Assembly (NCBI RefSeq): GCF_001515525.1
Contig: NZ_BCNQ01000001.1
Location: 1-64,000, forward strand
From: Piscicoccus intestinalis NBRC 104926
GTDB taxonomy: Bacteria; Actinomycetota; Actinomycetes; Actinomycetales; Dermatophilaceae
Reading direction: 5' to 3'
Length of the DNA stretch: 64,000 nucleotides
The translations under genes were made by a program, and so were the position numbers. This document shows, piece by piece, positions 1 to 64,000 of this stretch. A model generated the notes under the pieces. It ran no database searches. It had not been told where the DNA came from and saw only the letters and a list, made by a program, of their open reading frames with translations. Numbering within the stretch: the stretch's first letter is position 1; the number at the start of each line of letters is the position of its first letter.

Positions 1-1068
1 CGGGCCCTCGGCCTCGGCGAGCGCGACGCAGCGCGCCAGCCGCGCGGCGGGGGAGTCGCCGAGGGCCAGCAGCGCGTCGTAGTGCGCGACGATCCGATCC
101 CAGCGCGTCTGTTCGGGAGTCTGCGCGCGGGCGTGCTCCCCGGCGATGCACGCCTGCAGCCAGGTGCTCGCGGCCTGCGCGGTCACCGGGGCGTCGGCGG
201 GAAAGGCCGCCAGCAACCCCAGGCCCTCAGCGATCTCGTCGCGGTGCCAGCGCGAACGGTCCTGATCGGGCAGCAGCACGAGCTGACCCGCGTCGTCGAG
301 GCGCGCGTCGCGCCGGGAGTGCTGCAGGAGGGTGAGCGCGAGGAGGGCCAGCAGCACCGGCTCCCCGAGGCGCAACGCCAGCACCGCCCGCACGAGCCGG
401 ATCGCCTCGCCGGCCAGCTCGATCCGCATGAGGTCGGGGCCGCTGCCGGGCGCGTAACCGGCGGTGAACGCGAGATAGGCCGTCGACGCGACGGTGTCGA
501 GCCGCCCGGGCAGCGCGTCGAGGTCGGGCACCGCGAAGGGGATGCCCGCCGTGACGATCTTCTTCTTGGCCCGGGTGATCCGCGCCGCCATCGTCGGCTC
601 CGACACGAGGAAGAGGCTGGCGATGTCGGGGGTCGGCACGCCGAGCACGAGCCGCAGGCTCAATGCGCTGGCCGCCTCCGGCGCGAGGGCCGGGTGGGCG
701 CACATGAGCACGAGGCGCAGCAGGTCGTTCTCGACGAGCCGGCCAGGGTCGGCCATCGTCGCGGCGGCTGCCGCGCGCAGTTCGGCGTCCGTGGTCAGCA
801 GGGGCGCCCGACGCCGGTGCATTGCCTCGGCCCGGAGCCGGTCGAGCACGCGGCGCCGCGCGGCGGTGAGCAGCCACCCGGCCGGGTTGTCGGGCACGTC
901 CTGCTCGCCCGCTGCGCCCCACGTGCGGGCGGCCGCCTCGACGGCGTCGGCCAGCGCGTCCTCGACGAGGTCGAGCCGCCGGTAGCGCGCGAGGAGCAGG
1001 GCGACCAGGCGCCCCCACTCCTCGCGCACCACCGTCTGCAGGGCCGCGTCCGCCTGTGCGTGCGTCAT
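1..1068 (-). CDS. ECF42-type RNA polymerase sigma factor with DUF6596 C-terminal extension (3' end cut by window)
   Basis: 356 codons are visible from ATG at 1068 with no stop before base 1, so the C-terminus is missing. The N-terminal part (about residues 14-50) looks like a sigma-70 region 2 with the stretch WGRLVALLLARYRRLDLVED. A second region has a region-4-like helix pair around VPTPDIASLFLVSEPTMAAR. The C-terminal extension carries YLAFTAGY, the hallmark of the DUF6596/ECF42 group. Established knowledge: ECF42 sigma factors are typically linked to YCII/DGPF proteins, and two such genes lie immediately upstream here. Gap to the upstream gene is 13 bp, so it is probably the last gene of that operon. 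No anti-sigma gene is visible; in this group the C-terminal extension is thought to control activity. Confidence 0.85.
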   Translation of the reverse strand, partial: MTHAQADAALQTVVREEWGRLVALLLARYRRLDLVEDALADAVEAAARTWGAAGEQDVPDNPAGWLLTAARRRVLDRLRAEAMHRRRAPLLTTDAELRAAAAATMADPGRLVENDLLRLVLMCAHPALAPEAASALSLRLVLGVPTPDIASLFLVSEPTMAARITRAKKKIVTAGIPFAVPDLDALPGRLDTVASTAYLAFTAGYAPGSGPDLMRIELAGEAIRLVRAVLALRLGEPVLLALLALTLLQHSRRDARLDDAGQLVLLPDQDRSRWHRDEIAEGLGLLAAFPADAPVTAQAASTWLQACIAGEHARAQTPEQTRWDRIVAHYDALLALGDSPAARLARCVALAEAEGP

Positions 1069-1081
1069 GCCGGAGGCGGGT

Positions 1082-1435
1082 TCACGCGACGTCGATCGCC
1101 GGCACGATCTGCATGTCGTACGGCGGCAACAGCGCCAGCAGGTCGACGAGCACGTCGAGATCCGGCGCCTGCACGAGATAGAACCCGCCCAGCTGCTCGA
1201 CCGCCTCCGCGTAGGGGCCGTCGGTCAGGCTCACCCGTCCGCCGCGGGTGCGCAGCACGGTCGCGGTGTCGCCGTCGCCGAGCGCCTCACCGGCGAGGAC
1301 GCTGACGCCGTCGCGGGCCGCGCAGGCCGCGTCGAAGGCTGCGAACCGGCCCATCGCCTCCTCCTGCTCGGCCGCGCTCAGCTCAGCCCACGCAGGCAAC
1401 TCGCCGGGCCCCATGAGCAGCACGAGGTACCTCAC
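1082..1435 (-). CDS. YCII/DGPF family protein
   Basis: 117 residues beginning at a GTG (1435) that overlaps the stop of the upstream gene by 4 bp. It starts MRYLVLLMGPGELPAW and has the family core with a DGPYAE motif followed by LGGFYLVQAPDLD, as in DGPF/YCII dimeric alpha-beta barrel proteins. The catalytic activity of this family is unclear. Its position between a second YCII gene and an ECF42-type sigma factor is the classic genomic association for this sigma group. The start is chosen by the coupling overlap; longer in-frame extensions upstream are just the other reading frame of the neighbouring gene. Confidence 0.85.
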   Translation of the reverse strand: MRYLVLLMGPGELPAWAELSAAEQEEAMGRFAAFDAACAARDGVSVLAGEALGDGDTATVLRTRGGRVSLTDGPYAEAVEQLGGFYLVQAPDLDVLVDLLALLPPYDMQIVPAIDVA

Positions 1436-1794
1436 GAGGGTCTCTCCGCCGGGTCGACGGTGCGGCGCACCTCGATGCCGTCGCCGACGCGAGCGATGAT
1501 CTGGCAGCAGTCGAGTAGGTCGTCGAGGTCGTCGGTCTCGATGAGGTAGTAGCCGCCGACGTGCTCGGCGGTCTCTGCGAACGGCCCATTGGTGACGGGC
1601 CCGCCGCCGGGCCGGATCGACTTCGCCTCCGTGCTCGCGTGCAGCTCGGCGCCGCCGAGCACACGGTGCCCACGCTGCGTCACCTCGCGGTGGAAGCGCG
1701 TGTATTCCGCGTACCCGTCCTTGCGTTCGGCCAGGCTCATCGACGACCACCATCGGTCGGAGTCGCCGAGGATGACGACCATGTACTCGGTCAT
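1432..1794 (-). CDS. YCII/DGPF family protein
   Basis: 120 residues from ATG at 1794. Begins MTEYMVVILGDSDRWW and carries the variant family motif TNGPFAETAEHVGGYYLIE, so it is a paralogue of the next gene in the operon. An RBS-like AGGACA lies just upstream of the ATG. First gene of a three-gene leftward operon (two YCII genes then the ECF42-type sigma factor). Function beyond family membership is not known; it may act as a sensor or small-molecule enzyme linked to the sigma factor, which is inference from the repeated gene neighbourhood. Confidence 0.85.
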   Translation of the reverse strand: MTEYMVVILGDSDRWWSSMSLAERKDGYAEYTRFHREVTQRGHRVLGGAELHASTEAKSIRPGGGPVTNGPFAETAEHVGGYYLIETDDLDDLLDCCQIIARVGDGIEVRRTVDPAERPS

Positions 1795-1890
1795 GAGGGT
1801 GTCCTTTCGTCACGGCGGTGAGGCCGCGGGCGCGACCTCACCACGATGACGGACGAGCCGGGGTCGAATCGACAACAGGTGCACAAACAC

Positions 1891-1925
1891 CTGCGGCGCC
1901 CCGCCGGCCAGGCGGGGCGCCGCAG
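1891..1925 (-). terminator. Strong hairpin, probable terminator of the PEBP gene
   Basis: A perfect 15-bp inverted repeat (arms 1891-1905 and 1911-1925, loop GGCCA) lies 16 bp after the stop of the leftward PEBP gene. The leftward transcript continues GTGTTTGTG, a weak U-rich run, so termination is plausible though not a textbook U tract. Confidence 0.6.
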
Positions 1926-1940
1926 CGCGGGCGGGTGGTC

Positions 1941-2477
1941 TCAGCCCGTGATCTCGTACGTCCCGGTCAGGGTCGCGCGGCCGATGACGTGCTCGAGCAT
2001 CATGAACGACGCCTTCGCCGGGCTCGTGTCGGTGTCGAGGCCGAGGTCGTCGGTGTCGAGGGCGTGGACCGCGAAAATGTAGCGGTGCGGCCCGTCTCCG
2101 GGCGGGGGAGCGGCGCCGCCGAAGTCACGGGTGCCGTAGTCGTTGGCCAGCTGCACCGCCGTGCCGGGGATCGAGCCGCCGCCGACGTGACCGGCTCCTT
2201 CGGGGACGCCGGTCGCGTCGCCGGCGACGCCGACGACGAACCAGTGCCAGAAGCCCGAGGGGGTCGGTGCGTCGGGGTCGTAGCAGGAGAGCACGAACTG
2301 CTTGGTGCCCTCGGGGGCGCCGGACCACTCCAGGGCGGGCGAGATGTTGTCTTCGCCGTAGGCGTGCTTGGCCGGCAGCGGATCGCCGTCGGCGAAGCCA
2401 GGGCTGCTCAACTCGAACGAAGCGGTCTGCGGGAGCCGGGCGTAGGGGTCGTGGGCCTGCGGTCGTTCCTGGTTCAT
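1941..2477 (-). CDS. YbhB/YbcL family Raf kinase inhibitor-like protein (PEBP)
   Basis: 178 residues from ATG at 2477. Shows the PEBP fold signatures: SPALEWSGAPEGTKQFVLSC, then DPDAPTPSGFWHWFVVGV (the conserved DPDxP and HW ligand-site residues), then GTRDFGGAAPPPGDGPHRYIF (the GxxxxxGPxPPxGxxPHRY motif). Full length for bacterial members. These are cytoplasmic ligand-binding proteins of generally unknown substrate; no signal peptide is present here. It is a single gene ended by the hairpin at 1891-1925, separated from the sugar regulator by 10 bp and so possibly read through from it. Confidence 0.92.
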   Translation of the reverse strand: MNQERPQAHDPYARLPQTASFELSSPGFADGDPLPAKHAYGEDNISPALEWSGAPEGTKQFVLSCYDPDAPTPSGFWHWFVVGVAGDATGVPEGAGHVGGGSIPGTAVQLANDYGTRDFGGAAPPPGDGPHRYIFAVHALDTDDLGLDTDTSPAKASFMMLEHVIGRATLTGTYEITG

Positions 2478-2487
2478 ATGCCCGACT

Positions 2488-3486
2488 CTAACCGTCGAGC
2501 AGCGCCTCTCCCAGGGCCGAATCGATGATCAGTGAATCGACGAGACCGCCCGCGACCGCCGCGCGGACCGCCGGGGCCTTGGCGGCCCCGAGCACGACGG
2601 CGCAGACGCGGGGGATCGCCCGCAGCCGTGCATCCGACAGTCCGACGACGCAGCGGGCGAGCTCCGGTGTCACGGCGGCGCCCTCGGCGTCGAAGAAGAC
2701 CCCGGCGATCTCGCCGACGACGCCCTGCGCGCGCACCGCCTCGCGGACCGGCGGGGTCAGCGCGTCGTAGATCGAGGAGGTTCCCGGCGCCCAGTGCCCG
2801 ATCCCGACCACAGCCCGGGTGACCCGCCGGACCTGGGCCAGGGCTTCGGCGACCGTCGGTTGCCGCCGCACGGCGCGGGCTGCCTCGTCGCCGTCGACGA
2901 TGAGGGGCGCGTAGAAGACGTGCCCGCGACCTCCCGCGAGGCGGGCCGCCTGCACGACGACCTCGACGGCGCTGGCGTCGTCGTCGGGCAGCTGCTGGGC
3001 GCCGCACAGCTGCACGACCTCCACCTGCGGCAATGTCGTCAGGGCCTGCACCATCGCGTAGACCTCGCGCGACCACGGCAGGCCGAGCACGTCGTCGGGG
3101 GTGATCACCTCGGCGAGGTAGTCCGCCGACGTGCGGCCGAGCTGGCGGCGGGCCTCCGGCACCGAGCGCCCCGCCGTATCGACGACGAGGCAGTCACGCA
3201 GGCCGAGGCGGGCGGCCAACCTGGTGGACAGGTCGGTGTCCAGGCCGCCGGGCGCGCCGACCTCGATGCGCACGAGCCCGCTGTCGAGCGCCTCCTCCAG
3301 GAGCCGGGCCACCTTGAACCGGCTCAGCCCGAGCTGGTCGGCGATCTGCACCTTGGTCGCGCCCTCGAGGTAGAAGCGGCGGGCGACCGTGCCGAGCAGC
3401 AGCGCGTGCCGGGGACCGGCCGGCGGGCCGCCAGCGGGGTCGAGCCCGCGGCTCGTCCCGCGATGGTGCTGCGTCTGCTCGCTCAT
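2488..3486 (-). CDS. SorC/DeoR-type sugar-binding transcriptional regulator
   Basis: 332 residues from ATG at 3486 (MSEQTQ...), preceded by a GAGGAC-type RBS. Residues about 35-80 form the helix-turn-helix (KVQIADQLGLSRFKVARLLE), followed by the SorC sugar-phosphate-binding domain (LPWSREVYAMVQALT, VVGIGHWAPGTSSIYDALTP, ending ALGEALLDG). Divergent to the polyol uptake operon that starts 245 bp away, so it most likely represses or activates that operon in response to a phosphorylated pentulose or polyol product. A longer upstream reading frame exists but lacks a sensible RBS and would extend into the regulatory region. Confidence 0.9.
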   Translation of the reverse strand: MSEQTQHHRGTSRGLDPAGGPPAGPRHALLLGTVARRFYLEGATKVQIADQLGLSRFKVARLLEEALDSGLVRIEVGAPGGLDTDLSTRLAARLGLRDCLVVDTAGRSVPEARRQLGRTSADYLAEVITPDDVLGLPWSREVYAMVQALTTLPQVEVVQLCGAQQLPDDDASAVEVVVQAARLAGGRGHVFYAPLIVDGDEAARAVRRQPTVAEALAQVRRVTRAVVGIGHWAPGTSSIYDALTPPVREAVRAQGVVGEIAGVFFDAEGAAVTPELARCVVGLSDARLRAIPRVCAVVLGAAKAPAVRAAVAGGLVDSLIIDSALGEALLDG

Positions 3487-3731
3487 GTGATCGTCCTCCG
3501 AGCTGTTCTGCCGTCCCAGCCTACGGCCGCGGCCTCGCGCGCCCTCCTCGTGCGCACGGGACCGACCGGACGGACCCCACACGTGTCACCTTCCACAATG
3601 GCGCCCAGTGTCGGTGCCGGACGGGCAGAACGGACTATCGACAACGAAACTCGTCGCAGACTAAGAATGCTCCGTACACAGCATGTGTGCACTAAGTGTG
3701 CTCAGATGAGCATCCTCAACGGGGAGGGCGT
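3487..3731. promoter_or_regulatory. Divergent promoter/operator region of the polyol operon
   Basis: A 245-bp gene-free stretch between the SorC regulator and the transporter operon. Two neighbouring dyads stand out: ACACA-gca-TGTGT at 3676-3688 and GCAC-taagt-GTGC at 3689-3701. They are directly adjacent, 31 bp upstream of the GTG of the binding-protein gene. They would suit binding of a SorC-type oligomer. The binding-protein RBS GGGGAGGG is at 3721-3728. Operator function is inferred, not shown. Confidence 0.45.
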
Positions 3732-5102
3732 GTGCGCAGGACACGAACGAGGACGGTGGCGGTGGCCGCCGTCGCGCTCGCCACGGCCGGAACGGTCGCG
3801 CTGAGCGGCTGCGCCGGTTTCGGTGGTGCGGGCCTGGCCGGGGGCGACGACGCCAACGCCGTCAACGTGCTCATGGTCAACAACCCGCAGATGATGGATC
3901 TGCAGCGGTTGACCGCCGCGGACTTCACCGCGAAGACCGGCATCCGGGTGAACTTCACGACGCTGCCCGAGAACGACGTGCGCAGCAAGATCAGCCAGGA
4001 GTTCTCCGCGCAGGCGGGGCTCTACGACGTCGCGTCGCTGAGCAACTTCGAGGTGCCGATCTACGGCAAGGCGGGCTGGGTGGCGCCGCTGAACGACTAC
4101 ATCGCGCGTGACCCGGCCTTCGACCAGGGCGACATCCTCGGGCCGATGACGCAGTCGTTGTCGGTCGACGGCAACGTCTACGCGGAGCCGTTCTACGGCG
4201 AGTCGAGCTTTCTCATGTACCGCAAGGACGTCACCGACGCCAAGGGCATCAACATGCCGCCGAACCCCACGTGGCGGCAGGTCGCCGACATCGCGGCCCA
4301 GCTCGACGGGGCGCAGCCGGGTATGAAGGGCATCTGCCTGCGCGGCCAGCCCGGTTGGGGCCAGGTGTTCGCCCCGCTGACCACGGTCGTCAACACCTTC
4401 GGTGGCACCTGGTTCAACGCCGACTGGACCGCCGGCGTCAACTCCCCGGAGTTCACCCAGGCCGTCACCTTCTACGTCGACCTCGTTCGCGCGCACGGGC
4501 AGGCCGGTGCGGCCCAGTCCGGGTTCACCGAGTGCCTCAACAGCCTGGTCACCGGGCGCACCGCCATGTGGTACGACGCGACGTCGGCGGCCGGCTCCCT
4601 CGAGGCGCAGGACTCCCCGCACCGCGGCAACTTCGGCTACGTCGCGGCACCGGTCGTCAAGACGAAGAGCTCGGGGTGGCTGTACACGTGGGCGTGGGCC
4701 GTGCAGGCCGCCAACCCGCGCAAGGACGCCGCCTGGCAGTTCATCTCGTGGGCCTCCAGCAAGGAGTACGAGCAGCTCGTCGGCGAGCAGGTCGGTTGGG
4801 CGAATGTGCCCGGCGGCAAACGCGCCTCGACGTACGACCGGCCCGAGTACCAGCGGGTCGCCGGGGCCTTCGCCGACGTGGAGAAGGCCGCCATCGAGTC
4901 GGCCGACCCCGACAACCCCGGCCTGCAGCCGCGACCGGCTCCCGGCATCCAGTTCATCGACATCCCCGAGTTCCCGGCGCTCGGCACCAGCGTGAGCCAG
5001 GACGTCAGCGCGGCGATCGCGGGCCAGACCACGGTCGCCGAGGCGCTCGACAAGGGCCAGACGGCAGCCGAACTCGTCGGACGGAAGTACCAACAGCGAT
5101 GA
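3732..5102 (+). CDS. Sugar-alcohol ABC transporter lipoprotein binding protein
   Basis: 456 residues from GTG at 3732, chosen because GGGGAGGG sits 3-4 bp upstream; an earlier in-frame GTG at 3696 lacks an RBS and would disturb the signal sequence. N-terminus has Arg-rich MRRTRTRT, a hydrophobic stretch and a lipobox LSGC at about residue 29, so it is a lipid-anchored extracellular protein. The rest is a family 1 solute-binding fold (VNVLMVNNPQMMDLQRL, PFYGESSFLMYRKDV, TAMWYDATSAAG) like the mannitol/sorbitol group. Stop overlaps the permease start (ATGA), the first of a string of coupled genes. Substrate is inferred from the downstream polyol dehydrogenases. Confidence 0.9.
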   Translation: MRRTRTRTVAVAAVALATAGTVALSGCAGFGGAGLAGGDDANAVNVLMVNNPQMMDLQRLTAADFTAKTGIRVNFTTLPENDVRSKISQEFSAQAGLYDVASLSNFEVPIYGKAGWVAPLNDYIARDPAFDQGDILGPMTQSLSVDGNVYAEPFYGESSFLMYRKDVTDAKGINMPPNPTWRQVADIAAQLDGAQPGMKGICLRGQPGWGQVFAPLTTVVNTFGGTWFNADWTAGVNSPEFTQAVTFYVDLVRAHGQAGAAQSGFTECLNSLVTGRTAMWYDATSAAGSLEAQDSPHRGNFGYVAAPVVKTKSSGWLYTWAWAVQAANPRKDAAWQFISWASSKEYEQLVGEQVGWANVPGGKRASTYDRPEYQRVAGAFADVEKAAIESADPDNPGLQPRPAPGIQFIDIPEFPALGTSVSQDVSAAIAGQTTVAEALDKGQTAAELVGRKYQQR

Positions 5103-6058
5103 CCGCCACCCAGACTCCGCAGACCCCCGAGCGCGGTCGCGCTGCGGCCACCCAGCCCGCCAAGAACCGCAACGCCCTGCACCGCACCGGCGCGTGGGCC
5201 CGGCGCATGCCGCTGCTGCCGGCTCTCATCCTCGTCATCCTCATGACGCAGATCCCGTTCGTCGCGACGATCGTGATCTCGTTCATGAACTGGAACGCCT
5301 ACTACCCCAACGACATCTACTTCGCGGGCTTCGCCAACTACGGGTACGTGCTGGCCGACCCCGACGCGCGCAGCGCGATCCTCGTCACGGCCCTGCTCAC
5401 CGCCGCGGTCGTGCTGCTCTCGCTGCTCGGCGGTCTCGTCATGGCGCTGCTGCTCGACCGGCAGTTCCTCGGCCGCGGCGTCGTGCGCACGATGATGATC
5501 ACGCCCTTCCTGCTCGTGCCGATCGCGGCCGCCCTGCTGTGGAAGCACGCGGTCTACAACCCGGTGTACGGGCTCCTCAACGGGGTGCTGACGTGGGTGT
5601 TCGGGGCGGGCGCGCCGCAGCCGGACTGGATCAGTCAGTGGCCGTTCTGGTCGGTGGTCATCGCGATCGTGTGGCAGTGGACGCCGTTCATGATGCTCAT
5701 CCTGCTCGCGGGCCTGCAGAGCCGGCCGCTGGACGTCGTCGAGGCGGCCCGCATCGACGGCGCGAACGCCTGGCAGATCTTCATCCACATGACGCTGCCG
5801 CACCTGCGCCCGTTCATCGAACTCGCCGGGCTGCTCGGCGCGATCAACATCGTGCAGAACTTCGACCACGTCTTCACGATCACGTCCGGCGGCCTCGGCA
5901 CCGCGAACCTGCCGTACTTCATCTACCAGACGTTCTACACGGCGCACGACTACGGCATCGCCTCTGCGGCGGGCGTCATCGTCGTGCTCGGCACGATCAT
6001 CATCGCGATGTTCGCGCTGCGCACCGTGCTCAGTCTGTTCAAGGAGGAGACCCGATGA
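5099..6058 (+). CDS. Sugar ABC transporter permease (MalF-type)
   Basis: 319 residues, ATG overlapping the previous stop by 4 bp. About six membrane segments can be seen (LLPALILVILMTQIPFVATI, ILVTALLTAAVVLLSLLGGL, TMMITPFLLVPIAAALLW, WSVVIAIVWQWTPFMMLILL, and two near the end). The cytoplasmic EAA loop EAARIDGANAWQIFIHMTLP, which docks onto the ATPase, is intact. Forms the channel with the next gene. No ATPase gene is in the operon, so it must share a general MsmK-type ATPase encoded elsewhere. Confidence 0.93.
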   Translation: MTATQTPQTPERGRAAATQPAKNRNALHRTGAWARRMPLLPALILVILMTQIPFVATIVISFMNWNAYYPNDIYFAGFANYGYVLADPDARSAILVTALLTAAVVLLSLLGGLVMALLLDRQFLGRGVVRTMMITPFLLVPIAAALLWKHAVYNPVYGLLNGVLTWVFGAGAPQPDWISQWPFWSVVIAIVWQWTPFMMLILLAGLQSRPLDVVEAARIDGANAWQIFIHMTLPHLRPFIELAGLLGAINIVQNFDHVFTITSGGLGTANLPYFIYQTFYTAHDYGIASAAGVIVVLGTIIIAMFALRTVLSLFKEETR

Positions 6059-6932
6059 GCACCACGGCCGATGCCCCCGTCGCTCGCCCGGCCGGCGGTT
6101 CGGGCTCCCAGGAGATCCGGCACAAGCGCACGCCACGCTCGGAGCTGCTGCTCGGGGTGCTCGCCTGGGTGGTCGGGTTGGTGTTCGTCTCGCCGGTGTT
6201 CTGGATGGTCCTGACGAGCTTCCACCGGGAGGCCGACGCGGCCACCAATCCGCCGTCGGTGTTCGCGCCGCTCGTGCTCGACGGCTACCGCTCGTTCTTC
6301 GGCTCCAACCCGTGGCCGTACCTGGCGAACTCGCTCATGGCCAGCGTCGTCTCGACACTCCTCGTGCTGCTGCTGGCGTTCCCGGCGGCGTACGCCCTGA
6401 GCATCCGGCCGGTGAACAAGTGGAGCGACGTGCTGTTCTTCTTCCTGTCGACGAAGTTCATGCCGATCGTCGCGGCGCTGCGGTTGTTCCTCTTCGCGGT
6501 GCGGACCCGGCTCCTGGACAACATCTGGCTGCTCATCCTCTTCTACACGGTGATGAACCTGCCGATCGCGATCTGGATGCTGCGCAGCTTCCTCGCCGAG
6601 GTGCCCAAGGAGATGCTCGAGGCGGCCGAGGTCGACGGGGCCGGTCTCATCCGCACGATGCGCGAGGTCGTGGCCCCCGTCGTCATGCCCGGCATCGCCG
6701 CGGCCGCGCTCATCTGCTTCATCTTCAGCTGGAACGAACTGCTTTTCGCCCGCGTGCTCACGGGTACGGTGGCCCAGACGGCGCCCGTCTTCCTGACCGG
6801 GTTCGTCACGAGTCAGGGCTTGTTCCTGGCACAGGTCTGCGCGGCCTCGCTCGTCGTCTCGTTGCCCGTGCTCATCGCAGGCTTCGCCGCCCAGGACAAG
6901 CTGGTGCAGGGACTGTCGATGGGAGCCGTCAA

Positions 6933-6936
<4 letters not shown>
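6055..6936 (+). CDS. Sugar ABC transporter permease (MalG-type)
   Basis: 293 residues, ATG overlapping the previous stop by 4 bp. Six membrane segments are expected; visible ones include LLLGVLAWVVGLVFVSPVFW, LMASVVSTLLVLLLAFPAAY and IWLLILFYTVMNLPIAIWML. The EAA loop is EAAEVDGAGLIRTMREVVAP. It ends LVQGLSMGAVK, typical of MalG-like subunits (xxGLxxGAVK). Partner of the preceding permease; the stop overlaps the GTG of the polyol dehydrogenase gene, so uptake and catabolism are translated as a unit. Confidence 0.93.
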
Positions 6937-8426
<1,490 letters not shown>

Positions 8427-8430
8427 CCGC

Positions 8431-9501
8431 ATGAGCACGACGACCGCCGCCCTGCCCGAGACGATGGCGGGGGTCCGGCTTCCCGGCGACAGCACGGTCG
8501 AACACATCACCGCGCCGGTGACCTCCCCGGGGCCGCGCCAGGTGCTGTTGGCGACGAAGGCCTCCTCGATCTGCGGCAGCGACATCCGCGCGATCTACCG
8601 CGAGCACCTCGGCACCGGCGCCGAGGCGTACCGCGGGGTGCTGGCGGGGCACGAGCCGTGCGGCCAGGTCGTCGCCGTCGGTGCGGGGGTGCGGCGGCTG
8701 GGCGTCGGAGACCGGGTGGTGGTCTACCACATCGCCGGCTGCGGGGTCTGCACCGAGTGCCGCCGGGGTTACGAGGTCGGCTGCCACGAGCCGTTCCGCG
8801 CCGCGCACGGCTGGCAGCGCGACGGCGGGCACGCGCAGTATCTGCTCGCCGAGGGGGACTCCTGCGTGCTCCTGCCCGAGCCGCTGACCTATGTCGACGG
8901 GGCGCTCGTCTCGTGCGGGTTCGGCACCGCCTACGAGGGCCTGCTCAAGGCGGCGCCCAGCGGGCGGGACCGGCTCCTCGTCACGGGCCTGGGGCCCGTC
9001 GGGCTGGCCACCGCGATGCTCGGGCGCGCGCTCGGCGTCACCCACGTCATCGACTCGGACGTCAACGAAGGCCGGCGCGCGCAGGGTTTGGAGCTCGGGC
9101 TCGTCGACGTCGCGGTCGCGCCCGAAGAACTCGACGCGGCCGTCGCGCAGGCCACCGGCGGCGAGGGGTGCGAGGTCGCGGTCGACTGCTCCGGCAACCC
9201 GGCCGCTCGCGAGTCGGCCCTGCGCAACACCCGGTCGTGGGGCCGGTGCGTGTTCGTGGGCGAGGGCGGCGAGGTGAGGTTCGCCGTCTCCGACCTGCTC
9301 ATCCACAAGCAGATCACCTTGTACGGGTCGTGGGTCACCTCCGTGTTGCACATGGAGGAGCTGCTGGAGAACCTCGTGCGCTGGCGGCTGCACCCGGAGG
9401 TGGTCGTCACGCACCGGCTGCCGCTGTCGGAGGCGGGGCGCGCCTACGAGATCGCCGACCGCGGCGAGGGCGGCAAGGTCTGCATCGTCTTCGACGAGTG
9501 A
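8431..9501 (+). CDS. Zinc-dependent polyol/alcohol dehydrogenase
   Basis: 356 residues from ATG at 8431, 4 bp after the previous stop. Medium-chain dehydrogenase with catalytic zinc residues in SSICGSDIR and AGHEPCG, structural zinc Cys cluster CGVCTECRRGYEVGC, and Rossmann glycine motif TGLGPVGLATAMLG followed by DSDVNE. It resembles sorbitol/xylitol dehydrogenase-type enzymes. The structural site has the usual four cysteines spaced over 15 residues. In this operon it probably oxidises a second polyol (for example xylitol to xylulose), widening the substrate range of the pathway. Confidence 0.88.
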   Translation: MSTTTAALPETMAGVRLPGDSTVEHITAPVTSPGPRQVLLATKASSICGSDIRAIYREHLGTGAEAYRGVLAGHEPCGQVVAVGAGVRRLGVGDRVVVYHIAGCGVCTECRRGYEVGCHEPFRAAHGWQRDGGHAQYLLAEGDSCVLLPEPLTYVDGALVSCGFGTAYEGLLKAAPSGRDRLLVTGLGPVGLATAMLGRALGVTHVIDSDVNEGRRAQGLELGLVDVAVAPEELDAAVAQATGGEGCEVAVDCSGNPAARESALRNTRSWGRCVFVGEGGEVRFAVSDLLIHKQITLYGSWVTSVLHMEELLENLVRWRLHPEVVVTHRLPLSEAGRAYEIADRGEGGKVCIVFDE

Positions 9502-9570
9502 GCGCGTCGCGCGGCGCTTGGACACGAGCCGAGACGAGCCGAGATGAGTCGAGAAGACAGGGAGAGCACC

Positions 9571-10992
9571 GTGAGTCGGACGCTGGTCGCCGGGGTCGAT
9601 TCGAGCACGCAGTCGACGAAGATCGTCGTCTGTGACGCGGAGACGGGGCAGGTGGTGCGCGAGGGCCGCGCGAGTCACCCCGACGCCACCGCCGTCGACC
9701 CGGCGCACTGGTGGCAGGCGTTCGAGACGGCGGCGGCGGGCGGTCTCCTCGACGGCGTCGACGCCATCGCGGTCGGTGGGCAACAGCACGGCATGGTGGC
9801 GATGGACGCCGACGGCACCGTGCTGCACGACGCGCTGCTGTGGAACGACACCCGGTCGGCCCCGCAGACCCGTGCGCTGACCGAGGAACTCGGCGGTCCG
9901 CAGGCGTGGGTCGACGCGGTCGGGGTGGTGCCGGGCGCGTCGTTCACGCTGACCAAGCTGCGTTGGCTCGCCGAGAACGAACCCGAGACCGCCGCGCGGG
10001 TCACCCACGTGGTACTCCCGCACGACTGGGTGACGGGCCGGCTGCTGGCCGACGGGGGAGCCCGACCGCCGGAGTGGGTGACAGACCGCGGGGACGCTTC
10101 GGGAACGTTGTACTTCAGCGCCGCGACGAATCAGTACCGCCCAGACTTGTTGGCGATGGGCCTCGGGCGCGAGTGCGGCGTGCCGCACGTCGCGCCTCCC
10201 GGGGAGACCGTTGGGCACAGTGTTGTGTGCGGATCACCCCGGATGGTCGTGGCCCCGGGCACCGGGGACAACATGGGGGCGGCCCTCGGGCTGGAGCTCG
10301 AGGTGGGGCAGGCCGTGGTCTCGCTCGGCACGAGCGGCACGGTGTTCGCCGTCAGCGACACGCCGCCCACCGATCCCAGCGGCGCGATCGCCGGCTTCGC
10401 GGACGCCACCGGCCGGCACCTGCCGCTGATGTGCACCCTCAACGCCGCGCGCGTGCTCGTCGCCGCCGCCTCGATGCTGGGGGTCGACCTCGACGACCTG
10501 TCGCGCCTCGCGCTGTCGGCGCCACCCGGCGCGAACGGCCTCAGTCTCCTGCCGTACCTCGACGGCGAGCGCACTCCCGCGTTGCCGGAGGCCACCGGCA
10601 CGCTCGGCGGGCTGACCCGCGCCAACGCGACCCCGGCGAACCTCGCCCGGGCGGCCGTCGAGGGCATGTTGTGCAACCTCGCCGACGGCGTCGACGCGCT
10701 GCGCGAGCAGGGCACGCCGATCGAGCGCGTGCTGCTCATCGGGGGCGCCGCCGGTTCCCCAGCCGTGCGGGCCGTCGCCGCCGAGCTGTTCGGTGTGCCG
10801 GTGGCCGTGCCCGAGCCCGGCGAGTACGTCGGCATCGGCGCGGCCCGGCAGGCGGCCTGGGCGCTCTCGGGCGACGAGGCCCCGCCCTCGTGGCCGATGC
10901 GGATCGTCTCCGAGACCGAGCCGGGCGACGCCAGCGCCTCCCGCGAGCTGCGCGAGCGCTACGCGGCGCTGCGGGTCGCTCTGCACGGCTGA
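9571..10992 (+). CDS. xylB: Xylulokinase (FGGY family)
   Basis: 473 residues. GTG at 9571 is preferred because AGGGAGA lies just upstream and the protein then begins SRTLVAGVDSSTQSTKIVV, the FGGY N-terminal phosphate loop; an in-frame ATG at 9544 would add nine residues. Other family motifs: VGGQQHGMVAMD, LWNDTRSAPQTR, the ATPase-domain GTGDNMGAALGL, and GTSGTVFAVSD. Phosphorylates D-xylulose to D-xylulose 5-phosphate for the pentose phosphate pathway. Last gene of the polyol operon and the main reason for assigning the pathway to xylulose. Confidence 0.88.
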   Translation: MSRTLVAGVDSSTQSTKIVVCDAETGQVVREGRASHPDATAVDPAHWWQAFETAAAGGLLDGVDAIAVGGQQHGMVAMDADGTVLHDALLWNDTRSAPQTRALTEELGGPQAWVDAVGVVPGASFTLTKLRWLAENEPETAARVTHVVLPHDWVTGRLLADGGARPPEWVTDRGDASGTLYFSAATNQYRPDLLAMGLGRECGVPHVAPPGETVGHSVVCGSPRMVVAPGTGDNMGAALGLELEVGQAVVSLGTSGTVFAVSDTPPTDPSGAIAGFADATGRHLPLMCTLNAARVLVAAASMLGVDLDDLSRLALSAPPGANGLSLLPYLDGERTPALPEATGTLGGLTRANATPANLARAAVEGMLCNLADGVDALREQGTPIERVLLIGGAAGSPAVRAVAAELFGVPVAVPEPGEYVGIGAARQAAWALSGDEAPPSWPMRIVSETEPGDASASRELRERYAALRVALHG

Positions 10993-11133
10993 GGATCTCG
11001 ACGCCGCCGCGCGCCGCCTCCGAGGCTCGGTGCGGCGGTGCCCCGGACCGGCGCGAGGCGGCCGGAATGCTCGCGGGGTCAGCCGTGTTGGCGCCGGATA
11101 GACCCCGTTTCAGCCGACGAAGGAAGGCTTCAC

Positions 11134-11781
11134 ATGTCCGACATCCTCGTGATCGGTGGCCACGGCAAGGTCGCGCTGCGCCTCGCGCCGGTCCTTGCCG
11201 CCCAGGGCGACACGGTCACCGCCGTCATCCGCAACCCCGAGCACGCCGCGGACATCGAGACCGCGGGCGCCACGCCGCTCGTGCTCGACATCGAGAACGC
11301 CGACACCGCCGAGATCGCCGACGCGCTGCGCGGCCGCGACGCCGTGGTGTGGAGCGCCGGCGCGGGCGGCGGCAACCCGCAGCGCACGTACGCGGTCGAC
11401 CGCGACGCCGCGATCCGCTCGATGGACGCCGCGAAGGAGGCCGGGGTGTCCCGCTACGTCATGGTCTCGTACATGGGGGCCGGCCCCGACCACGGTGTGC
11501 CCGAGGACAACCCGTTCTTCGCCTACGCCGACGCCAAGACCGCCGCCGACGAGTACCTGCGCGGCACCGACCTGAACTGGACGATCCTCGGACCGGGTCA
11601 GCTCACCCTGGAGCCCGCCTCCCAGCACATCGACGTCGGCCGCTTCTCCGACGGCAACGAGACCTCCCGGGAGAATGTCGCCGAGGTCATCGTCGCGGCG
11701 CTGCGCGAGCCCGCCACGATCGGGCGCACGATCGACTTCCGCGACGGGGCCACCCCGATCGTGGAGGCCCTGCTCGGCTGA
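11134..11781 (+). CDS. NAD(P)-binding atypical SDR protein
   Basis: 215 residues from ATG at 11134, with AAGGAAGG upstream. Begins MSDILVIGGHGKVALRLAPV, the glycine-rich nucleotide loop of NmrA-like/atypical SDR proteins, and has VVWSAGAGGGNP, then SRYVMVSYMGAG and a YADAKTAADEYLR segment with the Tyr and Lys spaced as YxxxK. Substrate unknown; relatives are often called NAD(P)H-binding or sugar epimerase-like proteins. It stands alone, 141 bp after the xylulokinase gene. Confidence 0.85.
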   Translation: MSDILVIGGHGKVALRLAPVLAAQGDTVTAVIRNPEHAADIETAGATPLVLDIENADTAEIADALRGRDAVVWSAGAGGGNPQRTYAVDRDAAIRSMDAAKEAGVSRYVMVSYMGAGPDHGVPEDNPFFAYADAKTAADEYLRGTDLNWTILGPGQLTLEPASQHIDVGRFSDGNETSRENVAEVIVAALREPATIGRTIDFRDGATPIVEALLG

Positions 11782-11878
11782 CCGCTCCCGACGCGCGCCC
11801 GCCCGCCCCCGCTCGGCGCGGCCGCACCCGACTCCTTGGGGGTCTGCGGCTACGCCGGGGGCTCCGGGCTACGCCGGG

Positions 11879-12304
11879 CTACTCCGGGTACTTGGGCGCG
11901 GCCGGCACTGCCACGTGCCGCGCCATGAGCCGGTCCAGTTCCCCCGCGAGCCCGTCGGGCCCCGGCTCGGCGACGTGACCGCCGTGCACGGGCCCGGGTT
12001 GCACGAGGGTGCTGCGGGGCGCCGCCAGCCAACCGAAGAGGGCGCCGCGGCGGCGGGCGCGAGCCATCCCGGCGCTCCCGCCGTCGCGGATCAACCCGCT
12101 GAGGTTCTCCAGCGCGTCGCGCAGTGCGTCGAGGTCCACGCCGGGGTCGAGCGACCGCAGGCGGTCGTCGTTCACCTCGTACCCGCAGAGGAATTCGCCG
12201 CTGTCCTCGCAGTACACGACGACGCCGACGTTGAGGAACTCCTCGCGCTCGGGCCGCGGCACCGCCCGCCACACGAAGTACTGATAGTCGATGGAGGCGG
12301 TCAT
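11879..12304 (-). CDS. DUF3037 family protein
   Basis: 141 residues from ATG at 12304, overlapping the HipA-like gene stop by 4 bp. Shows the DUF3037 signature: SIDYQYFVWRAVPRPEREEF, then LNVGVVVYCEDSGEFL. Function of the family is unknown, but it is recurrently paired with the HipA-like kinase immediately upstream, suggesting a shared role. It ends 97 bp before the opposing SDR gene, in a stretch of short imperfect GCTACGCCGGG-type repeats. Confidence 0.85.
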   Translation of the reverse strand: MTASIDYQYFVWRAVPRPEREEFLNVGVVVYCEDSGEFLCGYEVNDDRLRSLDPGVDLDALRDALENLSGLIRDGGSAGMARARRRGALFGWLAAPRSTLVQPGPVHGGHVAEPGPDGLAGELDRLMARHVAVPAAPKYPE

Positions 12305-13098
12305 TGCGAGCCTCCCCCCGCGGGCCCCGGCAGCCAGGCGTCGGGGGAGTCCAGCCGGGCCCGCAGGTGCTCGACGTAGGCCGCTCGCACCGCCTCGGCG
12401 TCGGTGAGTTGCTCGGTGGGTTCGAGCCACGCGTCCGGAACCATCTCGACCACACGCACAAGTGTGGAGTCGTCGAGCACCGCCGCGAACTCCTCGTGTC
12501 GGCTCGCCGGGTCGCCGGCCTGCGCGCGCAGCAGATGCCGGTCGGCGTCGAAGCGGGCGGCGGCGAAGCGCTGGGCGTTCGGGGCCCGGGAGGGCCAGCC
12601 GTGATGGAAGTACAGCGCCGCACCGTGGTCGATGAGCCACGGGCGACGGTGCCACACGAGCAGATTCGGGTTGTCCCAGGTGCGGTCGATGTTCGCGGTC
12701 AACGCGTCGAGCCACAGGATGGCCTCCGCCTCGGGCCCCGGCACCGGCCGTGACCCGTCGTAGCCGAAAGCCCCTGGCAGGTAATCGATTCCGAGGTTGA
12801 GGCCGCCCGATGCGTTGAGCAGATCCTGCACCTCCTCGTCGGCCTCGTACCGGGCGATCGGCGCCGGCAGCTCGATCGAGACGAGTTCGGGCACCCGGAG
12901 GCCGAGCGCCCGGCCGAGCTCGCCGACGACGACCTCCGCGACGAGCACCTTGGGCCCCTGCCCGGCTCCGGTGAACTTCACGACGTACATGCCGAGGTCG
13001 TCGGCCTCCACGAGCCCGGGCAGCGAGCCGCCCTCGCGGAACGGCGTGACGTAACGGGTCGCGTTGACATGGCGCAACGCCGTCGGCGGGGAGGGCAT
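12301..13098 (-). CDS. HipA-like family kinase
   Basis: 265 residues from ATG at 13098. Features of the compact HipA-like kinase family: GLVEADDLGMYVVKFTGAGQGPK (nucleotide-site Lys), ALTANIDRTWDNPNLL (catalytic-loop like, Asp and Asn), then WLIDHGAALYFHHGW (activation Asp). No HipB-like DNA-binding antitoxin gene is next to it; instead it is coupled to a DUF3037 gene. So it is not a standard HipAB toxin-antitoxin pair. Target unknown. Divergent from the acyltransferase gene, with starts 78 bp apart. Confidence 0.85.
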   Translation of the reverse strand: MPSPPTALRHVNATRYVTPFREGGSLPGLVEADDLGMYVVKFTGAGQGPKVLVAEVVVGELGRALGLRVPELVSIELPAPIARYEADEEVQDLLNASGGLNLGIDYLPGAFGYDGSRPVPGPEAEAILWLDALTANIDRTWDNPNLLVWHRRPWLIDHGAALYFHHGWPSRAPNAQRFAAARFDADRHLLRAQAGDPASRHEEFAAVLDDSTLVRVVEMVPDAWLEPTEQLTDAEAVRAAYVEHLRARLDSPDAWLPGPAGGGSQ

Positions 13099-13175
13099 GA
13101 ACGACAGGGTAGCCAGCCGTGCGGGACGGCGAGCGCGCCGCTGCTCGCAGGGCCCGCGCGGCTACGCTGCCGCCT

Positions 13176-14186
13176 ATGGAGCCGGTCTACACCCCCGTCA
13201 TCGGGTTCGCCCGCCTGCTGTTCGCCCTGCAGGGGCTGCGATTCACCGTGACCGGCGCGGAGCACATCCCGCGCGAGGGCGGCGCGGTGATCGTCATGAA
13301 CCACCTGTCGTATCTCGACTTCGCGTACGCCGGTCTCGTCGCCCGGCCGAACAAGCGGGTCATCCGGTTCATGTGCAAGGACACGATCTTCACCCACCCG
13401 GTCGCGGGGCCGCTGATGCGCGGCATGAAGCACATCCCGGTCGACCGCGAGAGCGGGAGCGCGTCGTTCCGGGAGGCGCTCAAGGCGCTCAAGGCCGGCG
13501 AGCTGGTCGGCGTCTTCCCCGAGGCGACGATTTCCCGGTCGTTCGAGCTCAAGGAGTTCAAGTCCGGCGCCATCCGCATGGCCGCGGCGGCGCGTGTGCC
13601 GATCGTTCCGGTCGTGCTGTGGGGTTCGCAGCGGGTCTGGACCAAGGGGCACCCGAAGCGACTCGGCCGCACGAACACGCCGATCATCCTGTCGGCCGGG
13701 GAGCCGATCCGCGTCGAGCGCGGGCAGCGGCCTGCCGAGGTCGAGACGCTGCTGCGGCAACGGATGCAGGAGATGCTCGACGCCGCCCAGGCGATGTACC
13801 CGCCGTTGACCGGCAGCGATCTGGTGTTCCAGCCCGCACGCCTCGGCGGCACCGCACCGACCCTGCAGGAGGCGGGGCGCATGGACGCCGCCGACGTCGC
13901 CGCCCGCCGCGCCGCCAAGGGGCTGACGGCCGCGTCTGAGCCGGCGGCGTCGGATCCGGCGGCATCGGCTGCGAAGCCGTCTGATCCGACCGCGCCGGCT
14001 CCGACCCAACCGCCCGGCGCTCCGGCTGGGCCCGCTGAGTCTGCTGAGTCTGCTGAGCCCACTGAGTCTGCTGAGCCCACTGAGTCCGCTGGGTCCCCCG
14101 GGGCCGCGTCGACCTCGGGTGGGCTCGCCTCGGAGCCCGAAGCCGACCCGGCCGAGATCACCTCCCCGCCGCCCGAGCCCCGCTGA
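13176..14186 (+). CDS. Lysophospholipid acyltransferase (PlsC family) with low-complexity tail
   Basis: 336 residues from ATG at 13176 (MEPVYTPVIGF); an earlier in-frame start would add 19 basic residues without support. Catalytic motif NHLSYLDF (NHxxxxD) and the second block VFPEATISRS (FPEG-like, with Ala for Gly) are present, so it acylates lysophosphatidate or a related lipid at the membrane. The catalytic domain ends near residue 235. The C-terminal about 90 residues are Ala/Pro/Ser/Glu-rich and unlikely to be folded; within them a 9-bp unit close to GCTGAGTCT recurs around 14,033-14,090. Confidence 0.88.
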   Translation: MEPVYTPVIGFARLLFALQGLRFTVTGAEHIPREGGAVIVMNHLSYLDFAYAGLVARPNKRVIRFMCKDTIFTHPVAGPLMRGMKHIPVDRESGSASFREALKALKAGELVGVFPEATISRSFELKEFKSGAIRMAAAARVPIVPVVLWGSQRVWTKGHPKRLGRTNTPIILSAGEPIRVERGQRPAEVETLLRQRMQEMLDAAQAMYPPLTGSDLVFQPARLGGTAPTLQEAGRMDAADVAARRAAKGLTAASEPAASDPAASAAKPSDPTAPAPTQPPGAPAGPAESAESAEPTESAEPTESAGSPGAASTSGGLASEPEADPAEITSPPPEPR

Positions 14187-14266
14187 CCTGCGCTGTCGGG
14201 GCGTCGTCCACAGGCGGTGCCGCGGCGCCGAGCATCTTGTCGGACCTCGCGCATACCGTGGCGACC

Positions 14267-16438
14267 GTGACCGAGAACTCCCCGCCCCCGCCCGCGTCGG
14301 CGCCCACCGACGCGTCCCCGCGCAACGCCCCGAGCCCACTGGGGCCCGCCGACCGCGAGCGTGCCGACGCCGTCGTCGCGGCCCTGGCCGGCCCCGGCGC
14401 CCGGCTACGCCCCGACCAGGAGTCGGCGGTCGCCGCCCTCCTGGAGCCGGCGGCCCGAGTGCTCGTCGTGCAGGCCACAGGCTGGGGCAAGTCGGCGGTC
14501 TACTGGGTCGCCACCGCGTTACAACGAGCGCGCGGAGCCGGGCCCACGCTCGTCGTCTCGCCCCTGCTGGCCCTCATGCGCGACCAGGTCGCCGCGGCCC
14601 GGCGCGCCGGCCTGCGCGCGGTGACGGTCAACTCCGGCAACGTCGACCTGTGGGCCGGCATCGAGGAGTCGTTGCGCGCCGACGAGGTCGACGTGCTGCT
14701 CGTCTCCCCGGAGCGGCTGGCCAATCCGGGATTCGGGCGACGGGTGCTCGATCACCTGGCCGGGCGGCTCGGGCTGCTGGTCGTCGACGAGGCGCACGCC
14801 GTCTCCGACTGGGGGCACGACTTCCGCCCCGACTACCGCCGGGTGGCCGACGTGCTGCGCGACCTCAACCCGGCCACCCCCGTGCTCGCGACGACCGCCA
14901 CCGCCAACGCGCGGGTCACGGCCGACGTCGCCGCGCAACTGGGGGAGTCGACGCTCGTGCTGCGCGGGCCGCTGTCGCGATCGTCCCTGGCGCTGCACGC
15001 GCTGCCCCCGATGTCGCCGCTGGAACGGTACGCGTGGGTGGCGCAACACCTGCCGCACCTGCCCGGCTCCGGAATCGTCTACGTGCTCACGGTGGCCGAC
15101 ACCCACCGCCTCGTCGAGGCCGTTCGGGCCGTGCACGGTCCCGACGCGCCGGTGGCCGCCTACTCCGGCGGCCTGCCCATCGAGGAGCGTGAACGCCTCG
15201 AAGACGCGCTGCGCGACAACCGCCTCAAGGCGCTGATCGCGACCTCGGCCCTCGGCATGGGGTACGACAAACCCGATCTGGGATTCGTCGTCCACGTCGG
15301 CGCCCCACCGTCGCCCGTCGCCTACTACCAACAGGTGGGTCGCGCCGGGAGGGCTATCGACCACGCCGCGGTCGCGGTGCTGCCCTCCGGCGCCGACACC
15401 GGGGTGTGGGAGTACTACGCCACGTCGACGCTGCCCGACCCGCGCCAGTGCGACCGGCTGCTCGAGGCGCTGCGCGCGCAGCCCGAGCCGCAGTCGGTCG
15501 TCGCCTTGGAGGCCGGCACCGGGATCAGGCGGGGGCGTGTCGAGTTGCTCCTCAAGCAGCTGGCCGTCGACGACGTCGTGCGCCGCGAGGTCGACGGATG
15601 GGTCGCCACCGGCCGCGAATGGCATTACGACGCAGAGCATTACGAGGGCATCCTCGCGGGTCGTCGGCGAGAAGCGGCGATCATGACCGACTATCTCGCC
15701 GGGCGCGCCTGCCTCATGGAGCTGCTGGCCCGCTCACTCGACGATCCCGAGGCCGGCCCGTGCGGTCGCTGCGGCGTGTGCACCGGGCGGCTGCCGGACG
15801 GGTGGACGGATCGCCCGTCCGGCGACGTCGTCGGGGCCGTGGCGCGCGTCTTGCGTTCGCAGCAGACGGTGCTCGAACCCCGACGCATGTGGCCCGGCGG
15901 CGAATCCGGGTTGCGAGGGCGAATCGCGGCCGGGGAGGCTGCCGAGCCTGGGCGGGTGCTCGTGCACGCCGACGCCCCGGAGTGGTCGGAGGTCGTGCGC
16001 GGTTGCCTCACCGACGACGCCGACCCGCCACCGGAACTCGGCCAAGCGGCGGTCGACGCGCTGGTGGCCTGGCGTTCCGAGTGGAGCCGGCGTCCCGACG
16101 TCGTCGTCGACCTGCCGACCGCCGGATTGCCCCGCGTCGCAGGGGCGGTCGCCGACCATGTCGCCGCCGTCGGGCGACTCGAGCGGGCGCGGTGGCCTGC
16201 GCCGGGCGGGTCCGCCGCCATCGAGGGCGATCGAGAACTCGCCGGTGCCGCCCAGGTGGCGCGCTGGCTCGACGCTCTCGAGGTGCCGCCAGCCGTGGCC
16301 GAGGCGGTGGCCGACCGGGCCGTGCTGTTGGTTCTCGACGCGACGAGTTCGGGCTGGGCGGTTACCGTGGCCACCCGGGCGCTGCGTCGGCACGGTGCCC
16401 ATGCGGTGCTCCCGCTGCTCGTCCACCGCCGGCCTTGA
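14267..16438 (+). CDS. RecQ-family ATP-dependent DNA helicase with C-terminal PRTase-like domain
   Basis: 723 residues from GTG at 14267; another in-frame GTG at 14258 and a TTG at 14237 are possible and no clear RBS decides. Helicase motifs: Walker A variant QATGWGKSAVYW, DEAHAVSDWGHDF (motif II), TTATANARV (motif III), and GMGYDKPDLGFVVH with QQVGRAGRA (motif VI). A zinc-binding CGRCGVC follows near residue 500. The C-terminal about 120 residues contain VDLPTAGLPRVAGAVAD and VLLVLDATSSGWAVTVATRA, resembling a type I phosphoribosyltransferase active loop. Acts in DNA repair or recombination. Confidence 0.88.
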   Translation: MTENSPPPPASAPTDASPRNAPSPLGPADRERADAVVAALAGPGARLRPDQESAVAALLEPAARVLVVQATGWGKSAVYWVATALQRARGAGPTLVVSPLLALMRDQVAAARRAGLRAVTVNSGNVDLWAGIEESLRADEVDVLLVSPERLANPGFGRRVLDHLAGRLGLLVVDEAHAVSDWGHDFRPDYRRVADVLRDLNPATPVLATTATANARVTADVAAQLGESTLVLRGPLSRSSLALHALPPMSPLERYAWVAQHLPHLPGSGIVYVLTVADTHRLVEAVRAVHGPDAPVAAYSGGLPIEERERLEDALRDNRLKALIATSALGMGYDKPDLGFVVHVGAPPSPVAYYQQVGRAGRAIDHAAVAVLPSGADTGVWEYYATSTLPDPRQCDRLLEALRAQPEPQSVVALEAGTGIRRGRVELLLKQLAVDDVVRREVDGWVATGREWHYDAEHYEGILAGRRREAAIMTDYLAGRACLMELLARSLDDPEAGPCGRCGVCTGRLPDGWTDRPSGDVVGAVARVLRSQQTVLEPRRMWPGGESGLRGRIAAGEAAEPGRVLVHADAPEWSEVVRGCLTDDADPPPELGQAAVDALVAWRSEWSRRPDVVVDLPTAGLPRVAGAVADHVAAVGRLERARWPAPGGSAAIEGDRELAGAAQVARWLDALEVPPAVAEAVADRAVLLVLDATSSGWAVTVATRALRRHGAHAVLPLLVHRRP

Positions 16439-16774
16439 TGCAGGCCCGGCGGTGTCGCATTCGCCTGCCCACCGGCGGGTGTGAGCCGTCTCACGCGGTG
16501 CGCGCTCCGGGCTAGGCGGCGAAACCGATGTGCGCCATGAGCAATCGGCGCTTGCGGATATTTCCCGCAAACGTGCATGTATCTGGGGTGGCTTGGGCAT
16601 TGGACAACCGGCGGCCGGGGCGAGCGTGCTCGTACCGGTCTACCCGCTCGGGGATGGTCGGGCGCGCGTGCGCGCACCGCGCTGTCGCAATGTGACAACC
16701 AGCAGTCCGGCCTCGGGCGCTGTCGATGACGGCGCCCGCAGCCCCCCGGGGACCACTCACACAAAAGGAGCAGG
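16439..16774. other. Gene-free stretch, 336 bp
   Basis: No convincing gene on either strand. The only clear element is the RBS AAAGGAGC at about 16,765-16,772 for the following PRC-barrel gene. A locally AT-richer patch around 16,545-16,600 may hold its promoter, but I cannot identify -35 and -10 boxes with confidence. Confidence 0.5.
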
Positions 16775-17824
16775 ATGTTCGGCAACGACATGACGCAGGA
16801 CGACCTTCGCCGTCTCTACGACGCCAACGTCGTGGACGAGACCGGCGACAAGATCGGCGGTGTGGGACAGATCTATTTGGACGACCAGACCGACCGCCCG
16901 ACCTGGGCGACCGTCAAGACGGGCCTGTTCGGCACGAAGGAGACCTTCGTTCCGCTGCAGGACGCGAGCCTGGACGGCGACGACATCCGCGTGCCCTACT
17001 CCAAGGGCTTCGTGAAGGACGCGCCGAACATGGACGCCGACCACCACATCACCGAGCAGGAAGAGGACGAGCTCTACCGCTACTACAACGTCGGTGGCAC
17101 CGACACCCGCGCGGGTGTGGGCGCTGCCGGTGCGGCGGGCGCGGCCGGGGCCGCCGGTGGTCGTGACCGTGACCGTGGTGCCGACTTCGACCCGGACCAC
17201 GGTGCTGATGGCGGTGCCGACCGCGGTGCGGGCTTCGACCCGGACCACGGTGCTGACGGTGGCGCGGACCGCGGTGCGGGCTTCGACCCGGACCATGGTG
17301 CTGACGGTGGCGCGGACCGCGGTGCGGGCTTCGACCCGGACCACGGCGCTGATGGCGGCGCGGACCGCGGTGCGGGCCTGACCGGCCGTGACCGTGACCG
17401 TGACCGCGGTGCCGACCGCGGCGCCGAGGGCGACTCGGTCGTCCGCCGCGAGGAGGAGCTGCGCGTCGGCACCGAGCGCGAGCGGACCGGCCGCGTGCGG
17501 CTGCGCAAGCACGTGCGCACCGAGGAGCAGACCGTCAACGTGCCGGTCGAGCGCGAAGAGGTGCACGTCGAGCGCCAGCCCGTCCGCGAGGGCGAGAACG
17601 TCGGCCGCATCGGCGACGACTCCGAAGAGGTCTCGATGGACGTCCACGAGGACCGCGTGCACGTCGACAAGGACACCGTCGCCAAGGAGCGCGTCGGCCT
17701 GTCCAAGGAGACGGTCACCGACCACGAGCGCGTCACCGACACCGTCCGCAAGGAAGAGGTCGAGGTCGACAAGGACGGCGACGTCCGCGGCGACGGCGAC
17801 GTCGACCGCAACCGTCGTCGCTGA
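16775..17824 (+). CDS. PRC-barrel and DUF2382 (YsnF-type) stress protein with internal repeats
   Basis: 349 residues from ATG at 16775 with a strong RBS AAAGGAGC 6 bp upstream. Residues 1-100 form a PRC-barrel (DVNV-like DANVVDETGDKIGGVGQIYL, PLQDASLDGDDIRVPY). Residues about 138-201 are four 16-residue Asp/Gly-rich repeats. Residues about 218-345 are DUF2382 (RREEELRVGTERERTGRVRL, KHVRTEEQTVNVPVEREEV). The family is associated with general stress responses in actinobacteria and Bacillus (YsnF), biochemical role unknown. No signal peptide or membrane segment; strongly acidic linker. Confidence 0.9.
   Translation: MFGNDMTQDDLRRLYDANVVDETGDKIGGVGQIYLDDQTDRPTWATVKTGLFGTKETFVPLQDASLDGDDIRVPYSKGFVKDAPNMDADHHITEQEEDELYRYYNVGGTDTRAGVGAAGAAGAAGAAGGRDRDRGADFDPDHGADGGADRGAGFDPDHGADGGADRGAGFDPDHGADGGADRGAGFDPDHGADGGADRGAGLTGRDRDRDRGADRGAEGDSVVRREEELRVGTERERTGRVRLRKHVRTEEQTVNVPVEREEVHVERQPVREGENVGRIGDDSEEVSMDVHEDRVHVDKDTVAKERVGLSKETVTDHERVTDTVRKEEVEVDKDGDVRGDGDVDRNRRR
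17186..17377 (+). repeat. Four tandem 48-bp repeats inside the PRC-barrel gene
   Basis: Four in-frame copies (17186-17233, 17234-17281, 17282-17329, 17330-17377), each coding FDPDHGADGGADRGAG or the same with synonymous changes. The copies differ mainly at third positions, so the repeat has been kept at protein level. Copy number is likely to vary between strains. Confidence 0.95.
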
Positions 17825-17882
17825 CGGCGCTGACACGCTGACACGGCGTACCCGGCGGCGCTGACCGCGTCGCCGACCGTGG

Positions 17883-17925
17883 GAGAGGCCCGGACACCGA
17901 TCGTGTCCGGGCCTCTCTGTGTTTT
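17883..17925 (+). terminator. Rho-independent terminator after the PRC-barrel gene
   Basis: Perfect 15-bp stem (17883-17897 with 17903-17917), loop CGATC, followed by TGTGTTTT. Located 58 bp after the stop of the upstream gene. Confidence 0.92.
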
Positions 17926-17982
17926 CCTGGTATGTCGGTTTCGGGAGGTGTTGCGTCGCGCTCCGGTGGGTATCTGCGTCGA

Positions 17983-18318
17983 ATGACCTACCCCAACGAG
18001 CCGCAGGACCGACCGCCCCGCCAGTCGCCCGTCGAGCCCATCGGTCCCGGCGGTCCCGGCGGTCCGATGAGCGACCCGTACGGGCCGCAGGACGACGTGC
18101 CCTCGCGTGGCCGCGGACCGGGTCCGGAATCTGCCCAGGCGTCACGCGGTGGCTTCGGTGGGCTGCCTTTCCCGCACTACACGACCCGCACGCGGCGCGG
18201 CACGCAGGTGACGGTGGCCGGCTGCTGCCTGCCGCTACCGATCGGCTGCCTGACCATGTGCGTCAGTGCGGGCGTCATGCTCGCCGCCCACGCCCGGCGG
18301 CGCCTCCAGGAGAGGTAG
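17983..18318 (+). CDS. Small membrane protein of unknown function
   Basis: 111 residues from ATG at 17983 (MTYPNEPQDRPPRQ); an upstream in-frame ATG at 17932 lies against the terminator and is less likely. The N-terminal 75 residues are Pro/Gly-rich and disordered looking. The C-terminus has one membrane segment containing three cysteines (VAGCCLPLPIGCLTMCVSAG) and a basic end AHARRRLQER. Not recognised beyond similarity in style to actinobacterial small membrane proteins. It may be lipid-modified or palmitoyl-like, but nothing in the sequence proves that. Confidence 0.65.
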   Translation: MTYPNEPQDRPPRQSPVEPIGPGGPGGPMSDPYGPQDDVPSRGRGPGPESAQASRGGFGGLPFPHYTTRTRRGTQVTVAGCCLPLPIGCLTMCVSAGVMLAAHARRRLQER

Positions 18319-18400
18319 GAGGCGGGCGCGGGGCGGCCGGCTGCGCGGAGCACCCGCCGCACGCGAGCCGCTCCTCGGACGCCGCGCTCAGGCTCCGCGC

Positions 18401-19590
<1,190 letters not shown>

Positions 19591-19594
<4 letters not shown>

Positions 19595-20544
19595 CGGCCC
19601 GACTCCTGCATGAACGCCCACGCGTCGGAGACGATCTCACGCAGGCCGAGTTCGGGTACCCAGCCGAGCTGCTCGCGAGCGCGGGCGGAGCTGGCGACGA
19701 GAGTCGTCGGGTCGCCGGCCCGACGCGGGTGCTCGTCGGCGGGGATCTCGTGACCGGTCACCTCGCGGCAGGCATCGAGCACCTCCTTGACCGAATACCC
19801 GTTGCCGCTGCCGAGATTGAAGATGCGGTGCCGGCCCGGCTCGCTGGTCTCCAGCGCGAGCAGGTGGGCGCGTCCGAGGTCGACGACGTGCAGGTAGTCC
19901 CGCACGGCCGTGCCGTCCTTCGTCGCGTAGTCGGTGCCGAAGACCGCGGCGCGCTCGCGCTGCCCGGCCGGCACCTTGAGCAGGTTGGGGATGAGGTGGG
20001 TCTCGATCGCGTGTCGCTCACCGAACGCCCCGCGCGCGCCGCCGACGTTGAAGTAGCGCAGCGAGGTGGCGCCCAGGCCGTGCGCGGCGGCGTAGCCCGT
20101 GAGCAGCATGTCGACCGCGAACTTGCTGTGCCCGTACGGGTTGATCGGAGCCGGTGTCACGTCCTCGGTGATCGGGGAGACGTCGGGCTCCCCGTAGCAG
20201 GCGGCGGTGGAGGAGAAGACGAACCGCTCGATGCCGTGGGCGCGCACCGCCTCCAGCAGCGCGTACGACCCGACGACGTTGTTCTCCCAGTAGATCTCGG
20301 GCTTCTCGACAGACTCCCCGACGAGCGACTTGGCCGCGAAGTGCAGCACGCCCTCCACCTGCGGGTCGAGGAAGTCGGCGGCGTCGTGCACCCGCGCCTG
20401 AACGAAACCGGCTCCGGAGGGCACCGCGTCGCGATGCCCCGTCGACAGGTCGTCGACGACGGTCACCTCGTGTCCCGCGTCGAGGAGCTGGGAGGTGACG
20501 ACCGACCCGATGTAGCCGGCGCCCCCGGTCACGACGAGCTTCAT
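19591..20544 (-). CDS. galE: UDP-glucose 4-epimerase
   Basis: 317 residues from ATG at 20544 with GGAAGG upstream. Extended SDR: NAD loop VVTGGAGYIGS, VLHFAAKSLVGESVEKP, catalytic FSSTAACYG and YGHSK (YxxxK), and NPYGHSKFAVDMLL. Interconverts UDP-galactose and UDP-glucose, feeding both galactose catabolism and cell-envelope polysaccharide. First gene of the galE-galK operon; the repeat cluster at 20571-20615 is directly upstream. Confidence 0.95.
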
Positions 20545-20570
20545 GCTGCGCCCTTCCGTCGGCTGTGTGC

Positions 20571-20615
20571 GATGTCTGTGCGTGATGTCAGAGTCTGATG
20601 TCACCGTGTGATGTC
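20571..20615 (-). promoter_or_regulatory. Four GATGTC boxes at exact 13-bp spacing upstream of galE
   Basis: GATGTC occurs at 20571, 20584, 20597 and 20610, each copy 13 bp after the last, with a preceding T in three of four copies. The first box is 26 bp upstream of the galE ATG. The spacers between boxes are not conserved, so this is an array of short sites rather than a tandem duplication. It looks like an operator for a protein binding on a regular helical offset. Identity of the regulator is unknown. Confidence 0.55.
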
Positions 20616-20879
20616 GGCGACGGCCCCGGGCGAACTGCCGAGCGAAGGAGCCGGTAGGCCACCCCCAGCGGCACCCAACGGGCGCAGGGCCTCTCGCCAC
20701 TCTATCGGTCCGACCGCGTGCTGAACGTGCCATGCGTACATTGCCCGGACCGGTGCCGCGCCGCCGGATTTCGCGGGCGCCGGGGGGCCCGTGCTAGTGT
20801 TCGATGTCGTTGCCGGCGGCACGCACACGAGCGCAACCAGCGGTGCTGGAGACCTCGCAGGCGGGCCGCTCACATCCTT

Positions 20880-20967
20880 GTCCGGGTGGCGGAATGGCAG
20901 ACGCGCTAGCTTGAGGTGCTAGTGCCCTTTATCGGGCGTGGGGGTTCAAGTCCCCCTCCGGACACCA
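20880..20967 (+). tRNA. tRNA-Leu(GAG)
   Basis: Acceptor stem GTCCGGG (20880-20886) pairs with TCCGGAC (20957-20963), followed by encoded ACCA. D-arm region GTGGCGGAATGGCAGAC, anticodon stem CTAGC/GCTAG with loop TTGAGGT giving anticodon GAG, a long variable arm (typical class II leucine tRNA), and T-arm GGGGGTTCAAGTCCCCC. It reads CUC/CUU codons. Its 3' end is the probable prophage attachment site. Confidence 0.95.
20941..20967 (+). other. Probable attL in the 3' end of tRNA-Leu
   Basis: The integrase gene begins 85 bp downstream of the tRNA and all further genes are phage genes, the usual arrangement for a tyrosine-integrase prophage using the T-arm and acceptor end as core. I do not see a second copy of this segment later in the window, so attR must lie beyond base 64,000. 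Exact core limits cannot be set without attR. Confidence 0.6.
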
Positions 20968-21051
20968 TGTATTCGCGCAGGTCAAGCCGGGTTTCGGTGG
21001 GGTTTCTCGGGATGTTAGGGACCAGTCAGGGACCACGCGGAGGTGCGATCG

Positions 21052-22230
21052 ATGGCCGGGCTTGAGGAGCGGACCCTCGCCAGCGGCGAGACGAGGTGGC
21101 GCGTCTACTGGCGGCAGGACGGTCGGCGGCGGGTGGTGCCGTTCACCGACGAGACCGGCGCCCGGCGCTGGAAAGCGCTGCTGGAGTCCGCTGGGCCGGA
21201 GTTGGCGTTGCGGGCGCTTGAGGTGCCGGACGCTGCGCGGGCGCGGACGGTCGGTGAGCAGGTCGAGCACCACATCACGCACCTGACGGGTGTCGAGGAG
21301 GGCACGCGGCGGGATTACCGGCGCATGTGCGAGCGGGACATCGTGCCGCAGCTCGGTCCGGTGCCGGTGACGGCCCTGTCGTATGACGCTGTCGCGGCGT
21401 GGGTGAACGGGCTGCAGCGGCGTGGGCTGAGCGCGAAGTCGATCCGGAACAGGCAGTCGTTGTTGTCGGCGGCGTTGGCGTCGGCGGTGCGTGACGGGCT
21501 GGTCGGGACGAACGTCGCGAAGGGCGTGAAGCTCCCGCGTGTGGAGCGGCCGGAGATGACGTTCCTCACCCGGGGCGAGTTCGCGCGGCTGCACGAGCTC
21601 GTCCCGGCCCGGTGGCGGCCGTTGGTGATGCTGCTCGCTGGTACGGGCATGCGCTGGTCGGAGGCGACCGCGTTGACGGTGGCAGATGTGGACTTCGAGG
21701 CGCGGACGATCCAGGTGCGGCGGGCGTGGAAGCACACCGACGGCGCAGGGCACCGACTCGGGGCTCCGAAGACCACGCGCTCAAACCGCACGGTCGCGCT
21801 CCCGACCGCCTGCCGGGCCGACCTCGAGGAGCTCGTAGAGGGGCGCGGGCCGCGGGAGTTCGTGTTCACGAACACCCGGGGAGGGCCGGTGCGGCACCCG
21901 ACGTTCCATGAGGGTGTGTGGACCCCGGCAGTGCACGCGTTCGCGGGTGACCGGCGCCGGGTGGTGCGTGAGGGGCGGGGTCGGCCGCGTGTGGTGTGGG
22001 ATGAGGTGGGTGAGGGGAAGCGTCCTCGGATTCACGATTTGCGGCATACGTTCGCGTCGTGGGCGATCGCGGATGGGCATTCGTTGACGGCGATTCAGCG
22101 GACGATGGGGCATGAGTCGATCACGACGACGTCGGATCGGTATGGGCATGTGTTCCGGGCGGATCGTGATGCGTTCGCTGATCTTGTGGCGGCGCCTGGG
22201 GTTGTGCGCGGGATAGGCTCTAGGGCATGA
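21052..22230 (+). CDS. int: Tyrosine-type site-specific integrase
   Basis: 392 residues. ATG at 21052 is preferred: GGAGG at 21038-21042 is 9 bp upstream, while the GTG at 21043 directly abuts it. N-terminal arm-binding region, then a core-binding domain (about 70-170), then the catalytic domain with GTGMRWSEATAL (first Arg), IHDLRHTFASWAI (HxxR) and GHESITTTSDRYGH (His and the nucleophilic Tyr). It integrates the phage into tRNA-Leu. Its stop overlaps the lipoprotein gene start by 4 bp. Confidence 0.95.
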   Translation: MAGLEERTLASGETRWRVYWRQDGRRRVVPFTDETGARRWKALLESAGPELALRALEVPDAARARTVGEQVEHHITHLTGVEEGTRRDYRRMCERDIVPQLGPVPVTALSYDAVAAWVNGLQRRGLSAKSIRNRQSLLSAALASAVRDGLVGTNVAKGVKLPRVERPEMTFLTRGEFARLHELVPARWRPLVMLLAGTGMRWSEATALTVADVDFEARTIQVRRAWKHTDGAGHRLGAPKTTRSNRTVALPTACRADLEELVEGRGPREFVFTNTRGGPVRHPTFHEGVWTPAVHAFAGDRRRVVREGRGRPRVVWDEVGEGKRPRIHDLRHTFASWAIADGHSLTAIQRTMGHESITTTSDRYGHVFRADRDAFADLVAAPGVVRGIGSRA

Positions 22231-22733
22231 GGATTCGCGTGTGGGCGGCTGCTGCTGCGGCAACGGTGTTGGTGCTGGCTGGGTGTGCGTCGCCGGGGCC
22301 GCAGGTGGCCGATCCTGGGGAGGCTGCGGCGGAGACCGCGGCAGTGTCGTCGCCTGCGGAGGGTGCGTACGCGTTCGGTCAGGAGGCGACGTGGCCGGAC
22401 GGTGTGAAGGTGCGGGTGTCGAAGCCGACCGTGTTCAAGCCGGGCGAGTACGCGGCGATCTCGGACAAGTCGGTGAAGAACTTCGTCGCGGTCGACATCA
22501 CGTTGACGAACGGATCTTCGGCGGCGGTGGAGGCGTCGAACATCGTGGTGAGGGCGACGTCGGGCGACCGTGAGGCGGAGGCCGTGTTCGATGGTGACCG
22601 GTCTACGTTTCCGTCGTCGCGGGTGATGCCGGGCAAGTCGCTGAAGTGGCGGCAGGCGTTCGGGAAACCGGGCAGCGACTTTCTGTTGACGGTGGACTGG
22701 GGTTACTCGGGGCAGCCGGTGACGTTCGAGTAG
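22227..22733 (+). CDS. Phage-encoded small lipoprotein, candidate lysogenic conversion factor
   Basis: 168 residues, ATG overlapping the integrase stop (ATGA). Signal peptide MRIRVWAAAAAATVLVLAGC with lipobox LAGC, so it is lipid-anchored outside the membrane. The mature part (AYAFGQEATWPDGVKVRVSK, NFVAVDITLTNGSSAAVEAS) looks like the immunoglobulin-like DUF4352/telomeric-repeat-binding style beta domain seen in actinobacterial lipoproteins. Coupled to the integrase rather than to late genes, so it could be made in the lysogen. Superinfection exclusion is a possible role but is inference. Confidence 0.85.
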   Translation: MRIRVWAAAAAATVLVLAGCASPGPQVADPGEAAAETAAVSSPAEGAYAFGQEATWPDGVKVRVSKPTVFKPGEYAAISDKSVKNFVAVDITLTNGSSAAVEASNIVVRATSGDREAEAVFDGDRSTFPSSRVMPGKSLKWRQAFGKPGSDFLLTVDWGYSGQPVTFE

Positions 22734-22743
22734 GCTCCGGGTG

Positions 22744-22781
22744 GGGTCCGTTCCTGGTTCGGTCAGGAGCGGACCCTTTTT
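22744..22781 (+). terminator. Rho-independent terminator of the integrase-lipoprotein operon
   Basis: 13-bp stem (22744-22756 with 22764-22776, one G-U pair), 7-nt loop, then five T residues at 22777-22781. Begins 10 bp after the lipoprotein stop. Confidence 0.92.
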
Positions 22782-22782
22782 C

Positions 22783-22932
22783 GTGCGTGGGTTGGGGTTC
22801 CCGGACTGGGTGATCGAGGAGGCCGACCGGAGAGCCGCGGCCCTCTCCACCGCCGGGCGCCGGTTCTCCCAGGCCCAGGTGATCCGGACGTGGGTCGCGG
22901 AAGCGTTGGAGCAAGAAAAGTACGAGAAGTGA
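22783..22932 (+). CDS. Possible small DNA-binding-like protein
   Basis: 49 residues from GTG at 22783, directly after the terminator T run; an earlier in-frame GTG at 22741 would begin within the terminator stem. The product GLGFPDWVIEEADRRAAALS followed by RFSQAQVIRTWVAEALEQEK reads like a short helical, ribbon-helix-helix-like polypeptide. Composition is protein-like, but no RBS at good spacing is visible, and translation right after a terminator is odd. Function unknown; could be a remnant. Confidence 0.4.
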   Translation: MRGLGFPDWVIEEADRRAAALSTAGRRFSQAQVIRTWVAEALEQEKYEK

Positions 22933-22946
22933 CCGAGAACGACGAA

Positions 22947-22974
22947 AGCGCCCCCGCCTAGTGGCGGGGGCGCT
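22947..22974 (-). terminator. Hairpin ending the leftward late operon
   Basis: Perfect 12-bp stem (22947-22958 with 22963-22974), 4-nt loop. In the leftward transcript it is followed by TTTCGTCGTT. It overlaps the very end of the sigma factor gene and would separate the late operon from the convergent integrase operon. Confidence 0.8.
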
Positions 22975-23725
22975 GTTGCATGTCGGCGGTGACTGCCTGC
23001 CGGTAGGTGTGGCGGCGTTTGGCCTGTGTCGGGCCTACGGGCATGTCTGGGCGGCCGAGGCGCCACGCGATGAAGTCACGGACCGTGGTGCAGGCGGCGG
23101 AGTGGATCTGCGAGATGCGGGATTCGGTGACGCCGAGTTCGTCGGCGCATGCCTGCCGGGACCAGCCGTCGCGGTACGTCCACTCCATGACTTGGCGCTG
23201 CTGGTCGGGGAGGCGGCGGATCGCGGCCCAGCACCACGCGGTGAGCGCGGCGTCCCTCGCGTGTTCGATGCCGGGCGCGGGCTGGGCGGGGACGTGGTTG
23301 GCGATGCGGGTGTCGATGGACGCGGGCCGTGCCGCGGCGAGCGCGAGAGCGTCCCGGACCCGGGCCGGGGTGAGCCCGGTGGCGGCGGCGACCTGCTCGG
23401 TGGTCGCTGGGCGGCCGGTGGAGGTGATGGCGACTGCGGCGTCGGTGACACGATGCCTGTCCACGCGCAGACGCCGCGGGACGTGGTCGATGCCGCGCAT
23501 GTCGTCGCGGATGGCGCCGCAGATCCGGTGCCATGCCCACGCCCCGAACTCCGTCCCCCGGTCGGGGTCGTAGGTGGCGGCGGCGAGGTAGAGGCCGTGC
23601 CACGCGGCGGGTTCGAGGTCGGTGTGGTGCACCCACGCCGGTGCGCGGCGGGCCATGAAGATGGCGGCTTCGCGGGGCAGGTGGGCGTGGGTTTCGCACA
23701 GGTCGGTGACGGCGTCCCCAGCCAT
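22958..23725 (-). CDS. Phage-encoded sigma factor, FliA/WhiG-like
   Basis: 255 residues from ATG at 23725. Residues 48-88 match sigma region 2 of the sigma-28 group (YDPDRGTEFGAWAWHRICGA, then IRDDMRGIDHVPRRLR). Residues 92-130 are region 3-like (GRPATTEQVAAATGLTPARV). Residues 171-212 are region 4 with the recognition helix-turn-helix QACADELGVTESRISQIHSA. Full three-domain layout without an ECF-type truncation. Last gene of the late operon, 6 bp after the preceding membrane-protein gene. It would direct host RNA polymerase to phage or host promoters; targets are unknown. Confidence 0.85.
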   Translation of the reverse strand: MAGDAVTDLCETHAHLPREAAIFMARRAPAWVHHTDLEPAAWHGLYLAAATYDPDRGTEFGAWAWHRICGAIRDDMRGIDHVPRRLRVDRHRVTDAAVAITSTGRPATTEQVAAATGLTPARVRDALALAAARPASIDTRIANHVPAQPAPGIEHARDAALTAWCWAAIRRLPDQQRQVMEWTYRDGWSRQACADELGVTESRISQIHSAACTTVRDFIAWRLGRPDMPVGPTQAKRRHTYRQAVTADMQQRPRH

Positions 23726-23731
23726 GCCGGG

Positions 23732-24019
23732 TTAGCCGAGAATGTGCGGGATGAACCAGGCGACGAACGTCACCAGGAGCGCGGTGAACCCGAACCGGCC
23801 TGCCGGGGTTTTCGTCCGGAACCAGGCGCGTGTTCTCTCCGAGAGGGTGTCGCCTTCCGTCTCGTTGAGCACGGCGTTCCCTTCAAGGAGGGCGAACAAA
23901 GCACCCCAGCAGATCCAGAGGGCGTCGGCCCACCCGAAGGCGGGCCCCGCGGCGAGTGCAGCGAAGCCGATGATGGCGGCGGCGGGGATGAGCGCCGCCG
24001 GCATCTTGCCCCTGGTCAC
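23732..24019 (-). CDS. Small membrane protein, two or three segments (holin-like)
   Basis: 95 residues from GTG at 24019, overlapping the stop of the giant tail protein gene by 4 bp. Hydrophobic stretches ALIPAAAIIGFAALAAGPAF, ALWICWGALFALLEG and FGFTALLVTFVAWFIPHI, with a short charged loop containing NETEGDTLSERTRAWFRTKT. Size and topology fit a holin or antiholin, but the endolysin is 7 kb upstream, next to a better candidate. Function therefore uncertain. An internal ATG at 24004 is an alternative start. Confidence 0.75.
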   Translation of the reverse strand: MTRGKMPAALIPAAAIIGFAALAAGPAFGWADALWICWGALFALLEGNAVLNETEGDTLSERTRAWFRTKTPAGRFGFTALLVTFVAWFIPHILG

Positions 24020-27000
24020 GAGGGGAACCTCGCCAACTGGGCGGCGACGACCGGGCCGAAGTTCGGGTTCACGTCGTGGCCCTTCCCGGAGATGATCTGG
24101 ATGGACGTGTTGAATCCCTTCCCGCGGAACCACTGTTCGCCGTATTCGGCGGTGGCGCGGCCGTCGAACCCGTCCTCGGAGTTGGCTGCGGTGTCGTTGG
24201 CGCCGGCGCACCAGTGCATGCGGATCGCGGACTTGACCTGTGTGGAGTAGGTGGGGGTGACGTCGGGTGCCTCGCCGCCGCCGAACACGATGGTCGCTCC
24301 GCCGGCGGCGAGGTATTCGGGGTAGCGGCCCATGAAGAACTGCGTTACCTGCTGGGCGCCGCCGGAGAATCCGGCGAGGACGACCCGGGAGGGGTTGATG
24401 GCGTACCCGGTTTTCAGGGAGTCGATGAGCGCCTTGAGGTAGTCGGCGTTGGCGTTCCCGGACTCCCACCAGGTGACGGTCCCGGACGTGTCGGGCGCGC
24501 GACAGGAGGCGAGGATGAACCCGGCGTTCTTCGCCGCGACCCGGATACCGGAGGAGCCGCCCACGATGTACGAGCTGGAGGGGTTGTTGAACTCGTAGGC
24601 GGCGTCTCCGTGGAGCCAGATCATGAGCCCAGCGCCGGAGGATAGCCCGGACGCGTACGCGTGGTACTTCGACGTCTTCCCGGCTCCGGTGAACGAGACG
24701 TTCTCGCGGTCGGTGAAGGGGAGGGTCGCGGTGGGTGTGGTGGGGACGGTGGCGGCGGTGCCGTGGGCGAGGGCGACTTTGGTGACGGTGACAGCGCCGA
24801 CGGTGGCCGCGGCGTCGCCGCCGGTCGCGGTGCCGGCGGGAGGGGATGTGAGGTCATCGCCGCTGGTGCCGGTGCCGGTGCACGTGTTGTACGGCACCGT
24901 CTTCCCCGAGTTCGTGGTGTTGGACTGGAGGTAGGCGCCGGTCTTGAAGTAGCAGCCGGAGCCCGCGGAGTTGGGGAAGGTGCTGGAGGCGTTCGTGATC
25001 TGCGCGCGCTGGGTGGTCGCCGACGTGCCGGTGTCGGCCCAGACGGTGACGGTGTTGTTTTCGGAGCGGACGCGGATGGTGAACAGCTGCCCGACCCTGA
25101 CTTCGGGGATGAGCGGCGAGGATTGGATGACGGAGTTCCACTTCCACTTGATGCGGAACCCGCCCGTGGCGGTGCCGGTGACGGCCGCGTTCCCGACAGT
25201 GGGCCAGAACCCGTCGGCGTAGGCCATCCAGCAGTCGTCGGCCGCGTCATGAATCTGGGCGACGACGATCATCGGCCGCTTCAGCATGAGTCGGTCGACG
25301 CGCAGGGTGGTGGTCATCTCGTGGTACTTGCCGTCGTTGAATCCCCAGGAGGCGTTCGCGGACCCGCTGCTGGTCATTTCACGGAGTTCGCAGCGGGGGA
25401 ACACGGAGCCGGACGTGGTGGAGCCGCCGCAGACGGGGGCGAACGTCACGCCTGCGCCGTCGGTGGATGGGTAGATGTAGGTGTCTTTGTACGTGCCGAG
25501 GGAGGGCTGTTTGATTTCGGCGGCGGTGCCGGTGAACCCTCCTGTGGAGTCGGTGGGGAGGGTGACTTTCCAGTTGGTGAGGTCGAGGCGCTGCCCGATG
25601 GTGGCGGTCGGGGTCGGTGTCGACCCGCCGCCGCCGGAGTAGGCGGGGAGGGCGGCGACGTACGCCTTGTATTCGGTCCATAGGGCGTCGACGCTCTTGG
25701 AGCGGGCGTTGAGGCTGGTGATGATCGACGGGTTGAACGTCGAGGAGGTGAGTGCTGCGTTCAGCTTTTTCACGAACCCCGGCGACGGTGTCGGGGCGTA
25801 GCGTTCGATCCAGTCGAAGAAGAACCCTGTCACGTCGTACCCGTCGTACCAGTTGGTGCCGCCACCAGAGGGCCGCCGGGATTGGGCAGGGTGATAGCCG
25901 AGGCGGATGAGGACGAGGTCGGCGATTCCTTCGATGGTGCCGGTGGCCTGCTGCGAGGTGCCGTACGATGCGCCGTTCTGGTAGAGGTGGACGACCTCGT
26001 GGGTGGTGTAGGACGCGGTGACAGCGGCGCCGCGGGACTGGTTGCCGAACTCGATGCCGCCGGTGGAGGCGGTCGCGGCGGCGAGCATGTCGTTCGCGGT
26101 GAACGTGAGCTTGACGATGGCGTGTGTGCGGGGCACCTCGGATTGCTTGTTGTACAGGATGGAGCAGACGTTGCGGGCCATCTGCCGGAACCCGGCGAGC
26201 CACTGGGCGCCGGGGAACCGGATGACGTAGTCGTCGCGGGTGGCGGTGGAGATCGAGTTGGAGTTGATGGTTCCGACGAGGGCGGCGCCGTCGAAGTTGC
26301 TGGAGTCGGCGGCCACGATGATGTCGGCTTCGTCGGTGAGGTCGACCGCGGCGAGCCCGCCTTCGGTGGGCATGGAGGTGATGGAGAACGGGTCGCCGTA
26401 GCAGGTCCACGTGATGGGCAGCGTCATGCCGGGGTTGTTCGCGATGAGCTTGCGGTGGAAGAACACGCGGCCGTCGGTGGCCTGGTTATCTCCCCACCCC
26501 TGCAGGACGGTGTTGCGGAGGTCGGTGAGCTTCGACAGGTACGCGGTTTCGGATCCGCCCTTGCTGGGGGGTTTGGTCGCGGCGCGGGCTTTGGCGACGA
26601 TCCCGCCGAAGCTTTCGGAGTCGGTGCCGGGGCCGTGGTTCACGGAGATGTCGTAGAGGATGCAGAGTCCGAGGAGCCCGACGCCGTCTTCTTGGGCGGC
26701 GGCCAGCGCGGGGCCCCAGTAGACGCGGTCGCGTTCCCGCCGTTGGCAGTCCTGGAACCATGCCTGCGCGGAGGCGTTGGCCCAGTCCGTTTTGAACGCG
26801 GACCCGAGCAGGCTGTTGGACAGGGCGGGACGTTGGGAGTAGGAGGCCGCCATGATCTGCCGCAACTTCGGCAGCCACTTCGCCAGGCTGTTCGAGGGGT
26901 AGGCGGTGTTGGCGTACTCGACGAGGGTGAGCATGTCCCCGGTGCCGGAGCAGAATCCGACGATACCGGCGGTGTATCCGCGGCCGTCGCCGATGTCCTC

Positions 27001-28458
27001 GATATACCCGTACTTCGTGGTCCACGCCGTGGTGGAGTTCTCGGCAGTGCTCGTGAGGCGGAGCGCGATTTCCCGCCAGCCGGTGGACGCGAGCCCGGTC
27101 GAGGTGGCCCACCCTGACTGCGGCGGCGGGGGGACGGTGCCCGGGTCGGTCGGCACGGAGGTGTCCTGCAGCTGCCAGGTTCGCAGGTAGTCGACGTCCA
27201 TGTGCCCGGCCGGGGGGGTGTAGCCCTTCATCACGCCGGTGGAGAACACCGGGTAGAGGGTGCCGATGTAGTCGAGGCCGGGCCCGGTGTAGGAGGGTCC
27301 TGGCTGCCCGTCGAGCCACACTTGGATGCGGCCGTCGACCCATTCGAGGCCGTAGGTGTGCCAGGCGCCGTCGGCGTAGTCGACGCCGGACGGCCCGTAG
27401 GACTGCCAGTACGCCTGCTTCGACGTTGCGCCGCCGTCCTCCGACCAGTGGACGTTGAAGTGAGGGTGGTACTTCCCGTCGGGGGTGTCGGCCTGCACGA
27501 ACTCGGCGATGTCGACCTCGGGGGGCCACGTGTTGATCGGCAGCGGCAGGAGCCAGAACGCGGGCCATAGGCCGGGTGCGTTCGTGGACAGCCGGATGCG
27601 GGCTTCGAGGAACGTTCCTTCGCGGACGGTGAGGCCGGTGGCGGTGTGGGCGTAGGAGGCGGTGTAGGGGTAGGTGGTGCCGTAGGAGGTGATGGGGGTG
27701 GGATCCCAGGCGAGGCGGAGCATGCCGCCGGTGGCGGTGACGCGGTCCGCGGAGTAGGCGTGGTTGTCGCCGGCGGGGTTGATGGGGGAGTTGTAGGTTT
27801 CGCCGGGGGCGCCGCGCAGTGTGGTCCACACGCTGGTGTTGAGGGCGGTGAAGTCGTCGGCGAACGTGAGGGTCCAGGTGCCTGCCGGGCCGCCGGTGGG
27901 GGTGTTGGGGCCGGTGACGGTTCCCGGGTCGCCTGGGTCGGTGCTGCCGGGGTCGGTCGGGGTGCCGGTGTTGCCGGTCCCTGCGGCGGGGACGTGGAGG
28001 TCACCGGCGAACGCGTCGGCTGGGGAAGGGGGTGCGCCGACGGCGATGACGACACCATTCCCAGCGGGGCGAGGCCCCCAGTTGGTGGCGGTGGGGTTGC
28101 GTTCGTCGACGGGCGCGCGAACCCGGAACCCCGCGACGTCAGTGGGGAGCCGTGCCGCGGCGAGGGTGCCGGACGTCATACGCTCCGCAGCGAGCTGGAT
28201 TTGGGCGTCACTGGTGTTGTCGACGTTCCCGAGCCCGATCATGTCTTTGGTGATGCCGGTGACGACGCCGGTGAACGCCGGGTCGACGGTGGGTGCCCAG
28301 CGTGCGGCGGCGAGGGTGTCGCGGATGGCGGTGATGTCGCCGCGGGCGTCGTCGGTGTCGCCGACGGCCTGCCCGATCGCGTCGTGCTGGGCGTCGCCCA
28401 CCGCGGTCCACTGGTCGTGGCGGTCGGGGCGGGGCGGCATCGACGGGGGGTACGCCAC
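24016..28458 (-). CDS. Giant phage tail protein with five enzyme domains: GH16, GH46 chitosanase, BSP peptidase, PL7 lyase, esterase
   Basis: 1,480 residues from GTG at 28458, with AGGAGA 6 bp upstream. Residues 1-157: tail-fibre anchor homologous to neighbouring fibres (NPTATNWGPRPAG). 190-430: GH16, catalytic ExDxxE in PPEVDIAEFV (Glu314, Asp316, Glu319). 447-700: GH46 chitosanase, AENST (Glu473) and YIEDIGDGRGYTAGIVGFCS (Asp491). 708-935: BSP-type metallopeptidase with HEVVH (820-824) and EGIAD. 955-1180: PL7 lyase with RCELREM (1022-1027), QIH (1068-1070) and YFKTGAYLQ (1170-1178). 1250-1480: alpha/beta hydrolase, GFSGG (Ser1365) and GKGHD (His1461). Thr/Pro/Gly linkers such as GTPTDPGSTDPGDPG separate domains. 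All active-site motifs are intact. It should sit at the tail tip and digest surface polymers. Confidence 0.93.
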   Translation of the reverse strand: MAYPPSMPPRPDRHDQWTAVGDAQHDAIGQAVGDTDDARGDITAIRDTLAAARWAPTVDPAFTGVVTGITKDMIGLGNVDNTSDAQIQLAAERMTSGTLAAARLPTDVAGFRVRAPVDERNPTATNWGPRPAGNGVVIAVGAPPSPADAFAGDLHVPAAGTGNTGTPTDPGSTDPGDPGTVTGPNTPTGGPAGTWTLTFADDFTALNTSVWTTLRGAPGETYNSPINPAGDNHAYSADRVTATGGMLRLAWDPTPITSYGTTYPYTASYAHTATGLTVREGTFLEARIRLSTNAPGLWPAFWLLPLPINTWPPEVDIAEFVQADTPDGKYHPHFNVHWSEDGGATSKQAYWQSYGPSGVDYADGAWHTYGLEWVDGRIQVWLDGQPGPSYTGPGLDYIGTLYPVFSTGVMKGYTPPAGHMDVDYLRTWQLQDTSVPTDPGTVPPPPQSGWATSTGLASTGWREIALRLTSTAENSTTAWTTKYGYIEDIGDGRGYTAGIVGFCSGTGDMLTLVEYANTAYPSNSLAKWLPKLRQIMAASYSQRPALSNSLLGSAFKTDWANASAQAWFQDCQRRERDRVYWGPALAAAQEDGVGLLGLCILYDISVNHGPGTDSESFGGIVAKARAATKPPSKGGSETAYLSKLTDLRNTVLQGWGDNQATDGRVFFHRKLIANNPGMTLPITWTCYGDPFSITSMPTEGGLAAVDLTDEADIIVAADSSNFDGAALVGTINSNSISTATRDDYVIRFPGAQWLAGFRQMARNVCSILYNKQSEVPRTHAIVKLTFTANDMLAAATASTGGIEFGNQSRGAAVTASYTTHEVVHLYQNGASYGTSQQATGTIEGIADLVLIRLGYHPAQSRRPSGGGTNWYDGYDVTGFFFDWIERYAPTPSPGFVKKLNAALTSSTFNPSIITSLNARSKSVDALWTEYKAYVAALPAYSGGGGSTPTPTATIGQRLDLTNWKVTLPTDSTGGFTGTAAEIKQPSLGTYKDTYIYPSTDGAGVTFAPVCGGSTTSGSVFPRCELREMTSSGSANASWGFNDGKYHEMTTTLRVDRLMLKRPMIVVAQIHDAADDCWMAYADGFWPTVGNAAVTGTATGGFRIKWKWNSVIQSSPLIPEVRVGQLFTIRVRSENNTVTVWADTGTSATTQRAQITNASSTFPNSAGSGCYFKTGAYLQSNTTNSGKTVPYNTCTGTGTSGDDLTSPPAGTATGGDAAATVGAVTVTKVALAHGTAATVPTTPTATLPFTDRENVSFTGAGKTSKYHAYASGLSSGAGLMIWLHGDAAYEFNNPSSSYIVGGSSGIRVAAKNAGFILASCRAPDTSGTVTWWESGNANADYLKALIDSLKTGYAINPSRVVLAGFSGGAQQVTQFFMGRYPEYLAAGGATIVFGGGEAPDVTPTYSTQVKSAIRMHWCAGANDTAANSEDGFDGRATAEYGEQWFRGKGFNTSIQIISGKGHDVNPNFGPVVAAQLARFPS

Positions 28459-28466
28459 AGGGTCTC

Positions 28467-29540
28467 CTAGGTGATGGTGATGTCGTCGACGTCCATGGAC
28501 ACGGATGCCACGGCTTGCCCGGTGCCGCAGACGAAGCCGAAGTATCCGGCGGCGACCTGGGTGGTGGTGACGTTGATCTCCCACGCCGAGGGTTCGGTGG
28601 CGGTCGCTGCCCACGCGCGTGCCTGCACGGTGCCGCCGTTGATGCGGATGCGGAGGCGGTAGTCGGTGCCGGAGTCGGTGGCGCGGGTGACGGACGCGAG
28701 GGTGGTGTATGTCCAGTTGTCGATCTGCGAGGCGGAGAAGCTTCCGCCGGAGAACCTGATCCTGACCCCGTTCTGAGGGTCGAGGTTCGGCTGGTCGCAG
28801 CGGGCGACGAACATGGCCTGCGAGTCGCTGCCGCGGTTCAGGAGGAACGTCGCTTCGACGTTCGCGGCGAGCGTGGAGTGCCGCACGGCGACACCGTCGC
28901 TGGAGTTGTAGTTGCCCATGGTGTTGCCGGAGGTGAGGCGGCCGCGGTTGTTCTGGACGGTGGCGGATCCGCCGGTGGGGAGGCGGGACAGGACCCACGG
29001 CGCGGGCCACGCGGCGCCGTTGGAGAGGCCGTTGAAGTTGGTTCCGGCGGTGGTTTGGGTGAGGGGGGTGACGTGCAGGTCGGTCGCGGGCGCGTCCGAC
29101 GGGGCGGGTGCGGCGCCGACGGCGATGACGAGCGGGTACCCGGCCGGGCGCGGCTCCCAGTTGGTGGCGGTGGGGGTGGCCTCGTTGGCGCGGGTGCGGC
29201 GCCGGACCGCGGCGACCCCAGCGGGCAGCCTGGCGGGCGGGATGGTCCCGGACGTGATCTGCGTGGCGCTGTAGGTCTTCGCCGCGTCCGCAGTGTTCGA
29301 GACGTTCCCGAGGCCGACCATCGCGGCCGTCACACCGCTGACCGTGCCCGTGAACGACGGGTTCGCCAGCGGCGCCCGCGTCGCCTGGAGGTTCGCCAGC
29401 GTCCCCTGCAGCGCGAGGACGTCCGACTTGAGCTGAGGGACGTCGGTGATGAGCTGCTGCACGTTGTCGTACCAGGCGTACCCGACGTCGAGCCACGGCT
29501 GCCCTGTGGTCGGCTTCGCTGGCATCGGCACGATCGGCAC
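28467..29540 (-). CDS. Phage tail fibre / receptor-binding-type protein
   Basis: 357 residues from GTG at 29540 with a GAGAGGGG-type RBS. N-terminal stalk (MPIVPMPAKPTTGQPWLDVG, NPSFTGTVSGVTAAMVGLGN), then the shared module TPTATNWEPRPAGYPLVIAV, then a beta-sandwich region (WPAPWVLSRL, ATFLLNRGSDSQAMFVARCD, VDDITIT) of concanavalin/LamG style. The stalk motif FTGTVSGVTAAMVGLGNVSNT is nearly repeated in the giant tail protein next to it (FTGVVTGITKDMIGLGNVDN). Probably a fibre that binds sugar on the cell surface; binding specificity is unknown. A 189-bp gene-free stretch follows upstream. Confidence 0.8.
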   Translation of the reverse strand: MPIVPMPAKPTTGQPWLDVGYAWYDNVQQLITDVPQLKSDVLALQGTLANLQATRAPLANPSFTGTVSGVTAAMVGLGNVSNTADAAKTYSATQITSGTIPPARLPAGVAAVRRRTRANEATPTATNWEPRPAGYPLVIAVGAAPAPSDAPATDLHVTPLTQTTAGTNFNGLSNGAAWPAPWVLSRLPTGGSATVQNNRGRLTSGNTMGNYNSSDGVAVRHSTLAANVEATFLLNRGSDSQAMFVARCDQPNLDPQNGVRIRFSGGSFSASQIDNWTYTTLASVTRATDSGTDYRLRIRINGGTVQARAWAATATEPSAWEINVTTTQVAAGYFGFVCGTGQAVASVSMDVDDITIT

Positions 29541-29729
29541 GGGCTGGCCCCTCTCATGTGGCGGATTTCGGTCCAGACATGGACCCGGTCGACGGTTCCC
29601 GTGTGCGGCTGGTCCCTTAGGTCAGGGAGATCCCCGGGGCGGTGCGCACCACTAGCTCGGGTGGTCGGCTGTGCGGACAAGGGGGTTGATGTTCCAGTCG
29701 CCGGTGACACCGGCGGGGGTTGACGGGTG

Positions 29730-30497
29730 CTAGCGGCGGTTCACGCCGACCCGGCCTGTCCCGGCGCGTCGCAGCGTGACCGGGCCGCTGCCCTTGCGTT
29801 GCACGACGAGACCTTGCCCGTAGGGTTCGTCGACGGGAAGCGCAGAGCCCGCGCCGGCGGCCTGGTCCACGCGGATCGTGTGGACAGTAATGGACGCGGC
29901 GACGCCGGATTCCCAGGTGGTTTTCCCGATCCGCGGGGCGTCCCACCCGTCCCCGGCCAACGCGGCGGTCCCGGAGCCGGACGTCACTTGAGCTTCGGTT
30001 TCGTCGTTGACGATCGACAGGCGCCACGTCGATGAGCCGCCCCCGATGGACAGGGCGAGCGCGACGCGCAGCCGTGTCCCGGCGGCGGGTAGCGCCCCGG
30101 CCGCGGTTGTGTGGCACGCGGTCCACTCGCACGCCAACTCGGCCCGGCCGCCCTGGTCGAGGGCCAGGGTGTAGCCGTTGTCGGTGCCGTCGGCAGACAC
30201 GCGGAGTACGTGCATCCACTGCCCGGAGGCGAGGGACGGCACGGTCAGCACGGCAGACACCGCGACCTCCGACGCCCCGGCGGGCACCGCGGCCCGCAGC
30301 ACGCTGGCCTCGCCGGCGGCGGCGGACGTGGTGATCCGCACGGCCCGGTCCCCGTACGGCGACGCCCCGGGCACCACCTCCAGGGTCCCGGTGGAGTACG
30401 ACTCCCACAGAACCGGCAGGCCACCGAAGTCGGTTCCCAACTCGACACCAGGAACATGCTGGCCTGTTGGGGTGCCGGACCAGTGCGTGAACGCCAC
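29730..30497 (-). CDS. Phage minor tail protein with concanavalin-like lectin domain
   Basis: 255 residues from GTG at 30497, 2 bp after the previous stop. Begins VAFTHWSGTPTGQHVPGVEL and continues as one beta-sandwich domain (RAVRITTSAAAGEASVLRAA, GQWMHVLRVSADGTDNGYTL, ITVHTIRVDQAAG), ending in a basic VTLRRAGTGRVGVNRR. The layout is that of laminin-G/concanavalin-like carbohydrate-binding proteins found in actinophage tails. Longer reading-frame extensions upstream overlap the preceding small gene and are not real. Confidence 0.75.
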   Translation of the reverse strand: MAFTHWSGTPTGQHVPGVELGTDFGGLPVLWESYSTGTLEVVPGASPYGDRAVRITTSAAAGEASVLRAAVPAGASEVAVSAVLTVPSLASGQWMHVLRVSADGTDNGYTLALDQGGRAELACEWTACHTTAAGALPAAGTRLRVALALSIGGGSSTWRLSIVNDETEAQVTSGSGTAALAGDGWDAPRIGKTTWESGVAASITVHTIRVDQAAGAGSALPVDEPYGQGLVVQRKGSGPVTLRRAGTGRVGVNRR

Positions 30498-30499
30498 CG

Positions 30500-30697
30500 T
30501 CAGGGGCCCGTCACGTACAGCTGGCCAGCTGGCATCGCGTCTATCTCGGCCTGAGTCGGGTTGTACGGCAACGTCCCGCCGCCACCGGCCGAATCCTCTA
30601 ACACTCTCAGGTCGGCGTCTATCCCGCGGAACGCTGGCCCAAGCCACGCCCACAGCGACTCCGCAACGTACTCATACCTCTTGCCGGCCACGGTCAT
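30500..30697 (-). CDS. Small phage protein of unknown function
   Basis: 65 residues, ATG overlapping the holin-candidate stop by 4 bp. Sequence MTVAGKRYEYVAESLWAWLG then ADLRVLEDSAGGGG. No membrane segment or known motif. Lies between the lysis cassette and a lectin-like tail protein and is coupled to both, so it is probably translated, but no role can be named. Confidence 0.7.
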   Translation of the reverse strand: MTVAGKRYEYVAESLWAWLGPAFRGIDADLRVLEDSAGGGGTLPYNPTQAEIDAMPAGQLYVTGP

Positions 30698-31026
30698 CCT
30701 TCCTCGCCGTCGTGGAGACGGTCGTACTGTGTCGGACCATCAGGGTCCCGGTGCCGCCCGGTATAGTCGCCGCCCTGGTACAGGGACCTGTCGGCGGGCA
30801 CGAGGGGGGTGCCGTCCGCTGCGCGGGGCTCATCGACAGGGGTCACCTTCCCCCTGGTCCAGAGGACGAGTGCAGCGGTTCCGGCGAGGTCGATGACGAG
30901 CGCGGCCTGCCCCTCCACCTCCGCGGTGAGAGGCAGGACGCCGGAGATCACTAGGAGGTGCAGGACCGCGGTGACAGCCGCGACCACGGCGGCGCGGATC
31001 GCGAGAGGTTCACGCTTCGCGTCCAT
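30694..31026 (-). CDS. Putative holin
   Basis: 110 residues from ATG at 31026, sharing one base with the endolysin stop (TGATG). Two hydrophobic stretches, AAVVAAVTAVLHLLVISGVL and AALVIDLAGTAALVLWTRGK, with a charged C-terminal tail. Two membrane segments, small size and coupling to the endolysin gene make it the best holin candidate. The WTRGKVTPV motif at the end of the second segment is common in actinophage membrane proteins of lysis cassettes. Confidence 0.7.
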   Translation of the reverse strand: MDAKREPLAIRAAVVAAVTAVLHLLVISGVLPLTAEVEGQAALVIDLAGTAALVLWTRGKVTPVDEPRAADGTPLVPADRSLYQGGDYTGRHRDPDGPTQYDRLHDGEEG

Positions 31027-31859
31027 CACATGGCCGCCCAGGTGATGCTCCCGACCATGCTGTCGGGGGTGAGTCCGTGGGCCTTCTGCCAGTCCCGGAC
31101 AGCCCTCGCCGTCGCCGGGCCGAACCGTCCGTCGCTGGCCACCTTGACCTTGTTCTGGATGAGGCCGATCGCGAACCGGTCCGCCACCCGCTTCCCCGAG
31201 TGGGAGCGGGGTCCGCCGTCGTCGACGCCGTACCAGTGCCCGGCGGCGAGAGGGAACGGTCCACGGGGTTCGGTGGGCGGACCGGCCGGCGCGGTGGGCT
31301 TCACGATCGACGCGGGCGCGTTCCGCGTGGCAGCGGCGTTCCGCACCCACGTCAGGTAGTCGCCCCACGGGAACGACGTGCCGGGATCCCAGTGGGAGGA
31401 CAGCTTGTACACCCGGGACGCTTGGACGTGCCCGATCAGACCCGCCTCCCCGGCGCGCAGCTGCGCGTCGGTGAGGTGCCTGATGGGGATGTCGTGGCGG
31501 GCGCAAATCCCGGCCATGAGCGGCGCGGACTGGTCCCGCAGCATCGCCAGCGAGTACGCGTCAGCCCAGTCTGCGGTGCCCTGTTTCGCGTATCCCGCGT
31601 GTTCGAGCTGGATGCCGTCGGCGTTCGCGCCCGGCGCCGCGTAGGCGGTGTCTAGCTCGTTGACGCCCTGGATGGTGGAGTCCGCGTCGACGTAGTAGTG
31701 GGCGGATGCCATCGGGGCCTTGGAGCTGCGGAAGTAGTTGGCGCACCACTCCGCGGAGGTGGGCCGCTCCGGGTACTCCATCGTGTGGATAATCCCGAGC
31801 CGCACGTTTCTGACGCGGCCGCGGCGGTAGTTGGTGGCCTGGATCATTTGGATAGCCAT
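31026..31859 (-). CDS. Endolysin: N-acetylmuramoyl-L-alanine amidase with peptidoglycan-binding domain
   Basis: 277 residues from ATG at 31859. Residues 15-172 are an Amidase_2/T7-lysozyme-type domain with zinc ligands His25 (GIIHTM), His144 (GLIGHVQAS) and Asp158 (HWDPG). Residues 215-277 contain a peptidoglycan-binding helical domain (ADRFAIGLIQNKVKVASDGR, FGPATARAVRDWQKAHGL). It cuts the amide bond between muramic acid and the stem peptide. No signal peptide, so release should need the holin encoded next. Confidence 0.92.
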   Translation of the reverse strand: MAIQMIQATNYRRGRVRNVRLGIIHTMEYPERPTSAEWCANYFRSSKAPMASAHYYVDADSTIQGVNELDTAYAAPGANADGIQLEHAGYAKQGTADWADAYSLAMLRDQSAPLMAGICARHDIPIRHLTDAQLRAGEAGLIGHVQASRVYKLSSHWDPGTSFPWGDYLTWVRNAAATRNAPASIVKPTAPAGPPTEPRGPFPLAAGHWYGVDDGGPRSHSGKRVADRFAIGLIQNKVKVASDGRFGPATARAVRDWQKAHGLTPDSMVGSITWAAM

Positions 31860-31884
31860 GGGGTCTCCGTGGTCGGTTGTTGGC

Positions 31885-32331
31885 CTAGGCGGTGCCGTGG
31901 CCCGTGGCGACGGGGTCTCCGTCGTCGTCTTCGTCTGGTGGCCACAGCGGCGGCCGGGGTGGGGGGTGGCCGCCCATGTCGATGAGGGCGTATCTGACGG
32001 CCCGGTCCCAGATGGCGTGGTCGGCGAGGATTTCCTCGTGTCTGCGCTGGTAGGCGCGCATTGCGTGGAGTTCGTTGAGGACGTCGTCGAGGCGTTCTTC
32101 GAGGCCGTGGTTCTGTCTGGTGAGGATGTCGTGGATGGCGTCGCTCTTGTCGAGGAGGGTGCGGCGGCGCCCGTCGGTCCATTTCCGGATGACCGACTGG
32201 TAGTTCCCGAGGAGCTGTGGAGCGGCTTGGAGGATGACCCCGATCACGAAGACGACGGCGATGACCTGGATGACCCAGGGTGTCCGGGCGATCGCGTCGA
32301 GCGCCCCGGGTGGGATGGCGTCTTGGTCCAC
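31885..32331 (-). CDS. Single-pass membrane protein with coiled-coil
   Basis: 148 residues from GTG at 32331, 2 bp after the previous stop. One membrane segment (WVIQVIAVVFVIGVILQAAP) is followed by a helical charged region (LDKSDAIHDILTRQ, LEERLDDVLNELHAMRAYQR) and a Pro/Asp-rich tail (PPRPPLWPPDEDDDGD). Immediately upstream of the endolysin gene, so a part in lysis (spanin-like or antiholin) is possible, but not shown by any motif. Confidence 0.75.
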   Translation of the reverse strand: MDQDAIPPGALDAIARTPWVIQVIAVVFVIGVILQAAPQLLGNYQSVIRKWTDGRRRTLLDKSDAIHDILTRQNHGLEERLDDVLNELHAMRAYQRRHEEILADHAIWDRAVRYALIDMGGHPPPRPPLWPPDEDDDGDPVATGHGTA

Positions 32332-32333
32332 GG

Positions 32334-32978
32334 CTAGCTGCCGGCAGGGGCGGTCGCGGTTTCGACCGGGACGGCGTCTTCGTCTCGGAGGGGCCGTGGT
32401 CCGGAGCGGACAGCGAGCATGGTGTGGAGGATGGACAGGATGCCGAGGGGGAGGATGCCGCGGATGCCGTCGGCGGGGACGTGGGCGATAGCGACGAGGG
32501 CGGCGGTGATGGTGACACCGACGATGCAGGCTGCCCAGGCGGTGGGGCGGAGGCGGCCGGTGGCGGTGAGCGCTGCGGCGGGCAGGATGGTGACGAGCGC
32601 GGCGCACATGGTGGCCCAGATGCTCCATGGGATGGCGTCGACCGCGGTCTGCTGGGGAGGCCACCCGTCGAAGGCGTTCGCGAGCTGCGCGAACGCGAGG
32701 ATTCCGTAGAGCCCGGCGCCGAGGGAGTTGCCGAGCCACACGAGGATGTGGCGTTGGGCGGCGATGCCGAGGAGGATGAGTGCGCCGACGGCCCAGGACC
32801 AGGCCGCCCAGATGAAAAGGGGGAACGCCGATTCGATGTAGCCGAAGCTGTCCTTGGCGCCGTGGACATAGTCTTCGGCGCGGATGAGGGCGGCGGCAGC
32901 GAGCATGAGCTTGAGCAGGATGATGTCGGACGTGACGAGCGCTGCGGGCTGCCACCGGTCGTTGAGAGCGTCAGACAT
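32334..32978 (-). CDS. Phage multi-pass membrane protein
   Basis: 214 residues from ATG at 32978 with GGGAGGC upstream. Five or six hydrophobic segments are visible, including IILLKLMLAAAALI, LFIWAAWSWAVGALILLGIA, WATMCAALVTILPAAAL and AACIVGVTITAALVAIA. C-terminus is polar. No recognised domain. Similar multi-pass proteins often sit near lysis genes of actinophages; role unknown. Confidence 0.8.
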   Translation of the reverse strand: MSDALNDRWQPAALVTSDIILLKLMLAAAALIRAEDYVHGAKDSFGYIESAFPLFIWAAWSWAVGALILLGIAAQRHILVWLGNSLGAGLYGILAFAQLANAFDGWPPQQTAVDAIPWSIWATMCAALVTILPAAALTATGRLRPTAWAACIVGVTITAALVAIAHVPADGIRGILPLGILSILHTMLAVRSGPRPLRDEDAVPVETATAPAGS

Positions 32979-33023
32979 TCGGAGCCTCCCTTCGAGGTGT
33001 CGGGTGCTGCTTGAGGTTGAAAT

Positions 33024-33044
33024 CCCCCGGCTTCAGCCGTGGGG
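33024..33044 (+). other. Isolated hairpin resembling an IS200/IS605-type right end
   Basis: In the 99-bp gap between two late genes lies AATCCCCCGGCTTCAGCCGT followed by GGGG: a GGCT-tc-AGCC stem extended by C/G runs with one mismatch. From memory, this GGCTTCAGCC hairpin style is typical of the end of tnpB-bearing IS605-group elements in actinobacteria. No tnpA or tnpB is here. An ordinary structured spacer is equally possible. Confidence 0.3.
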
Positions 33045-33077
33045 AACCGTTAACACCCGACTCCTCTCCGTTTTCGG

Positions 33078-33968
33078 CTAGCCAGCGAGGAATGTGATGT
33101 CGTCGTATGAGGCGGTGTACGCGGCGGCCGTCGAGGACGGTCGCGCCACGAAACCCAAGTAGCCGGCGGTTGTCTTCGACGGGTTGACCGTCAGGTCCCA
33201 ACCCGCCGGCTCTGACGCAGACGCGGCCCACGACTTCGCTTGCACCGTTCCGCCAGCGGCCGCGATCTTCACCTTGTAGTCGACTCCGGTTGTCCATGTC
33301 CTGGGTGTCTCTCCGAGGGTTGTTTCGGTCCAGTTCACCGACTCCGCGATCGAGAGTGACGACCCGAAAGTCCCGACGGCGATTCCGTTCCCGGGGTCCA
33401 AGTCGGTTTCATCGGAACGCAGCACGAACCGCGCGTAGACGCTGTTCACGCGGCGGAACGTGTAGGTGATGGTGAAGTTTGCCATTGACGTCTGGTGCCG
33501 TACGGCGACGCCATCCTCGGACCCGTAGTTGCCGACGGCCGCGGCGGTCGTGAGGAGGCCACGCCCACCGGAAACGCTGATGGAGCCTCCTGCTGGAAGC
33601 GCCGCCTGAACCCACGGGGCGGGCCACCCGGACGTCTGGTCCGTGCCGAACGACGTGAGTTCTCCGGTGGCGGTCCCGGCCTGCATGGTGGCGGGGATGT
33701 GAAAATCGCCTGGCTGCGCGTCGTTCGGTGCGGGAGCGGCCCCGACCGCGATCACGTAGGAGTACCCGGCCGGACGCGCCCGCCAGTTGGTGGCGGTCGG
33801 GGCCGCCTCGTCAGCGGATGAGCGGACGCGGATGGCGGCGCCACCGAGTGCCGCCTTCAGCGACGGGACGTCGCTGATCACCTCACGCAGATTGTTGTCT
33901 GCGGTGTCACCCCACGTCGTCCACGTGCCGCCCTCGTTCGGCTTGGCCGGCATGTTCTGGTAAGCCAT
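33078..33968 (-). CDS. Phage tail fibre-type protein (paralogue)
   Basis: 296 residues from ATG at 33968. MAYQNMPAKPNEGGTWTTWG, then the shared module APTATNWRARPAGYSYVIAV, then a beta-sandwich with WPAPWVQAAL, GNYGSEDGVAVRHQTSM and TAGYLGFVARPSSTAA, ending YDDITFLAG. It is plainly homologous to the products at 28467-29540 and 33972-34970. It lacks the long stalk of the 28467-29540 product. Probably a sugar-binding fibre or fibre cap. Confidence 0.8.
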   Translation of the reverse strand: MAYQNMPAKPNEGGTWTTWGDTADNNLREVISDVPSLKAALGGAAIRVRSSADEAAPTATNWRARPAGYSYVIAVGAAPAPNDAQPGDFHIPATMQAGTATGELTSFGTDQTSGWPAPWVQAALPAGGSISVSGGRGLLTTAAAVGNYGSEDGVAVRHQTSMANFTITYTFRRVNSVYARFVLRSDETDLDPGNGIAVGTFGSSLSIAESVNWTETTLGETPRTWTTGVDYKVKIAAAGGTVQAKSWAASASEPAGWDLTVNPSKTTAGYLGFVARPSSTAAAYTASYDDITFLAG

Positions 33969-33971
33969 CGG

Positions 33972-34970
33972 TCACGCTCCGAACGCTGCGCCGTAGTTGA
34001 TGCCGAACCCGCCGGATGCGGTGGCAGTGATGGTGATGTCGTCGTACTGGACGACCTGCGCCGCGCCCGGGGTGGCGCTGGTGCCGGCGACGACGATGCC
34101 GAGGTACCCGGCGGTGGTTTTCGCGACGGTCGCGGCGGTGACGTCCCACCCGGTGGGTTCGGGGTCGGCGAGGGGCCACACGCGGGCTTTCACGGTGGGT
34201 CCAGTGGCGTCGATCCGCAGTCGGTAGTCGGCGCCGACGGTCAGGGTCTTGGTGGCGGTGGCGATGACGGTCGCTGTGCCCGCGACGACGTCCGAGATCG
34301 TCAGCGAGGTGCGGTCGTAGCCGACGCGGACGGCGGTGTTCGCGCCGAGGTTTGCGACGTCGGAGCGCAGCACGAACCTCGGGCGGGCCGCGTCGCTCTG
34401 GTGCCGGAACGTCAACAACACGTTGGTGTTGGTTTGCATCCCGGAGCCGTAGCGGATGGCGGCCTGGTCCTCGAACGCGGAGGCACCCAGCGAACCAGTG
34501 GTGACGACACCCCGCCCGGCGGCGACGGATGCCCCACCGCCCGCGGGGACACGCTCGGTGATCCACGGCGCGGGCCACGACGCACCATCCACCAGGGAGA
34601 ATGTCGTGGTGACGTCGGTGACTGTGTTGGCGTCACGGTCCTGGCGCCAATCCAGGGGTCCCGCGTCCGCGGGTGCGGGGGCGGCGCCGACAGCGACGAC
34701 CGCGGCGAACCCCAGCGGACGCGCGGACCAGTTCGTCGCGGTCGGGGTCTGCTCGTCAGTGTCGGTGCGCCACCGCGCGGCGACCAGCGACGCCCGGTCC
34801 TCATCCGTCAGGCCGCCTCCGCCGCCGTGGCCCTGAAGCCACAGGTCCACGATCGACTCCACGGCACGCCGGAACGTCGACCCCGCGGTCAGCGCGACTT
34901 CGGCCATGTCGTCGGGCAGAAACCGCCGCGACACGATGTCCTCACGGCGCCACCCAGACGGTGTGCCCAT
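33972..34970 (-). CDS. Phage tail fibre-type protein (paralogue)
   Basis: 332 residues from ATG at 34970, one base after the previous stop. N-terminal 70 residues are distinct (WRREDIVSRRFLPDDMAEVA, GHGGGGGLTDEDRASL) and presumably anchor it; then the common module TPTATNWSARPLGFAAVVAV and a beta-sandwich (WPAPWITERV, GYLGIVVAGTSATPG, QYDDITITATASGG). Third member of the fibre family in this region. Confidence 0.8.
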   Translation of the reverse strand: MGTPSGWRREDIVSRRFLPDDMAEVALTAGSTFRRAVESIVDLWLQGHGGGGGLTDEDRASLVAARWRTDTDEQTPTATNWSARPLGFAAVVAVGAAPAPADAGPLDWRQDRDANTVTDVTTTFSLVDGASWPAPWITERVPAGGGASVAAGRGVVTTGSLGASAFEDQAAIRYGSGMQTNTNVLLTFRHQSDAARPRFVLRSDVANLGANTAVRVGYDRTSLTISDVVAGTATVIATATKTLTVGADYRLRIDATGPTVKARVWPLADPEPTGWDVTAATVAKTTAGYLGIVVAGTSATPGAAQVVQYDDITITATASGGFGINYGAAFGA

Positions 34971-34971
34971 G

Positions 34972-37869
34972 TCAGACCTTCCCCCTCGCCCCGGCCCACA
35001 GCGCCTTGTATTTCGCGGCGGCGTTCGGCATGTTCGACCCGCCGCCCGCGATTCGCAGGGCGTTGCGGATGTAGTCCATGTCCTCGTGGAAGTACGCTTC
35101 GACGGCGACGACGTCGCGGTTCTTCCAAATCCAGTCGTACATGAACTGGATGAACGCTGGGGAGTCGCCGCAGCCCTGCGTGCCGTGGCAGCCCCATTCG
35201 TTGATGCACATGCCCTTGCCGTGGGCGCGGGCGAACTCCGCGACGTTGTCGAGCATGACACCGGAGCCGGAGGTGCGGCGCAAGTACCGGTTCTTGTCGG
35301 TGGGGCAGGTCCCGCCGCCCGCGTCCTTGAACTCATAGATGTCAAGGCCGATCAAGTCGACGACGTCGTCACCGGGGTACGGAATCGACAGGACACCGTT
35401 CGCCGCCGACGACCCGGACAGGCCGTTGTCGGAGTTGACCTCGAAACAAATCACGAAGTCCTTGCTGATCGACTTGAAGATCTGCGCGTGGCGGCGGAAC
35501 CCGGCCTTGAAGCTCGCGACATTCGCGGTCGTGACTTTCCACGTCCAATCGATCTGGATTTCCCACGTCAGGCGGATAATCGAGTTCCCGCGGCCGTACC
35601 TCACCAGGTAGTTCGCAGTGTCCCGCGCGATCGAGTCGTATTTCCCGCTGGCGACGCCCGCCCAGTCGTTCCCGGCCGCCTTCGACAGCGGCGTGTACCC
35701 GAAGATCAAGCGGCCCTTGTAACCGTTGGTGAGCCCGGCGGGCCAGTCTTCCACGAGCCCGGACTGCCCACCATCCCGCGCGCTGTAGGTGACGAACCCG
35801 TCGAGGGGGAAACCCATCCACGACTCCATGTCCGCGGCGGCCTGCGCGTCCATCGGCCGCCCGCACGTGTGTGCCCCGACGTGCCACGGCAGGCCAGATC
35901 GGGTCGGGCCGAGGATCCGCATCGCGGCGGACTGTGTCGTCGGGGGCGTCGGGTTGGTCGGGGTCGTGGTGTCCGTCTCCGGGACCCACGCCGGACCACC
36001 CCAGCCGGGCGAGACCGCTTCGAGCTGGTCGAGGGGGATGCCCTGGAGGACGGTGTCGACGGAGCGGCCTTGGAGGTAGGTGCCCCACGGGTCGGTCCCG
36101 GTCTGCGCTTGCTCACGGGCGCCGGATTCGCAGACGAGGCCAGGTTTCTCGGCGCCGCCGATGACGACGAGGCCGTACTTCTTCATGGCGGTTCCGACGG
36201 CCTTCCCGAGCGGGGTGCACTGCGATAGGTCCGCGGATGCCTTGAGTCGGTACCGCTGCCCCATCTTCGGGGCGTTCGCGTCGGTGGAGGTCCCATCGGA
36301 GCGGGTCGCGGGCCACACGTACCCGGTCGCGGCGGTGTCGTAGGCGAGGTTCAAGCCGATGGCGTGCCCGATCGCGTTGACGTTCTGCTGCGTCACCGCG
36401 GCCCTCGCCTCGCTGACCTTGATCGCGGCGGCGACGAACGAAATCCCAGAGCCGGTGAAACCGGTTCCGGTCGGGAACGCGCCGGTTGAGGTGCCGGCGG
36501 AGTCGATACGCCCACCCCACGACGCGGACCACTTCCACGTGCCGTCGGTGGCTTGGGTGAGCCCGAGGAACTCCCACACCTGCTTCGTGTCCAGGGACAC
36601 GATCGCGGCGGTCTTGAACAGATTCGCGGGGGGCGACATGCCGGACGGGATGGGCACGGCGTCGAGGGCTCCGGTCCCGGCCGTGTTGTGCATGAGCGCC
36701 ACATCGCCGCGCGTGGACGTGGCCGGCGGGGTGATGTTGACGCGCGGCGTGGACGCGGTGGCCATCCACATCGGGCAGGAGTCCTGGTAGGCGTCGAGTC
36801 GCAGAGCCGACGTGGACGCGGTCCCGACCTGGCCGCGGAGGTAGGTGACGAGCCCCGCGGATGCCTTCGCTGCCGGCGCCGACGACAGGTCGCTGTAGAA
36901 CACGGAGTTGTTGGCGAACCGCAGTGTGGCGGGGTCGGTGGTGTCGGTGCCCGCGGGGGGCGGGACCGCGACCGGCGACGACTGCAGCATCACGTCCGTC
37001 AGGGTGAGGTCGCCGCTGGTCTTGACGACCTCGACCTCGACGTCCTTCCACGACGGGATGACGGCTTGCGACGCGGCGGCCCACGTGAACGTCAGGGTCT
37101 GCGCCGAGGTGGTGGTGGATTTCGCGACGGCGGCGCACCACACCTGAGAGCCGGACAGGAGCCGCACCTGCACCGTGCCCGCAGCGGACGACCGGACTCC
37201 GAACAGGGTCACAACCAGGTCGTTCCCAGACGTGGAGGCGTGCTGGAAGTTCCGCATGTCCAGCTGCAGCCGGACACCGCCGGAGCCGACAGTGGGTGTG
37301 CCGGTCGCGGACGTCAGGGTGTCCCCGTCGGACAGGGCGGCTGCGAGGGTCACCCCGGCGGGGGTGGACCAGGTGCCGTCCTGCAGGAGCACCGCGAACG
37401 GCCGGACGGTGGGGGACGGGGTGGAGGTGTCCGCGGCCGGGGTCCCGGGGTCGGTCGGTGTGGTGCCCGGGTCGGTGCCGCCGCCTCCCGGGGTGCCGCC
37501 GATCGTCGTCCACGACGGCCGCCCGGCGGCGATGGCGGTGCACCACTGGAACACCGTCTGCGACACCCACACGTCGCCGATGGTGAGTCCGTCAGCGACG
37601 GCCGGGGCACGGCCGGACGCGAGGGGGGAGAAGTAGATGCGGGAGCCCTGCGTGGCGTCCCGGGCGGGGTTGGGCCACGACCCGTCAGACGCTTGCACGA
37701 CGGAGGTCACGGCGCCGCGCGGGACGATCGCCGACCCTGACGGCAGAATCCGCCCCAACGCGGCACGGAACAGGCTGGTTCCGTCCGTGGCCTCCTTCGC
37801 CATGCGGGCGTCGACGTCCTGCTCACGCACCACGTACTGACGGTCAGACTGCACAGGCTGTGTAGACAA
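34972..37869 (-). CDS. Large tail protein with GH26-like glycosidase domain
   Basis: 965 residues from ATG at 37869. Residues 1-125: phage anchor (MSTQPVQSDRQYVVREQDVD). 126-150: Gly/Thr/Pro linker. 155-300: beta-sandwich carbohydrate-binding-like domain (LQLDMRNFQHASTSGNDLVV). 315-620: a second domain with PMWMATASTPRV, AIGHAIGLNLAYD, WPATRSDG and MGQRYRLKASADLS, a style seen in uncharacterised secreted actinobacterial proteins. 648-965: GH26-like barrel with IIRLTWEIQIDW (acid/base Glu770), CFEVNSD, DLIGLDIYEF and CINEWGCHG (nucleophile Glu891). Exact substrate (mannan-like or other) is not decidable. Likely a second tail-borne depolymerase. Confidence 0.83.
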   Translation of the reverse strand: MSTQPVQSDRQYVVREQDVDARMAKEATDGTSLFRAALGRILPSGSAIVPRGAVTSVVQASDGSWPNPARDATQGSRIYFSPLASGRAPAVADGLTIGDVWVSQTVFQWCTAIAAGRPSWTTIGGTPGGGGTDPGTTPTDPGTPAADTSTPSPTVRPFAVLLQDGTWSTPAGVTLAAALSDGDTLTSATGTPTVGSGGVRLQLDMRNFQHASTSGNDLVVTLFGVRSSAAGTVQVRLLSGSQVWCAAVAKSTTTSAQTLTFTWAAASQAVIPSWKDVEVEVVKTSGDLTLTDVMLQSSPVAVPPPAGTDTTDPATLRFANNSVFYSDLSSAPAAKASAGLVTYLRGQVGTASTSALRLDAYQDSCPMWMATASTPRVNITPPATSTRGDVALMHNTAGTGALDAVPIPSGMSPPANLFKTAAIVSLDTKQVWEFLGLTQATDGTWKWSASWGGRIDSAGTSTGAFPTGTGFTGSGISFVAAAIKVSEARAAVTQQNVNAIGHAIGLNLAYDTAATGYVWPATRSDGTSTDANAPKMGQRYRLKASADLSQCTPLGKAVGTAMKKYGLVVIGGAEKPGLVCESGAREQAQTGTDPWGTYLQGRSVDTVLQGIPLDQLEAVSPGWGGPAWVPETDTTTPTNPTPPTTQSAAMRILGPTRSGLPWHVGAHTCGRPMDAQAAADMESWMGFPLDGFVTYSARDGGQSGLVEDWPAGLTNGYKGRLIFGYTPLSKAAGNDWAGVASGKYDSIARDTANYLVRYGRGNSIIRLTWEIQIDWTWKVTTANVASFKAGFRRHAQIFKSISKDFVICFEVNSDNGLSGSSAANGVLSIPYPGDDVVDLIGLDIYEFKDAGGGTCPTDKNRYLRRTSGSGVMLDNVAEFARAHGKGMCINEWGCHGTQGCGDSPAFIQFMYDWIWKNRDVVAVEAYFHEDMDYIRNALRIAGGGSNMPNAAAKYKALWAGARGKV

Positions 37870-37878
37870 GCGATCTCC

Positions 37879-38340
37879 TTAGAGGGGGAACAAGGCGGCG
37901 ACGCGGCCGTCGTCGTCGATGACCATGAGCCCGCCATCCAGGACGGGGGTGGAGGACACCCAGATGCGTCCGTCGGGGTCTTGCCCGACGTACCGGACGG
38001 TGGTGGCGGTCGCCGCGATCGCATCCACCGCTGCCCGCGCGGCCGTCGCTTGCGCGAGGGCCTGGTCGGCCTCGTCGAGGGCGTTCAGACCGCGGTCGGA
38101 GATGACGAGGGTCTCGGTCTCCCCGAACCTCGCGATCCCGTACTGCAGATCAGCGGTGAAGTTCCGCAGCACCCCGTACGGTCCGGTGCGCAGGGGGCCT
38201 TGGACGCCGAGCTGGTCGAACGTCGGCACCGGCTGGCGCGTCGTGGGGTCGAGCAGGGCCCCGTCGTTCCGGTCCGCGGCGAGCTGGTTGCTGACTCGGT
38301 CGACCACGACCCACGGGAACGAATAGCCGAACGCGGCCAT
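37879..38340 (-). CDS. Minor tail protein
   Basis: 153 residues from ATG at 38340, sharing one base with the previous stop (TGATG). MAAFGYSFPWVVVDRVSNQL, GPYGVLRNFTADLQYGIARF, a helical Ala-rich middle (EADQALAQATAARAAVDAIA), then ILVSSTP-like beta end (IWVSSTPVLDGGLMVIDDDG). No enzymatic motif. Position between baseplate genes and the large tail enzymes suggests a baseplate or fibre connector. Confidence 0.75.
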   Translation of the reverse strand: MAAFGYSFPWVVVDRVSNQLAADRNDGALLDPTTRQPVPTFDQLGVQGPLRTGPYGVLRNFTADLQYGIARFGETETLVISDRGLNALDEADQALAQATAARAAVDAIAATATTVRYVGQDPDGRIWVSSTPVLDGGLMVIDDDGRVAALFPL

Positions 38341-39230
38341 CAGCCGGTCACCCCCCCGTACGCCACCCAATCCAGGTAGCTGAGGTTCCCCGCGTATGCC
38401 TTCCAGCCCGCGGCCGTGTTCGTCGGGAGCTTCGCGGTGATGATCGCCTGCGTCGCCGTAACCGCCCTGTCCTGATAGGACACGTACACCTCCAGCAAAG
38501 GGTTCGCCGCTCCCAGCCGCGGCTTGAACAACATCACCCGCGGGGTCCACCCGAGGCCGTGGGTGATGGTCGCGGCCCCCGTTGAGGAGAACGTCACATC
38601 GAGGGTTGTTCCGGCGACGATCAGCGGGACGGACGGCATCGTCGGCATGGCCGGGTCTTTTTCTTTCTCCAGGCCGACGCCGCCGCTGCTCGTGATGACG
38701 GCCCGGTAGCGGTCGCCGTTGGGCAGGACGTACGCGGCCCCGAGCTGCGGGTCCATGCTGGCGGCCTGCAGGGAAGGGGCGTAGCAGGCTTTCCCGGCGT
38801 GAACGCGGTAGTCGACGAGGCTGGCGACGGTGGTGGAGCCTGCGGCGACGGTCGCGACCCCGAGGGGCTGGTAGTCCTCCACGCCGGGCTGCGTGACCCG
38901 CCCGACGGGTGACGCCCCGGACATCTGCAGGTACGCGAGGGTCGTCTTTCGGTTCCCGGAGCCCCAGACGCGGCGCAGGCACACGAGCCACGACATGGTG
39001 CCGGACGACGCCGCTGGGAGGCTGATTTTCTCGCCGGTGAGGGTGTCGCGGACGCCGTGGCCGAGGGTCCAGCCGTCGGTGAGGGCGACCTCCCGCGTGC
39101 CGGGTCCCGCGTACAGGCGCAGCGCGTTCGGGGAGGAGTAGGAGTAGGGGGTGCCGAGGTGCGCGGCGATTCCCGCCCACTCGCCTTCGTTGATGCTGTC
39201 GGTGCCGTACCCGACAGACACGATCGCCAC
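38340..39230 (-). CDS. Minor tail protein
   Basis: 296 residues from ATG at 39230. Begins MAIVSVGYGTDSINEGEWAG; contains DGWTLGHGVRDTLTGEKISL and a C-terminal beta domain (TTLDVTFSSTGAATITHGLG, WVAYGGVTG). The ITHGLGWTP motif is seen in phage fibre-type proteins. Typical baseplate/minor tail component of actinophages; no enzyme signature. Confidence 0.78.
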   Translation of the reverse strand: MAIVSVGYGTDSINEGEWAGIAAHLGTPYSYSSPNALRLYAGPGTREVALTDGWTLGHGVRDTLTGEKISLPAASSGTMSWLVCLRRVWGSGNRKTTLAYLQMSGASPVGRVTQPGVEDYQPLGVATVAAGSTTVASLVDYRVHAGKACYAPSLQAASMDPQLGAAYVLPNGDRYRAVITSSGGVGLEKEKDPAMPTMPSVPLIVAGTTLDVTFSSTGAATITHGLGWTPRVMLFKPRLGAANPLLEVYVSYQDRAVTATQAIITAKLPTNTAAGWKAYAGNLSYLDWVAYGGVTG

Positions 39231-39237
39231 TAGTCGA

Positions 39238-40359
39238 TCACCTCGTTCTCATGTCGCGGATGGAGCGGGCGAGCCGGTTGATGGTGGTGCGGAGGGTCAC
39301 GGATGGGTCGTCGGAGCGTTCCCCGACGATCGGTGTCACCTTCAGGCCGTCTTGGGTGTCCCACACGATTTGTGCTTCGCGGAGGGTGTCGGTCACCGTC
39401 ACCCCGGGGGCGACTTGCACGGTCACGGTGTCCCCGACCCGCACGGACTTCCCGTACCGGAAACCGGCGGTCTCGGCGAGCGTGAGGGTCAACCCGGTGG
39501 TGGCGTCGCCTTCCGCCAACGTCTCGTTGCCGCGTTCGGCGTGGACCGCGGGGTCTTCGGTGTCGCGGGCGTCCCTGAACACCTCGATCGTCTCGCCCCA
39601 CAGCTGCTCGCGGTCCGTGTCGATCACCGACAGGAACTCACGCGCCGTGCCTTCGCCCTGGCCGCCGACCACAACGCGGGTCGCGGACGGGGCCTGACTC
39701 GACCAGGCCCAGTCCACGAGAGCCCCGGATTCCTCCGAGATGACCTGCGGCCGGACGGTCGGGGTGTAGCAGTCCACCACGAGCCCCGCGCCGGACTGCC
39801 GCACGGTGACGCCGACGCCGGCGGTTTCGAGGAGCGGCAGGACCCGGTCAGCGATCGGGTGCATGCGCAGGGTGGCGGTGACGCGGCCTCCGCGGCCCGC
39901 GTCCGCGGCGACGGTGATGGGCGGCTGCGAGCGGCCCTTGTTCGCGTTGACGACAGTCTTGAGGACGGTTTCGGCGGGGCCGGTGACCGTGTGGTACGCG
40001 GTCGCCGCGCCCTGCGCATCGATGGCCCCGGCAGGGTTCGGCCAGCCGAGCAGCCGCGTCAGCAGCCGGAAGTCATCGTCGATCGTGACCGTCAGCGTGC
40101 CCTCCCTGCGTGGCCCGTCGCCCTCCGCCGCGGACACCCGCCCTGACATCACCAGCTCGCCGAGGTAGTGCACGGTCATGCGTGCGCCGGAGTCCATCAG
40201 GTACGGCACCCGCAGGTCGTCGGTGGGGACGGTGACCTTGCAGTACCCGGTCGACAGATGCCGGGGAACTAGTTCGACACGCAGGGGCGCGCCGATCCAC
40301 CCGATCCGCTGAAACGCCCGCGTGTACACGGTCAACGTGAACGGCGATAGGCCAGTCAC
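39238..40359 (-). CDS. ReqiPepy6 Gp37-like minor tail protein
   Basis: 373 residues from GTG at 40359, one base after the previous stop. Matches the siphovirus ReqiPepy6 Gp37-like family by layout: FTLTVYTRAFQRIGWI, HLSTGYCKVTVPTDDL, LLTRLLGWPNPAG, VQISEE-like VRPQVISEESGALVDWAWSS, and ending LARSIRDMRTR. Baseplate hub-type protein placed after the distal tail protein gene, the usual position for the tail-associated hub. Confidence 0.82.
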   Translation of the reverse strand: MTGLSPFTLTVYTRAFQRIGWIGAPLRVELVPRHLSTGYCKVTVPTDDLRVPYLMDSGARMTVHYLGELVMSGRVSAAEGDGPRREGTLTVTIDDDFRLLTRLLGWPNPAGAIDAQGAATAYHTVTGPAETVLKTVVNANKGRSQPPITVAADAGRGGRVTATLRMHPIADRVLPLLETAGVGVTVRQSGAGLVVDCYTPTVRPQVISEESGALVDWAWSSQAPSATRVVVGGQGEGTAREFLSVIDTDREQLWGETIEVFRDARDTEDPAVHAERGNETLAEGDATTGLTLTLAETAGFRYGKSVRVGDTVTVQVAPGVTVTDTLREAQIVWDTQDGLKVTPIVGERSDDPSVTLRTTINRLARSIRDMRTR

Positions 40360-40360
40360 G

Positions 40361-41293
40361 TCAGCCCCAGGCCCGGTAGTAGAGGGGGTCGAGGGTGGCC
40401 TGCACCGCGGACCCGCCTGTCGCGGACAGCGACAGCGTGACGGCGGTCCCGGGCGGGATCGCCGCGAACGTGCTTGGTCCGAGCTGGCCGGTGCGGTCAA
40501 CGACGGCGCCAGCAGCGGTGTACACCATGGCGGTCATCGCCGACGGGCGCGTGTCGATCACGAGGGACTCGCCGTCAGCGATCGCGAACGGAACCTGCAC
40601 GGTCCCGCCAGGCAGCCCGACGGTCGCTGACGAGGAGGGGCCGGGGATGGTCCACACCGGGTAGGCGTGGACGTCGCCGGGGTTACGCATCACCGCGGTC
40701 CCCATGTCCAGCGCCCCGGAGATCGAGAACGGAGGCCCCGGCAGGAACCCCTCACCAGTGGACTTGCCCCACTCGACCCGCACCGAGGAGCCGTGCCACC
40801 ACGGGTCCTCCGCGACCATCCGCACCCCGTACAGGTCCCAGCCGCGGCGGGACGGGTCCGCCGAGAACGAATGGTCACCGTCGTCAACGAACCGGCACCG
40901 CAGCCTGCGGACCGCGTTCGACGTGGCGAACTCCCACCAGCCCTCCACGTCCGGCCGGAAGCTGCGCCACAGCCGGGCGTCCCGCTCAAGCCAGTCCGCC
41001 GTCCCCTTGTCCGACCACACAAACAACGGCCAGAACACGCCGCGCTCCTCCACACGGTGACCGCGCCACCTGGACCCGTGCACCGCCGGCGACGTGCTGG
41101 TGTACCGCTGCACCGGCGGCATCCCCAGGCCCCGCACACCGTCCTGGACGAGCATCACCCCGTCCGTCGCCGGATTCAGCAAGTCGATCGGATCCTGCCC
41201 GTCCGCCGTCCACGTCGACCGCGCCACCCCCGGCCACGGGATCGGCGCCGGCGGAGGAGGAAGCGGCTTCGGGGACGCGACAAGAACACCCAC
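40361..41293 (-). CDS. Distal tail protein (Dit-like)
   Basis: 310 residues from GTG at 41293, 6 bp after the tape measure stop. Contains GHRVEERGVFWPLFVW, DWLERDARLWRSFRPDVEGW, LYGVRMVAEDPWWHGSS and a second beta domain (NPGDVHAYPVWTIPGPSSSA, FAIADGESLVIDTRP). This arrangement (N-terminal Dit domain, then a galectin-like domain) and the position directly after the tape measure identify it as the baseplate ring protein. Confidence 0.82.
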   Translation of the reverse strand: MGVLVASPKPLPPPPAPIPWPGVARSTWTADGQDPIDLLNPATDGVMLVQDGVRGLGMPPVQRYTSTSPAVHGSRWRGHRVEERGVFWPLFVWSDKGTADWLERDARLWRSFRPDVEGWWEFATSNAVRRLRCRFVDDGDHSFSADPSRRGWDLYGVRMVAEDPWWHGSSVRVEWGKSTGEGFLPGPPFSISGALDMGTAVMRNPGDVHAYPVWTIPGPSSSATVGLPGGTVQVPFAIADGESLVIDTRPSAMTAMVYTAAGAVVDRTGQLGPSTFAAIPPGTAVTLSLSATGGSAVQATLDPLYYRAWG

Positions 41294-41299
41294 GAGCGG

Positions 41300-44200
41300 C
41301 TACACCCCCGCGAGCGAGACAAGCGCAAGCTCATCCCGAAGTCTGGTCGTGGTCTTCTTCGCGAACCTCTCCGGGTCGCCGTACACGTCCCCGTGAACAT
41401 GCACGCCGCCCTGCAGCGCCGCCCACGGCGACGCCGCGTGCTGCTGCACCGGCAGGTGCCGCATCACGGCCTTCCACTGCGCGTCCGTCAACACCCGGTC
41501 AGGCTTCATGCCCTGATGGACCGCGACGTCGCCCTTGCGGAGTAGACCTCCCTGGTCGAACAGCTTCACGCCATCGAACAGGCCGCCGTGTTTCATCGCC
41601 CAGTGCACGTGATTCCAGTGCATGGCGCGTGTGACGCCGGTGTACATGTGGGGGCGGCCGTGCCACACCTGCCCGCCGTTCGCGGGAGAGTAAATGAGTT
41701 CCGCGATCCGTGAGCCCCACGCAGATTTGATGCGGTTGAACACGGCCATAGAGGGCGTGACGTCGATGGCGCGGCCGCGGGAGTGGTAGGAGCGGTTGCC
41801 GGTGGCGGTGATCGCTCCGGGCCGGTACGCGGAGTGGAGCTGGACGCCGGGGACTGCGTTACGGAGCCAGTTCCACTGGTTCTGCCAGCCCATGACGTTC
41901 CCGGAGGCGGTGCCGTTCCCTACGGGGCCGGTGCCTCCGAACATCGACGACAACAGGGACTTGGCCTTGTTGGCGACGCCTTCCGCGACCTTCGGGATGA
42001 ACCCGCGGGCCATGCCCCACGCGAACCCGGCCGTTCCGGGGAGGTCACCGAGGATAGCTTTCCCGAGCCCGACGAACGCCCCGAACGGGTTCCCGAAGAA
42101 ATCCAGCACGGCGCCGCCGACGCCCTTGAGGGTGTCGAGGATCCCGCCGCCCGCGAACGACCGCGGCCGCCAGATCCCGCCGGACGCGAACGCGGTTCGC
42201 CCGAGGTAGGGGGTGTCTCCTGCGCCGGAGCCGGGGGTGCCGTCGCCGAACAAGAAGCGGCGGATGGCGCCGACGCCGCCGCGGCGGGCGATGGCGTTCA
42301 TCTGCCGGATCAGGGCGGGGCCGAGTGCACGGACCCATTCGGGGACCATGATCGCCTCGCCACCGGACAGGTCCAGGCGGCCCCCGGTCGGGGACCAGAA
42401 GCGGTGCACGTCCCTCCCGGGCGTGTACCCGGGAAGGACGGACCCGCTAGCGGCCTTCGTGACGCCCGGCCCGAGCCACAAACCGCCCTTGGCGAGCCTG
42501 GGGACGCGCAGGGAGACGCCGATGCCGCTGAGGGCGGAGTTCATCTTCCCGACGAGGTTGGCGTTGATCCAGGAGCGGGTGGCGTTGATCGGTCCCTGCA
42601 CGGAGCCGGTGAGGCGGGACCAGACGTCCGCGATGCCGCGCTGCGCCGACTGGAAGAACGACCACACGCTGTTGACGCCGTTCTTCAAGTTCGTGAACGA
42701 CGTGGAGATCCGGGACCACGCGTTGCCGATGGTCGACGTGATCGCGGACCACACGGTCGACATCGTCGCGCGGAGCGTGTTGAACGCGCCGGTGAGTGTC
42801 GACGTCGCCCAGGTGCGCAGCGGCGTGAACCAGCCGACGAGCCGCGAGTACGCGTTCGACACGGCCGTAGTGATCGCCGACCACGCAGTCGACGTCGCGG
42901 ACCGCAGGGTCGCCCATGCGCTGGTGAGGGTGGACACGGCCCAGGTGCGCAGCGGCGTGAAGATCGCGATCAGGCGAGCCCACGACGCTGACACCGCCGA
43001 CGTGATCCCAGCCCAGGCTGTCGCGGCGACCGAGCGGAGCAGGTTCCATGCGCCGGTCAGGGTCGTCGCCGCCCAGGCGCGCAGCGGCGTGAAGATCGCG
43101 AGCAGGCGAGCCCAGGCCGCGGAGACGGCGTTCGTGATCGCCGACCAGGCGGTTTGCGCTGCGGCCTGCAGTGTCCGCCAGCCGGCGGTCAGTTGCCCGG
43201 TGACCCACGCGACGAGCGTGGAGAACACCCCGGACATCCGCGCCCACGCGTTCGCCACGGCCGTCGACACCGTCGACCACGCGACGGTCGCCGCGGTCTG
43301 GAACGCCTTGAACGCCGGCACCAGCGTGGCTTGGAGCGCTGCGGCGAGGAGGTTGAAGATGCCCTTCGCCGCGTTCCACATGCCCTGGACGCCGATGACG
43401 ACGAGCGCGAGCGCGACAGTCGCTGCGGTCTTGTACGCGTTCCACGCTCCCGCGAGCACCTTGGTCAGGACGTTCCCGAGGAACGTGAAGATCGGCGACA
43501 TCACCGACCAGGCCGCCGAGACCGCGGCCGACACCGCCGACCAGGCCGTCGCGGCAGCGGACCGGAACTGAGCCCAGCCAGCCGCCAGCCGACCGCCAAG
43601 CCACGCTGCGACCTGCGTGAACACCCCAGACAGGTAGGACCAGGCGGCGGACACCGCCGATGACGCCCCGGACCAGGCCGTCACCACGGCGTCTCGGAAC
43701 TGGCCCCAGCCGGTCGCCAGCCGCCCGCCAAGCCACGACGTCAAGCTCGCGAACACGCCCGAGATGACGCCCCACGCCGTCGACACCGCTCCCGACACGG
43801 CGCTCCACACCGTCTGCGACGTCGCGAGGAACGCGGTCAGGACGACGCCGGCGGCCTTCACGGCTGCCCCGAACAGTCGCCCGAGGATCTGCCCGACTGA
43901 CAGGCCCATCTCCGTGACCGACGCTACGATCGTTCCCTTCGCGGCCCCGAAGATCCCCTTGAACGCCGCGCCGAGGATCACCCCTGCGCCCTTCAACACC
44001 GCGCCGATGCGGCCGAGGAACCCGACCTGCAACAGGCCGATGATCCCATCGAACGCGCCCTTCACGATCTGGACCAGACCCTCCCACGCCTTCCCGAAGT
44101 CCAGCGTGAGGATTCCCGTGAGGACCTTCAGTGCGCCGCCGATGATGTTCACCGCGCCCCGAACAACCCGCACAAGGCCGTCGATCATGCCCATCACCAC

Positions 44201-45316
44201 GGGCCCGAAGATCGCCAACAGCCCGCGGATGATGGGGGAGTTCACCAGCGCCTGACCGAACGCCGCGAACGCCGGCAGCACGTCACCGGTGATCGTCTGC
44301 CCGATGCCTTGCAGCGCGGGCCACACCTTCGCCGCGACCTGCTGCGCGAACTGCGTGAACCAGCGCCCCACCGGGGACTGCGCGATCGCGTCGAACCCGG
44401 CCTTGAGGCGGGCCATCACGCCCTCACCGCCGCCGGCACGGGCGAACAGGTCACCCATCGCGCCACCGACAGCCGTGAACACGTCCAGCAGCGCCGACAT
44501 CGCAGGCAGCAACGCGGACCCGACGATCGCCTTGAAGTTTTCCCACGAGGCGGCGAGTCGTGCCTGTTTGCCGGCGTAAGTGTCCGCTTCCCGCGCGAAC
44601 TGACCCTGAGCCGCCGCGGACTGCTTCATGATCAACGAGACCCTGGCTTGCGCCTTGGCCTGCTCCAACGCGGCGCCCTTGAGTTTGTCCTGACCCTTCG
44701 CCGCGAGTTCGGCGTTGATCATCGACTCGTTCAGGGTGATGCCGTACCGTTCGAGCGGGTCGTACTCGCCGCGGAGCGCCGCGGAGAGGGCTTCGACGGA
44801 TTCCTTCGTGGTGCCGCCGAACGTTGCGGCGAGGTCGGCGCCGCGCTTGATCAGGATTTGTGTCTGGTCGCCGAAGTCCTTGAAACCTTGGTTCTTGAGC
44901 ATCGCGCCCATCGTGGTCGCGAGCTCGTTGTACTGGTTTTTCGACAGGCCGAGGTTCTTCGACGCCGCCGCGGACGCGGCGTTGATCGCGGCCGCCTGCT
45001 TCCCGAAGACGGTGTTGACGCCGCCCACGGACTGCTGCAGGTCGGACGCGCCCTTGATGGCGTCGGAGAAGAACGACCCGAGGCTGACCGTCGCGGCAGC
45101 CGCGGCCAGGGGCGCGAAGATCTTTTTCCCGACGCCGACCATGGCGCCGGACATGCCGCCGCCCATCTTCTTGCCCGCGTTGCGGCCGGTGCGGTCCGCG
45201 TCGGCCTCCACGCCGCGCATCTCCGCCGCGATTTCCTTGCGAAGCCCTTGAGTGCTCGGGACGATGGAGATCCACGCAGTGGCGAGTTCGATGCCGTTGG
45301 CCACCAGCACCCCCAC
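41300..45316 (-). CDS. Tape measure protein with M15-like peptidase domain
   Basis: 1,338 residues from GTG at 45316. N-terminal helical part (IELATAWISIVPSTQGLRKE), TMP core with INAASAAASKNLGLSKNQYN and LATTMGAMLKNQGFKDFGDQ, then Ala/Trp-rich 44-residue repeats (about residues 500-872), a membrane-active stretch, and a C-terminal M15-like zinc peptidase domain (about 1140-1245) with HSAYRPG, SYHSRGRAID (SxHxxGxAxD) and HWNHVHWA. Sets tail length and, through the peptidase, may open the cell wall at DNA entry. At 1,338 residues it predicts a tail near 200 nm by the usual 1.5 Å per residue rule (inference). Confidence 0.93.
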   Translation of the reverse strand: MGVLVANGIELATAWISIVPSTQGLRKEIAAEMRGVEADADRTGRNAGKKMGGGMSGAMVGVGKKIFAPLAAAAATVSLGSFFSDAIKGASDLQQSVGGVNTVFGKQAAAINAASAAASKNLGLSKNQYNELATTMGAMLKNQGFKDFGDQTQILIKRGADLAATFGGTTKESVEALSAALRGEYDPLERYGITLNESMINAELAAKGQDKLKGAALEQAKAQARVSLIMKQSAAAQGQFAREADTYAGKQARLAASWENFKAIVGSALLPAMSALLDVFTAVGGAMGDLFARAGGGEGVMARLKAGFDAIAQSPVGRWFTQFAQQVAAKVWPALQGIGQTITGDVLPAFAAFGQALVNSPIIRGLLAIFGPVVMGMIDGLVRVVRGAVNIIGGALKVLTGILTLDFGKAWEGLVQIVKGAFDGIIGLLQVGFLGRIGAVLKGAGVILGAAFKGIFGAAKGTIVASVTEMGLSVGQILGRLFGAAVKAAGVVLTAFLATSQTVWSAVSGAVSTAWGVISGVFASLTSWLGGRLATGWGQFRDAVVTAWSGASSAVSAAWSYLSGVFTQVAAWLGGRLAAGWAQFRSAAATAWSAVSAAVSAAWSVMSPIFTFLGNVLTKVLAGAWNAYKTAATVALALVVIGVQGMWNAAKGIFNLLAAALQATLVPAFKAFQTAATVAWSTVSTAVANAWARMSGVFSTLVAWVTGQLTAGWRTLQAAAQTAWSAITNAVSAAWARLLAIFTPLRAWAATTLTGAWNLLRSVAATAWAGITSAVSASWARLIAIFTPLRTWAVSTLTSAWATLRSATSTAWSAITTAVSNAYSRLVGWFTPLRTWATSTLTGAFNTLRATMSTVWSAITSTIGNAWSRISTSFTNLKNGVNSVWSFFQSAQRGIADVWSRLTGSVQGPINATRSWINANLVGKMNSALSGIGVSLRVPRLAKGGLWLGPGVTKAASGSVLPGYTPGRDVHRFWSPTGGRLDLSGGEAIMVPEWVRALGPALIRQMNAIARRGGVGAIRRFLFGDGTPGSGAGDTPYLGRTAFASGGIWRPRSFAGGGILDTLKGVGGAVLDFFGNPFGAFVGLGKAILGDLPGTAGFAWGMARGFIPKVAEGVANKAKSLLSSMFGGTGPVGNGTASGNVMGWQNQWNWLRNAVPGVQLHSAYRPGAITATGNRSYHSRGRAIDVTPSMAVFNRIKSAWGSRIAELIYSPANGGQVWHGRPHMYTGVTRAMHWNHVHWAMKHGGLFDGVKLFDQGGLLRKGDVAVHQGMKPDRVLTDAQWKAVMRHLPVQQHAASPWAALQGGVHVHGDVYGDPERFAKKTTTRLRDELALVSLAGV
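42700..43815 (-). repeat. Degenerate 132-bp (44-residue) repeats in the tape measure gene
   Basis: At least seven units start with WSAxxxAVSxAW, for example WSAITNAVSAAWARLLAIFT, WAGITSAVSASWARLIAIFT, WSAITTAVSNAYSRLVGWFT, WSTVSTAVANAWARMSGVFS and WSAVSGAVSTAWGVISGVFA, each 44 residues apart. Typical tape measure periodicity but unusually clear; unit number would change tail length. Confidence 0.85.
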
Positions 45317-45326
45317 CCGGTCGTTG

Positions 45327-46036
45327 TCAGGATGCTTCGGGCAGTGACCAGCCGAGCCAGTCCGCGGTCTCGTCCAGGCTCATGCGGGCGTCACCGAGGT
45401 GTTTCTTCTCCGGCCGCAGCTCCGGCGGGAGCATGCACTCCGGCAGCTTGGGGCGGTCCTTCTCTTTCCCGGACCCGCGCTGCCAGTTCGCACCCGCGAG
45501 GGTGTGGTGTAGCAGCAGCTGCAAGTGCTCGGAGGTGGAGTGTCCGCACTCCGACATGGCCCGCTTGAACGGGGAATCGTCCGGGGCGTGCATGAGGACC
45601 ACGAGCAGGTCACGCCACCGGAACCGCGTGTTGGGGAAGTCCCGCAGCCGCTGCCCGTGGCGGATCAGTTCGTACTCGACCTCGGTGGGGTGCTCGTCGA
45701 TCAGGTCGACGAGCCCATGAATTCCCCCAGGCTCGTCTCCATCGCCGCCTGCAGCTCACCGATGCAGTCGGCCTGCTCCTTGAACGACAGCCCGTCCCAC
45801 GCGTCGAGGAATCCCCGCACGCCCTCGAACGCGTCTTCGACCATCGTGTACCCGGCGTCGATCTCGTCCCGTCGACGGTTCAGCCGCAGCCATTTCGGGG
45901 AGAACACGTCGTGCAACGGCCTGGACGTGAACTCGTCGCCGCCGATGGTGAGAGTGACGGTGTCGTCATCGACAGACGCCGTCGCTTTCGGCTTCCGGTC
46001 CGCGGGCTTCTTCGCGCCTGCTGGCGTCGTGGGCAT
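45327..46036 (-). CDS. Tail assembly chaperone GT, made by -1 frameshift
   Basis: A 236-residue fusion is made if ribosomes slip -1 at GGGGGAA (45722-45728). After the slip the product continues HGLVDLIDEHPTEVEYELIR and RWRDLLVVLMHAPDDSPFKR and ends SLDETADWLGWSLPEAS at 45327. The downstream frame has no start of its own near the junction and opens exactly at the slip site, as in lambda G/GT and most long-tailed phages. The GT form links the tape measure protein to tail tube subunits during assembly; it does not enter the virion in lambda. Confidence 0.9.
45701..46036 (-). CDS. Tail assembly chaperone G
   Basis: 111 residues from ATG at 46036 with AGGAAGGGG-type RBS. Lys/Pro-rich start (MPTTPAGAKKPADRKPKATA), then VTLTIGGDEFTSRPLHDVFS and an acidic helical end (GELQAAMETSLGEFMGSST). 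This is the unshifted product made most of the time; it holds the tape measure soluble. Sits between major tail protein and tape measure genes, the canonical position. Confidence 0.9.
   Translation of the reverse strand: MPTTPAGAKKPADRKPKATASVDDDTVTLTIGGDEFTSRPLHDVFSPKWLRLNRRRDEIDAGYTMVEDAFEGVRGFLDAWDGLSFKEQADCIGELQAAMETSLGEFMGSST
45722..45728 (-). promoter_or_regulatory. Programmed -1 ribosomal slippery site GGGGGAA
   Basis: In the zero frame the site reads CTG GGG GAA; both tRNAs can re-pair after moving back one base (GGG to GGG, GAA to GGA). It lies 8 codons before the G stop codon. The frame downstream is open for 131 residues. All hallmarks of the G/GT frameshift. Confidence 0.9.
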
Positions 46037-46078
46037 CCCGGCCCCTTCCTATACTCGATTCCCGGCACTGATGGATGG

Positions 46079-46118
46079 GGCGTCTGGGGGCGGGCCGGGA
46101 TGGAAACCCCCAGACGCC
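46079..46118 (-). other. Long hairpin between major tail protein and tail chaperone genes
   Basis: A perfect 12-bp stem (46079-46090 with 46107-46118) around a 16-nt loop fills the 88-bp gap. No T run follows in the leftward direction, so it is not a classic terminator. It probably protects the 3' end of the highly needed major tail protein mRNA or partly stops transcription to lower chaperone expression. Confidence 0.6.
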
Positions 46119-46124
46119 GGCTTG

Positions 46125-46706
46125 TTACGGGGCGAGCTTCTTCCCGTCGTCGGAGTAGATGTAGAGCTTCACGCCCTCGTCGTCGGGGAAACATTCGACG
46201 GTGACGGGGTAGCCGATGATGGAGGAGTCCTGGAAGGTGATGTCGCCGACCTCGGTGACCTGGGAGTCCGGCGCGACGAGCCGCATGCGGGCGTCGCCGT
46301 CCTTGATCTCCATGACCCGGACACGGTGGGGCAGCTGCTCCGCGGTGACCCGCACCGCCAGCAGGTTCCCGGAGGAGGCGGAGGCGGCGGTCGCGGTGAC
46401 GTTCGGCTCGCCGTACACCTCACGGTTCACGTCCGCGCGGGCGGCCTCGATCATCGTGTACTGCAGCGTGACGGAGTGCTCGTTCTGGGTGATCTTGACG
46501 ACGTCACCACCCCACGCCTTGATCTTGTCGGTCTCGCGCCCGATGGTCATGGACACCCCGTCTTCGGAGATGTACCCGACCCCGACGATCGCCGCGTCAA
46601 CCGCCGCGACGGTATCCGTCGGCAAAGGCGACAGCAGCGGACCGGACAGCAGGCCACCGGTAGCGAGCGGCTTACCGGCGATGACATTCTGGACCAGATT
46701 GGCCAC
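46125..46706 (-). CDS. Major tail protein
   Basis: 193 residues from ATG at 46706. MANLVQNVIAGKPLATGGLL, VGVGYISEDGVSMTIGRETD, IKAWGGDVVKITQNEHSVTL and VECFPDDEGVKLYIYSDDGK: the tube-forming fold pattern (the 'GRxxxxIxAWGGD' segment is frequent in actinophage tail tube proteins). Correct size and position, upstream of the frameshifted chaperone pair. Forms the tail tube. Confidence 0.88.
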   Translation of the reverse strand: MANLVQNVIAGKPLATGGLLSGPLLSPLPTDTVAAVDAAIVGVGYISEDGVSMTIGRETDKIKAWGGDVVKITQNEHSVTLQYTMIEAARADVNREVYGEPNVTATAASASSGNLLAVRVTAEQLPHRVRVMEIKDGDARMRLVAPDSQVTEVGDITFQDSSIIGYPVTVECFPDDEGVKLYIYSDDGKKLAP

Positions 46707-46770
46707 GGTGATTTCTCGCTTCCCAGTGCTTCCCGGCCCTGGGTTATGTATTCAGTTGTTGCTACAAAAG

Positions 46771-46962
46771 TCAGGTGGTGCGGGGGTTCCTCACGTTCAA
46801 CCCGTCGCCGCGGATCTCGCCCTCACACGCGACCAGCACCAGCTCCCGCACGTCCTCCGCCGCGAACCCGAGCGCGGTGAGTTCGTCACGGAACATCGCC
46901 AGCGCCGTCGCCGTCGACACACGGTCACGGCCGCGCGGGGGGCGATCGAACACGTCACTCAC
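46771..46962 (-). CDS. Small phage protein, neck/tail region
   Basis: 63 residues from GTG at 46962, overlapping the preceding stop by 8 bp (GTGAGTGA). VSDVFDRPPRGRDRVSTATA then MFRDELTALGFAAEDVRELV; a short helical protein. Not recognised. Its overlap with a small gene upstream and position before the major tail protein make it likely real; role unknown. Confidence 0.65.
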   Translation of the reverse strand: MSDVFDRPPRGRDRVSTATALAMFRDELTALGFAAEDVRELVLVACEGEIRGDGLNVRNPRTT

Positions 46963-47143
46963 CGGCGTCGACTTCCAGTCCGTCCACGACGCGCGGGCCC
47001 GCGCCTGGCTTCGGCAGGATTCGCGGCGGCTCCGCACCCGACGCCGGGACACGCGCCCAGCCCTGCGCCTCCCACCTGGCGACATCGGCCTCGGGGACCT
47101 TCACGACCGACCCGAACACCGGGTGACTCAACTTCACTGCCAT
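46955..47143 (-). CDS. Small phage protein, neck/tail region
   Basis: 62 residues from ATG at 47143. MAVKLSHPVFGSVVKVPEAD, then VARWEAQGWARVPASGAEPP. The pattern 'VPEADVxxWxAQGW' is common in short actinophage proteins between tail terminator and major tail protein. No function known. Confidence 0.75.
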   Translation of the reverse strand: MAVKLSHPVFGSVVKVPEADVARWEAQGWARVPASGAEPPRILPKPGAGPRVVDGLEVDAGE

Positions 47144-47161
47144 GATGCCTCCCCAAACGAT

Positions 47162-47602
47162 TCACCGAACCGCACACCGAACCAGCAGCTCGTGCAGGAA
47201 CTGATACCTGGGCATCGTCGTCCGCGGGTCCTCAAAGTTCACCGGCCCGGAGCCTTCCGCCACATGCGACAGCCACGCACCCGCCGGCGCGGCCGGATCA
47301 CCGCCCTGGACAAGGGTGTTGTCCAGGGCGAGGAGCGCCGCCCGTGCATCGGCGCACAGACGCCATGCATCCGTCGACTTCCCGGCCCAACACTCCACGA
47401 GGACCGTCGGCCGGTCATGCGCCGGCGACCAACGAACACCGCCGGTGCGGGACACCCGAACCATCCGCGCAGGGAACGCCAACTCACCAGACTTCGACCT
47501 CGGGATGCTCGTTGCGACCGTCGCCCCGGGCAGCAGCGGCCGCAGATACGCAATGACATGCGCCTCCACGTCCACGCTCTCCGCGCCGACCACGGCCGCC
47601 AC
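47162..47602 (-). CDS. Tail terminator / tail completion protein
   Basis: 146 residues from ATG at 47602, 3 bp after the upstream stop. AESVDVEAHVIAYLRPLLPG, VATSIPRSKSGELAFPARMV, VLVECWAGKSTDAWRLCADA, YQFLHELLVRCAVR. Secondary pattern (alpha, beta strands, then VExWA and ALxALdN helix) fits gpU-like tail terminators of actinophages, and the gene order head-tail connector, this, major tail protein agrees. Confidence 0.78.
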   Translation of the reverse strand: MAAVVGAESVDVEAHVIAYLRPLLPGATVATSIPRSKSGELAFPARMVRVSRTGGVRWSPAHDRPTVLVECWAGKSTDAWRLCADARAALLALDNTLVQGGDPAAPAGAWLSHVAEGSGPVNFEDPRTTMPRYQFLHELLVRCAVR

Positions 47603-47605
47603 CCC

Positions 47606-47857
47606 TCACCGCCCGGCGTCGATCGACCGCACCAGAACGTTGGTCTTCGCGTTCGCGCGCCGCGCACCACGCGACGCCGCGATCACCGCCGCACGAGACC
47701 GCGTCGCGCCCTCACCCGACACCGCCACAAACCCGTCATCCTCACCACCGGCGGCGTCACGGATACGCTCCGCCCGCCGCAGCAGATCAGCCTTGATCCT
47801 CGGGTGCCGCAGCAGCTGCTCGAACCCGCGCTCGTGGAACTTGATCCGCACCGCCAC
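47606..47857 (-). CDS. Neck / HK97 gp10-like head-tail protein
   Basis: 83 residues from ATG at 47857, 1 bp after the preceding stop. MAVRIKFHERGFEQLLRHPR, AERIRDAAGGEDDGFVAVSG, AAVIAASRGARRANAKTNVL. Small basic neck protein with the HK97 gp10-like order of strand-helix-strand; commonly annotated as head-tail connector or minor tail protein. Confidence 0.75.
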   Translation of the reverse strand: MAVRIKFHERGFEQLLRHPRIKADLLRRAERIRDAAGGEDDGFVAVSGEGATRSRAAVIAASRGARRANAKTNVLVRSIDAGR

Positions 47858-47858
47858 G

Positions 47859-48236
47859 TCAGCCCTCCACCCTGTTCAGGTCGAACGTGACGCCCGCGAC
47901 CGGATTCGACCACGGCCCAGACGTCCAGTCCGCGACCGGGCCGTCCACCTCGAACTCATCCCCAGCCAGCAGCACAGCACCAGTGTTGTCCTGCACGAAC
48001 GGCCACACCACCCGGTCATGCTCACCCACCTGCGTGCCCGCCGGCGCGTACACCGTCAGGCCCTCCACAACAAGATGCCGCCTGGCCTCCACCGGCTCAT
48101 CCGACAGGCGCGGCGACACCGCATGCACCGCCACCGCCACCGGATCAGCCCACGAATCCTCCACATTCCCGTGCGCGTCCGGCTCCCCCGATGAGGACCA
48201 CACTCGGTGCCCGATCGTCCACGGCGTCGGGATCAC
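47859..48236 (-). CDS. Head-to-tail stopper / connector
   Basis: 125 residues. GTG at 48236 is chosen because it overlaps the upstream stop in the standard GTGA manner; GTGs at 48245 and 48248 are also in frame. VIPTPWTIGHRVWSSSGEPD, DPVAVAVHAVSPRLSDEPVE, VEGLTVYAPAGTQVGEHDRV, GDEFEVDGPVADWTSGPWSN. Beta-rich with the 'vDGPVxdWtsGPW' ending often seen in actinophage head-tail stoppers. Confidence 0.8.
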   Translation of the reverse strand: MIPTPWTIGHRVWSSSGEPDAHGNVEDSWADPVAVAVHAVSPRLSDEPVEARRHLVVEGLTVYAPAGTQVGEHDRVVWPFVQDNTGAVLLAGDEFEVDGPVADWTSGPWSNPVAGVTFDLNRVEG

Positions 48237-48715
48237 GCCAGCCACCACGCTTCAACGACCCAGCCACGCGCGACCGCGTCCCTATACGACACAGCTTCAC
48301 GTGCTCGAGCTACCTCACCGGCGTGAGCCGCAAGACGCCCGCCGCCGAGCATGATCGAGAACGCCCCATCCCGCGCGCCGTCGATGGCCGCGCAGACACC
48401 CTGCAGATCGTGGAACTCGGACTGCAGGAACGCGCCCCGGCGGTCCGAGCGGGGCTCGACCCGCTGCGTGAAAGGACCGGCCGTCTGTGTCGTCACCTCA
48501 CCGGCACCGGTCTCGGCCCAACGGGTGACAGCGTCCAGGATGATCGCCCGGACCGTCTCCGCCTGATCGGTGGATAGCCCGTCACCGGCGATGCACGGCG
48601 CGATCGCCACAGCCCGCGCGGTGATGGACCGGATCATCGCCGCTGCCTTCTCGTCCCCGATACCGGGAACGAACACGGCGACGTCGGCGGGAGTCACGAA
48701 CTCAACACTCACCAC
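48233..48715 (-). CDS. Head-tail connector (Gp15/Gp19-like adaptor)
   Basis: 160 residues from GTG at 48715 (a second GTG at 48712 is in frame). FVTPADVAVFVPGIGDEKAA, IAPCIAGDGLSTDQAETVRA, IILDAVTRWAETGAGEVTTQ: helical adaptor fold that binds under the portal. Position after the capsid gene and before the stopper supports this. Confidence 0.8.
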   Translation of the reverse strand: MVSVEFVTPADVAVFVPGIGDEKAAAMIRSITARAVAIAPCIAGDGLSTDQAETVRAIILDAVTRWAETGAGEVTTQTAGPFTQRVEPRSDRRGAFLQSEFHDLQGVCAAIDGARDGAFSIMLGGGRLAAHAGEVARAREAVSYRDAVARGWVVEAWWLA

Positions 48716-48739
48716 GTGACCCCCGCCCGCACGCCGCTG

Positions 48740-48937
48740 CTACTCGCTGGCGTCGTCGTCGCCGCTGTCGGCGTCTGTCTTCCGGCGTGCCGGGCGCTTC
48801 GGCTTCTCCTCCTCGAGGAGGTGAGCGCCGACGAGCCCGTCGGCCCACTCCGGCAGATCGTCGCCCTCCGCGAGGGTCACGACCTCCAGCGTGTCGGGCC
48901 GCATCACAGCCGTGTTGCCCGTCAACTTCGGCATCAC
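48740..48937 (-). CDS. Small acidic/basic phage protein after the capsid gene
   Basis: 65 residues from GTG at 48937, overlapping the capsid stop by 4 bp. MMPKLTGNTAVMRPDTLEVV, DLPEWADGLVGAHLLEEEKP, then a charged tail KRPARRKTDADSGDDDASE. The 'lpeWaxxlvgxHll' motif is frequent in small head proteins of actinophages. Function unknown. Confidence 0.75.
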   Translation of the reverse strand: MMPKLTGNTAVMRPDTLEVVTLAEGDDLPEWADGLVGAHLLEEEKPKRPARRKTDADSGDDDASE

Positions 48938-49956
48938 AGCACCTTCACGGCCATCGCACGGTTCGCGTCACGCGCCACCGGCAGCGTGATCGCGTCCGCC
49001 ATGACCTCGACCGTGTAGGGGATGCGGTCCTCCCGGTACACGCCGACCACGACACCCGGCTGCTCACCGGGCGCGATGTCGAACTCCGGGGACTCCGACG
49101 TGACCGTCTGCCCGTAGAACGTGGCACCCAGCTCGGTGCCGTCCTGGTCGAACGGGTCCGTCGGCGACGGAAGGAAGTAGATCCACTCCTTCGGCAGCAC
49201 CAAACCGGACTTCGTGGACCGGTTGTACTTCTCGATCGACGGGTAGCCTGCGGCGTCGATGATCGAGTTGACCTCACCGGCCATCGGCATGCGCGTGGCG
49301 CCACCGACGAGGACGGTGTGGAACTGCGCGCCGCGAGCGAACGCCGAGAACGCGGCATCCGACATGACGATGCAGCCCGGGCGGTCACCGCGGTTCTTCG
49401 TGGCGTACAGCTCCAGCCACGTGTCCAGCTGCTCCATCCGGTCCGTCGCCGGGTCAGACCACAGCGCCGGAGCCGTGAACGACAGCGCAGAGTCACGCCC
49501 GAAGTCGTCGTTCAGGATGAAGTTGTGCTGGTTCGCGAGAGCCTTACCGGTGTGGATCACCTGGCCGCGGGTCCGCTCGTTGCGGTCCGCGATCGACCAC
49601 GCCGCACGACGAATCGCCCACTCGACCGACTTGCGAACCTGGTCCTCCGGCAGACGCCGAAGGGCCTTCTGGGTCCGCTCGTCGATCGGCTGGTTGTTGC
49701 TCATCGCAACCAGCTCGATCAGCGTGGAGCCGACCACGTCCGAGGAGATGATCTCCGGGGCAGCGTTGTACGCCCGGTAGTACGCCTCGTCCACCAGGCC
49801 GTGCTCGCCCTTGATGAACTTCACGTGGTCATCCGCGACGGACACGTTCGGCAGGAACCGCGACAGCGATCCCTTCGCCTGCTCGCGTGCCTGCAGCTCC
49901 GCGCGGGCGATACCGGTCGCCTCGACCGGGGTGATGATGTCAGTCCACAGAGGCAT
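48934..49956 (-). CDS. Major capsid protein (gpE family)
   Basis: 340 residues from ATG at 49956. MPLWTDIITPVEATGIARAE, LSRFLPNVSVADDHVKFIKG, YRAYNAAPEIISSDVVGSTL, ALRRLPEDQVRKSVEWAIRR; ends VARDANRAMAVKVL. HK97-fold capsid of the lambda gpE family, full length. Directly follows the decoration protein gene. Assembles the head around the scaffold. Confidence 0.9.
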   Translation of the reverse strand: MPLWTDIITPVEATGIARAELQAREQAKGSLSRFLPNVSVADDHVKFIKGEHGLVDEAYYRAYNAAPEIISSDVVGSTLIELVAMSNNQPIDERTQKALRRLPEDQVRKSVEWAIRRAAWSIADRNERTRGQVIHTGKALANQHNFILNDDFGRDSALSFTAPALWSDPATDRMEQLDTWLELYATKNRGDRPGCIVMSDAAFSAFARGAQFHTVLVGGATRMPMAGEVNSIIDAAGYPSIEKYNRSTKSGLVLPKEWIYFLPSPTDPFDQDGTELGATFYGQTVTSESPEFDIAPGEQPGVVVGVYREDRIPYTVEVMADAITLPVARDANRAMAVKVL

Positions 49957-49961
49957 TCAGA

Positions 49962-50333
49962 TCACACCCCAGCCGTGAAGTAGAAACCGGCCGGCGCGGC
50001 GGCCGGGAGGTTGGCGGACACGGGGAGGAACCCGGTGCGGATCGACCCGTGGAACAGGAACGCGGCGGCGCGGTCCTCCACACCATCGGTCTCGTGGTCG
50101 CCCATGAGGAACGCGAGCTTCTCCCCGGCTGCTCCGGTGAAGGGCTTCACGGCCTTCGGGTCAGCGATGTTCACGATCAGGCCGGACTTGAAGTACCCGT
50201 CCGGGTAGTGAGTGGCCTTGGTGAACGTGGAGACGTCGAGCATCGCGGTGGTCACCGCGTCGCGAATCCCGTGGGTATGGAGAAGCCACCGGAAGTCTCC
50301 CGAACCAAGGGTCTTCGAAACGATGCCAGGCAT
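49962..50333 (-). CDS. Head decoration protein
   Basis: 123 residues from ATG at 50333 with GAAAGGGG-type RBS. MPGIVSKTLGSGDFRWLLHT, SGLIVNIADPKAVKPFTGAA, AAFLFHGSIRTGFLPVSANL. Size, beta-rich composition and place between scaffold and gpE-type capsid fit a gpD-like decoration protein that stabilises the shell. Assignment rests mostly on context. Confidence 0.72.
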   Translation of the reverse strand: MPGIVSKTLGSGDFRWLLHTHGIRDAVTTAMLDVSTFTKATHYPDGYFKSGLIVNIADPKAVKPFTGAAGEKLAFLMGDHETDGVEDRAAAFLFHGSIRTGFLPVSANLPAAAPAGFYFTAGV

Positions 50334-50368
50334 TCTGGATCGCCCCTTTCCTTTGAATTACGGGTGAT

Positions 50369-51013
50369 TTAGGTGCCGCTACGCGCAGAACGCGCCTGAT
50401 AAGCGCGCATCGCGTCAGCGACCGAACTGGGCTTGCCGGAGTCGACCGCCCCAGCGGACGGGTCAGGCTTCGGCACCGGGGGAGCCGCGACAGCCGCCAA
50501 CTCCGCCTTGAAGGCGTCAGCGTCGGCCTCGAACTCCTCCCGGGTCGTCCCGGACAGGCGTCGCGCCTGCGCGAGAGAGAGGCCCTTTGCGGCGGCGACC
50601 TCGTTCCGTGTGCGCTCCTGCTCGAACGCCGCCAACCTCGCGTTGGCCTCCTCGAGCTGCTTGCGTGCGTCGTCGCGTTCCGCGACAGCGCGTTCCTGCT
50701 CCGTCATCTGCTGACGGCGCAGCTCATCCAACTGCGCCTGCGCCTCATCAGCGCGGCGCTTCTCCTCCCGAGCGGCCTTCCGCTCGGCAGCGATCGCCTT
50801 CCGCCCGGCGTCACCGAGACCATCGGAATCGCTCCGAGACTCCGGCTCCTTCTCAGGCGGCTTCTGCTCATCCTGCTGCTCGTCGGGCTGCCCGCCCTCG
50901 TCGTCGGCCTCCATGCGGGCGCCGCCGAACACAGCCCTGTGGAACGCCAGCAGCGCATCCACGGCGCCAGGAGCGGACAGGTCGAACGGGTAGGGGAGGG
51001 AACTTCCAGACAT
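50369..51013 (-). CDS. Scaffolding protein
   Basis: 214 residues from ATG at 51013. N-terminal SSLPYPFDLSAPGAVDALLA, acidic region (EGGQPDEQQDEQKPPEKEPE), long charged coiled-coil about residues 70-150 (ARKQLEEANARLAAFEQERT), then VAAAKGLSLAQARRLSGTTR. Charged coiled-coil plus position upstream of capsid genes is diagnostic of phage scaffolds. It is expected to leave the head during maturation; no protease domain is fused to it. Confidence 0.87.
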   Translation of the reverse strand: MSGSSLPYPFDLSAPGAVDALLAFHRAVFGGARMEADDEGGQPDEQQDEQKPPEKEPESRSDSDGLGDAGRKAIAAERKAAREEKRRADEAQAQLDELRRQQMTEQERAVAERDDARKQLEEANARLAAFEQERTRNEVAAAKGLSLAQARRLSGTTREEFEADADAFKAELAAVAAPPVPKPDPSAGAVDSGKPSSVADAMRAYQARSARSGT

Positions 51014-51070
51014 GCGTTGTGCTCCGAATCGCTCGGTTGAAGCCCGCTCGGCGTCGCGCCAGCGGGTGGT

Positions 51071-51904
51071 TTAGGTGATGTACGCGTACTCGCGCAGCAG
51101 CCGGACAGCGTCGTCACGGCTCGTGGCGGACGCGAGGATCGACTCAGGCATCAGCCGCGCCCCGCGCACACCGGAACGCCCAGCAACACCAGCTCGCGAC
51201 GTTCCTTCGGACGTCACCAGCACGGAACGCGCACTAACCTGTGCAGTCGACATGCCGCGGCGCGCGTTCACGACCTGCCCCATGTCCGCACCCAGCCGGA
51301 TCGCCTCAGCCCCGGCCTTCCCGAACGTAGCGTCCTGCTCCGCCCCGGTCAGCGAGTCGAAGTACTCCCGCGGGTCCGTCCGGAAATCCCCGGCCGCGTC
51401 CTCCATCGCCGGGATATGCCGGCACGCGCACCGCGGGTGACGTTGGAAACCGTCGCTCCACCGGTACCAGCGGCCAGCGAGGATCACACACCGGCCGCAC
51501 GCGCCAGGGTTGACCATCCGCACATACCCGGTCACCTGCGGGTGCGTCCCAAGTGACACAGCCGCGGCCTGCCGGGCAACGTCCTGCAACTGGGTCTCGA
51601 CGATCATGTCGAACTGCGCCGCAGTCGCCGCCAACTGCAGCAGCGACCCTAGGTCACGGCCGTCTGACGCGACCCCAACCAGCGCCTCCGGGCGAACCTC
51701 CGCGGCGGGGGAGGGGTCGATGCCCTGCTCGGCGAGCATCGCCTCGAACGCCGCTAACGTCTCGGTCGCCGCCGCCAACTGCAGCCCGATCATGATCGCC
51801 AACAGCCGGTCAGGTGATTCATCACGTACCCGGCGCGCCGCGAGCAGACCAAGCGCCGTGATCCGCGCCTGCGTCGCGTAATGCTCAACCGCCGACGACA
51901 GCAC
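51071..51904 (-). CDS. MuF-like minor head protein with zinc-binding cluster
   Basis: 277 residues from GTG at 51904, overlapping the portal gene by 20 bp. The core has VNPGACGRCVILAGRWYRWS followed by QRHPRCACRHIP, a Cys/His cluster (CGRC, then HxRCxCRH) typical of the actinophage MuF/VG15-type proteins encoded after the portal. C-terminal GRSGVRGARLMPESILAS. In related phages it is called capsid maturation protease or MuF-like; which activity it has is not certain. Confidence 0.82.
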   Translation of the reverse strand: MLSSAVEHYATQARITALGLLAARRVRDESPDRLLAIMIGLQLAAATETLAAFEAMLAEQGIDPSPAAEVRPEALVGVASDGRDLGSLLQLAATAAQFDMIVETQLQDVARQAAAVSLGTHPQVTGYVRMVNPGACGRCVILAGRWYRWSDGFQRHPRCACRHIPAMEDAAGDFRTDPREYFDSLTGAEQDATFGKAGAEAIRLGADMGQVVNARRGMSTAQVSARSVLVTSEGTSRAGVAGRSGVRGARLMPESILASATSRDDAVRLLREYAYIT

Positions 51905-53285
51905 CCGCCACCGGCCGCTCGAGCTGGGTTTGCGTGGCGGCCTGCGTCACGCCAGCCATGATCCGCTCAATCGCCGGGTCCTGCGCCTCAGCCGCCAGAT
52001 ACGCCCGCTCACGGTCCTTCCGGGCCTCGTCCCAGCCGAGTTCGTCCCACACGCCCTCACGGGAGATCAGGCCCTGCGAGTTCAGCTTCATCATCGCGTC
52101 GGCCCGCTCCGACAGGGTCGGGGTCGCGGGGTTCTCCCAGAGTGTGCGGATCTCGTTCGACTGCAGCCACTCACCGGTGCGGAACCGCTCATACAGGGCC
52201 ATGACCCACGCCCACGCGTCGCCGTCGTTCGCGTTCATCGCCTCGACGTTCATCACGAGCCGTGATTCGTCCGCGCGGATCGCGCCCTCAGCGGCCGGGT
52301 TCACCGACTGCTGCCCTGCGTACCGGGTCGGGAGCCCAAGCACCGCGGCGCACCAGGCGAGCATGTTGTTCACCGACGCGTGGAAGTTGTCCAGCGACGA
52401 CGCGGTGAACTGCCCGAACTTCGCGTTCTGGTTCGCGGTCGCCTTGATCGCCGTGAAGTACGTCTCCCACGTCGGCAGCGGCTTCCCGTCATCACCGACG
52501 AAATCACCGCGGGACACGCCGATCGCCCACTTGTCCGGCACCGCGTGCGTCTCCGACGCGACGAGCATGTTCGTGATCAGCCGCGCGATGCCGTCCGTCA
52601 TGCCGATCACATCGGCCATCTCCGACGTGCCGTCCCACCGGCCCGCGCGAGGCCGGTTCAGCAGCATCACCACCGGCACCTGCCCCAGGCGGTGCTCATC
52701 GACGTCCTCCACGACGTAGCCGCCCTCACGCAGCGACAGCCACACCGTCCGCTCCGGCAGATACAGGGTCTCCAGCGCGTCCAGTGACAGCGCGTCACGC
52801 CGCCACTTCCGCAACGCCCCCACCATCCGACGCCGCCGGTTGTCGACCAGGCACGTCATCTGCCGCGGATCCTCAACCGTCACCAGCGGATGCTCAGGGT
52901 CGTCCTCGTTCGTCCCGACCGTCACGAACGTCCGCCCGAACACGCCACGATCCTTCGCCGCGAGCGGAGCCTGCGAATCGAGGTTGTTCGCCTCCCACGC
53001 CTCCCGCAACACCGCATCAGCGTCCGCCGACCCGCGCCGCTGAAACGCCCTCACCTTCTGCCTGCGGGTCGGCTCATCAACAGCCATCCGCGGCACATTC
53101 ACCACAGTCTCGAACGACCGCAGTAGCTCATCCGGCGCGACAATCCCCATGTGCTGCAGACGCTGACGGCCCTCATAGTAGGAGTCCAGCCGGTCCAGCC
53201 CGCCGCGTTGACGACCCAGATTCCCCGACATGCGCGACACGATGACCTGCTCGTCATCAGAGAGTTTCGAGGCGCGCAGCAGCAC
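51885..53285 (-). CDS. Portal protein (SPP1 Gp6-like)
   Basis: 466 residues from GTG at 53285. RLDSYYEGRQRLQHMGIVAP, ETVVNVPRMAVDEPTRRQKV, AKDRGVFGRTFVTVGTNEDD, GLPTRYAGQQSVNPAAEGAI: portal landmarks of the SPP1/Gp6-like family (the 'YYxGxqrl' start and 'NPxSAEAIR'-like segment). Forms the dodecameric vertex ring through which DNA enters. Starts 20 bp after the terminase nuclease ORF. Confidence 0.9.
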   Translation of the reverse strand: MLLRASKLSDDEQVIVSRMSGNLGRQRGGLDRLDSYYEGRQRLQHMGIVAPDELLRSFETVVNVPRMAVDEPTRRQKVRAFQRRGSADADAVLREAWEANNLDSQAPLAAKDRGVFGRTFVTVGTNEDDPEHPLVTVEDPRQMTCLVDNRRRRMVGALRKWRRDALSLDALETLYLPERTVWLSLREGGYVVEDVDEHRLGQVPVVMLLNRPRAGRWDGTSEMADVIGMTDGIARLITNMLVASETHAVPDKWAIGVSRGDFVGDDGKPLPTWETYFTAIKATANQNAKFGQFTASSLDNFHASVNNMLAWCAAVLGLPTRYAGQQSVNPAAEGAIRADESRLVMNVEAMNANDGDAWAWVMALYERFRTGEWLQSNEIRTLWENPATPTLSERADAMMKLNSQGLISREGVWDELGWDEARKDRERAYLAAEAQDPAIERIMAGVTQAATQTQLERPVAGAVVGG

Positions 53286-53305
53286 GAGACAGGCGCCCCT
53301 CTCGG

Positions 53306-53911
53306 TTATCGGAAACAGAACACCCGCGTGTCCGGTATCTCACTGGTCCATCCGGCAGCCCGCGCATCCGCGGCAGCCTTATGACACACCGCCGCGGCCA
53401 TCGCAGCGTCGATCTTCTGCGTCTGCGACGGCTTCCCCAAAATGTACCGGTCACCAGGCCGGGCCAGCCTGCGAGCGTTCCCAACATGCAACCCAGTGAC
53501 CGGGCACCCGTCGTGCCGCAACGCCCCAGTCCCCAGATCCGTCACGAACCGCTCCAACGCCGCATGCATCGGCGGAACCCGATACGTCGGCCACTCCACG
53601 AACACCTCGTCGCCGAATTTCCGCGCCCACGACGCGATCTCCGACTGCCACAACGGAGGGTCGCAGTACACCCGCTCAAGACGGTACGTGCGGGCGATCT
53701 CGTCCCACGCCGCGTGCACCTCGTCACGGGGGGTGCGGCCACCCCACTCCGCCGGATTCCAGATCGTCGGCCGCGCATCCGGCCCATACCTCGGGGTGAA
53801 CAACAGCCCGTCGATCGTCTCCAACTTGATCGCCGTCCAGTCGTCCGTCTGCGCGCCGTCGAACCCGCCACACACCGACGCCCCAGACGGGGGAGGATCA
53901 ACCCACCTCAT
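53306..53911 (-). CDS. Large terminase, nuclease half (separate reading frame)
   Basis: 201 residues from ATG at 53911, overlapping the ATPase ORF by 14 bp and read in the +1 frame relative to it. RNase H-like nuclease of large terminases: VCGGFDGAQTDDWTAIKLET (Asp18 metal ligand), RLERVYCDPPLWQSEIASWA, EVFVEWPTYRVPPMHAALER, and DAAMAAAVCHKAAADARAAG (terminal acidic). In related actinophages ATPase and nuclease are one chain. Here either the two halves work as separate subunits, reinitiation or +1 frameshifting joins them, or a base has been gained or lost. The nuclease motifs are intact. Confidence 0.85.
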   Translation of the reverse strand: MRWVDPPPSGASVCGGFDGAQTDDWTAIKLETIDGLLFTPRYGPDARPTIWNPAEWGGRTPRDEVHAAWDEIARTYRLERVYCDPPLWQSEIASWARKFGDEVFVEWPTYRVPPMHAALERFVTDLGTGALRHDGCPVTGLHVGNARRLARPGDRYILGKPSQTQKIDAAMAAAVCHKAAADARAAGWTSEIPDTRVFCFR

Positions 53912-55958
53912 GACCCGCCCACGCGGACTCCCACACACCTTCAGGCAGCCACGACCCCGCGCCCTGCACCACCCGGTTACCGAAGAACCGCTCAGCCTGC
54001 GCCGGATCATGCACCATCAGCTCATCAGCCTCAGCCATGATCGAATCCACCGACACATGCGGCGAATCCCGATACGCGAACTCGATGATCCGCCGCCGCT
54101 GCCGCCGATCCATCCACGACAACTCCGCCGGCGGCACCGGGTAGAAGATGAACACATCATCCGGGTTCGTCTCGAACGCCCGCTGCGCCGACGAATCCTC
54201 CGCAGGATTCCACGGGTTCGTCGTGCACATCCCACGACCACCCATGCCGGCCGCGCCACGACGCATCGTGTCCGCCGTCTTGATCATCCCATTGCTCGCA
54301 GTGTACGTGCCGTGCTCGTCCTGCACGAACGCTGAAATCGGGTTACCAAGCCGGGACAGCGCCGCCGACGTCACCGCGTCAATCCGGTCCAGCTCCGGGT
54401 CGTCCGGATTCTCACCCACGACCCGAATGAACTCCTCGCGCGGCAACAACAGATTCCGCAGCGGAGAGTCGTTGAAACGGACCATCGTCGTCAACGGCCG
54501 CCAAATGTTGTCCACCTGATCCTGCGACGTCGCCAACACCTGCACCAACGGCGACGGATGCCGCCGACCCATCGGCTCACCCGGCTCATACTCCCAATAC
54601 CAGCCGCACGGGCAGCCATGGTCCGCGCAATCCCACACGTCACCACGCTTCGCCCACCCAGCGAACAACTCCGGCCCAACAGCCATCACCGCGACGTAAC
54701 ACGCCGACATCGGGCCCTTGCCGGTGTTGCAGGTGGGGATGAACTCCCGGCCAGCTAGGAACACGTGCGAGTCCGCCTCGACGGTGATGCACTGCGTCGG
54801 TACCGTCTCAATGCGGTCGACAGCGACAATCCGCCGATGCTGGAACTGACCGTGCCCGCGCCCCGGAGGCTTCAACCGCTGCTGCTTACGCGGCAACGAG
54901 AACACCGGCATGTCAGAACGCGCCGCGAACGCAATCCGCCACTTCGGGCCAGTCGCTACCCCATTCAACGTGGCAACGCCCTCGTAGCAACGGACCTTGA
55001 CGCCCAGCGACCACAACAACGCTGTCACGCCGTCCCTCAACGCCGGCAGAGTCGTCGTGAACTCGCACTTCCCCTGGCGCTCATCCGCGTAGCCGTCGGT
55101 ATCCATCAGGCCCTGCAGCAACTCCCACCGCTGCCGCTCGGACGCCCACAGGTACCGCTCCGGTATGTGCTTGTTGCCGAGCACGCCCGCGCCTCGCAGT
55201 AACACCATCAGGCCGTGCACCTGCCGGCGCTTCTGGACCGACGTGCGCGTCACCCGGAAACCGTCAGCCGCGATGCGGTCGAACACCTCATCGTCGACAC
55301 CGACGACCCGACCATCAGCACGGCACCCGTCACCAAGCCACGCGCCCAGCGTGTACGGCGGAACAGGCAACTCCGCATCCGGCAACTGCACCGGCTTCGC
55401 GTTCGGCACCCGATACCGGTGAGCACCGCCGCCGTCGCGGAGGTTCCCAACCAAGTCCTCCGTGCGGACCCGCTCGATCTTCACACCACGACGAGACCGA
55501 CGCTCAACCCACCACTGGTGATCCTTGCAAGCGACGAGCGACGAACCATCAGAGAACGCCACCCGGTACGTGTCCGAGCGCCACACCGGAGACTTCGACA
55601 ACACGCGCGTCGGCCGACCCGACTCATCAAACACGAACGCACCGACAGGAACATCACCGATCGTCGACCACCCATCGGTAGTCGCAACCGGCGTGTCCAA
55701 CGCGAGAGCCTTCTGGGCCATCACGACCTCAGACCGGCGGTACGTGAACGCCTGATTCAGCGGCGGATCATCCGGGTCATACGTCGCGTCCTCACGCACC
55801 CGGTAGTGATTCGCACCAACCCAGAACTGCCAGTCGTACTGCTTGAACGGCCGCCGCCGCTTGAACCCATCCGGGATGCGGCAATGCTGCTCGATCCAGC
55901 CGTCTACCAGATCCCCGAGAGTTGGGAAATCGACTGCGCCGACACGATCACTGTGCAT
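53898..55958 (-). CDS. Large terminase, ATPase half, interrupted by an intein
   Basis: 686 residues from ATG at 55958 (MHSDRVGAVDFPTLGDLVDG); an in-frame upstream GTG at 55985 would add nine residues. Extein 1 is residues 1-83, ending RRSEVVMAQK; the intein covers 84-411; extein 2 starts TGKGPMSACYVAVMAVGPEL. Rejoined, the Walker A loop reads VVMAQKTGKGPMSA, matching the QKxGKGP loop of phage terminases. Walker B is SAFVQDEHGTYTAS. It ends GHEVG at a TGA where the nuclease half continues in the +1 frame. Mature ATPase half would be 358 residues. DNA-packaging motor. Confidence 0.92.
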   Translation of the reverse strand: MHSDRVGAVDFPTLGDLVDGWIEQHCRIPDGFKRRRPFKQYDWQFWVGANHYRVREDATYDPDDPPLNQAFTYRRSEVVMAQKALALDTPVATTDGWSTIGDVPVGAFVFDESGRPTRVLSKSPVWRSDTYRVAFSDGSSLVACKDHQWWVERRSRRGVKIERVRTEDLVGNLRDGGGAHRYRVPNAKPVQLPDAELPVPPYTLGAWLGDGCRADGRVVGVDDEVFDRIAADGFRVTRTSVQKRRQVHGLMVLLRGAGVLGNKHIPERYLWASERQRWELLQGLMDTDGYADERQGKCEFTTTLPALRDGVTALLWSLGVKVRCYEGVATLNGVATGPKWRIAFAARSDMPVFSLPRKQQRLKPPGRGHGQFQHRRIVAVDRIETVPTQCITVEADSHVFLAGREFIPTCNTGKGPMSACYVAVMAVGPELFAGWAKRGDVWDCADHGCPCGWYWEYEPGEPMGRRHPSPLVQVLATSQDQVDNIWRPLTTMVRFNDSPLRNLLLPREEFIRVVGENPDDPELDRIDAVTSAALSRLGNPISAFVQDEHGTYTASNGMIKTADTMRRGAAGMGGRGMCTTNPWNPAEDSSAQRAFETNPDDVFIFYPVPPAELSWMDRRQRRRIIEFAYRDSPHVSVDSIMAEADELMVHDPAQAERFFGNRVVQGAGSWLPEGVWESAWAGHEVG
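54726..55709 (-). other. Class 3-like intein with LAGLIDADG homing endonuclease in the terminase Walker A loop
   Basis: 328 residues in frame. Starts with Ala (ALALDTPVATTDGWSTIGDV), not Cys/Ser. Block B reads VACKDHQWWVE, block F TQCITVEADSHVFLAG, block G REFIPTCN followed by +1 Thr. The Trp of block B, Cys of block F and Thr of block G form the non-contiguous W-C-T set of class 3 inteins, in which the block F Cys is the first nucleophile. The two endonuclease motifs LGAWLGDGC and LLQGLMDTDGY are present with acidic residues intact, so homing may be active. Confidence 0.9.
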
Positions 55959-56412
55959 CGCCCGCCGCACGCAGACGCCGCTCACGCTTCACCGGATCCA
56001 CCGCCGGCCGCTGCGAACGCTGCGCCGCGACCTCATCGACCGCGACCTTCCAACCCATCTCCGCGAGACCAGCCGTCGTCAACCCAACCTGATCCGCCAG
56101 CCGATGCAACTGCGCGAACAGCGACGCCGGAGCGTCCGCATCCTCACACCGCACCGACACCCGCACCCACAACGCAACCGTCCGCGCACGCCACGACTCC
56201 GAAGGGAGCGACCACGCACACGCCTGCGGCGTCCGCCACGCCCACTCCCACACCTCAAGCTCCCGCTCGAGCGGAACCGGCAACGGCCAATCCGGAACCG
56301 GACCCCGGAATCCCTCAGCAGGAAGCGCCGTCAGCGTGAAACCGCGGGCATCAGACCGCGCAGAACCCTCCACGGGCTTGTGATTTCGGTTGCGGCGACC
56401 GCCACTCGTCAT
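55948..56412 (-). CDS. Small terminase subunit
   Basis: 154 residues from ATG at 56412. FTLTALPAEGFRGPVPDWPL, LERELEVWEWAWRTPQACAW, FAQLHRLADQVGLTTAGLAE, MGWKVAV. This is the actinophage small terminase type (Pro-rich start, ‘WPLP..eRELevWe.lWrtPQA’, then a short helix-turn-helix). Overlaps the large subunit start by 11 bp. Recognises the packaging site; DNA-binding residues cannot be pinned down. Confidence 0.82.
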   Translation of the reverse strand: MTSGGRRNRNHKPVEGSARSDARGFTLTALPAEGFRGPVPDWPLPVPLERELEVWEWAWRTPQACAWSLPSESWRARTVALWVRVSVRCEDADAPASLFAQLHRLADQVGLTTAGLAEMGWKVAVDEVAAQRSQRPAVDPVKRERRLRAAGDAQ

Positions 56413-56561
56413 GATCTAACTCCCTCAGCGGCATCGCACCGCGATCAGGTCACCGAGAGGCATCGCGCCCCCCAGCCAGAAATGTTTGCGCCCTCCGCAC
56501 ATCGGAGAGCCCTCGGCCCAGGAGGGGGCCCTGGGGCGGGCTCGGGGTGGCCCCCACCCCT

Positions 56562-56861
56562 TCACCGGTTTCGGTTGGCGGCTCCGATGTTGCAGTCGGG
56601 ATGCTCGGGTCCGGTCCACCCGGTTTGGCTGTCGGTGTGGCCGAGATGCCAGTTACCGGGGTCGATCGGGTTTCCGCATCGCCAGCAGGAGAATCGCTCT
56701 CCGGCGTTCATGCGGTTCTGGTACTCGGCTCTGAGTCTGCGGTGTGTGTGCCCGTAGCCGCGTGCCTCTCGGCTTCCTCGTTCTTGGTCCTTGGCTCGGG
56801 TGCAGGCTGGGCAGCGTGAGCCGTTGGGGATGAGGCGCGGGCAGTCGAGGCAGACTCTCAC
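56562..56861 (-). CDS. HNH endonuclease
   Basis: 99 residues from GTG at 56861, overlapping the peptidase gene stop by 4 bp. Cys pairs CLDC/CPAC in the N-terminal part and FSCWRCGNPIDPGNWHLGHT with GPEHPDCN in the HNH domain (His-Asn-His with two zinc-binding CxxC). A small HNH enzyme beside terminase genes is typical of cos-packaging phages, where it cooperates with terminase in cutting. The 149-bp gap between it and the small terminase gene is therefore a candidate cos region. Confidence 0.88.
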   Translation of the reverse strand: MRVCLDCPRLIPNGSRCPACTRAKDQERGSREARGYGHTHRRLRAEYQNRMNAGERFSCWRCGNPIDPGNWHLGHTDSQTGWTGPEHPDCNIGAANRNR

Positions 56862-57496
56862 GCGGGTTGGAGTGCGTCGCCTTGCTGTGCGAGCAACTCG
56901 GCGAGGGTGTCCCAGGTCATGCGGAACCGGCCTTTGAGGCCCCAGGCTGTGCCCCAGGAGTTCTGGCAGAGGATCGTCTTGCTGCGGAGGTCGACGCCGA
57001 CGGCTAGGTACTCGTGTCCGCCGACGACCTGGCCTGTGGGTTGCACGAGGCCGGCTGTGTTGGGTCGCATCATGTCGGTGGTCCAGTTGGTGCCGAGCAT
57101 GACGGGACCGAGGGAGAGTGCGGCGAGGGTGTGGTCGAGGCCGAAGCACCACCGGTATGCGGTGATGTGGGCGGCTTCGCGTGCGGCTTTGGCGACGGCG
57201 AGGCCGGATGATCCGTCGTCGTCGGGCGGGTACGTTTCGGGCCACTGGTCGAGGTGGGTGGCGCGGGAGTAGAGGCGCATCGCATCCGCGTGGTTCAGGA
57301 GGCGGGCGCCAGTCTTGTGGACGGGGCGGCTGTTGATCGCGTGGGCCATGGCGTGACCCGTGCATCCATTTGAGTTGCCCTGGTCGAGGGTGGCGCCGTA
57401 GCGGCGCCACGTCACGGTGCGCACCGGGCCTGCAGCGGCGGGGTAGTTCAGGGACCTGCGGTCGTGCTCTACCCGGCGCCCGAGACGTGGGGTCAT
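56858..57496 (-). CDS. Papain-like (C1) cysteine peptidase
   Basis: 212 residues, ATG overlapping the stop of a small gene by 4 bp. Catalytic triad visible: Cys45 in LDQGNSNGCTGHAMA, His161 in VVGGHEYLAVGVDL and Asn179 in LCQNSWGTAWG, in the order and spacing of clan CA papain-like enzymes; oxyanion Gln39 precedes the Cys. Compact, with no propeptide or signal peptide, so it would act in the cytoplasm or be packed into particles. Target is not known; head maturation or attack on a host protein are both conceivable. Confidence 0.86.
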   Translation of the reverse strand: MTPRLGRRVEHDRRSLNYPAAAGPVRTVTWRRYGATLDQGNSNGCTGHAMAHAINSRPVHKTGARLLNHADAMRLYSRATHLDQWPETYPPDDDGSSGLAVAKAAREAAHITAYRWCFGLDHTLAALSLGPVMLGTNWTTDMMRPNTAGLVQPTGQVVGGHEYLAVGVDLRSKTILCQNSWGTAWGLKGRFRMTWDTLAELLAQQGDALQPA

Positions 57497-57681
57497 TCGC
57501 AGTCCGTCCCTGCTCGTCCAGCGTCGAGGGAGTCACGCAGGATCTGGGCTCGGGCGACGTCGATGATCCCGAGGTGCACGGCGGGGCCGGAGTCGCCTTC
57601 CCAGTCGACGGTGATCTTCTCGAACCCGGTTGGGTGGGTGACGCGGCGGATGGTGATCACATCGGTCACGGTGCCGTCCAT
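57493..57681 (-). CDS. Small phage protein
   Basis: 62 residues from ATG at 57681 with GGAGGAGC upstream. MDGTVTDVITIRRVTHPTGF then EKITVDWEGDSGPAVHLGII. Coupled by ATGA to the cysteine peptidase gene, so possibly functionally linked (for example an inhibitor), but nothing in the sequence shows that. Confidence 0.72.
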   Translation of the reverse strand: MDGTVTDVITIRRVTHPTGFEKITVDWEGDSGPAVHLGIIDVARAQILRDSLDAGRAGTDCE

Positions 57682-57938
57682 GCCGCTCCTCCCTAGTCGG
57701 GTTGCAGCGTGGCGTGACGCTCCAACTCGGGGCTGGCTGCACTTGGAACGTGGCTGTCAGCCTTGCTGCTGCCTGGGCTCAGCTGGCGCCCGTGGGGGGG
57801 AGTGTGTGTGCCCGCCGCGAGCTGCGAGGGGTGGGCGGCTCCGCGGGCTCTCACCTGGCTAGCCCCGCGCTTGGTTGGGGAACCGTGCTGGGCTGGGTGA
57901 GGCGCGTCGGCGCGTGTGTGGACGCGCGCGGCGCGCGA

Positions 57939-58415
57939 TCATGCCGGGGTGTCGCCCGGCTGTTCGGGGAAGTCGGGGGCGGGGACGGGCTCGCCGGGGG
58001 TCTCGGTCGCCGTGTCGTTCGGCGGGACGGTCGGCTCCGGCTCCGGGGTGGGCTCGGGGGTGGGGTCCGCCGACGGCGGCTCCTCCGGGCTCGGCTCCGG
58101 GCTCGGCTCCGGCTGCACGTCGTTGGCGTCGAGGCTGTCGGACATCGCGTTCACCCGCGCCACCGCACCATCCAGCTCAGCGACCTTCTCCTGAAGCTGC
58201 GTCTTCGCGGCCTCGTTGTCGGTCTGCAACGCGTCGATCTGCGCGAGCAGGTCGGTCTGGATGTCGCGGATCTCCTTCGCGACCGCCTCCGCGAGCCTGT
58301 CAAGGGCATCCGTCATAGCGGACATGTGGGTCTCCATCCGTGAGGCGATGTGCACCAGAAGCTGCCGCTCCGTGGCCTGGCTGAGGGGGATCGTCAACGT
58401 GTGCTGATTCGCCAC
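57939..58415 (-). CDS. Coiled-coil protein with Pro/Glu-rich tail
   Basis: 158 residues from ATG at 58415. LTIPLSQATERQLLVHIASR, then a coiled-coil (about 30-95: LDRLAEAVAKEIRDIQTDLL, AKTQLQEKVAELDGAVARVN), then a long PEPSPEPSPEEPPSADPTPE-type tail. No enzymatic motif. The 257 bp after it (57682-57938) contain no gene I can support. Confidence 0.75.
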   Translation of the reverse strand: MANQHTLTIPLSQATERQLLVHIASRMETHMSAMTDALDRLAEAVAKEIRDIQTDLLAQIDALQTDNEAAKTQLQEKVAELDGAVARVNAMSDSLDANDVQPEPSPEPSPEEPPSADPTPEPTPEPEPTVPPNDTATETPGEPVPAPDFPEQPGDTPA

Positions 58416-58619
58416 GCGCGGGCCTCCTCGGGTTTGGGTTGGCGGGTGCAGGTGCGCCGCTACAGGCCTTCAGGATCCGCGCGTCCCCGTGCGGGTTTTG
58501 GTTGGCCCAGTCGCCCTTCACCGGTCGATATGCGGAAGCAACCCGACGAGCTGTGATCACACGGGGACGGCTTCCGGTGTTGACACCCGCCAACGGTCCT
58601 TGGGGTGGGCATGCGAAAA

Positions 58620-58642
58620 GCCCCCGACGCTGGGTCGGGGGC
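58620..58642 (-). terminator. Rho-independent terminator after the zinc-cluster protein gene
   Basis: 9-bp perfect GC stem (58620-58628 with 58634-58642), 5-nt loop; in the leftward direction followed by TTTTCGC. Lies 9 bp after the stop of the gene at 58651-59658. Confidence 0.88.
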
Positions 58643-58650
58643 CTCCTTAG

Positions 58651-59658
58651 TCACGTGTCCACTCGTACCGATGATCTGTCAAGTACCCCGGATGTGTCAA
58701 CGGTCTGCAACAGTCGGTGTGTCGCGGCCTGATTCTTCGCCGCGGACTTCCACCCGGTGCGCTGCCACTCCGCCGGCGGGACACGATGCCCATGGTTGAG
58801 GTCGCACACGAGGTCGGGGACGTATTGCAGGTCGGGGTGGATGGTGGCGGTCATGCCGCCGGGGCACGGGACGAACCTGGTCCCGTCGGGCCATTCGCCG
58901 TCGTCGTCTGGTTCGGGCATCGTGCCGTCGTCGTGGGGGACGGGGCACAGCTTCGAGCAGCGCAGGGGGAGACGGATGGTCTTGGTACCGACGGGGTAAG
59001 CGGCGGCGCGCACGTCACGCCACGCGTCCGCCACATCACCGACGTAGGAGGCGGCGACGCCCTGGTCGGGGTGGGCGCACAGCCACGGCGTCTGCGACCG
59101 CGCCAACCACCTCGCCAGGCTCGAGGGTGACGCGGCCGGGGGAGTGTGCCCGCGCTCCGCGATCACCAGCCGCGAGTAAAACGCGACCAGCTCGGCCGCG
59201 GCGTGCGCGGTACCCGACACCCGCTCGTCCAAGTCGATCCCGGTCGAGCCGCCACCGGTGACGGGCTCGCTGCCCCACGGCGACCGCAGCGCGGTGAGAC
59301 GCTTCTGCAGATCAGGCCACGCCGCCGCCAGCGCGTCGAGGTTCTCCCGCGCCCGGTCCTCACAGACCGGGCACACGTGGGACCGTCCGCCGGTTTCGCG
59401 GGGGCCGCCGTGCTCGTCGGGGCGGCACCGGCCGGACGCGCACAACACCGGATACTCCACCCGCACCGACGAGGCCGGTGCCGGTTCGGCTCGGCGGACC
59501 GGGACCTCGGGGTCACGCACCACCCGCAACCGCGGCGGCCGAGCAGGCGTGGGGGCGACGTCAATCGACGGCACCCCGCCATGCCCCGCGCAATGCGCAC
59601 ACATCGACGCCGGCAGATCAGACCGTTCGCAGCGCTTCTCAACAGACACGACCGTCAC
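58651..59658 (-). CDS. Conserved actinophage protein with Cys pairs
   Basis: 335 residues from GTG at 59658, with GAAGGGAA 5 bp upstream; longer in-frame starts have no RBS. CxxC pairs near the N-terminus (MCAHCAGHGG, VCPVCEDRAR), a middle helical part (GIDLDERVSGTAHAAAELVA, WLARSQTPWLCAHPDQGVAA) and a C-terminal Cys-rich part (RCSKLCPVPHDDGTMP, RFVPCPGGMTATIHPDLQYV). It looks like a zinc-stabilised phage protein of unknown function. The final segment (HRVPPAEWQRTGWKSA) resembles a short DNA-binding helix, which is speculative. Confidence 0.8.
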   Translation of the reverse strand: MTVVSVEKRCERSDLPASMCAHCAGHGGVPSIDVAPTPARPPRLRVVRDPEVPVRRAEPAPASSVRVEYPVLCASGRCRPDEHGGPRETGGRSHVCPVCEDRARENLDALAAAWPDLQKRLTALRSPWGSEPVTGGGSTGIDLDERVSGTAHAAAELVAFYSRLVIAERGHTPPAASPSSLARWLARSQTPWLCAHPDQGVAASYVGDVADAWRDVRAAAYPVGTKTIRLPLRCSKLCPVPHDDGTMPEPDDDGEWPDGTRFVPCPGGMTATIHPDLQYVPDLVCDLNHGHRVPPAEWQRTGWKSAAKNQAATHRLLQTVDTSGVLDRSSVRVDT

Positions 59659-59769
59659 ACGGGTTCCCTTCACGCAAGAATCAGGATCCCCGACAGCCCG
59701 GACACACGGCGTTCCCCCGCCGCTGACCAGCATAAACGACCAGGGAGTGAACGCCCGTAAACACGAAAA

Positions 59770-59794
59770 GGCCCCCCGCACACGGCGGGGGGCC
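59770..59794 (-). terminator. Rho-independent terminator
   Basis: 10-bp perfect GC stem (59770-59779 with 59785-59794), 5-nt loop, followed leftward by TTTTCGTG. Lies just after the gene at 59805-60251, so transcription from the right is largely stopped here and the next genes need their own promoter or anti-termination. Confidence 0.9.
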
Positions 59795-59804
59795 AAATCG
59801 CAGG

Positions 59805-60251
59805 TCACGGCTCGTCGTAGCTGTCGCCGTAGAACGGAGGGACTCCGGCGCGCAGGAACGCGATGATCTCCTCACGGCCAGATTCAGACAAACCCCACCT
59901 TTCGGAATGGATGCAGTACCTGATACCGGAGAGAAGCTGCTCAAGCGTCGGCCGAGGGTCAGGCACCGGGTTCGTCCAAACGCGGATCTGGCTCAGTAGG
60001 TCAGACGTCATATTGGCAGCACGGAAGTAGTCGCGCTCAGTCCAGAGCCAACAGAGAACATCCCCGAATGAGTCGCCAGGGTGCATGAAGCCCGGGTGGT
60101 ACTCGTCAGCCTCATGTAGGTCGCGCAGGATGAACTTCGCCGCTTCGTACGCGACGCAGTGGATCATCCAGTTCAGAACCTTATCCGGCGGGGCGGGAAG
60201 CGGGTCGTCCCTGTTCCCAGTGAACGGGAACGGGAGGCGGGTACCTGACAT
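59805..60251 (-). CDS. Phage protein of unknown function
   Basis: 148 residues. ATG at 60251 sits 9 bp from AGGAGA, better than the ATG at 60257. NWMIHCVAYEAAKFILRDLH, MHPGDSFGDVLCWLWTERDY, LSQIRVWTNPVPDPRPTLEQ. Helical, no recognised domain. Has its own upstream spacer of 90 bp and is followed by a terminator, so it may be a monocistronic unit. Confidence 0.75.
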   Translation of the reverse strand: MSGTRLPFPFTGNRDDPLPAPPDKVLNWMIHCVAYEAAKFILRDLHEADEYHPGFMHPGDSFGDVLCWLWTERDYFRAANMTSDLLSQIRVWTNPVPDPRPTLEQLLSGIRYCIHSERWGLSESGREEIIAFLRAGVPPFYGDSYDEP

Positions 60252-60316
60252 GTGCATTCGTCTCCTGTCGTTGCGTTGGGGGAGGCCCCGTTTGGGCCGT
60301 AATGACATAATCTCCG

Positions 60317-60324
60317 TTATCGGC
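60317..60324 (-). promoter_or_regulatory. Possible sigma-28/WhiG-type -10 element GCCGATAA
   Basis: On the minus strand the octamer GCCGATAA, the -10 consensus of FliA/WhiG-type sigma factors, lies 66 bp upstream of the ATG at 60251 in an intergenic spacer. No TAAA -35 element is found at 14-16 bp. One such octamer is expected by chance in about 65 kb of random sequence, so this is only suggestive. Confidence 0.3.
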
Positions 60325-60341
60325 GTTCCGCCGAGAGGGGC

Positions 60342-60821
60342 TCAGCGTGACCAGACCTCCACCCAGACGGTCCCGGCCCCGTACCATCCTCCACGGTCGT
60401 CCACCACGCATCTGAACTCGTCCTTGGGCAGCATCTCGCTGACATCATCGGCTTCCAGATACGGCTGAGAAACGACCAGCCTCCGACCTTCCGGCATCAA
60501 CCAGGTCGTCACGTGATCTGCCCAACGACGCTCGCGGAATCGCTCTCGGCACACAGCGACGCCGCACCGACCAGACCGCAGCCAGTGCCCACACGGCTGG
60601 CCACGTGACGGCCTGGCACCAGTGGCCTCGGCCCACGTGAGCAACGCTTCTCGGGACTCCAGCCACACGTTGGGCCCATACGGCCACCAGTGGATTCTGC
60701 GCCACCCGGACCCCCACAGCTTGGCTGCCTTCTTGTCCGTGGCGGAGGCCCAGGATGGATCCTGCTCAACGCGGGTTCCGTTGCGCTGGGACCCGCGACG
60801 CCAGCTGGTCTCACCGCTCAT
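60342..60821 (-). CDS. Phage protein of unknown function
   Basis: 159 residues from ATG at 60821, overlapping the preceding small gene by 11 bp. Basic and Trp-rich (KLWGSGWRRIHWWPYGPNVW) with a Cys/His patch GQPCGHWLRSGRCGVAVCRE that may bind zinc; C-terminal beta part (FRCVVDDRGGWYGAGTVWVE). Not recognised. Confidence 0.75.
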   Translation of the reverse strand: MSGETSWRRGSQRNGTRVEQDPSWASATDKKAAKLWGSGWRRIHWWPYGPNVWLESREALLTWAEATGARPSRGQPCGHWLRSGRCGVAVCRERFRERRWADHVTTWLMPEGRRLVVSQPYLEADDVSEMLPKDEFRCVVDDRGGWYGAGTVWVEVWSR

Positions 60822-60978
60822 CTCGCGCCCCCGTCACGCACGGCGGCTCCGCAGGCGGATTCGACTTCGGCCACGCTTCTCCACACGTGCGACACAGCAT
60901 GTCACCGGTCTGCGCGCCGAGATAGCGTTCCTTCTCGGGGTGGTCGAACCGGCATCCTTCTCGACGGGCCTCACTCAT
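60811..60978 (-). CDS. Zinc-ribbon-like mini protein
   Basis: 55 residues from ATG at 60978, RBS AGGAG 7 bp upstream. MSEARREGCRFDHPEKERYL, then DMLCRTCGEAWPKSN. Cys9, His13, Cys29 and Cys32 could form one zinc site. The strong RBS and overlap with the next start support it as a real gene. Function unknown; perhaps a DNA-binding or adaptor protein. Confidence 0.7.
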   Translation of the reverse strand: MSEARREGCRFDHPEKERYLGAQTGDMLCRTCGEAWPKSNPPAEPPCVTGARDER

Positions 60979-61002
60979 CCTGTTCTCCTCGCCCCTTGGT
61001 CC

Positions 61003-61212
61003 TCAGATGTCTCCGTTGATCACGAGCCGCGCAAGCCTCGTCATCTGCCGCGCCGTGAGGACACACGCCGCCTCGAACCTGGCACTGTGCATCTGATCCT
61101 GGTTCTCCGCGACCGTCACCCGCACCGTGCCATCAGCGCGAGGCTCGACAATCATGTATTCCGGTGCGTTGTTCGCACCAGCGAACTTGCGTGCGCGCTT
61201 CACATCACTCAT
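61003..61212 (-). CDS. Small phage protein
   Basis: 69 residues from ATG at 61212, overlapping the preceding gene's end by 8 bp. SDVKRARKFAGANNAPEYMI, VEPRADGTVRVTVAENQDQM, TARQMTRLARLVINGDI. Small alpha-beta protein; no match recognised. Confidence 0.72.
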   Translation of the reverse strand: MSDVKRARKFAGANNAPEYMIVEPRADGTVRVTVAENQDQMHSARFEAACVLTARQMTRLARLVINGDI

Positions 61213-61600
61213 CCTGCGCTCCTTCCTCCGGCTCGGGTGCGAGCCCCTGGCGATGTGCCGCCCACTGTGCCCGCAGCGACATCTCCTTGAGGTCCGGGTA
61301 ACTGCGGGCGGTCGAGTCCTGTGCTCCGTCCTGGCCGGCGACGAGGACGCGCTGGCCTATCTGCGACAGTTGCCGTTCGACATCAGCCACCGCGCGACGT
61401 AGCTGCTCGGTCGCCGGGCCGATTCTGTCCACCGTGCAGGTGACGCGCACCTCGATCTCATCGGACGTGACCCATTCACGGCCGTCCATGGTGCGGCAGC
61501 TACTCGCTTCCTGCGAGTGTTCAGCGGTGACGCGGGGTGCTCTCCGAGGCATGACGTCTCCGATCTGGTCGAGCTGGTCTGGGTTGATTTCGCGCCACAT
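61205..61600 (-). CDS. Phage protein with coiled-coil
   Basis: 131 residues from ATG at 61600 (MWREINPDQLDQIGDVMPRR); a longer in-frame start at 61714 overlaps another gene's frame without an RBS. Central EIEVRVTCTVDRIGPATEQL, then RRAVADVERQLSQIGQRVLV (coiled-coil), and an acidic end (PEPEEGAQDE). Function unknown. Confidence 0.7.
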   Translation of the reverse strand: MWREINPDQLDQIGDVMPRRAPRVTAEHSQEASSCRTMDGREWVTSDEIEVRVTCTVDRIGPATEQLRRAVADVERQLSQIGQRVLVAGQDGAQDSTARSYPDLKEMSLRAQWAAHRQGLAPEPEEGAQDE

Positions 61601-61640
61601 GCGGCCCAGCCTCCCACCAGGAAACCGGGCCGCACGCGAA

Positions 61641-61745
61641 CTATCCACTAGCTGCGGGGTTCGGTTCCCTGCAGCGGGGGCACGCCGCGTTGCCGATGTA
61701 CACGACCGCGCCACACTGGCACCGGTACTCCGACGGCAAGATCAC
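61641..61745 (-). CDS. 34-residue zinc-ribbon mini protein
   Basis: GTG at 61745 overlaps the stop of the RNA-ligase-like gene by 4 bp (GTGA). Product VILPSEYRCQCGAVVYIGNA then ACPRCREPNPAASG, with CxC and CxxC forming a complete zinc ribbon in a 34-residue protein. Too short for most gene finders. Coupling and intact knuckles support it. Confidence 0.65.
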   Translation of the reverse strand: MILPSEYRCQCGAVVYIGNAACPRCREPNPAASG

Positions 61746-62314
61746 GATGGGTTCACCTCCGGGAAGTCTCTGACCTTCAACTTGGCCTTGTCGCAGTCCG
61801 GGTCGCCCGGGTCGCGCCACCACACGATCCCTTCCCAGCCGAGACGACGAGCATCCGCAATCGCGTCAGCTGGAAGGGCCAGCGGATCCGCACCCAAACC
61901 GAACAGGGAGCCGTGTGCCACGAGCAGGTGGGAGCTGGCACGGTCCGGGTTCCCGTTGATCCTCGGGCCGATGAGTTCGTACGTCCACGGCTCCCACAGC
62001 GAGGATTGCTCCAGTGCTTCGGCGTGCCATCGGGCGAACCCGGACTGTTCGATGGGCTCCCAGCCGACGCGCTTCCCGGTGGCCTCGTCACGGTCGACTT
62101 CGCGCCAGCCGGGCGGAGGGTTCTTCCCGGGCTTAACCTCCCGCCGCGCCCACCACGCCCCGGCATCGTCCAGAAGACAGCAGGTGCCGTCCCACTTCCG
62201 GGTCGCGACACCTTCACCGGCGAGGACCCACTCACACCCTGGTGTCACCTCCCCGGGGATCACGTGACGGCGGTCGTCGGGGTCACGCTGAAACAGCGTC
62301 GGGATCTTCCTCAT
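61742..62314 (-). CDS. RNA-ligase-like nucleotidyltransferase (DUF5565)
   Basis: 190 residues from ATG at 62314, overlapping the nuclease gene stop by 4 bp. IPTLFQRDPDDRRHVIPGEV, WVLAGEGVATRKWDGTCCLL with the nucleotide-binding KxDG (Lys40, Asp42, Gly43), REVKPGKNPPPGW, YELIGPRINGN, EGIVWW (motif IV) and KLKVRDF near the C-terminus (motif V, Lys178/Lys180). All five covalent nucleotidyltransferase motifs are therefore visible. The DUF5565 group is related to T4 RNA ligase 1-type enzymes. It may repair or tag RNA in infected cells; substrate unknown. Confidence 0.83.
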   Translation of the reverse strand: MRKIPTLFQRDPDDRRHVIPGEVTPGCEWVLAGEGVATRKWDGTCCLLDDAGAWWARREVKPGKNPPPGWREVDRDEATGKRVGWEPIEQSGFARWHAEALEQSSLWEPWTYELIGPRINGNPDRASSHLLVAHGSLFGLGADPLALPADAIADARRLGWEGIVWWRDPGDPDCDKAKLKVRDFPEVNPS

Positions 62315-62748
62315 CGTGTTTCTCCTTCGTACGCGTCCGCGAGGCCCTCGGCGAGGAGCGTCTGGCCGATGTCGATGCCGGTGACCTCGATGGTGGCGAG
62401 GGTCCGGCCGTACTTGTCCCGGTCGTACTCGTAGACGGTCGCGAGCTGCCCCGGCCTGGCCAGCTCCAGCACCCGGTCCCGCGCCGCGGCCGCGGCGGCC
62501 CGCTCAGCCGGGTCTTTTGACCGCAACTCTGGGGTGTCGACGTGCGCGAGCCGGACGCGGCGCAGACCAGCGGTGAACACGCCCGTGTCTTCTTTGCGGA
62601 TGAGCCACACGTCCAACGTGTCGCCGTCGATGACGCGGTGCACGATGCTGTTCCGGAACGCTGTCGCGCCCGTCACGTCAGGGGCGACCTGCGCGGGCCA
62701 CAACGCGAGCCCACACAGTTCGACGAGCGCGTGATGCAGTTCGGTCAC
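62311..62748 (-). CDS. Staphylococcal-nuclease-like (thermonuclease) protein
   Basis: 145 residues. ATG at 62748 overlaps the upstream stop by 4 bp. SNase fold: NSIVHRVIDGDTLDVWLIRK (VIDGDT), RRVRLAHVDTPELRSKDPAE (RLxxVDTPE), AAAARDRVLELARPG, and EYDRDKYGRTLATIEVTGID (KYGRxLA). The catalytic Arg (RVRL) and Asp residues are intact. No signal peptide, so intracellular; degradation of DNA or RNA is the family activity. Coupled to the RNA-ligase-like gene, an intriguing pair (cut and rejoin). Confidence 0.88.
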   Translation of the reverse strand: MTELHHALVELCGLALWPAQVAPDVTGATAFRNSIVHRVIDGDTLDVWLIRKEDTGVFTAGLRRVRLAHVDTPELRSKDPAERAAAAAARDRVLELARPGQLATVYEYDRDKYGRTLATIEVTGIDIGQTLLAEGLADAYEGETR

Positions 62749-63311
62749 TGCTGTCCTCCCGTCACGTTAGGGCACCTCACAGCGATCTCGCCGGGGTCCA
62801 CCGGGTAGCCGGGCTGGGGGTTCACGATCAGCCACCGCGACGACGTCACCGCAGATGCGCACCGGGCCGACGCGTCCGGCGACAGGCCGCGGCCGTCGAT
62901 CCACACGTCGACCTGGGTTGTGACTCCCGGCGCGGCGCCCTCGCCCGGTACGTGACACGCCCCGTTCTGCGGGGCCGGGCCGTCACCACACGTGTCCTCA
63001 ACCCCGAGATACCGGCGCAGCCCCGGGTCGTAGAACCGGGTCCCGGCCGGCCAGTCGAGCACATCGGCCCCGGTGGACAGGTCGTGCCCGACCGCGAGCG
63101 TCACCGGGTCTTCGTAGGTGCCGGTGCCGCCCGCCTCCCTGTGCCACATGCCATGCGATATCGCCCCGCCCGCCGGGGTGTTGTCCGCCCAGGTGTACGC
63201 CGTCACGAACGCCGGCACCCACCTCGGACCATCGACCGCGGCAGCCGGGGCCGCCGAGACGAGCGCGGCGGCGACCGAAGCCGCCGCCGCACACGCAACC
63301 CGCGCCATCAC
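62745..63311 (-). CDS. Secreted expansin/barwin-like protein
   Basis: 188 residues from ATG at 63311, overlapping the previous stop. Signal peptide MARVACAAAASVAAALVSAAP cut near AAA-VDG. The mature part has FVTAYTWADNTPAGGAISHG, RFYDPGLRRYLGVEDTCGDG and QVDVWIDGRG, with four or more cysteines; the DxWID and TCGDG motifs recall double-psi beta-barrel proteins such as RlpA/expansin-like domains. Could modify or bind cell wall. Signal peptide in a phage gene is unusual among these accessory genes. Confidence 0.72.
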   Translation of the reverse strand: MMARVACAAAASVAAALVSAAPAAAVDGPRWVPAFVTAYTWADNTPAGGAISHGMWHREAGGTGTYEDPVTLAVGHDLSTGADVLDWPAGTRFYDPGLRRYLGVEDTCGDGPAPQNGACHVPGEGAAPGVTTQVDVWIDGRGLSPDASARCASAVTSSRWLIVNPQPGYPVDPGEIAVRCPNVTGGQQ

Positions 63312-63613
63312 CCGGAACCATCACTATCCGGCCGCAGCGACAGGATCCGCGCCACGAACACGTCACCCGTCTGCTCAGACCCGCCGATCGGGAGCGACAC
63401 CGTGAGGTCCCGGGCATCGGTCACGACCATCCGCAGCGGCGATGGCCGCTCGCCACGGACGTTCACTGCGCTCAGGTGGAACACGATCGTGTCGCCGCGC
63501 TGCATCGGATCGCCGTCCAAGTCGCGCTGCCCCCACCACGTCAACCGGCCAGACGCCAATGCGTCGAACACGGCTTGCCGGGTGACCGTGATCCTGTGCT
63601 CATCGCCGGTCAT
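63308..63613 (-). CDS. Small phage protein
   Basis: 101 residues from ATG at 63613, overlapping the upstream stop by 4 bp. MTGDEHRITVTRQAVFDALA, SGRLTWWGQRDLDGDPMQRG, DTIVFHLSAVNVRGERPSPL. It looks like a small beta-rich protein of the DUF3850/ASCH-like size class, with 'GDxIxF'-type strand, so RNA binding is conceivable; I am not sure of the family. Confidence 0.68.
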   Translation of the reverse strand: MTGDEHRITVTRQAVFDALASGRLTWWGQRDLDGDPMQRGDTIVFHLSAVNVRGERPSPLRMVVTDARDLTVSLPIGGSEQTGDVFVARILSLRPDSDGSG

Positions 63614-64000
63614 CGCACACCTCCCTCGTTCGCGATGTCCAGGAGGACATCGGCGTGACACGGCGCGTCAAGCGGACACCAGCACGCCAGGTCACGACCA
63701 CGGAGGTGCTCGCGTATCTCCGCGACCATCCCTTGAGGGCTCCAACCGAGCGACACGGGACGGGCGGTTACCCATTCCCGGTACAGGTCGACGCACTCCT
63801 GGGCGGTGGCGTCCCGGATGTCGTGCCACGTGACCTGCCCGTCGCCGTGGTGGAACGCGTGTCCTTCCCCGGACGTCTTGCACAGCCGCCCCTCGTGCTC
63901 CCAGCCGGTCTGGCCGTCGAGCCGCGGTGACCGCATCTGCGTCTTCCCGACACGGAACGGGTTGCCCCAGCGTGTCCCGCGCCCGACGTAGACGGCGCCT
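63610..64000 (-). CDS. DUF4326 family protein (5' end beyond the window)
   Basis: At least 129 residues; the frame is open to the right edge with AVYVGRGTRWGNPFRVGKTQ upstream of the first Met (63936), so the true start is outside the window. YVGRGTxWGNPF is the DUF4326 signature, and the end GRDLACWCPLDAPCHADVLL (CWC...CHAD) is its conserved Cys/His finish. Widespread in phages; function unknown, possibly nucleotide or nucleic-acid related. Confidence 0.88.
   Translation of the reverse strand, partial: GAVYVGRGTRWGNPFRVGKTQMRSPRLDGQTGWEHEGRLCKTSGEGHAFHHGDGQVTWHDIRDATAQECVDLYREWVTARPVSLGWSPQGMVAEIREHLRGRDLACWCPLDAPCHADVLLDIANEGGVR

Follow-up and report, generated by a model that had tools for sequence, protein, structure and literature searches.

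We find that a prophage of Piscicoccus intestinalis carries a gene for a single protein in which five enzyme domains with intact active sites follow a fibre-type N-terminal anchor. The prophage is complete, the GH46 domain of the protein belongs to a phage lineage, and the host genome holds relatives of four of the five domains. From these observations we infer attachment to the virion, enzyme activity and the substrates, and we give a probability of roughly 0.6 to the reading in which a temperate siphovirus-type phage bears the protein as a fibre on its virion and uses the five-enzyme chain to digest the extracellular matrix of its own group of hosts. By the window we mean the whole stretch of 64,000 nucleotides that was analysed.

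A single reading frame encodes five enzyme domains

The gene and its parts are as follows.

24016..28458 (-), gene for the five-enzyme fibre-type protein, 1,480 aa, single ORF, GTG start
28464..28468 (-), Shine-Dalgarno sequence AGGAG, which overlaps the stop codon of the fibre gene upstream
27979..28458 (-), N-terminal fibre-type anchor, residues 1-160
27169..27882 (-), GH16 domain, residues 193-430, EVDIAE at 314-319
26371..27111 (-), GH46 chitosanase domain, residues 450-696, E473/D491
25654..26337 (-), BSP metallopeptidase-like domain, residues 708-935, HEVVH at 820-824, EGIAD from 843
24889..25596 (-), PL7 lyase domain, residues 955-1190
24019..24726 (-), alpha/beta-hydrolase (esterase-like) domain, residues 1245-1480, S1365/D1422/H1461

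The original prediction had the reading frame, its coordinates and its length of 1,480 residues right: the frame is uninterrupted and lies within a contig of 116 kb. Five bases separate the AGGAG from the GTG start, and it is the single ribosome site. Upstream, the frame stays free of stops as far as 29496 and overlaps the neighbouring gene, which is read in another frame; the choice of the GTG start therefore rests on the AGGAG site together with homology of the anchor.

Domain searches placed four of the five domains above the curated Pfam cut-offs. GH46 matched over residues 467-666 (E 3e-61; PDB 4ily, E 2e-59), and E473 and D491 aligned on 1chk and 4ily with E22 and D40 of Streptomyces N174. 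PL7 matched Alginate_lyase2 over residues 958-1185 (E 3e-32; PDB 5zqi, E 1e-28); the RxELR, QIH and YFKxGxYxQ motifs are present in its sequence, and R1022, R1026, Q1068, H1070, Y1170, K1172 and Y1176 are invariant in comparison with two viral PL7s. The BSP domain matched PF04450 over residues 758-930 (E 1e-21, or 2e-23 for the domain alone) and carries the HExxH zinc motif as HEVVH, while a search by sequence for a relative of solved structure found none. The weakest of the four matches was that of GH16 (residues 284-391, E 1.5e-8); here the ExDxxE motif is present as EVDIAE, and about 240 columns can be aligned with the GH16s of the host.

The C-terminal 236 residues resemble PHB-depolymerase-type esterases weakly (E 4e-8), and at 33 bits against a curated cut-off of 150 they fall outside the PHB depolymerase family as modelled by NCBIfam NF050058. 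An AlphaFold2 model built from five homologues reached a pLDDT of 84, and Foldseek matched it to alpha/beta-hydrolases (best E 3e-9). The triad S1365/D1422/H1461, with D1422 as the acid, is kept in all five homologues, and the fold of the model together with this Ser-Asp-His triad identifies the domain as an alpha/beta-hydrolase esterase. The prediction of five enzyme families with intact catalytic motifs behind a fibre-type anchor in a phage protein is thereby supported, directly by profile for GH16, GH46, BSP and PL7 and, for the C-terminal domain with its match below the cut-off, by fold. Each catalytic position it had proposed (E314/D316/E319, E473, D491, H820-E821-H824, S1365 and H1461) proved to be placed correctly.

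All catalytic residues are retained at roughly 27-55% identity to relatives, which argues for selection on catalysis. The same retention weighs against a possible but doubtful reading, in which some of the domains are enzymatically dead sugar-binding modules and only one or two of them cut. Membership of a family is no proof of activity, the GH16 match is the weakest of the four, and tested peptidase activity of BSP proteins is scant, all of which speaks for this reading.

The gene closes the late operon of a complete prophage

The gene lies within a complete siphovirus-type prophage of about 74.7 kb, which is inserted in a tRNA-Leu gene between 28-bp att repeats. Its landmarks in the window are these.

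20940..20967 (+), attL, the 28-bp 3' end of tRNA-Leu(GAG); an exact second copy lies at 95571-95598 of this contig (attR, beyond the window)
21043..22230 (+), prophage integrase (phrog_1, E 4e-72)
31026..31859 (-), endolysin, amidase plus peptidoglycan-binding domain
41300..45316 (-), tail tape measure protein
48934..49956 (-), major head protein
51885..53285 (-), portal protein
53898..55985 (-), terminase large subunit

Protease, scaffold and minor tail genes are likewise present. The five-enzyme gene closes the late operon, downstream of the endolysin gene, and is adjoined at the prophage end by a sigma-factor-like gene (22958-23725, minus strand). IMG/VR holds a copy of the prophage (UViG_2681812969_000001, 75,486 bp) that is 100% identical over the 17.9 kb compared (19591-37525) and probably derives from the same genome as the window. 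The lysogen may be one among several hosts of the phage.

The position of the gene has parallels in prophages of another actinobacterium, Curtobacterium, where depolymerases regularly lie downstream of the lysis module and include an alpha/beta-hydrolase and lyases; those described there differ from the present protein in having one enzyme each (PMC9862828).

Elsewhere in the prophage, a 965-residue protein with Pro/Thr linkers (34972-37869, minus strand) has a C-terminal region that is weakly GH26 mannanase-like (Pfam 0.02; PDB 4zxo, 0.0018; AlphaFold2 pLDDT only 34), and from its sequence it is a possible second enzyme-bearing virion protein.

Part of the anchor is common to sibling fibre genes

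Parts of the anchor recur in three other genes of the prophage.

28467..29540 (-), sibling fibre gene, 357 aa, related anchor 44% identical, D1/D2 repeats, other C-terminal domain
33078..33968 (-), sibling fibre gene, 296 aa, second anchor half in common
33972..35345 (-), sibling fibre ORF, second anchor half in common; its true start is probably an internal ATG

Residues of about 107-172 are common to all three siblings, and the first part of the anchor is common to the gene just upstream. The C-terminal domains of the three siblings weakly match the C-terminus of phrog_24476. Within the anchor, residues 40-96, the GLGNVDNTSDA-type part, match phrog_3030, and residues 41-96 are matched in Arthrobacter and Mycobacterium phages by genes annotated as hypothetical. 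In Arthrobacter phages BruhMoment and Ranunculus the matching genes end the rightward genes, after the minor tail genes, and in mycobacteriophage I3 the matching gene adjoins a head decoration gene. In IMG/VR, searches for close relatives with the whole protein, its anchor, its BSP domain and its esterase domain returned only the same prophage; among GTDB r220 contigs, neither the whole protein nor the anchor had a match.

These comparisons suggest that the five-enzyme protein is likely a virion fibre, with a probable place on the tail, although, given the I3 match beside a head decoration gene, the anchor could instead hold a head fibre. They also bear on the idea that the enzymes form a soluble cocktail, not mounted on the virion, which is released at lysis and loosens biofilm for the progeny or feeds sibling lysogens. 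Such a role would suit a gene that comes last in the late operon, after the endolysin gene. However, the N-terminus is of a fibre type and partly common to three prophage genes, two of which lie upstream of the lysis genes, and since a soluble enzyme would not need a fibre-type anchor, its presence counts against the idea, which we regard as unlikely.

Host relatives of three domains lie in or beside exopolysaccharide genes

The host genome carries separate, mostly secreted-looking relatives of GH16, GH46, PL7 and the esterase, and relatives of GH46, GH16 and the esterase have glycosyltransferase genes no more than 2.6 kb away. The only two other GH46 genes of the host flank a locus on contig C60 (L037, 8267-14589) with the order GH46, an 811-aa polysaccharide deacetylase-GT2 protein, an Acyl_transf_3 protein, and GH46. 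From its gene content this is a candidate locus for a chitosan-like exopolysaccharide, similar to the matB/ica-type aminoglycan locus of Streptomyces, in which one protein, MatB, serves as both synthase and deacetylase and is followed by an icaC orthologue (PMC5972031). Two host GH16s found by searching with the fibre protein have GT2 genes 0.4 and 0.5 kb away (contigs C121 and C13). For the host esterase, also on C13, the distance to a GT2 gene is 1.6 kb, and a UDP-glucose/GDP-mannose dehydrogenase gene lies nearby. No glycosyltransferase gene adjoins the host PL7 (contig C42) or the two other host GH16s. About 2.4% of the host genome is within 3 kb of a GT2 gene, and four of the seven host loci are within about 3 kb of one, for which the chance expectation is about 1e-5, a post hoc and rough figure that treats the genome as one line.

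Host relatives of three domains in or beside exopolysaccharide genes thus indicate one composite host matrix. The original prediction had listed several different polymers as substrates; the five families stand, and the host neighbourhoods point instead to a single composite matrix. The naming of 'protein' and 'alginate' as substrates consists of guesses from family names, and the description of the chain as a purpose-built digester is plausible. A BSP relative was sought in 99 sampled genomes of the order and was found only in the host genome itself, and PL7 occurred in one other genome of 79 sampled from the order, so that these two domains are left with no clear host substrate.

The substrate classes of GH16, GH46 and PL7 would also suit chitosan- and uronate-bearing fungal walls, and the chain might be aimed at eukaryotic walls, fungal or algal, or at some other environmental polymer and not at the host matrix. 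One virus, the chlorovirus PBCV-1, encodes a chitosanase and a polyuronate lyase together with a beta-1,3-glucanase; it differs in that these are separate genes, in that the lyase is of PL14 and not PL7, and in being an algal virus (PMC8145301). Digesting such a wall would bring no direct gain to a bacterial phage, and the host has its own secreted GH16, GH46 and esterase relatives beside its own glycosyltransferases, which makes this reading improbable in our judgement.

Viral relatives include other multi-enzyme chains

A tblastn search of phage records matched GH46 in 30 records of Streptomyces phages and GH16 in three of rhizobial phages, and no other domain; all matches in INPHARED and PLSDB were to single domains. 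DrGrey gp21 (Rimavirus) and Ponzi gp58 of Streptomyces phages have GH46 domains of the same phage clade, about 48-54% identical, and lie in late structural regions, that of Ponzi between the minor tail proteins and the endolysin; they differ from the present protein in having a single enzyme domain (Pfam) and other N-terminal regions.

Scanning IMG/VR with a GH46 profile gave 12 loci, with most viral GH46s inside larger tail-type proteins; in two of these (L051 and L060) GH46 is fused to long tail-like sequence. L054 (1,689 aa) combines GH46, PL7, GH16 (just under the Pfam cut-off) and PL6 (chondroitinase B), and a near-identical protein, L055, comes from another sample (IMGVR_UViG_3300037070_000739 and 3300037119_003233). 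Both have GH46, PL7 and GH16 families in common with the five-enzyme protein and differ in order, linkers and N-terminus, in the presence of PL6, in the lack of BSP and esterase domains and in the subfamily of GH16. L052 (860 aa; IMGVR_UViG_3300031996_000005) resembles the five-enzyme protein in joining GH46 to PL7, and differs in having two enzymes and a GH46 without its C-terminal part. A PL7 scan added L070 (IMGVR_UViG_3300002461_000401, 1957-6591), a viral protein of 1,545 aa with three enzymes in one chain, of other families and without GH46 (GH5, GH18, PL7).

Two further arrangements were seen in these scans. At 5062-11737 of L052 the GH46 appears split. Its C-terminal stretch opens the following ORF and is preceded by a segment with Big_7 and PL7, which looks as though a GH46 gene had received a PL7 cassette; the following ORF also has a PhoD domain, and an upstream ORF of 1,416 aa has another PL7-like stretch. 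At 5071-8562 of L071, a viral protein of 1,164 aa carries PL7 ahead of a tail-like C-terminal part.

The expectation that tail depolymerases have one enzyme, at most two, was therefore too strict, as L070 has three and L054 four such domains. Five is the largest number found in this comparison. Among 80 viral GH16 loci, a second enzyme of the set occurred only in the five-enzyme gene, a count made with home-made profiles that detect only the families of this set and would miss others.

In a GH46 tree, phage and secreted chitosanases are split with a support of 100/99, and the GH46 of the five-enzyme protein falls in the phage clade. By path, L052 is nearest and L054 third nearest to it, in a branching order without support. 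Its GH16, on the other hand, shares 53% identity with a secreted GH16 of the host (contig C121) and at most 36% with viral GH16s, and the chain is therefore a mosaic.

We considered an artefact of assembly or annotation that joins separate genes, and rejected it with very little hesitation: only one assembly is available, but a single stop-free frame in a 116-kb contig, a single ribosome site, uniform codon composition across the five enzyme domains (GC3 0.91-0.94) and independent viral contigs with similar chains all speak against it. GC and codon bias in the enzyme domains gave no sign of recent stitching.

Tail proteins with several domains and tail genes of mosaic make-up are already known (PMC10684548), and Klebsiella phage K64-1 has several depolymerases for several capsule types (as cited in PMC5380687). 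A tail depolymerase is accordingly a known kind of protein, and what appears to be new is the set of five enzymes. The earlier statement that no described phage protein has this set was borne out, in that no such phage record came to light and a search of the open-access literature for a natural phage protein with five catalytic domains found no paper.

A proposed path through a composite matrix

In the reading that we favour, the N-terminal anchor of a virion fibre would hold a flexible chain of five enzymes, and these would digest the matrix around bacteria of the host group. GH46 would cut a deacetylated aminosugar polymer, the esterase would take off its acyl groups, GH16 would cut a polymer of beta-glucan type, PL7 would act on a uronate polymer, and matrix protein may be the target of the BSP domain. 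Judged by the host counterparts of its domains, the protein would probably cut a path through the polysaccharide coat of the host, and digestion of the matrix would both let the virion reach the cell and let progeny exit a lysed, slime-bound colony.

Phage depolymerases have mostly been studied singly, against one capsule. The five-enzyme chain and its relatives with three and four enzymes in uncultured viruses suggest that some phages face a composite matrix and have solved the problem with one polypeptide. The host GH46, GH16 and esterase relatives beside glycosyltransferase genes offer concrete substrates to test, and the five domains are ready-made tools for dissolving actinobacterial biofilms. 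More generally, and tentatively, actinophages might build multi-enzyme fibres from a phage GH46 lineage and from matrix-enzyme modules of their hosts, in sets that match the exopolysaccharide clusters of those hosts. If this is true, the list of enzymes on a fibre could serve to predict the chemistry of the host matrix, and vice versa.
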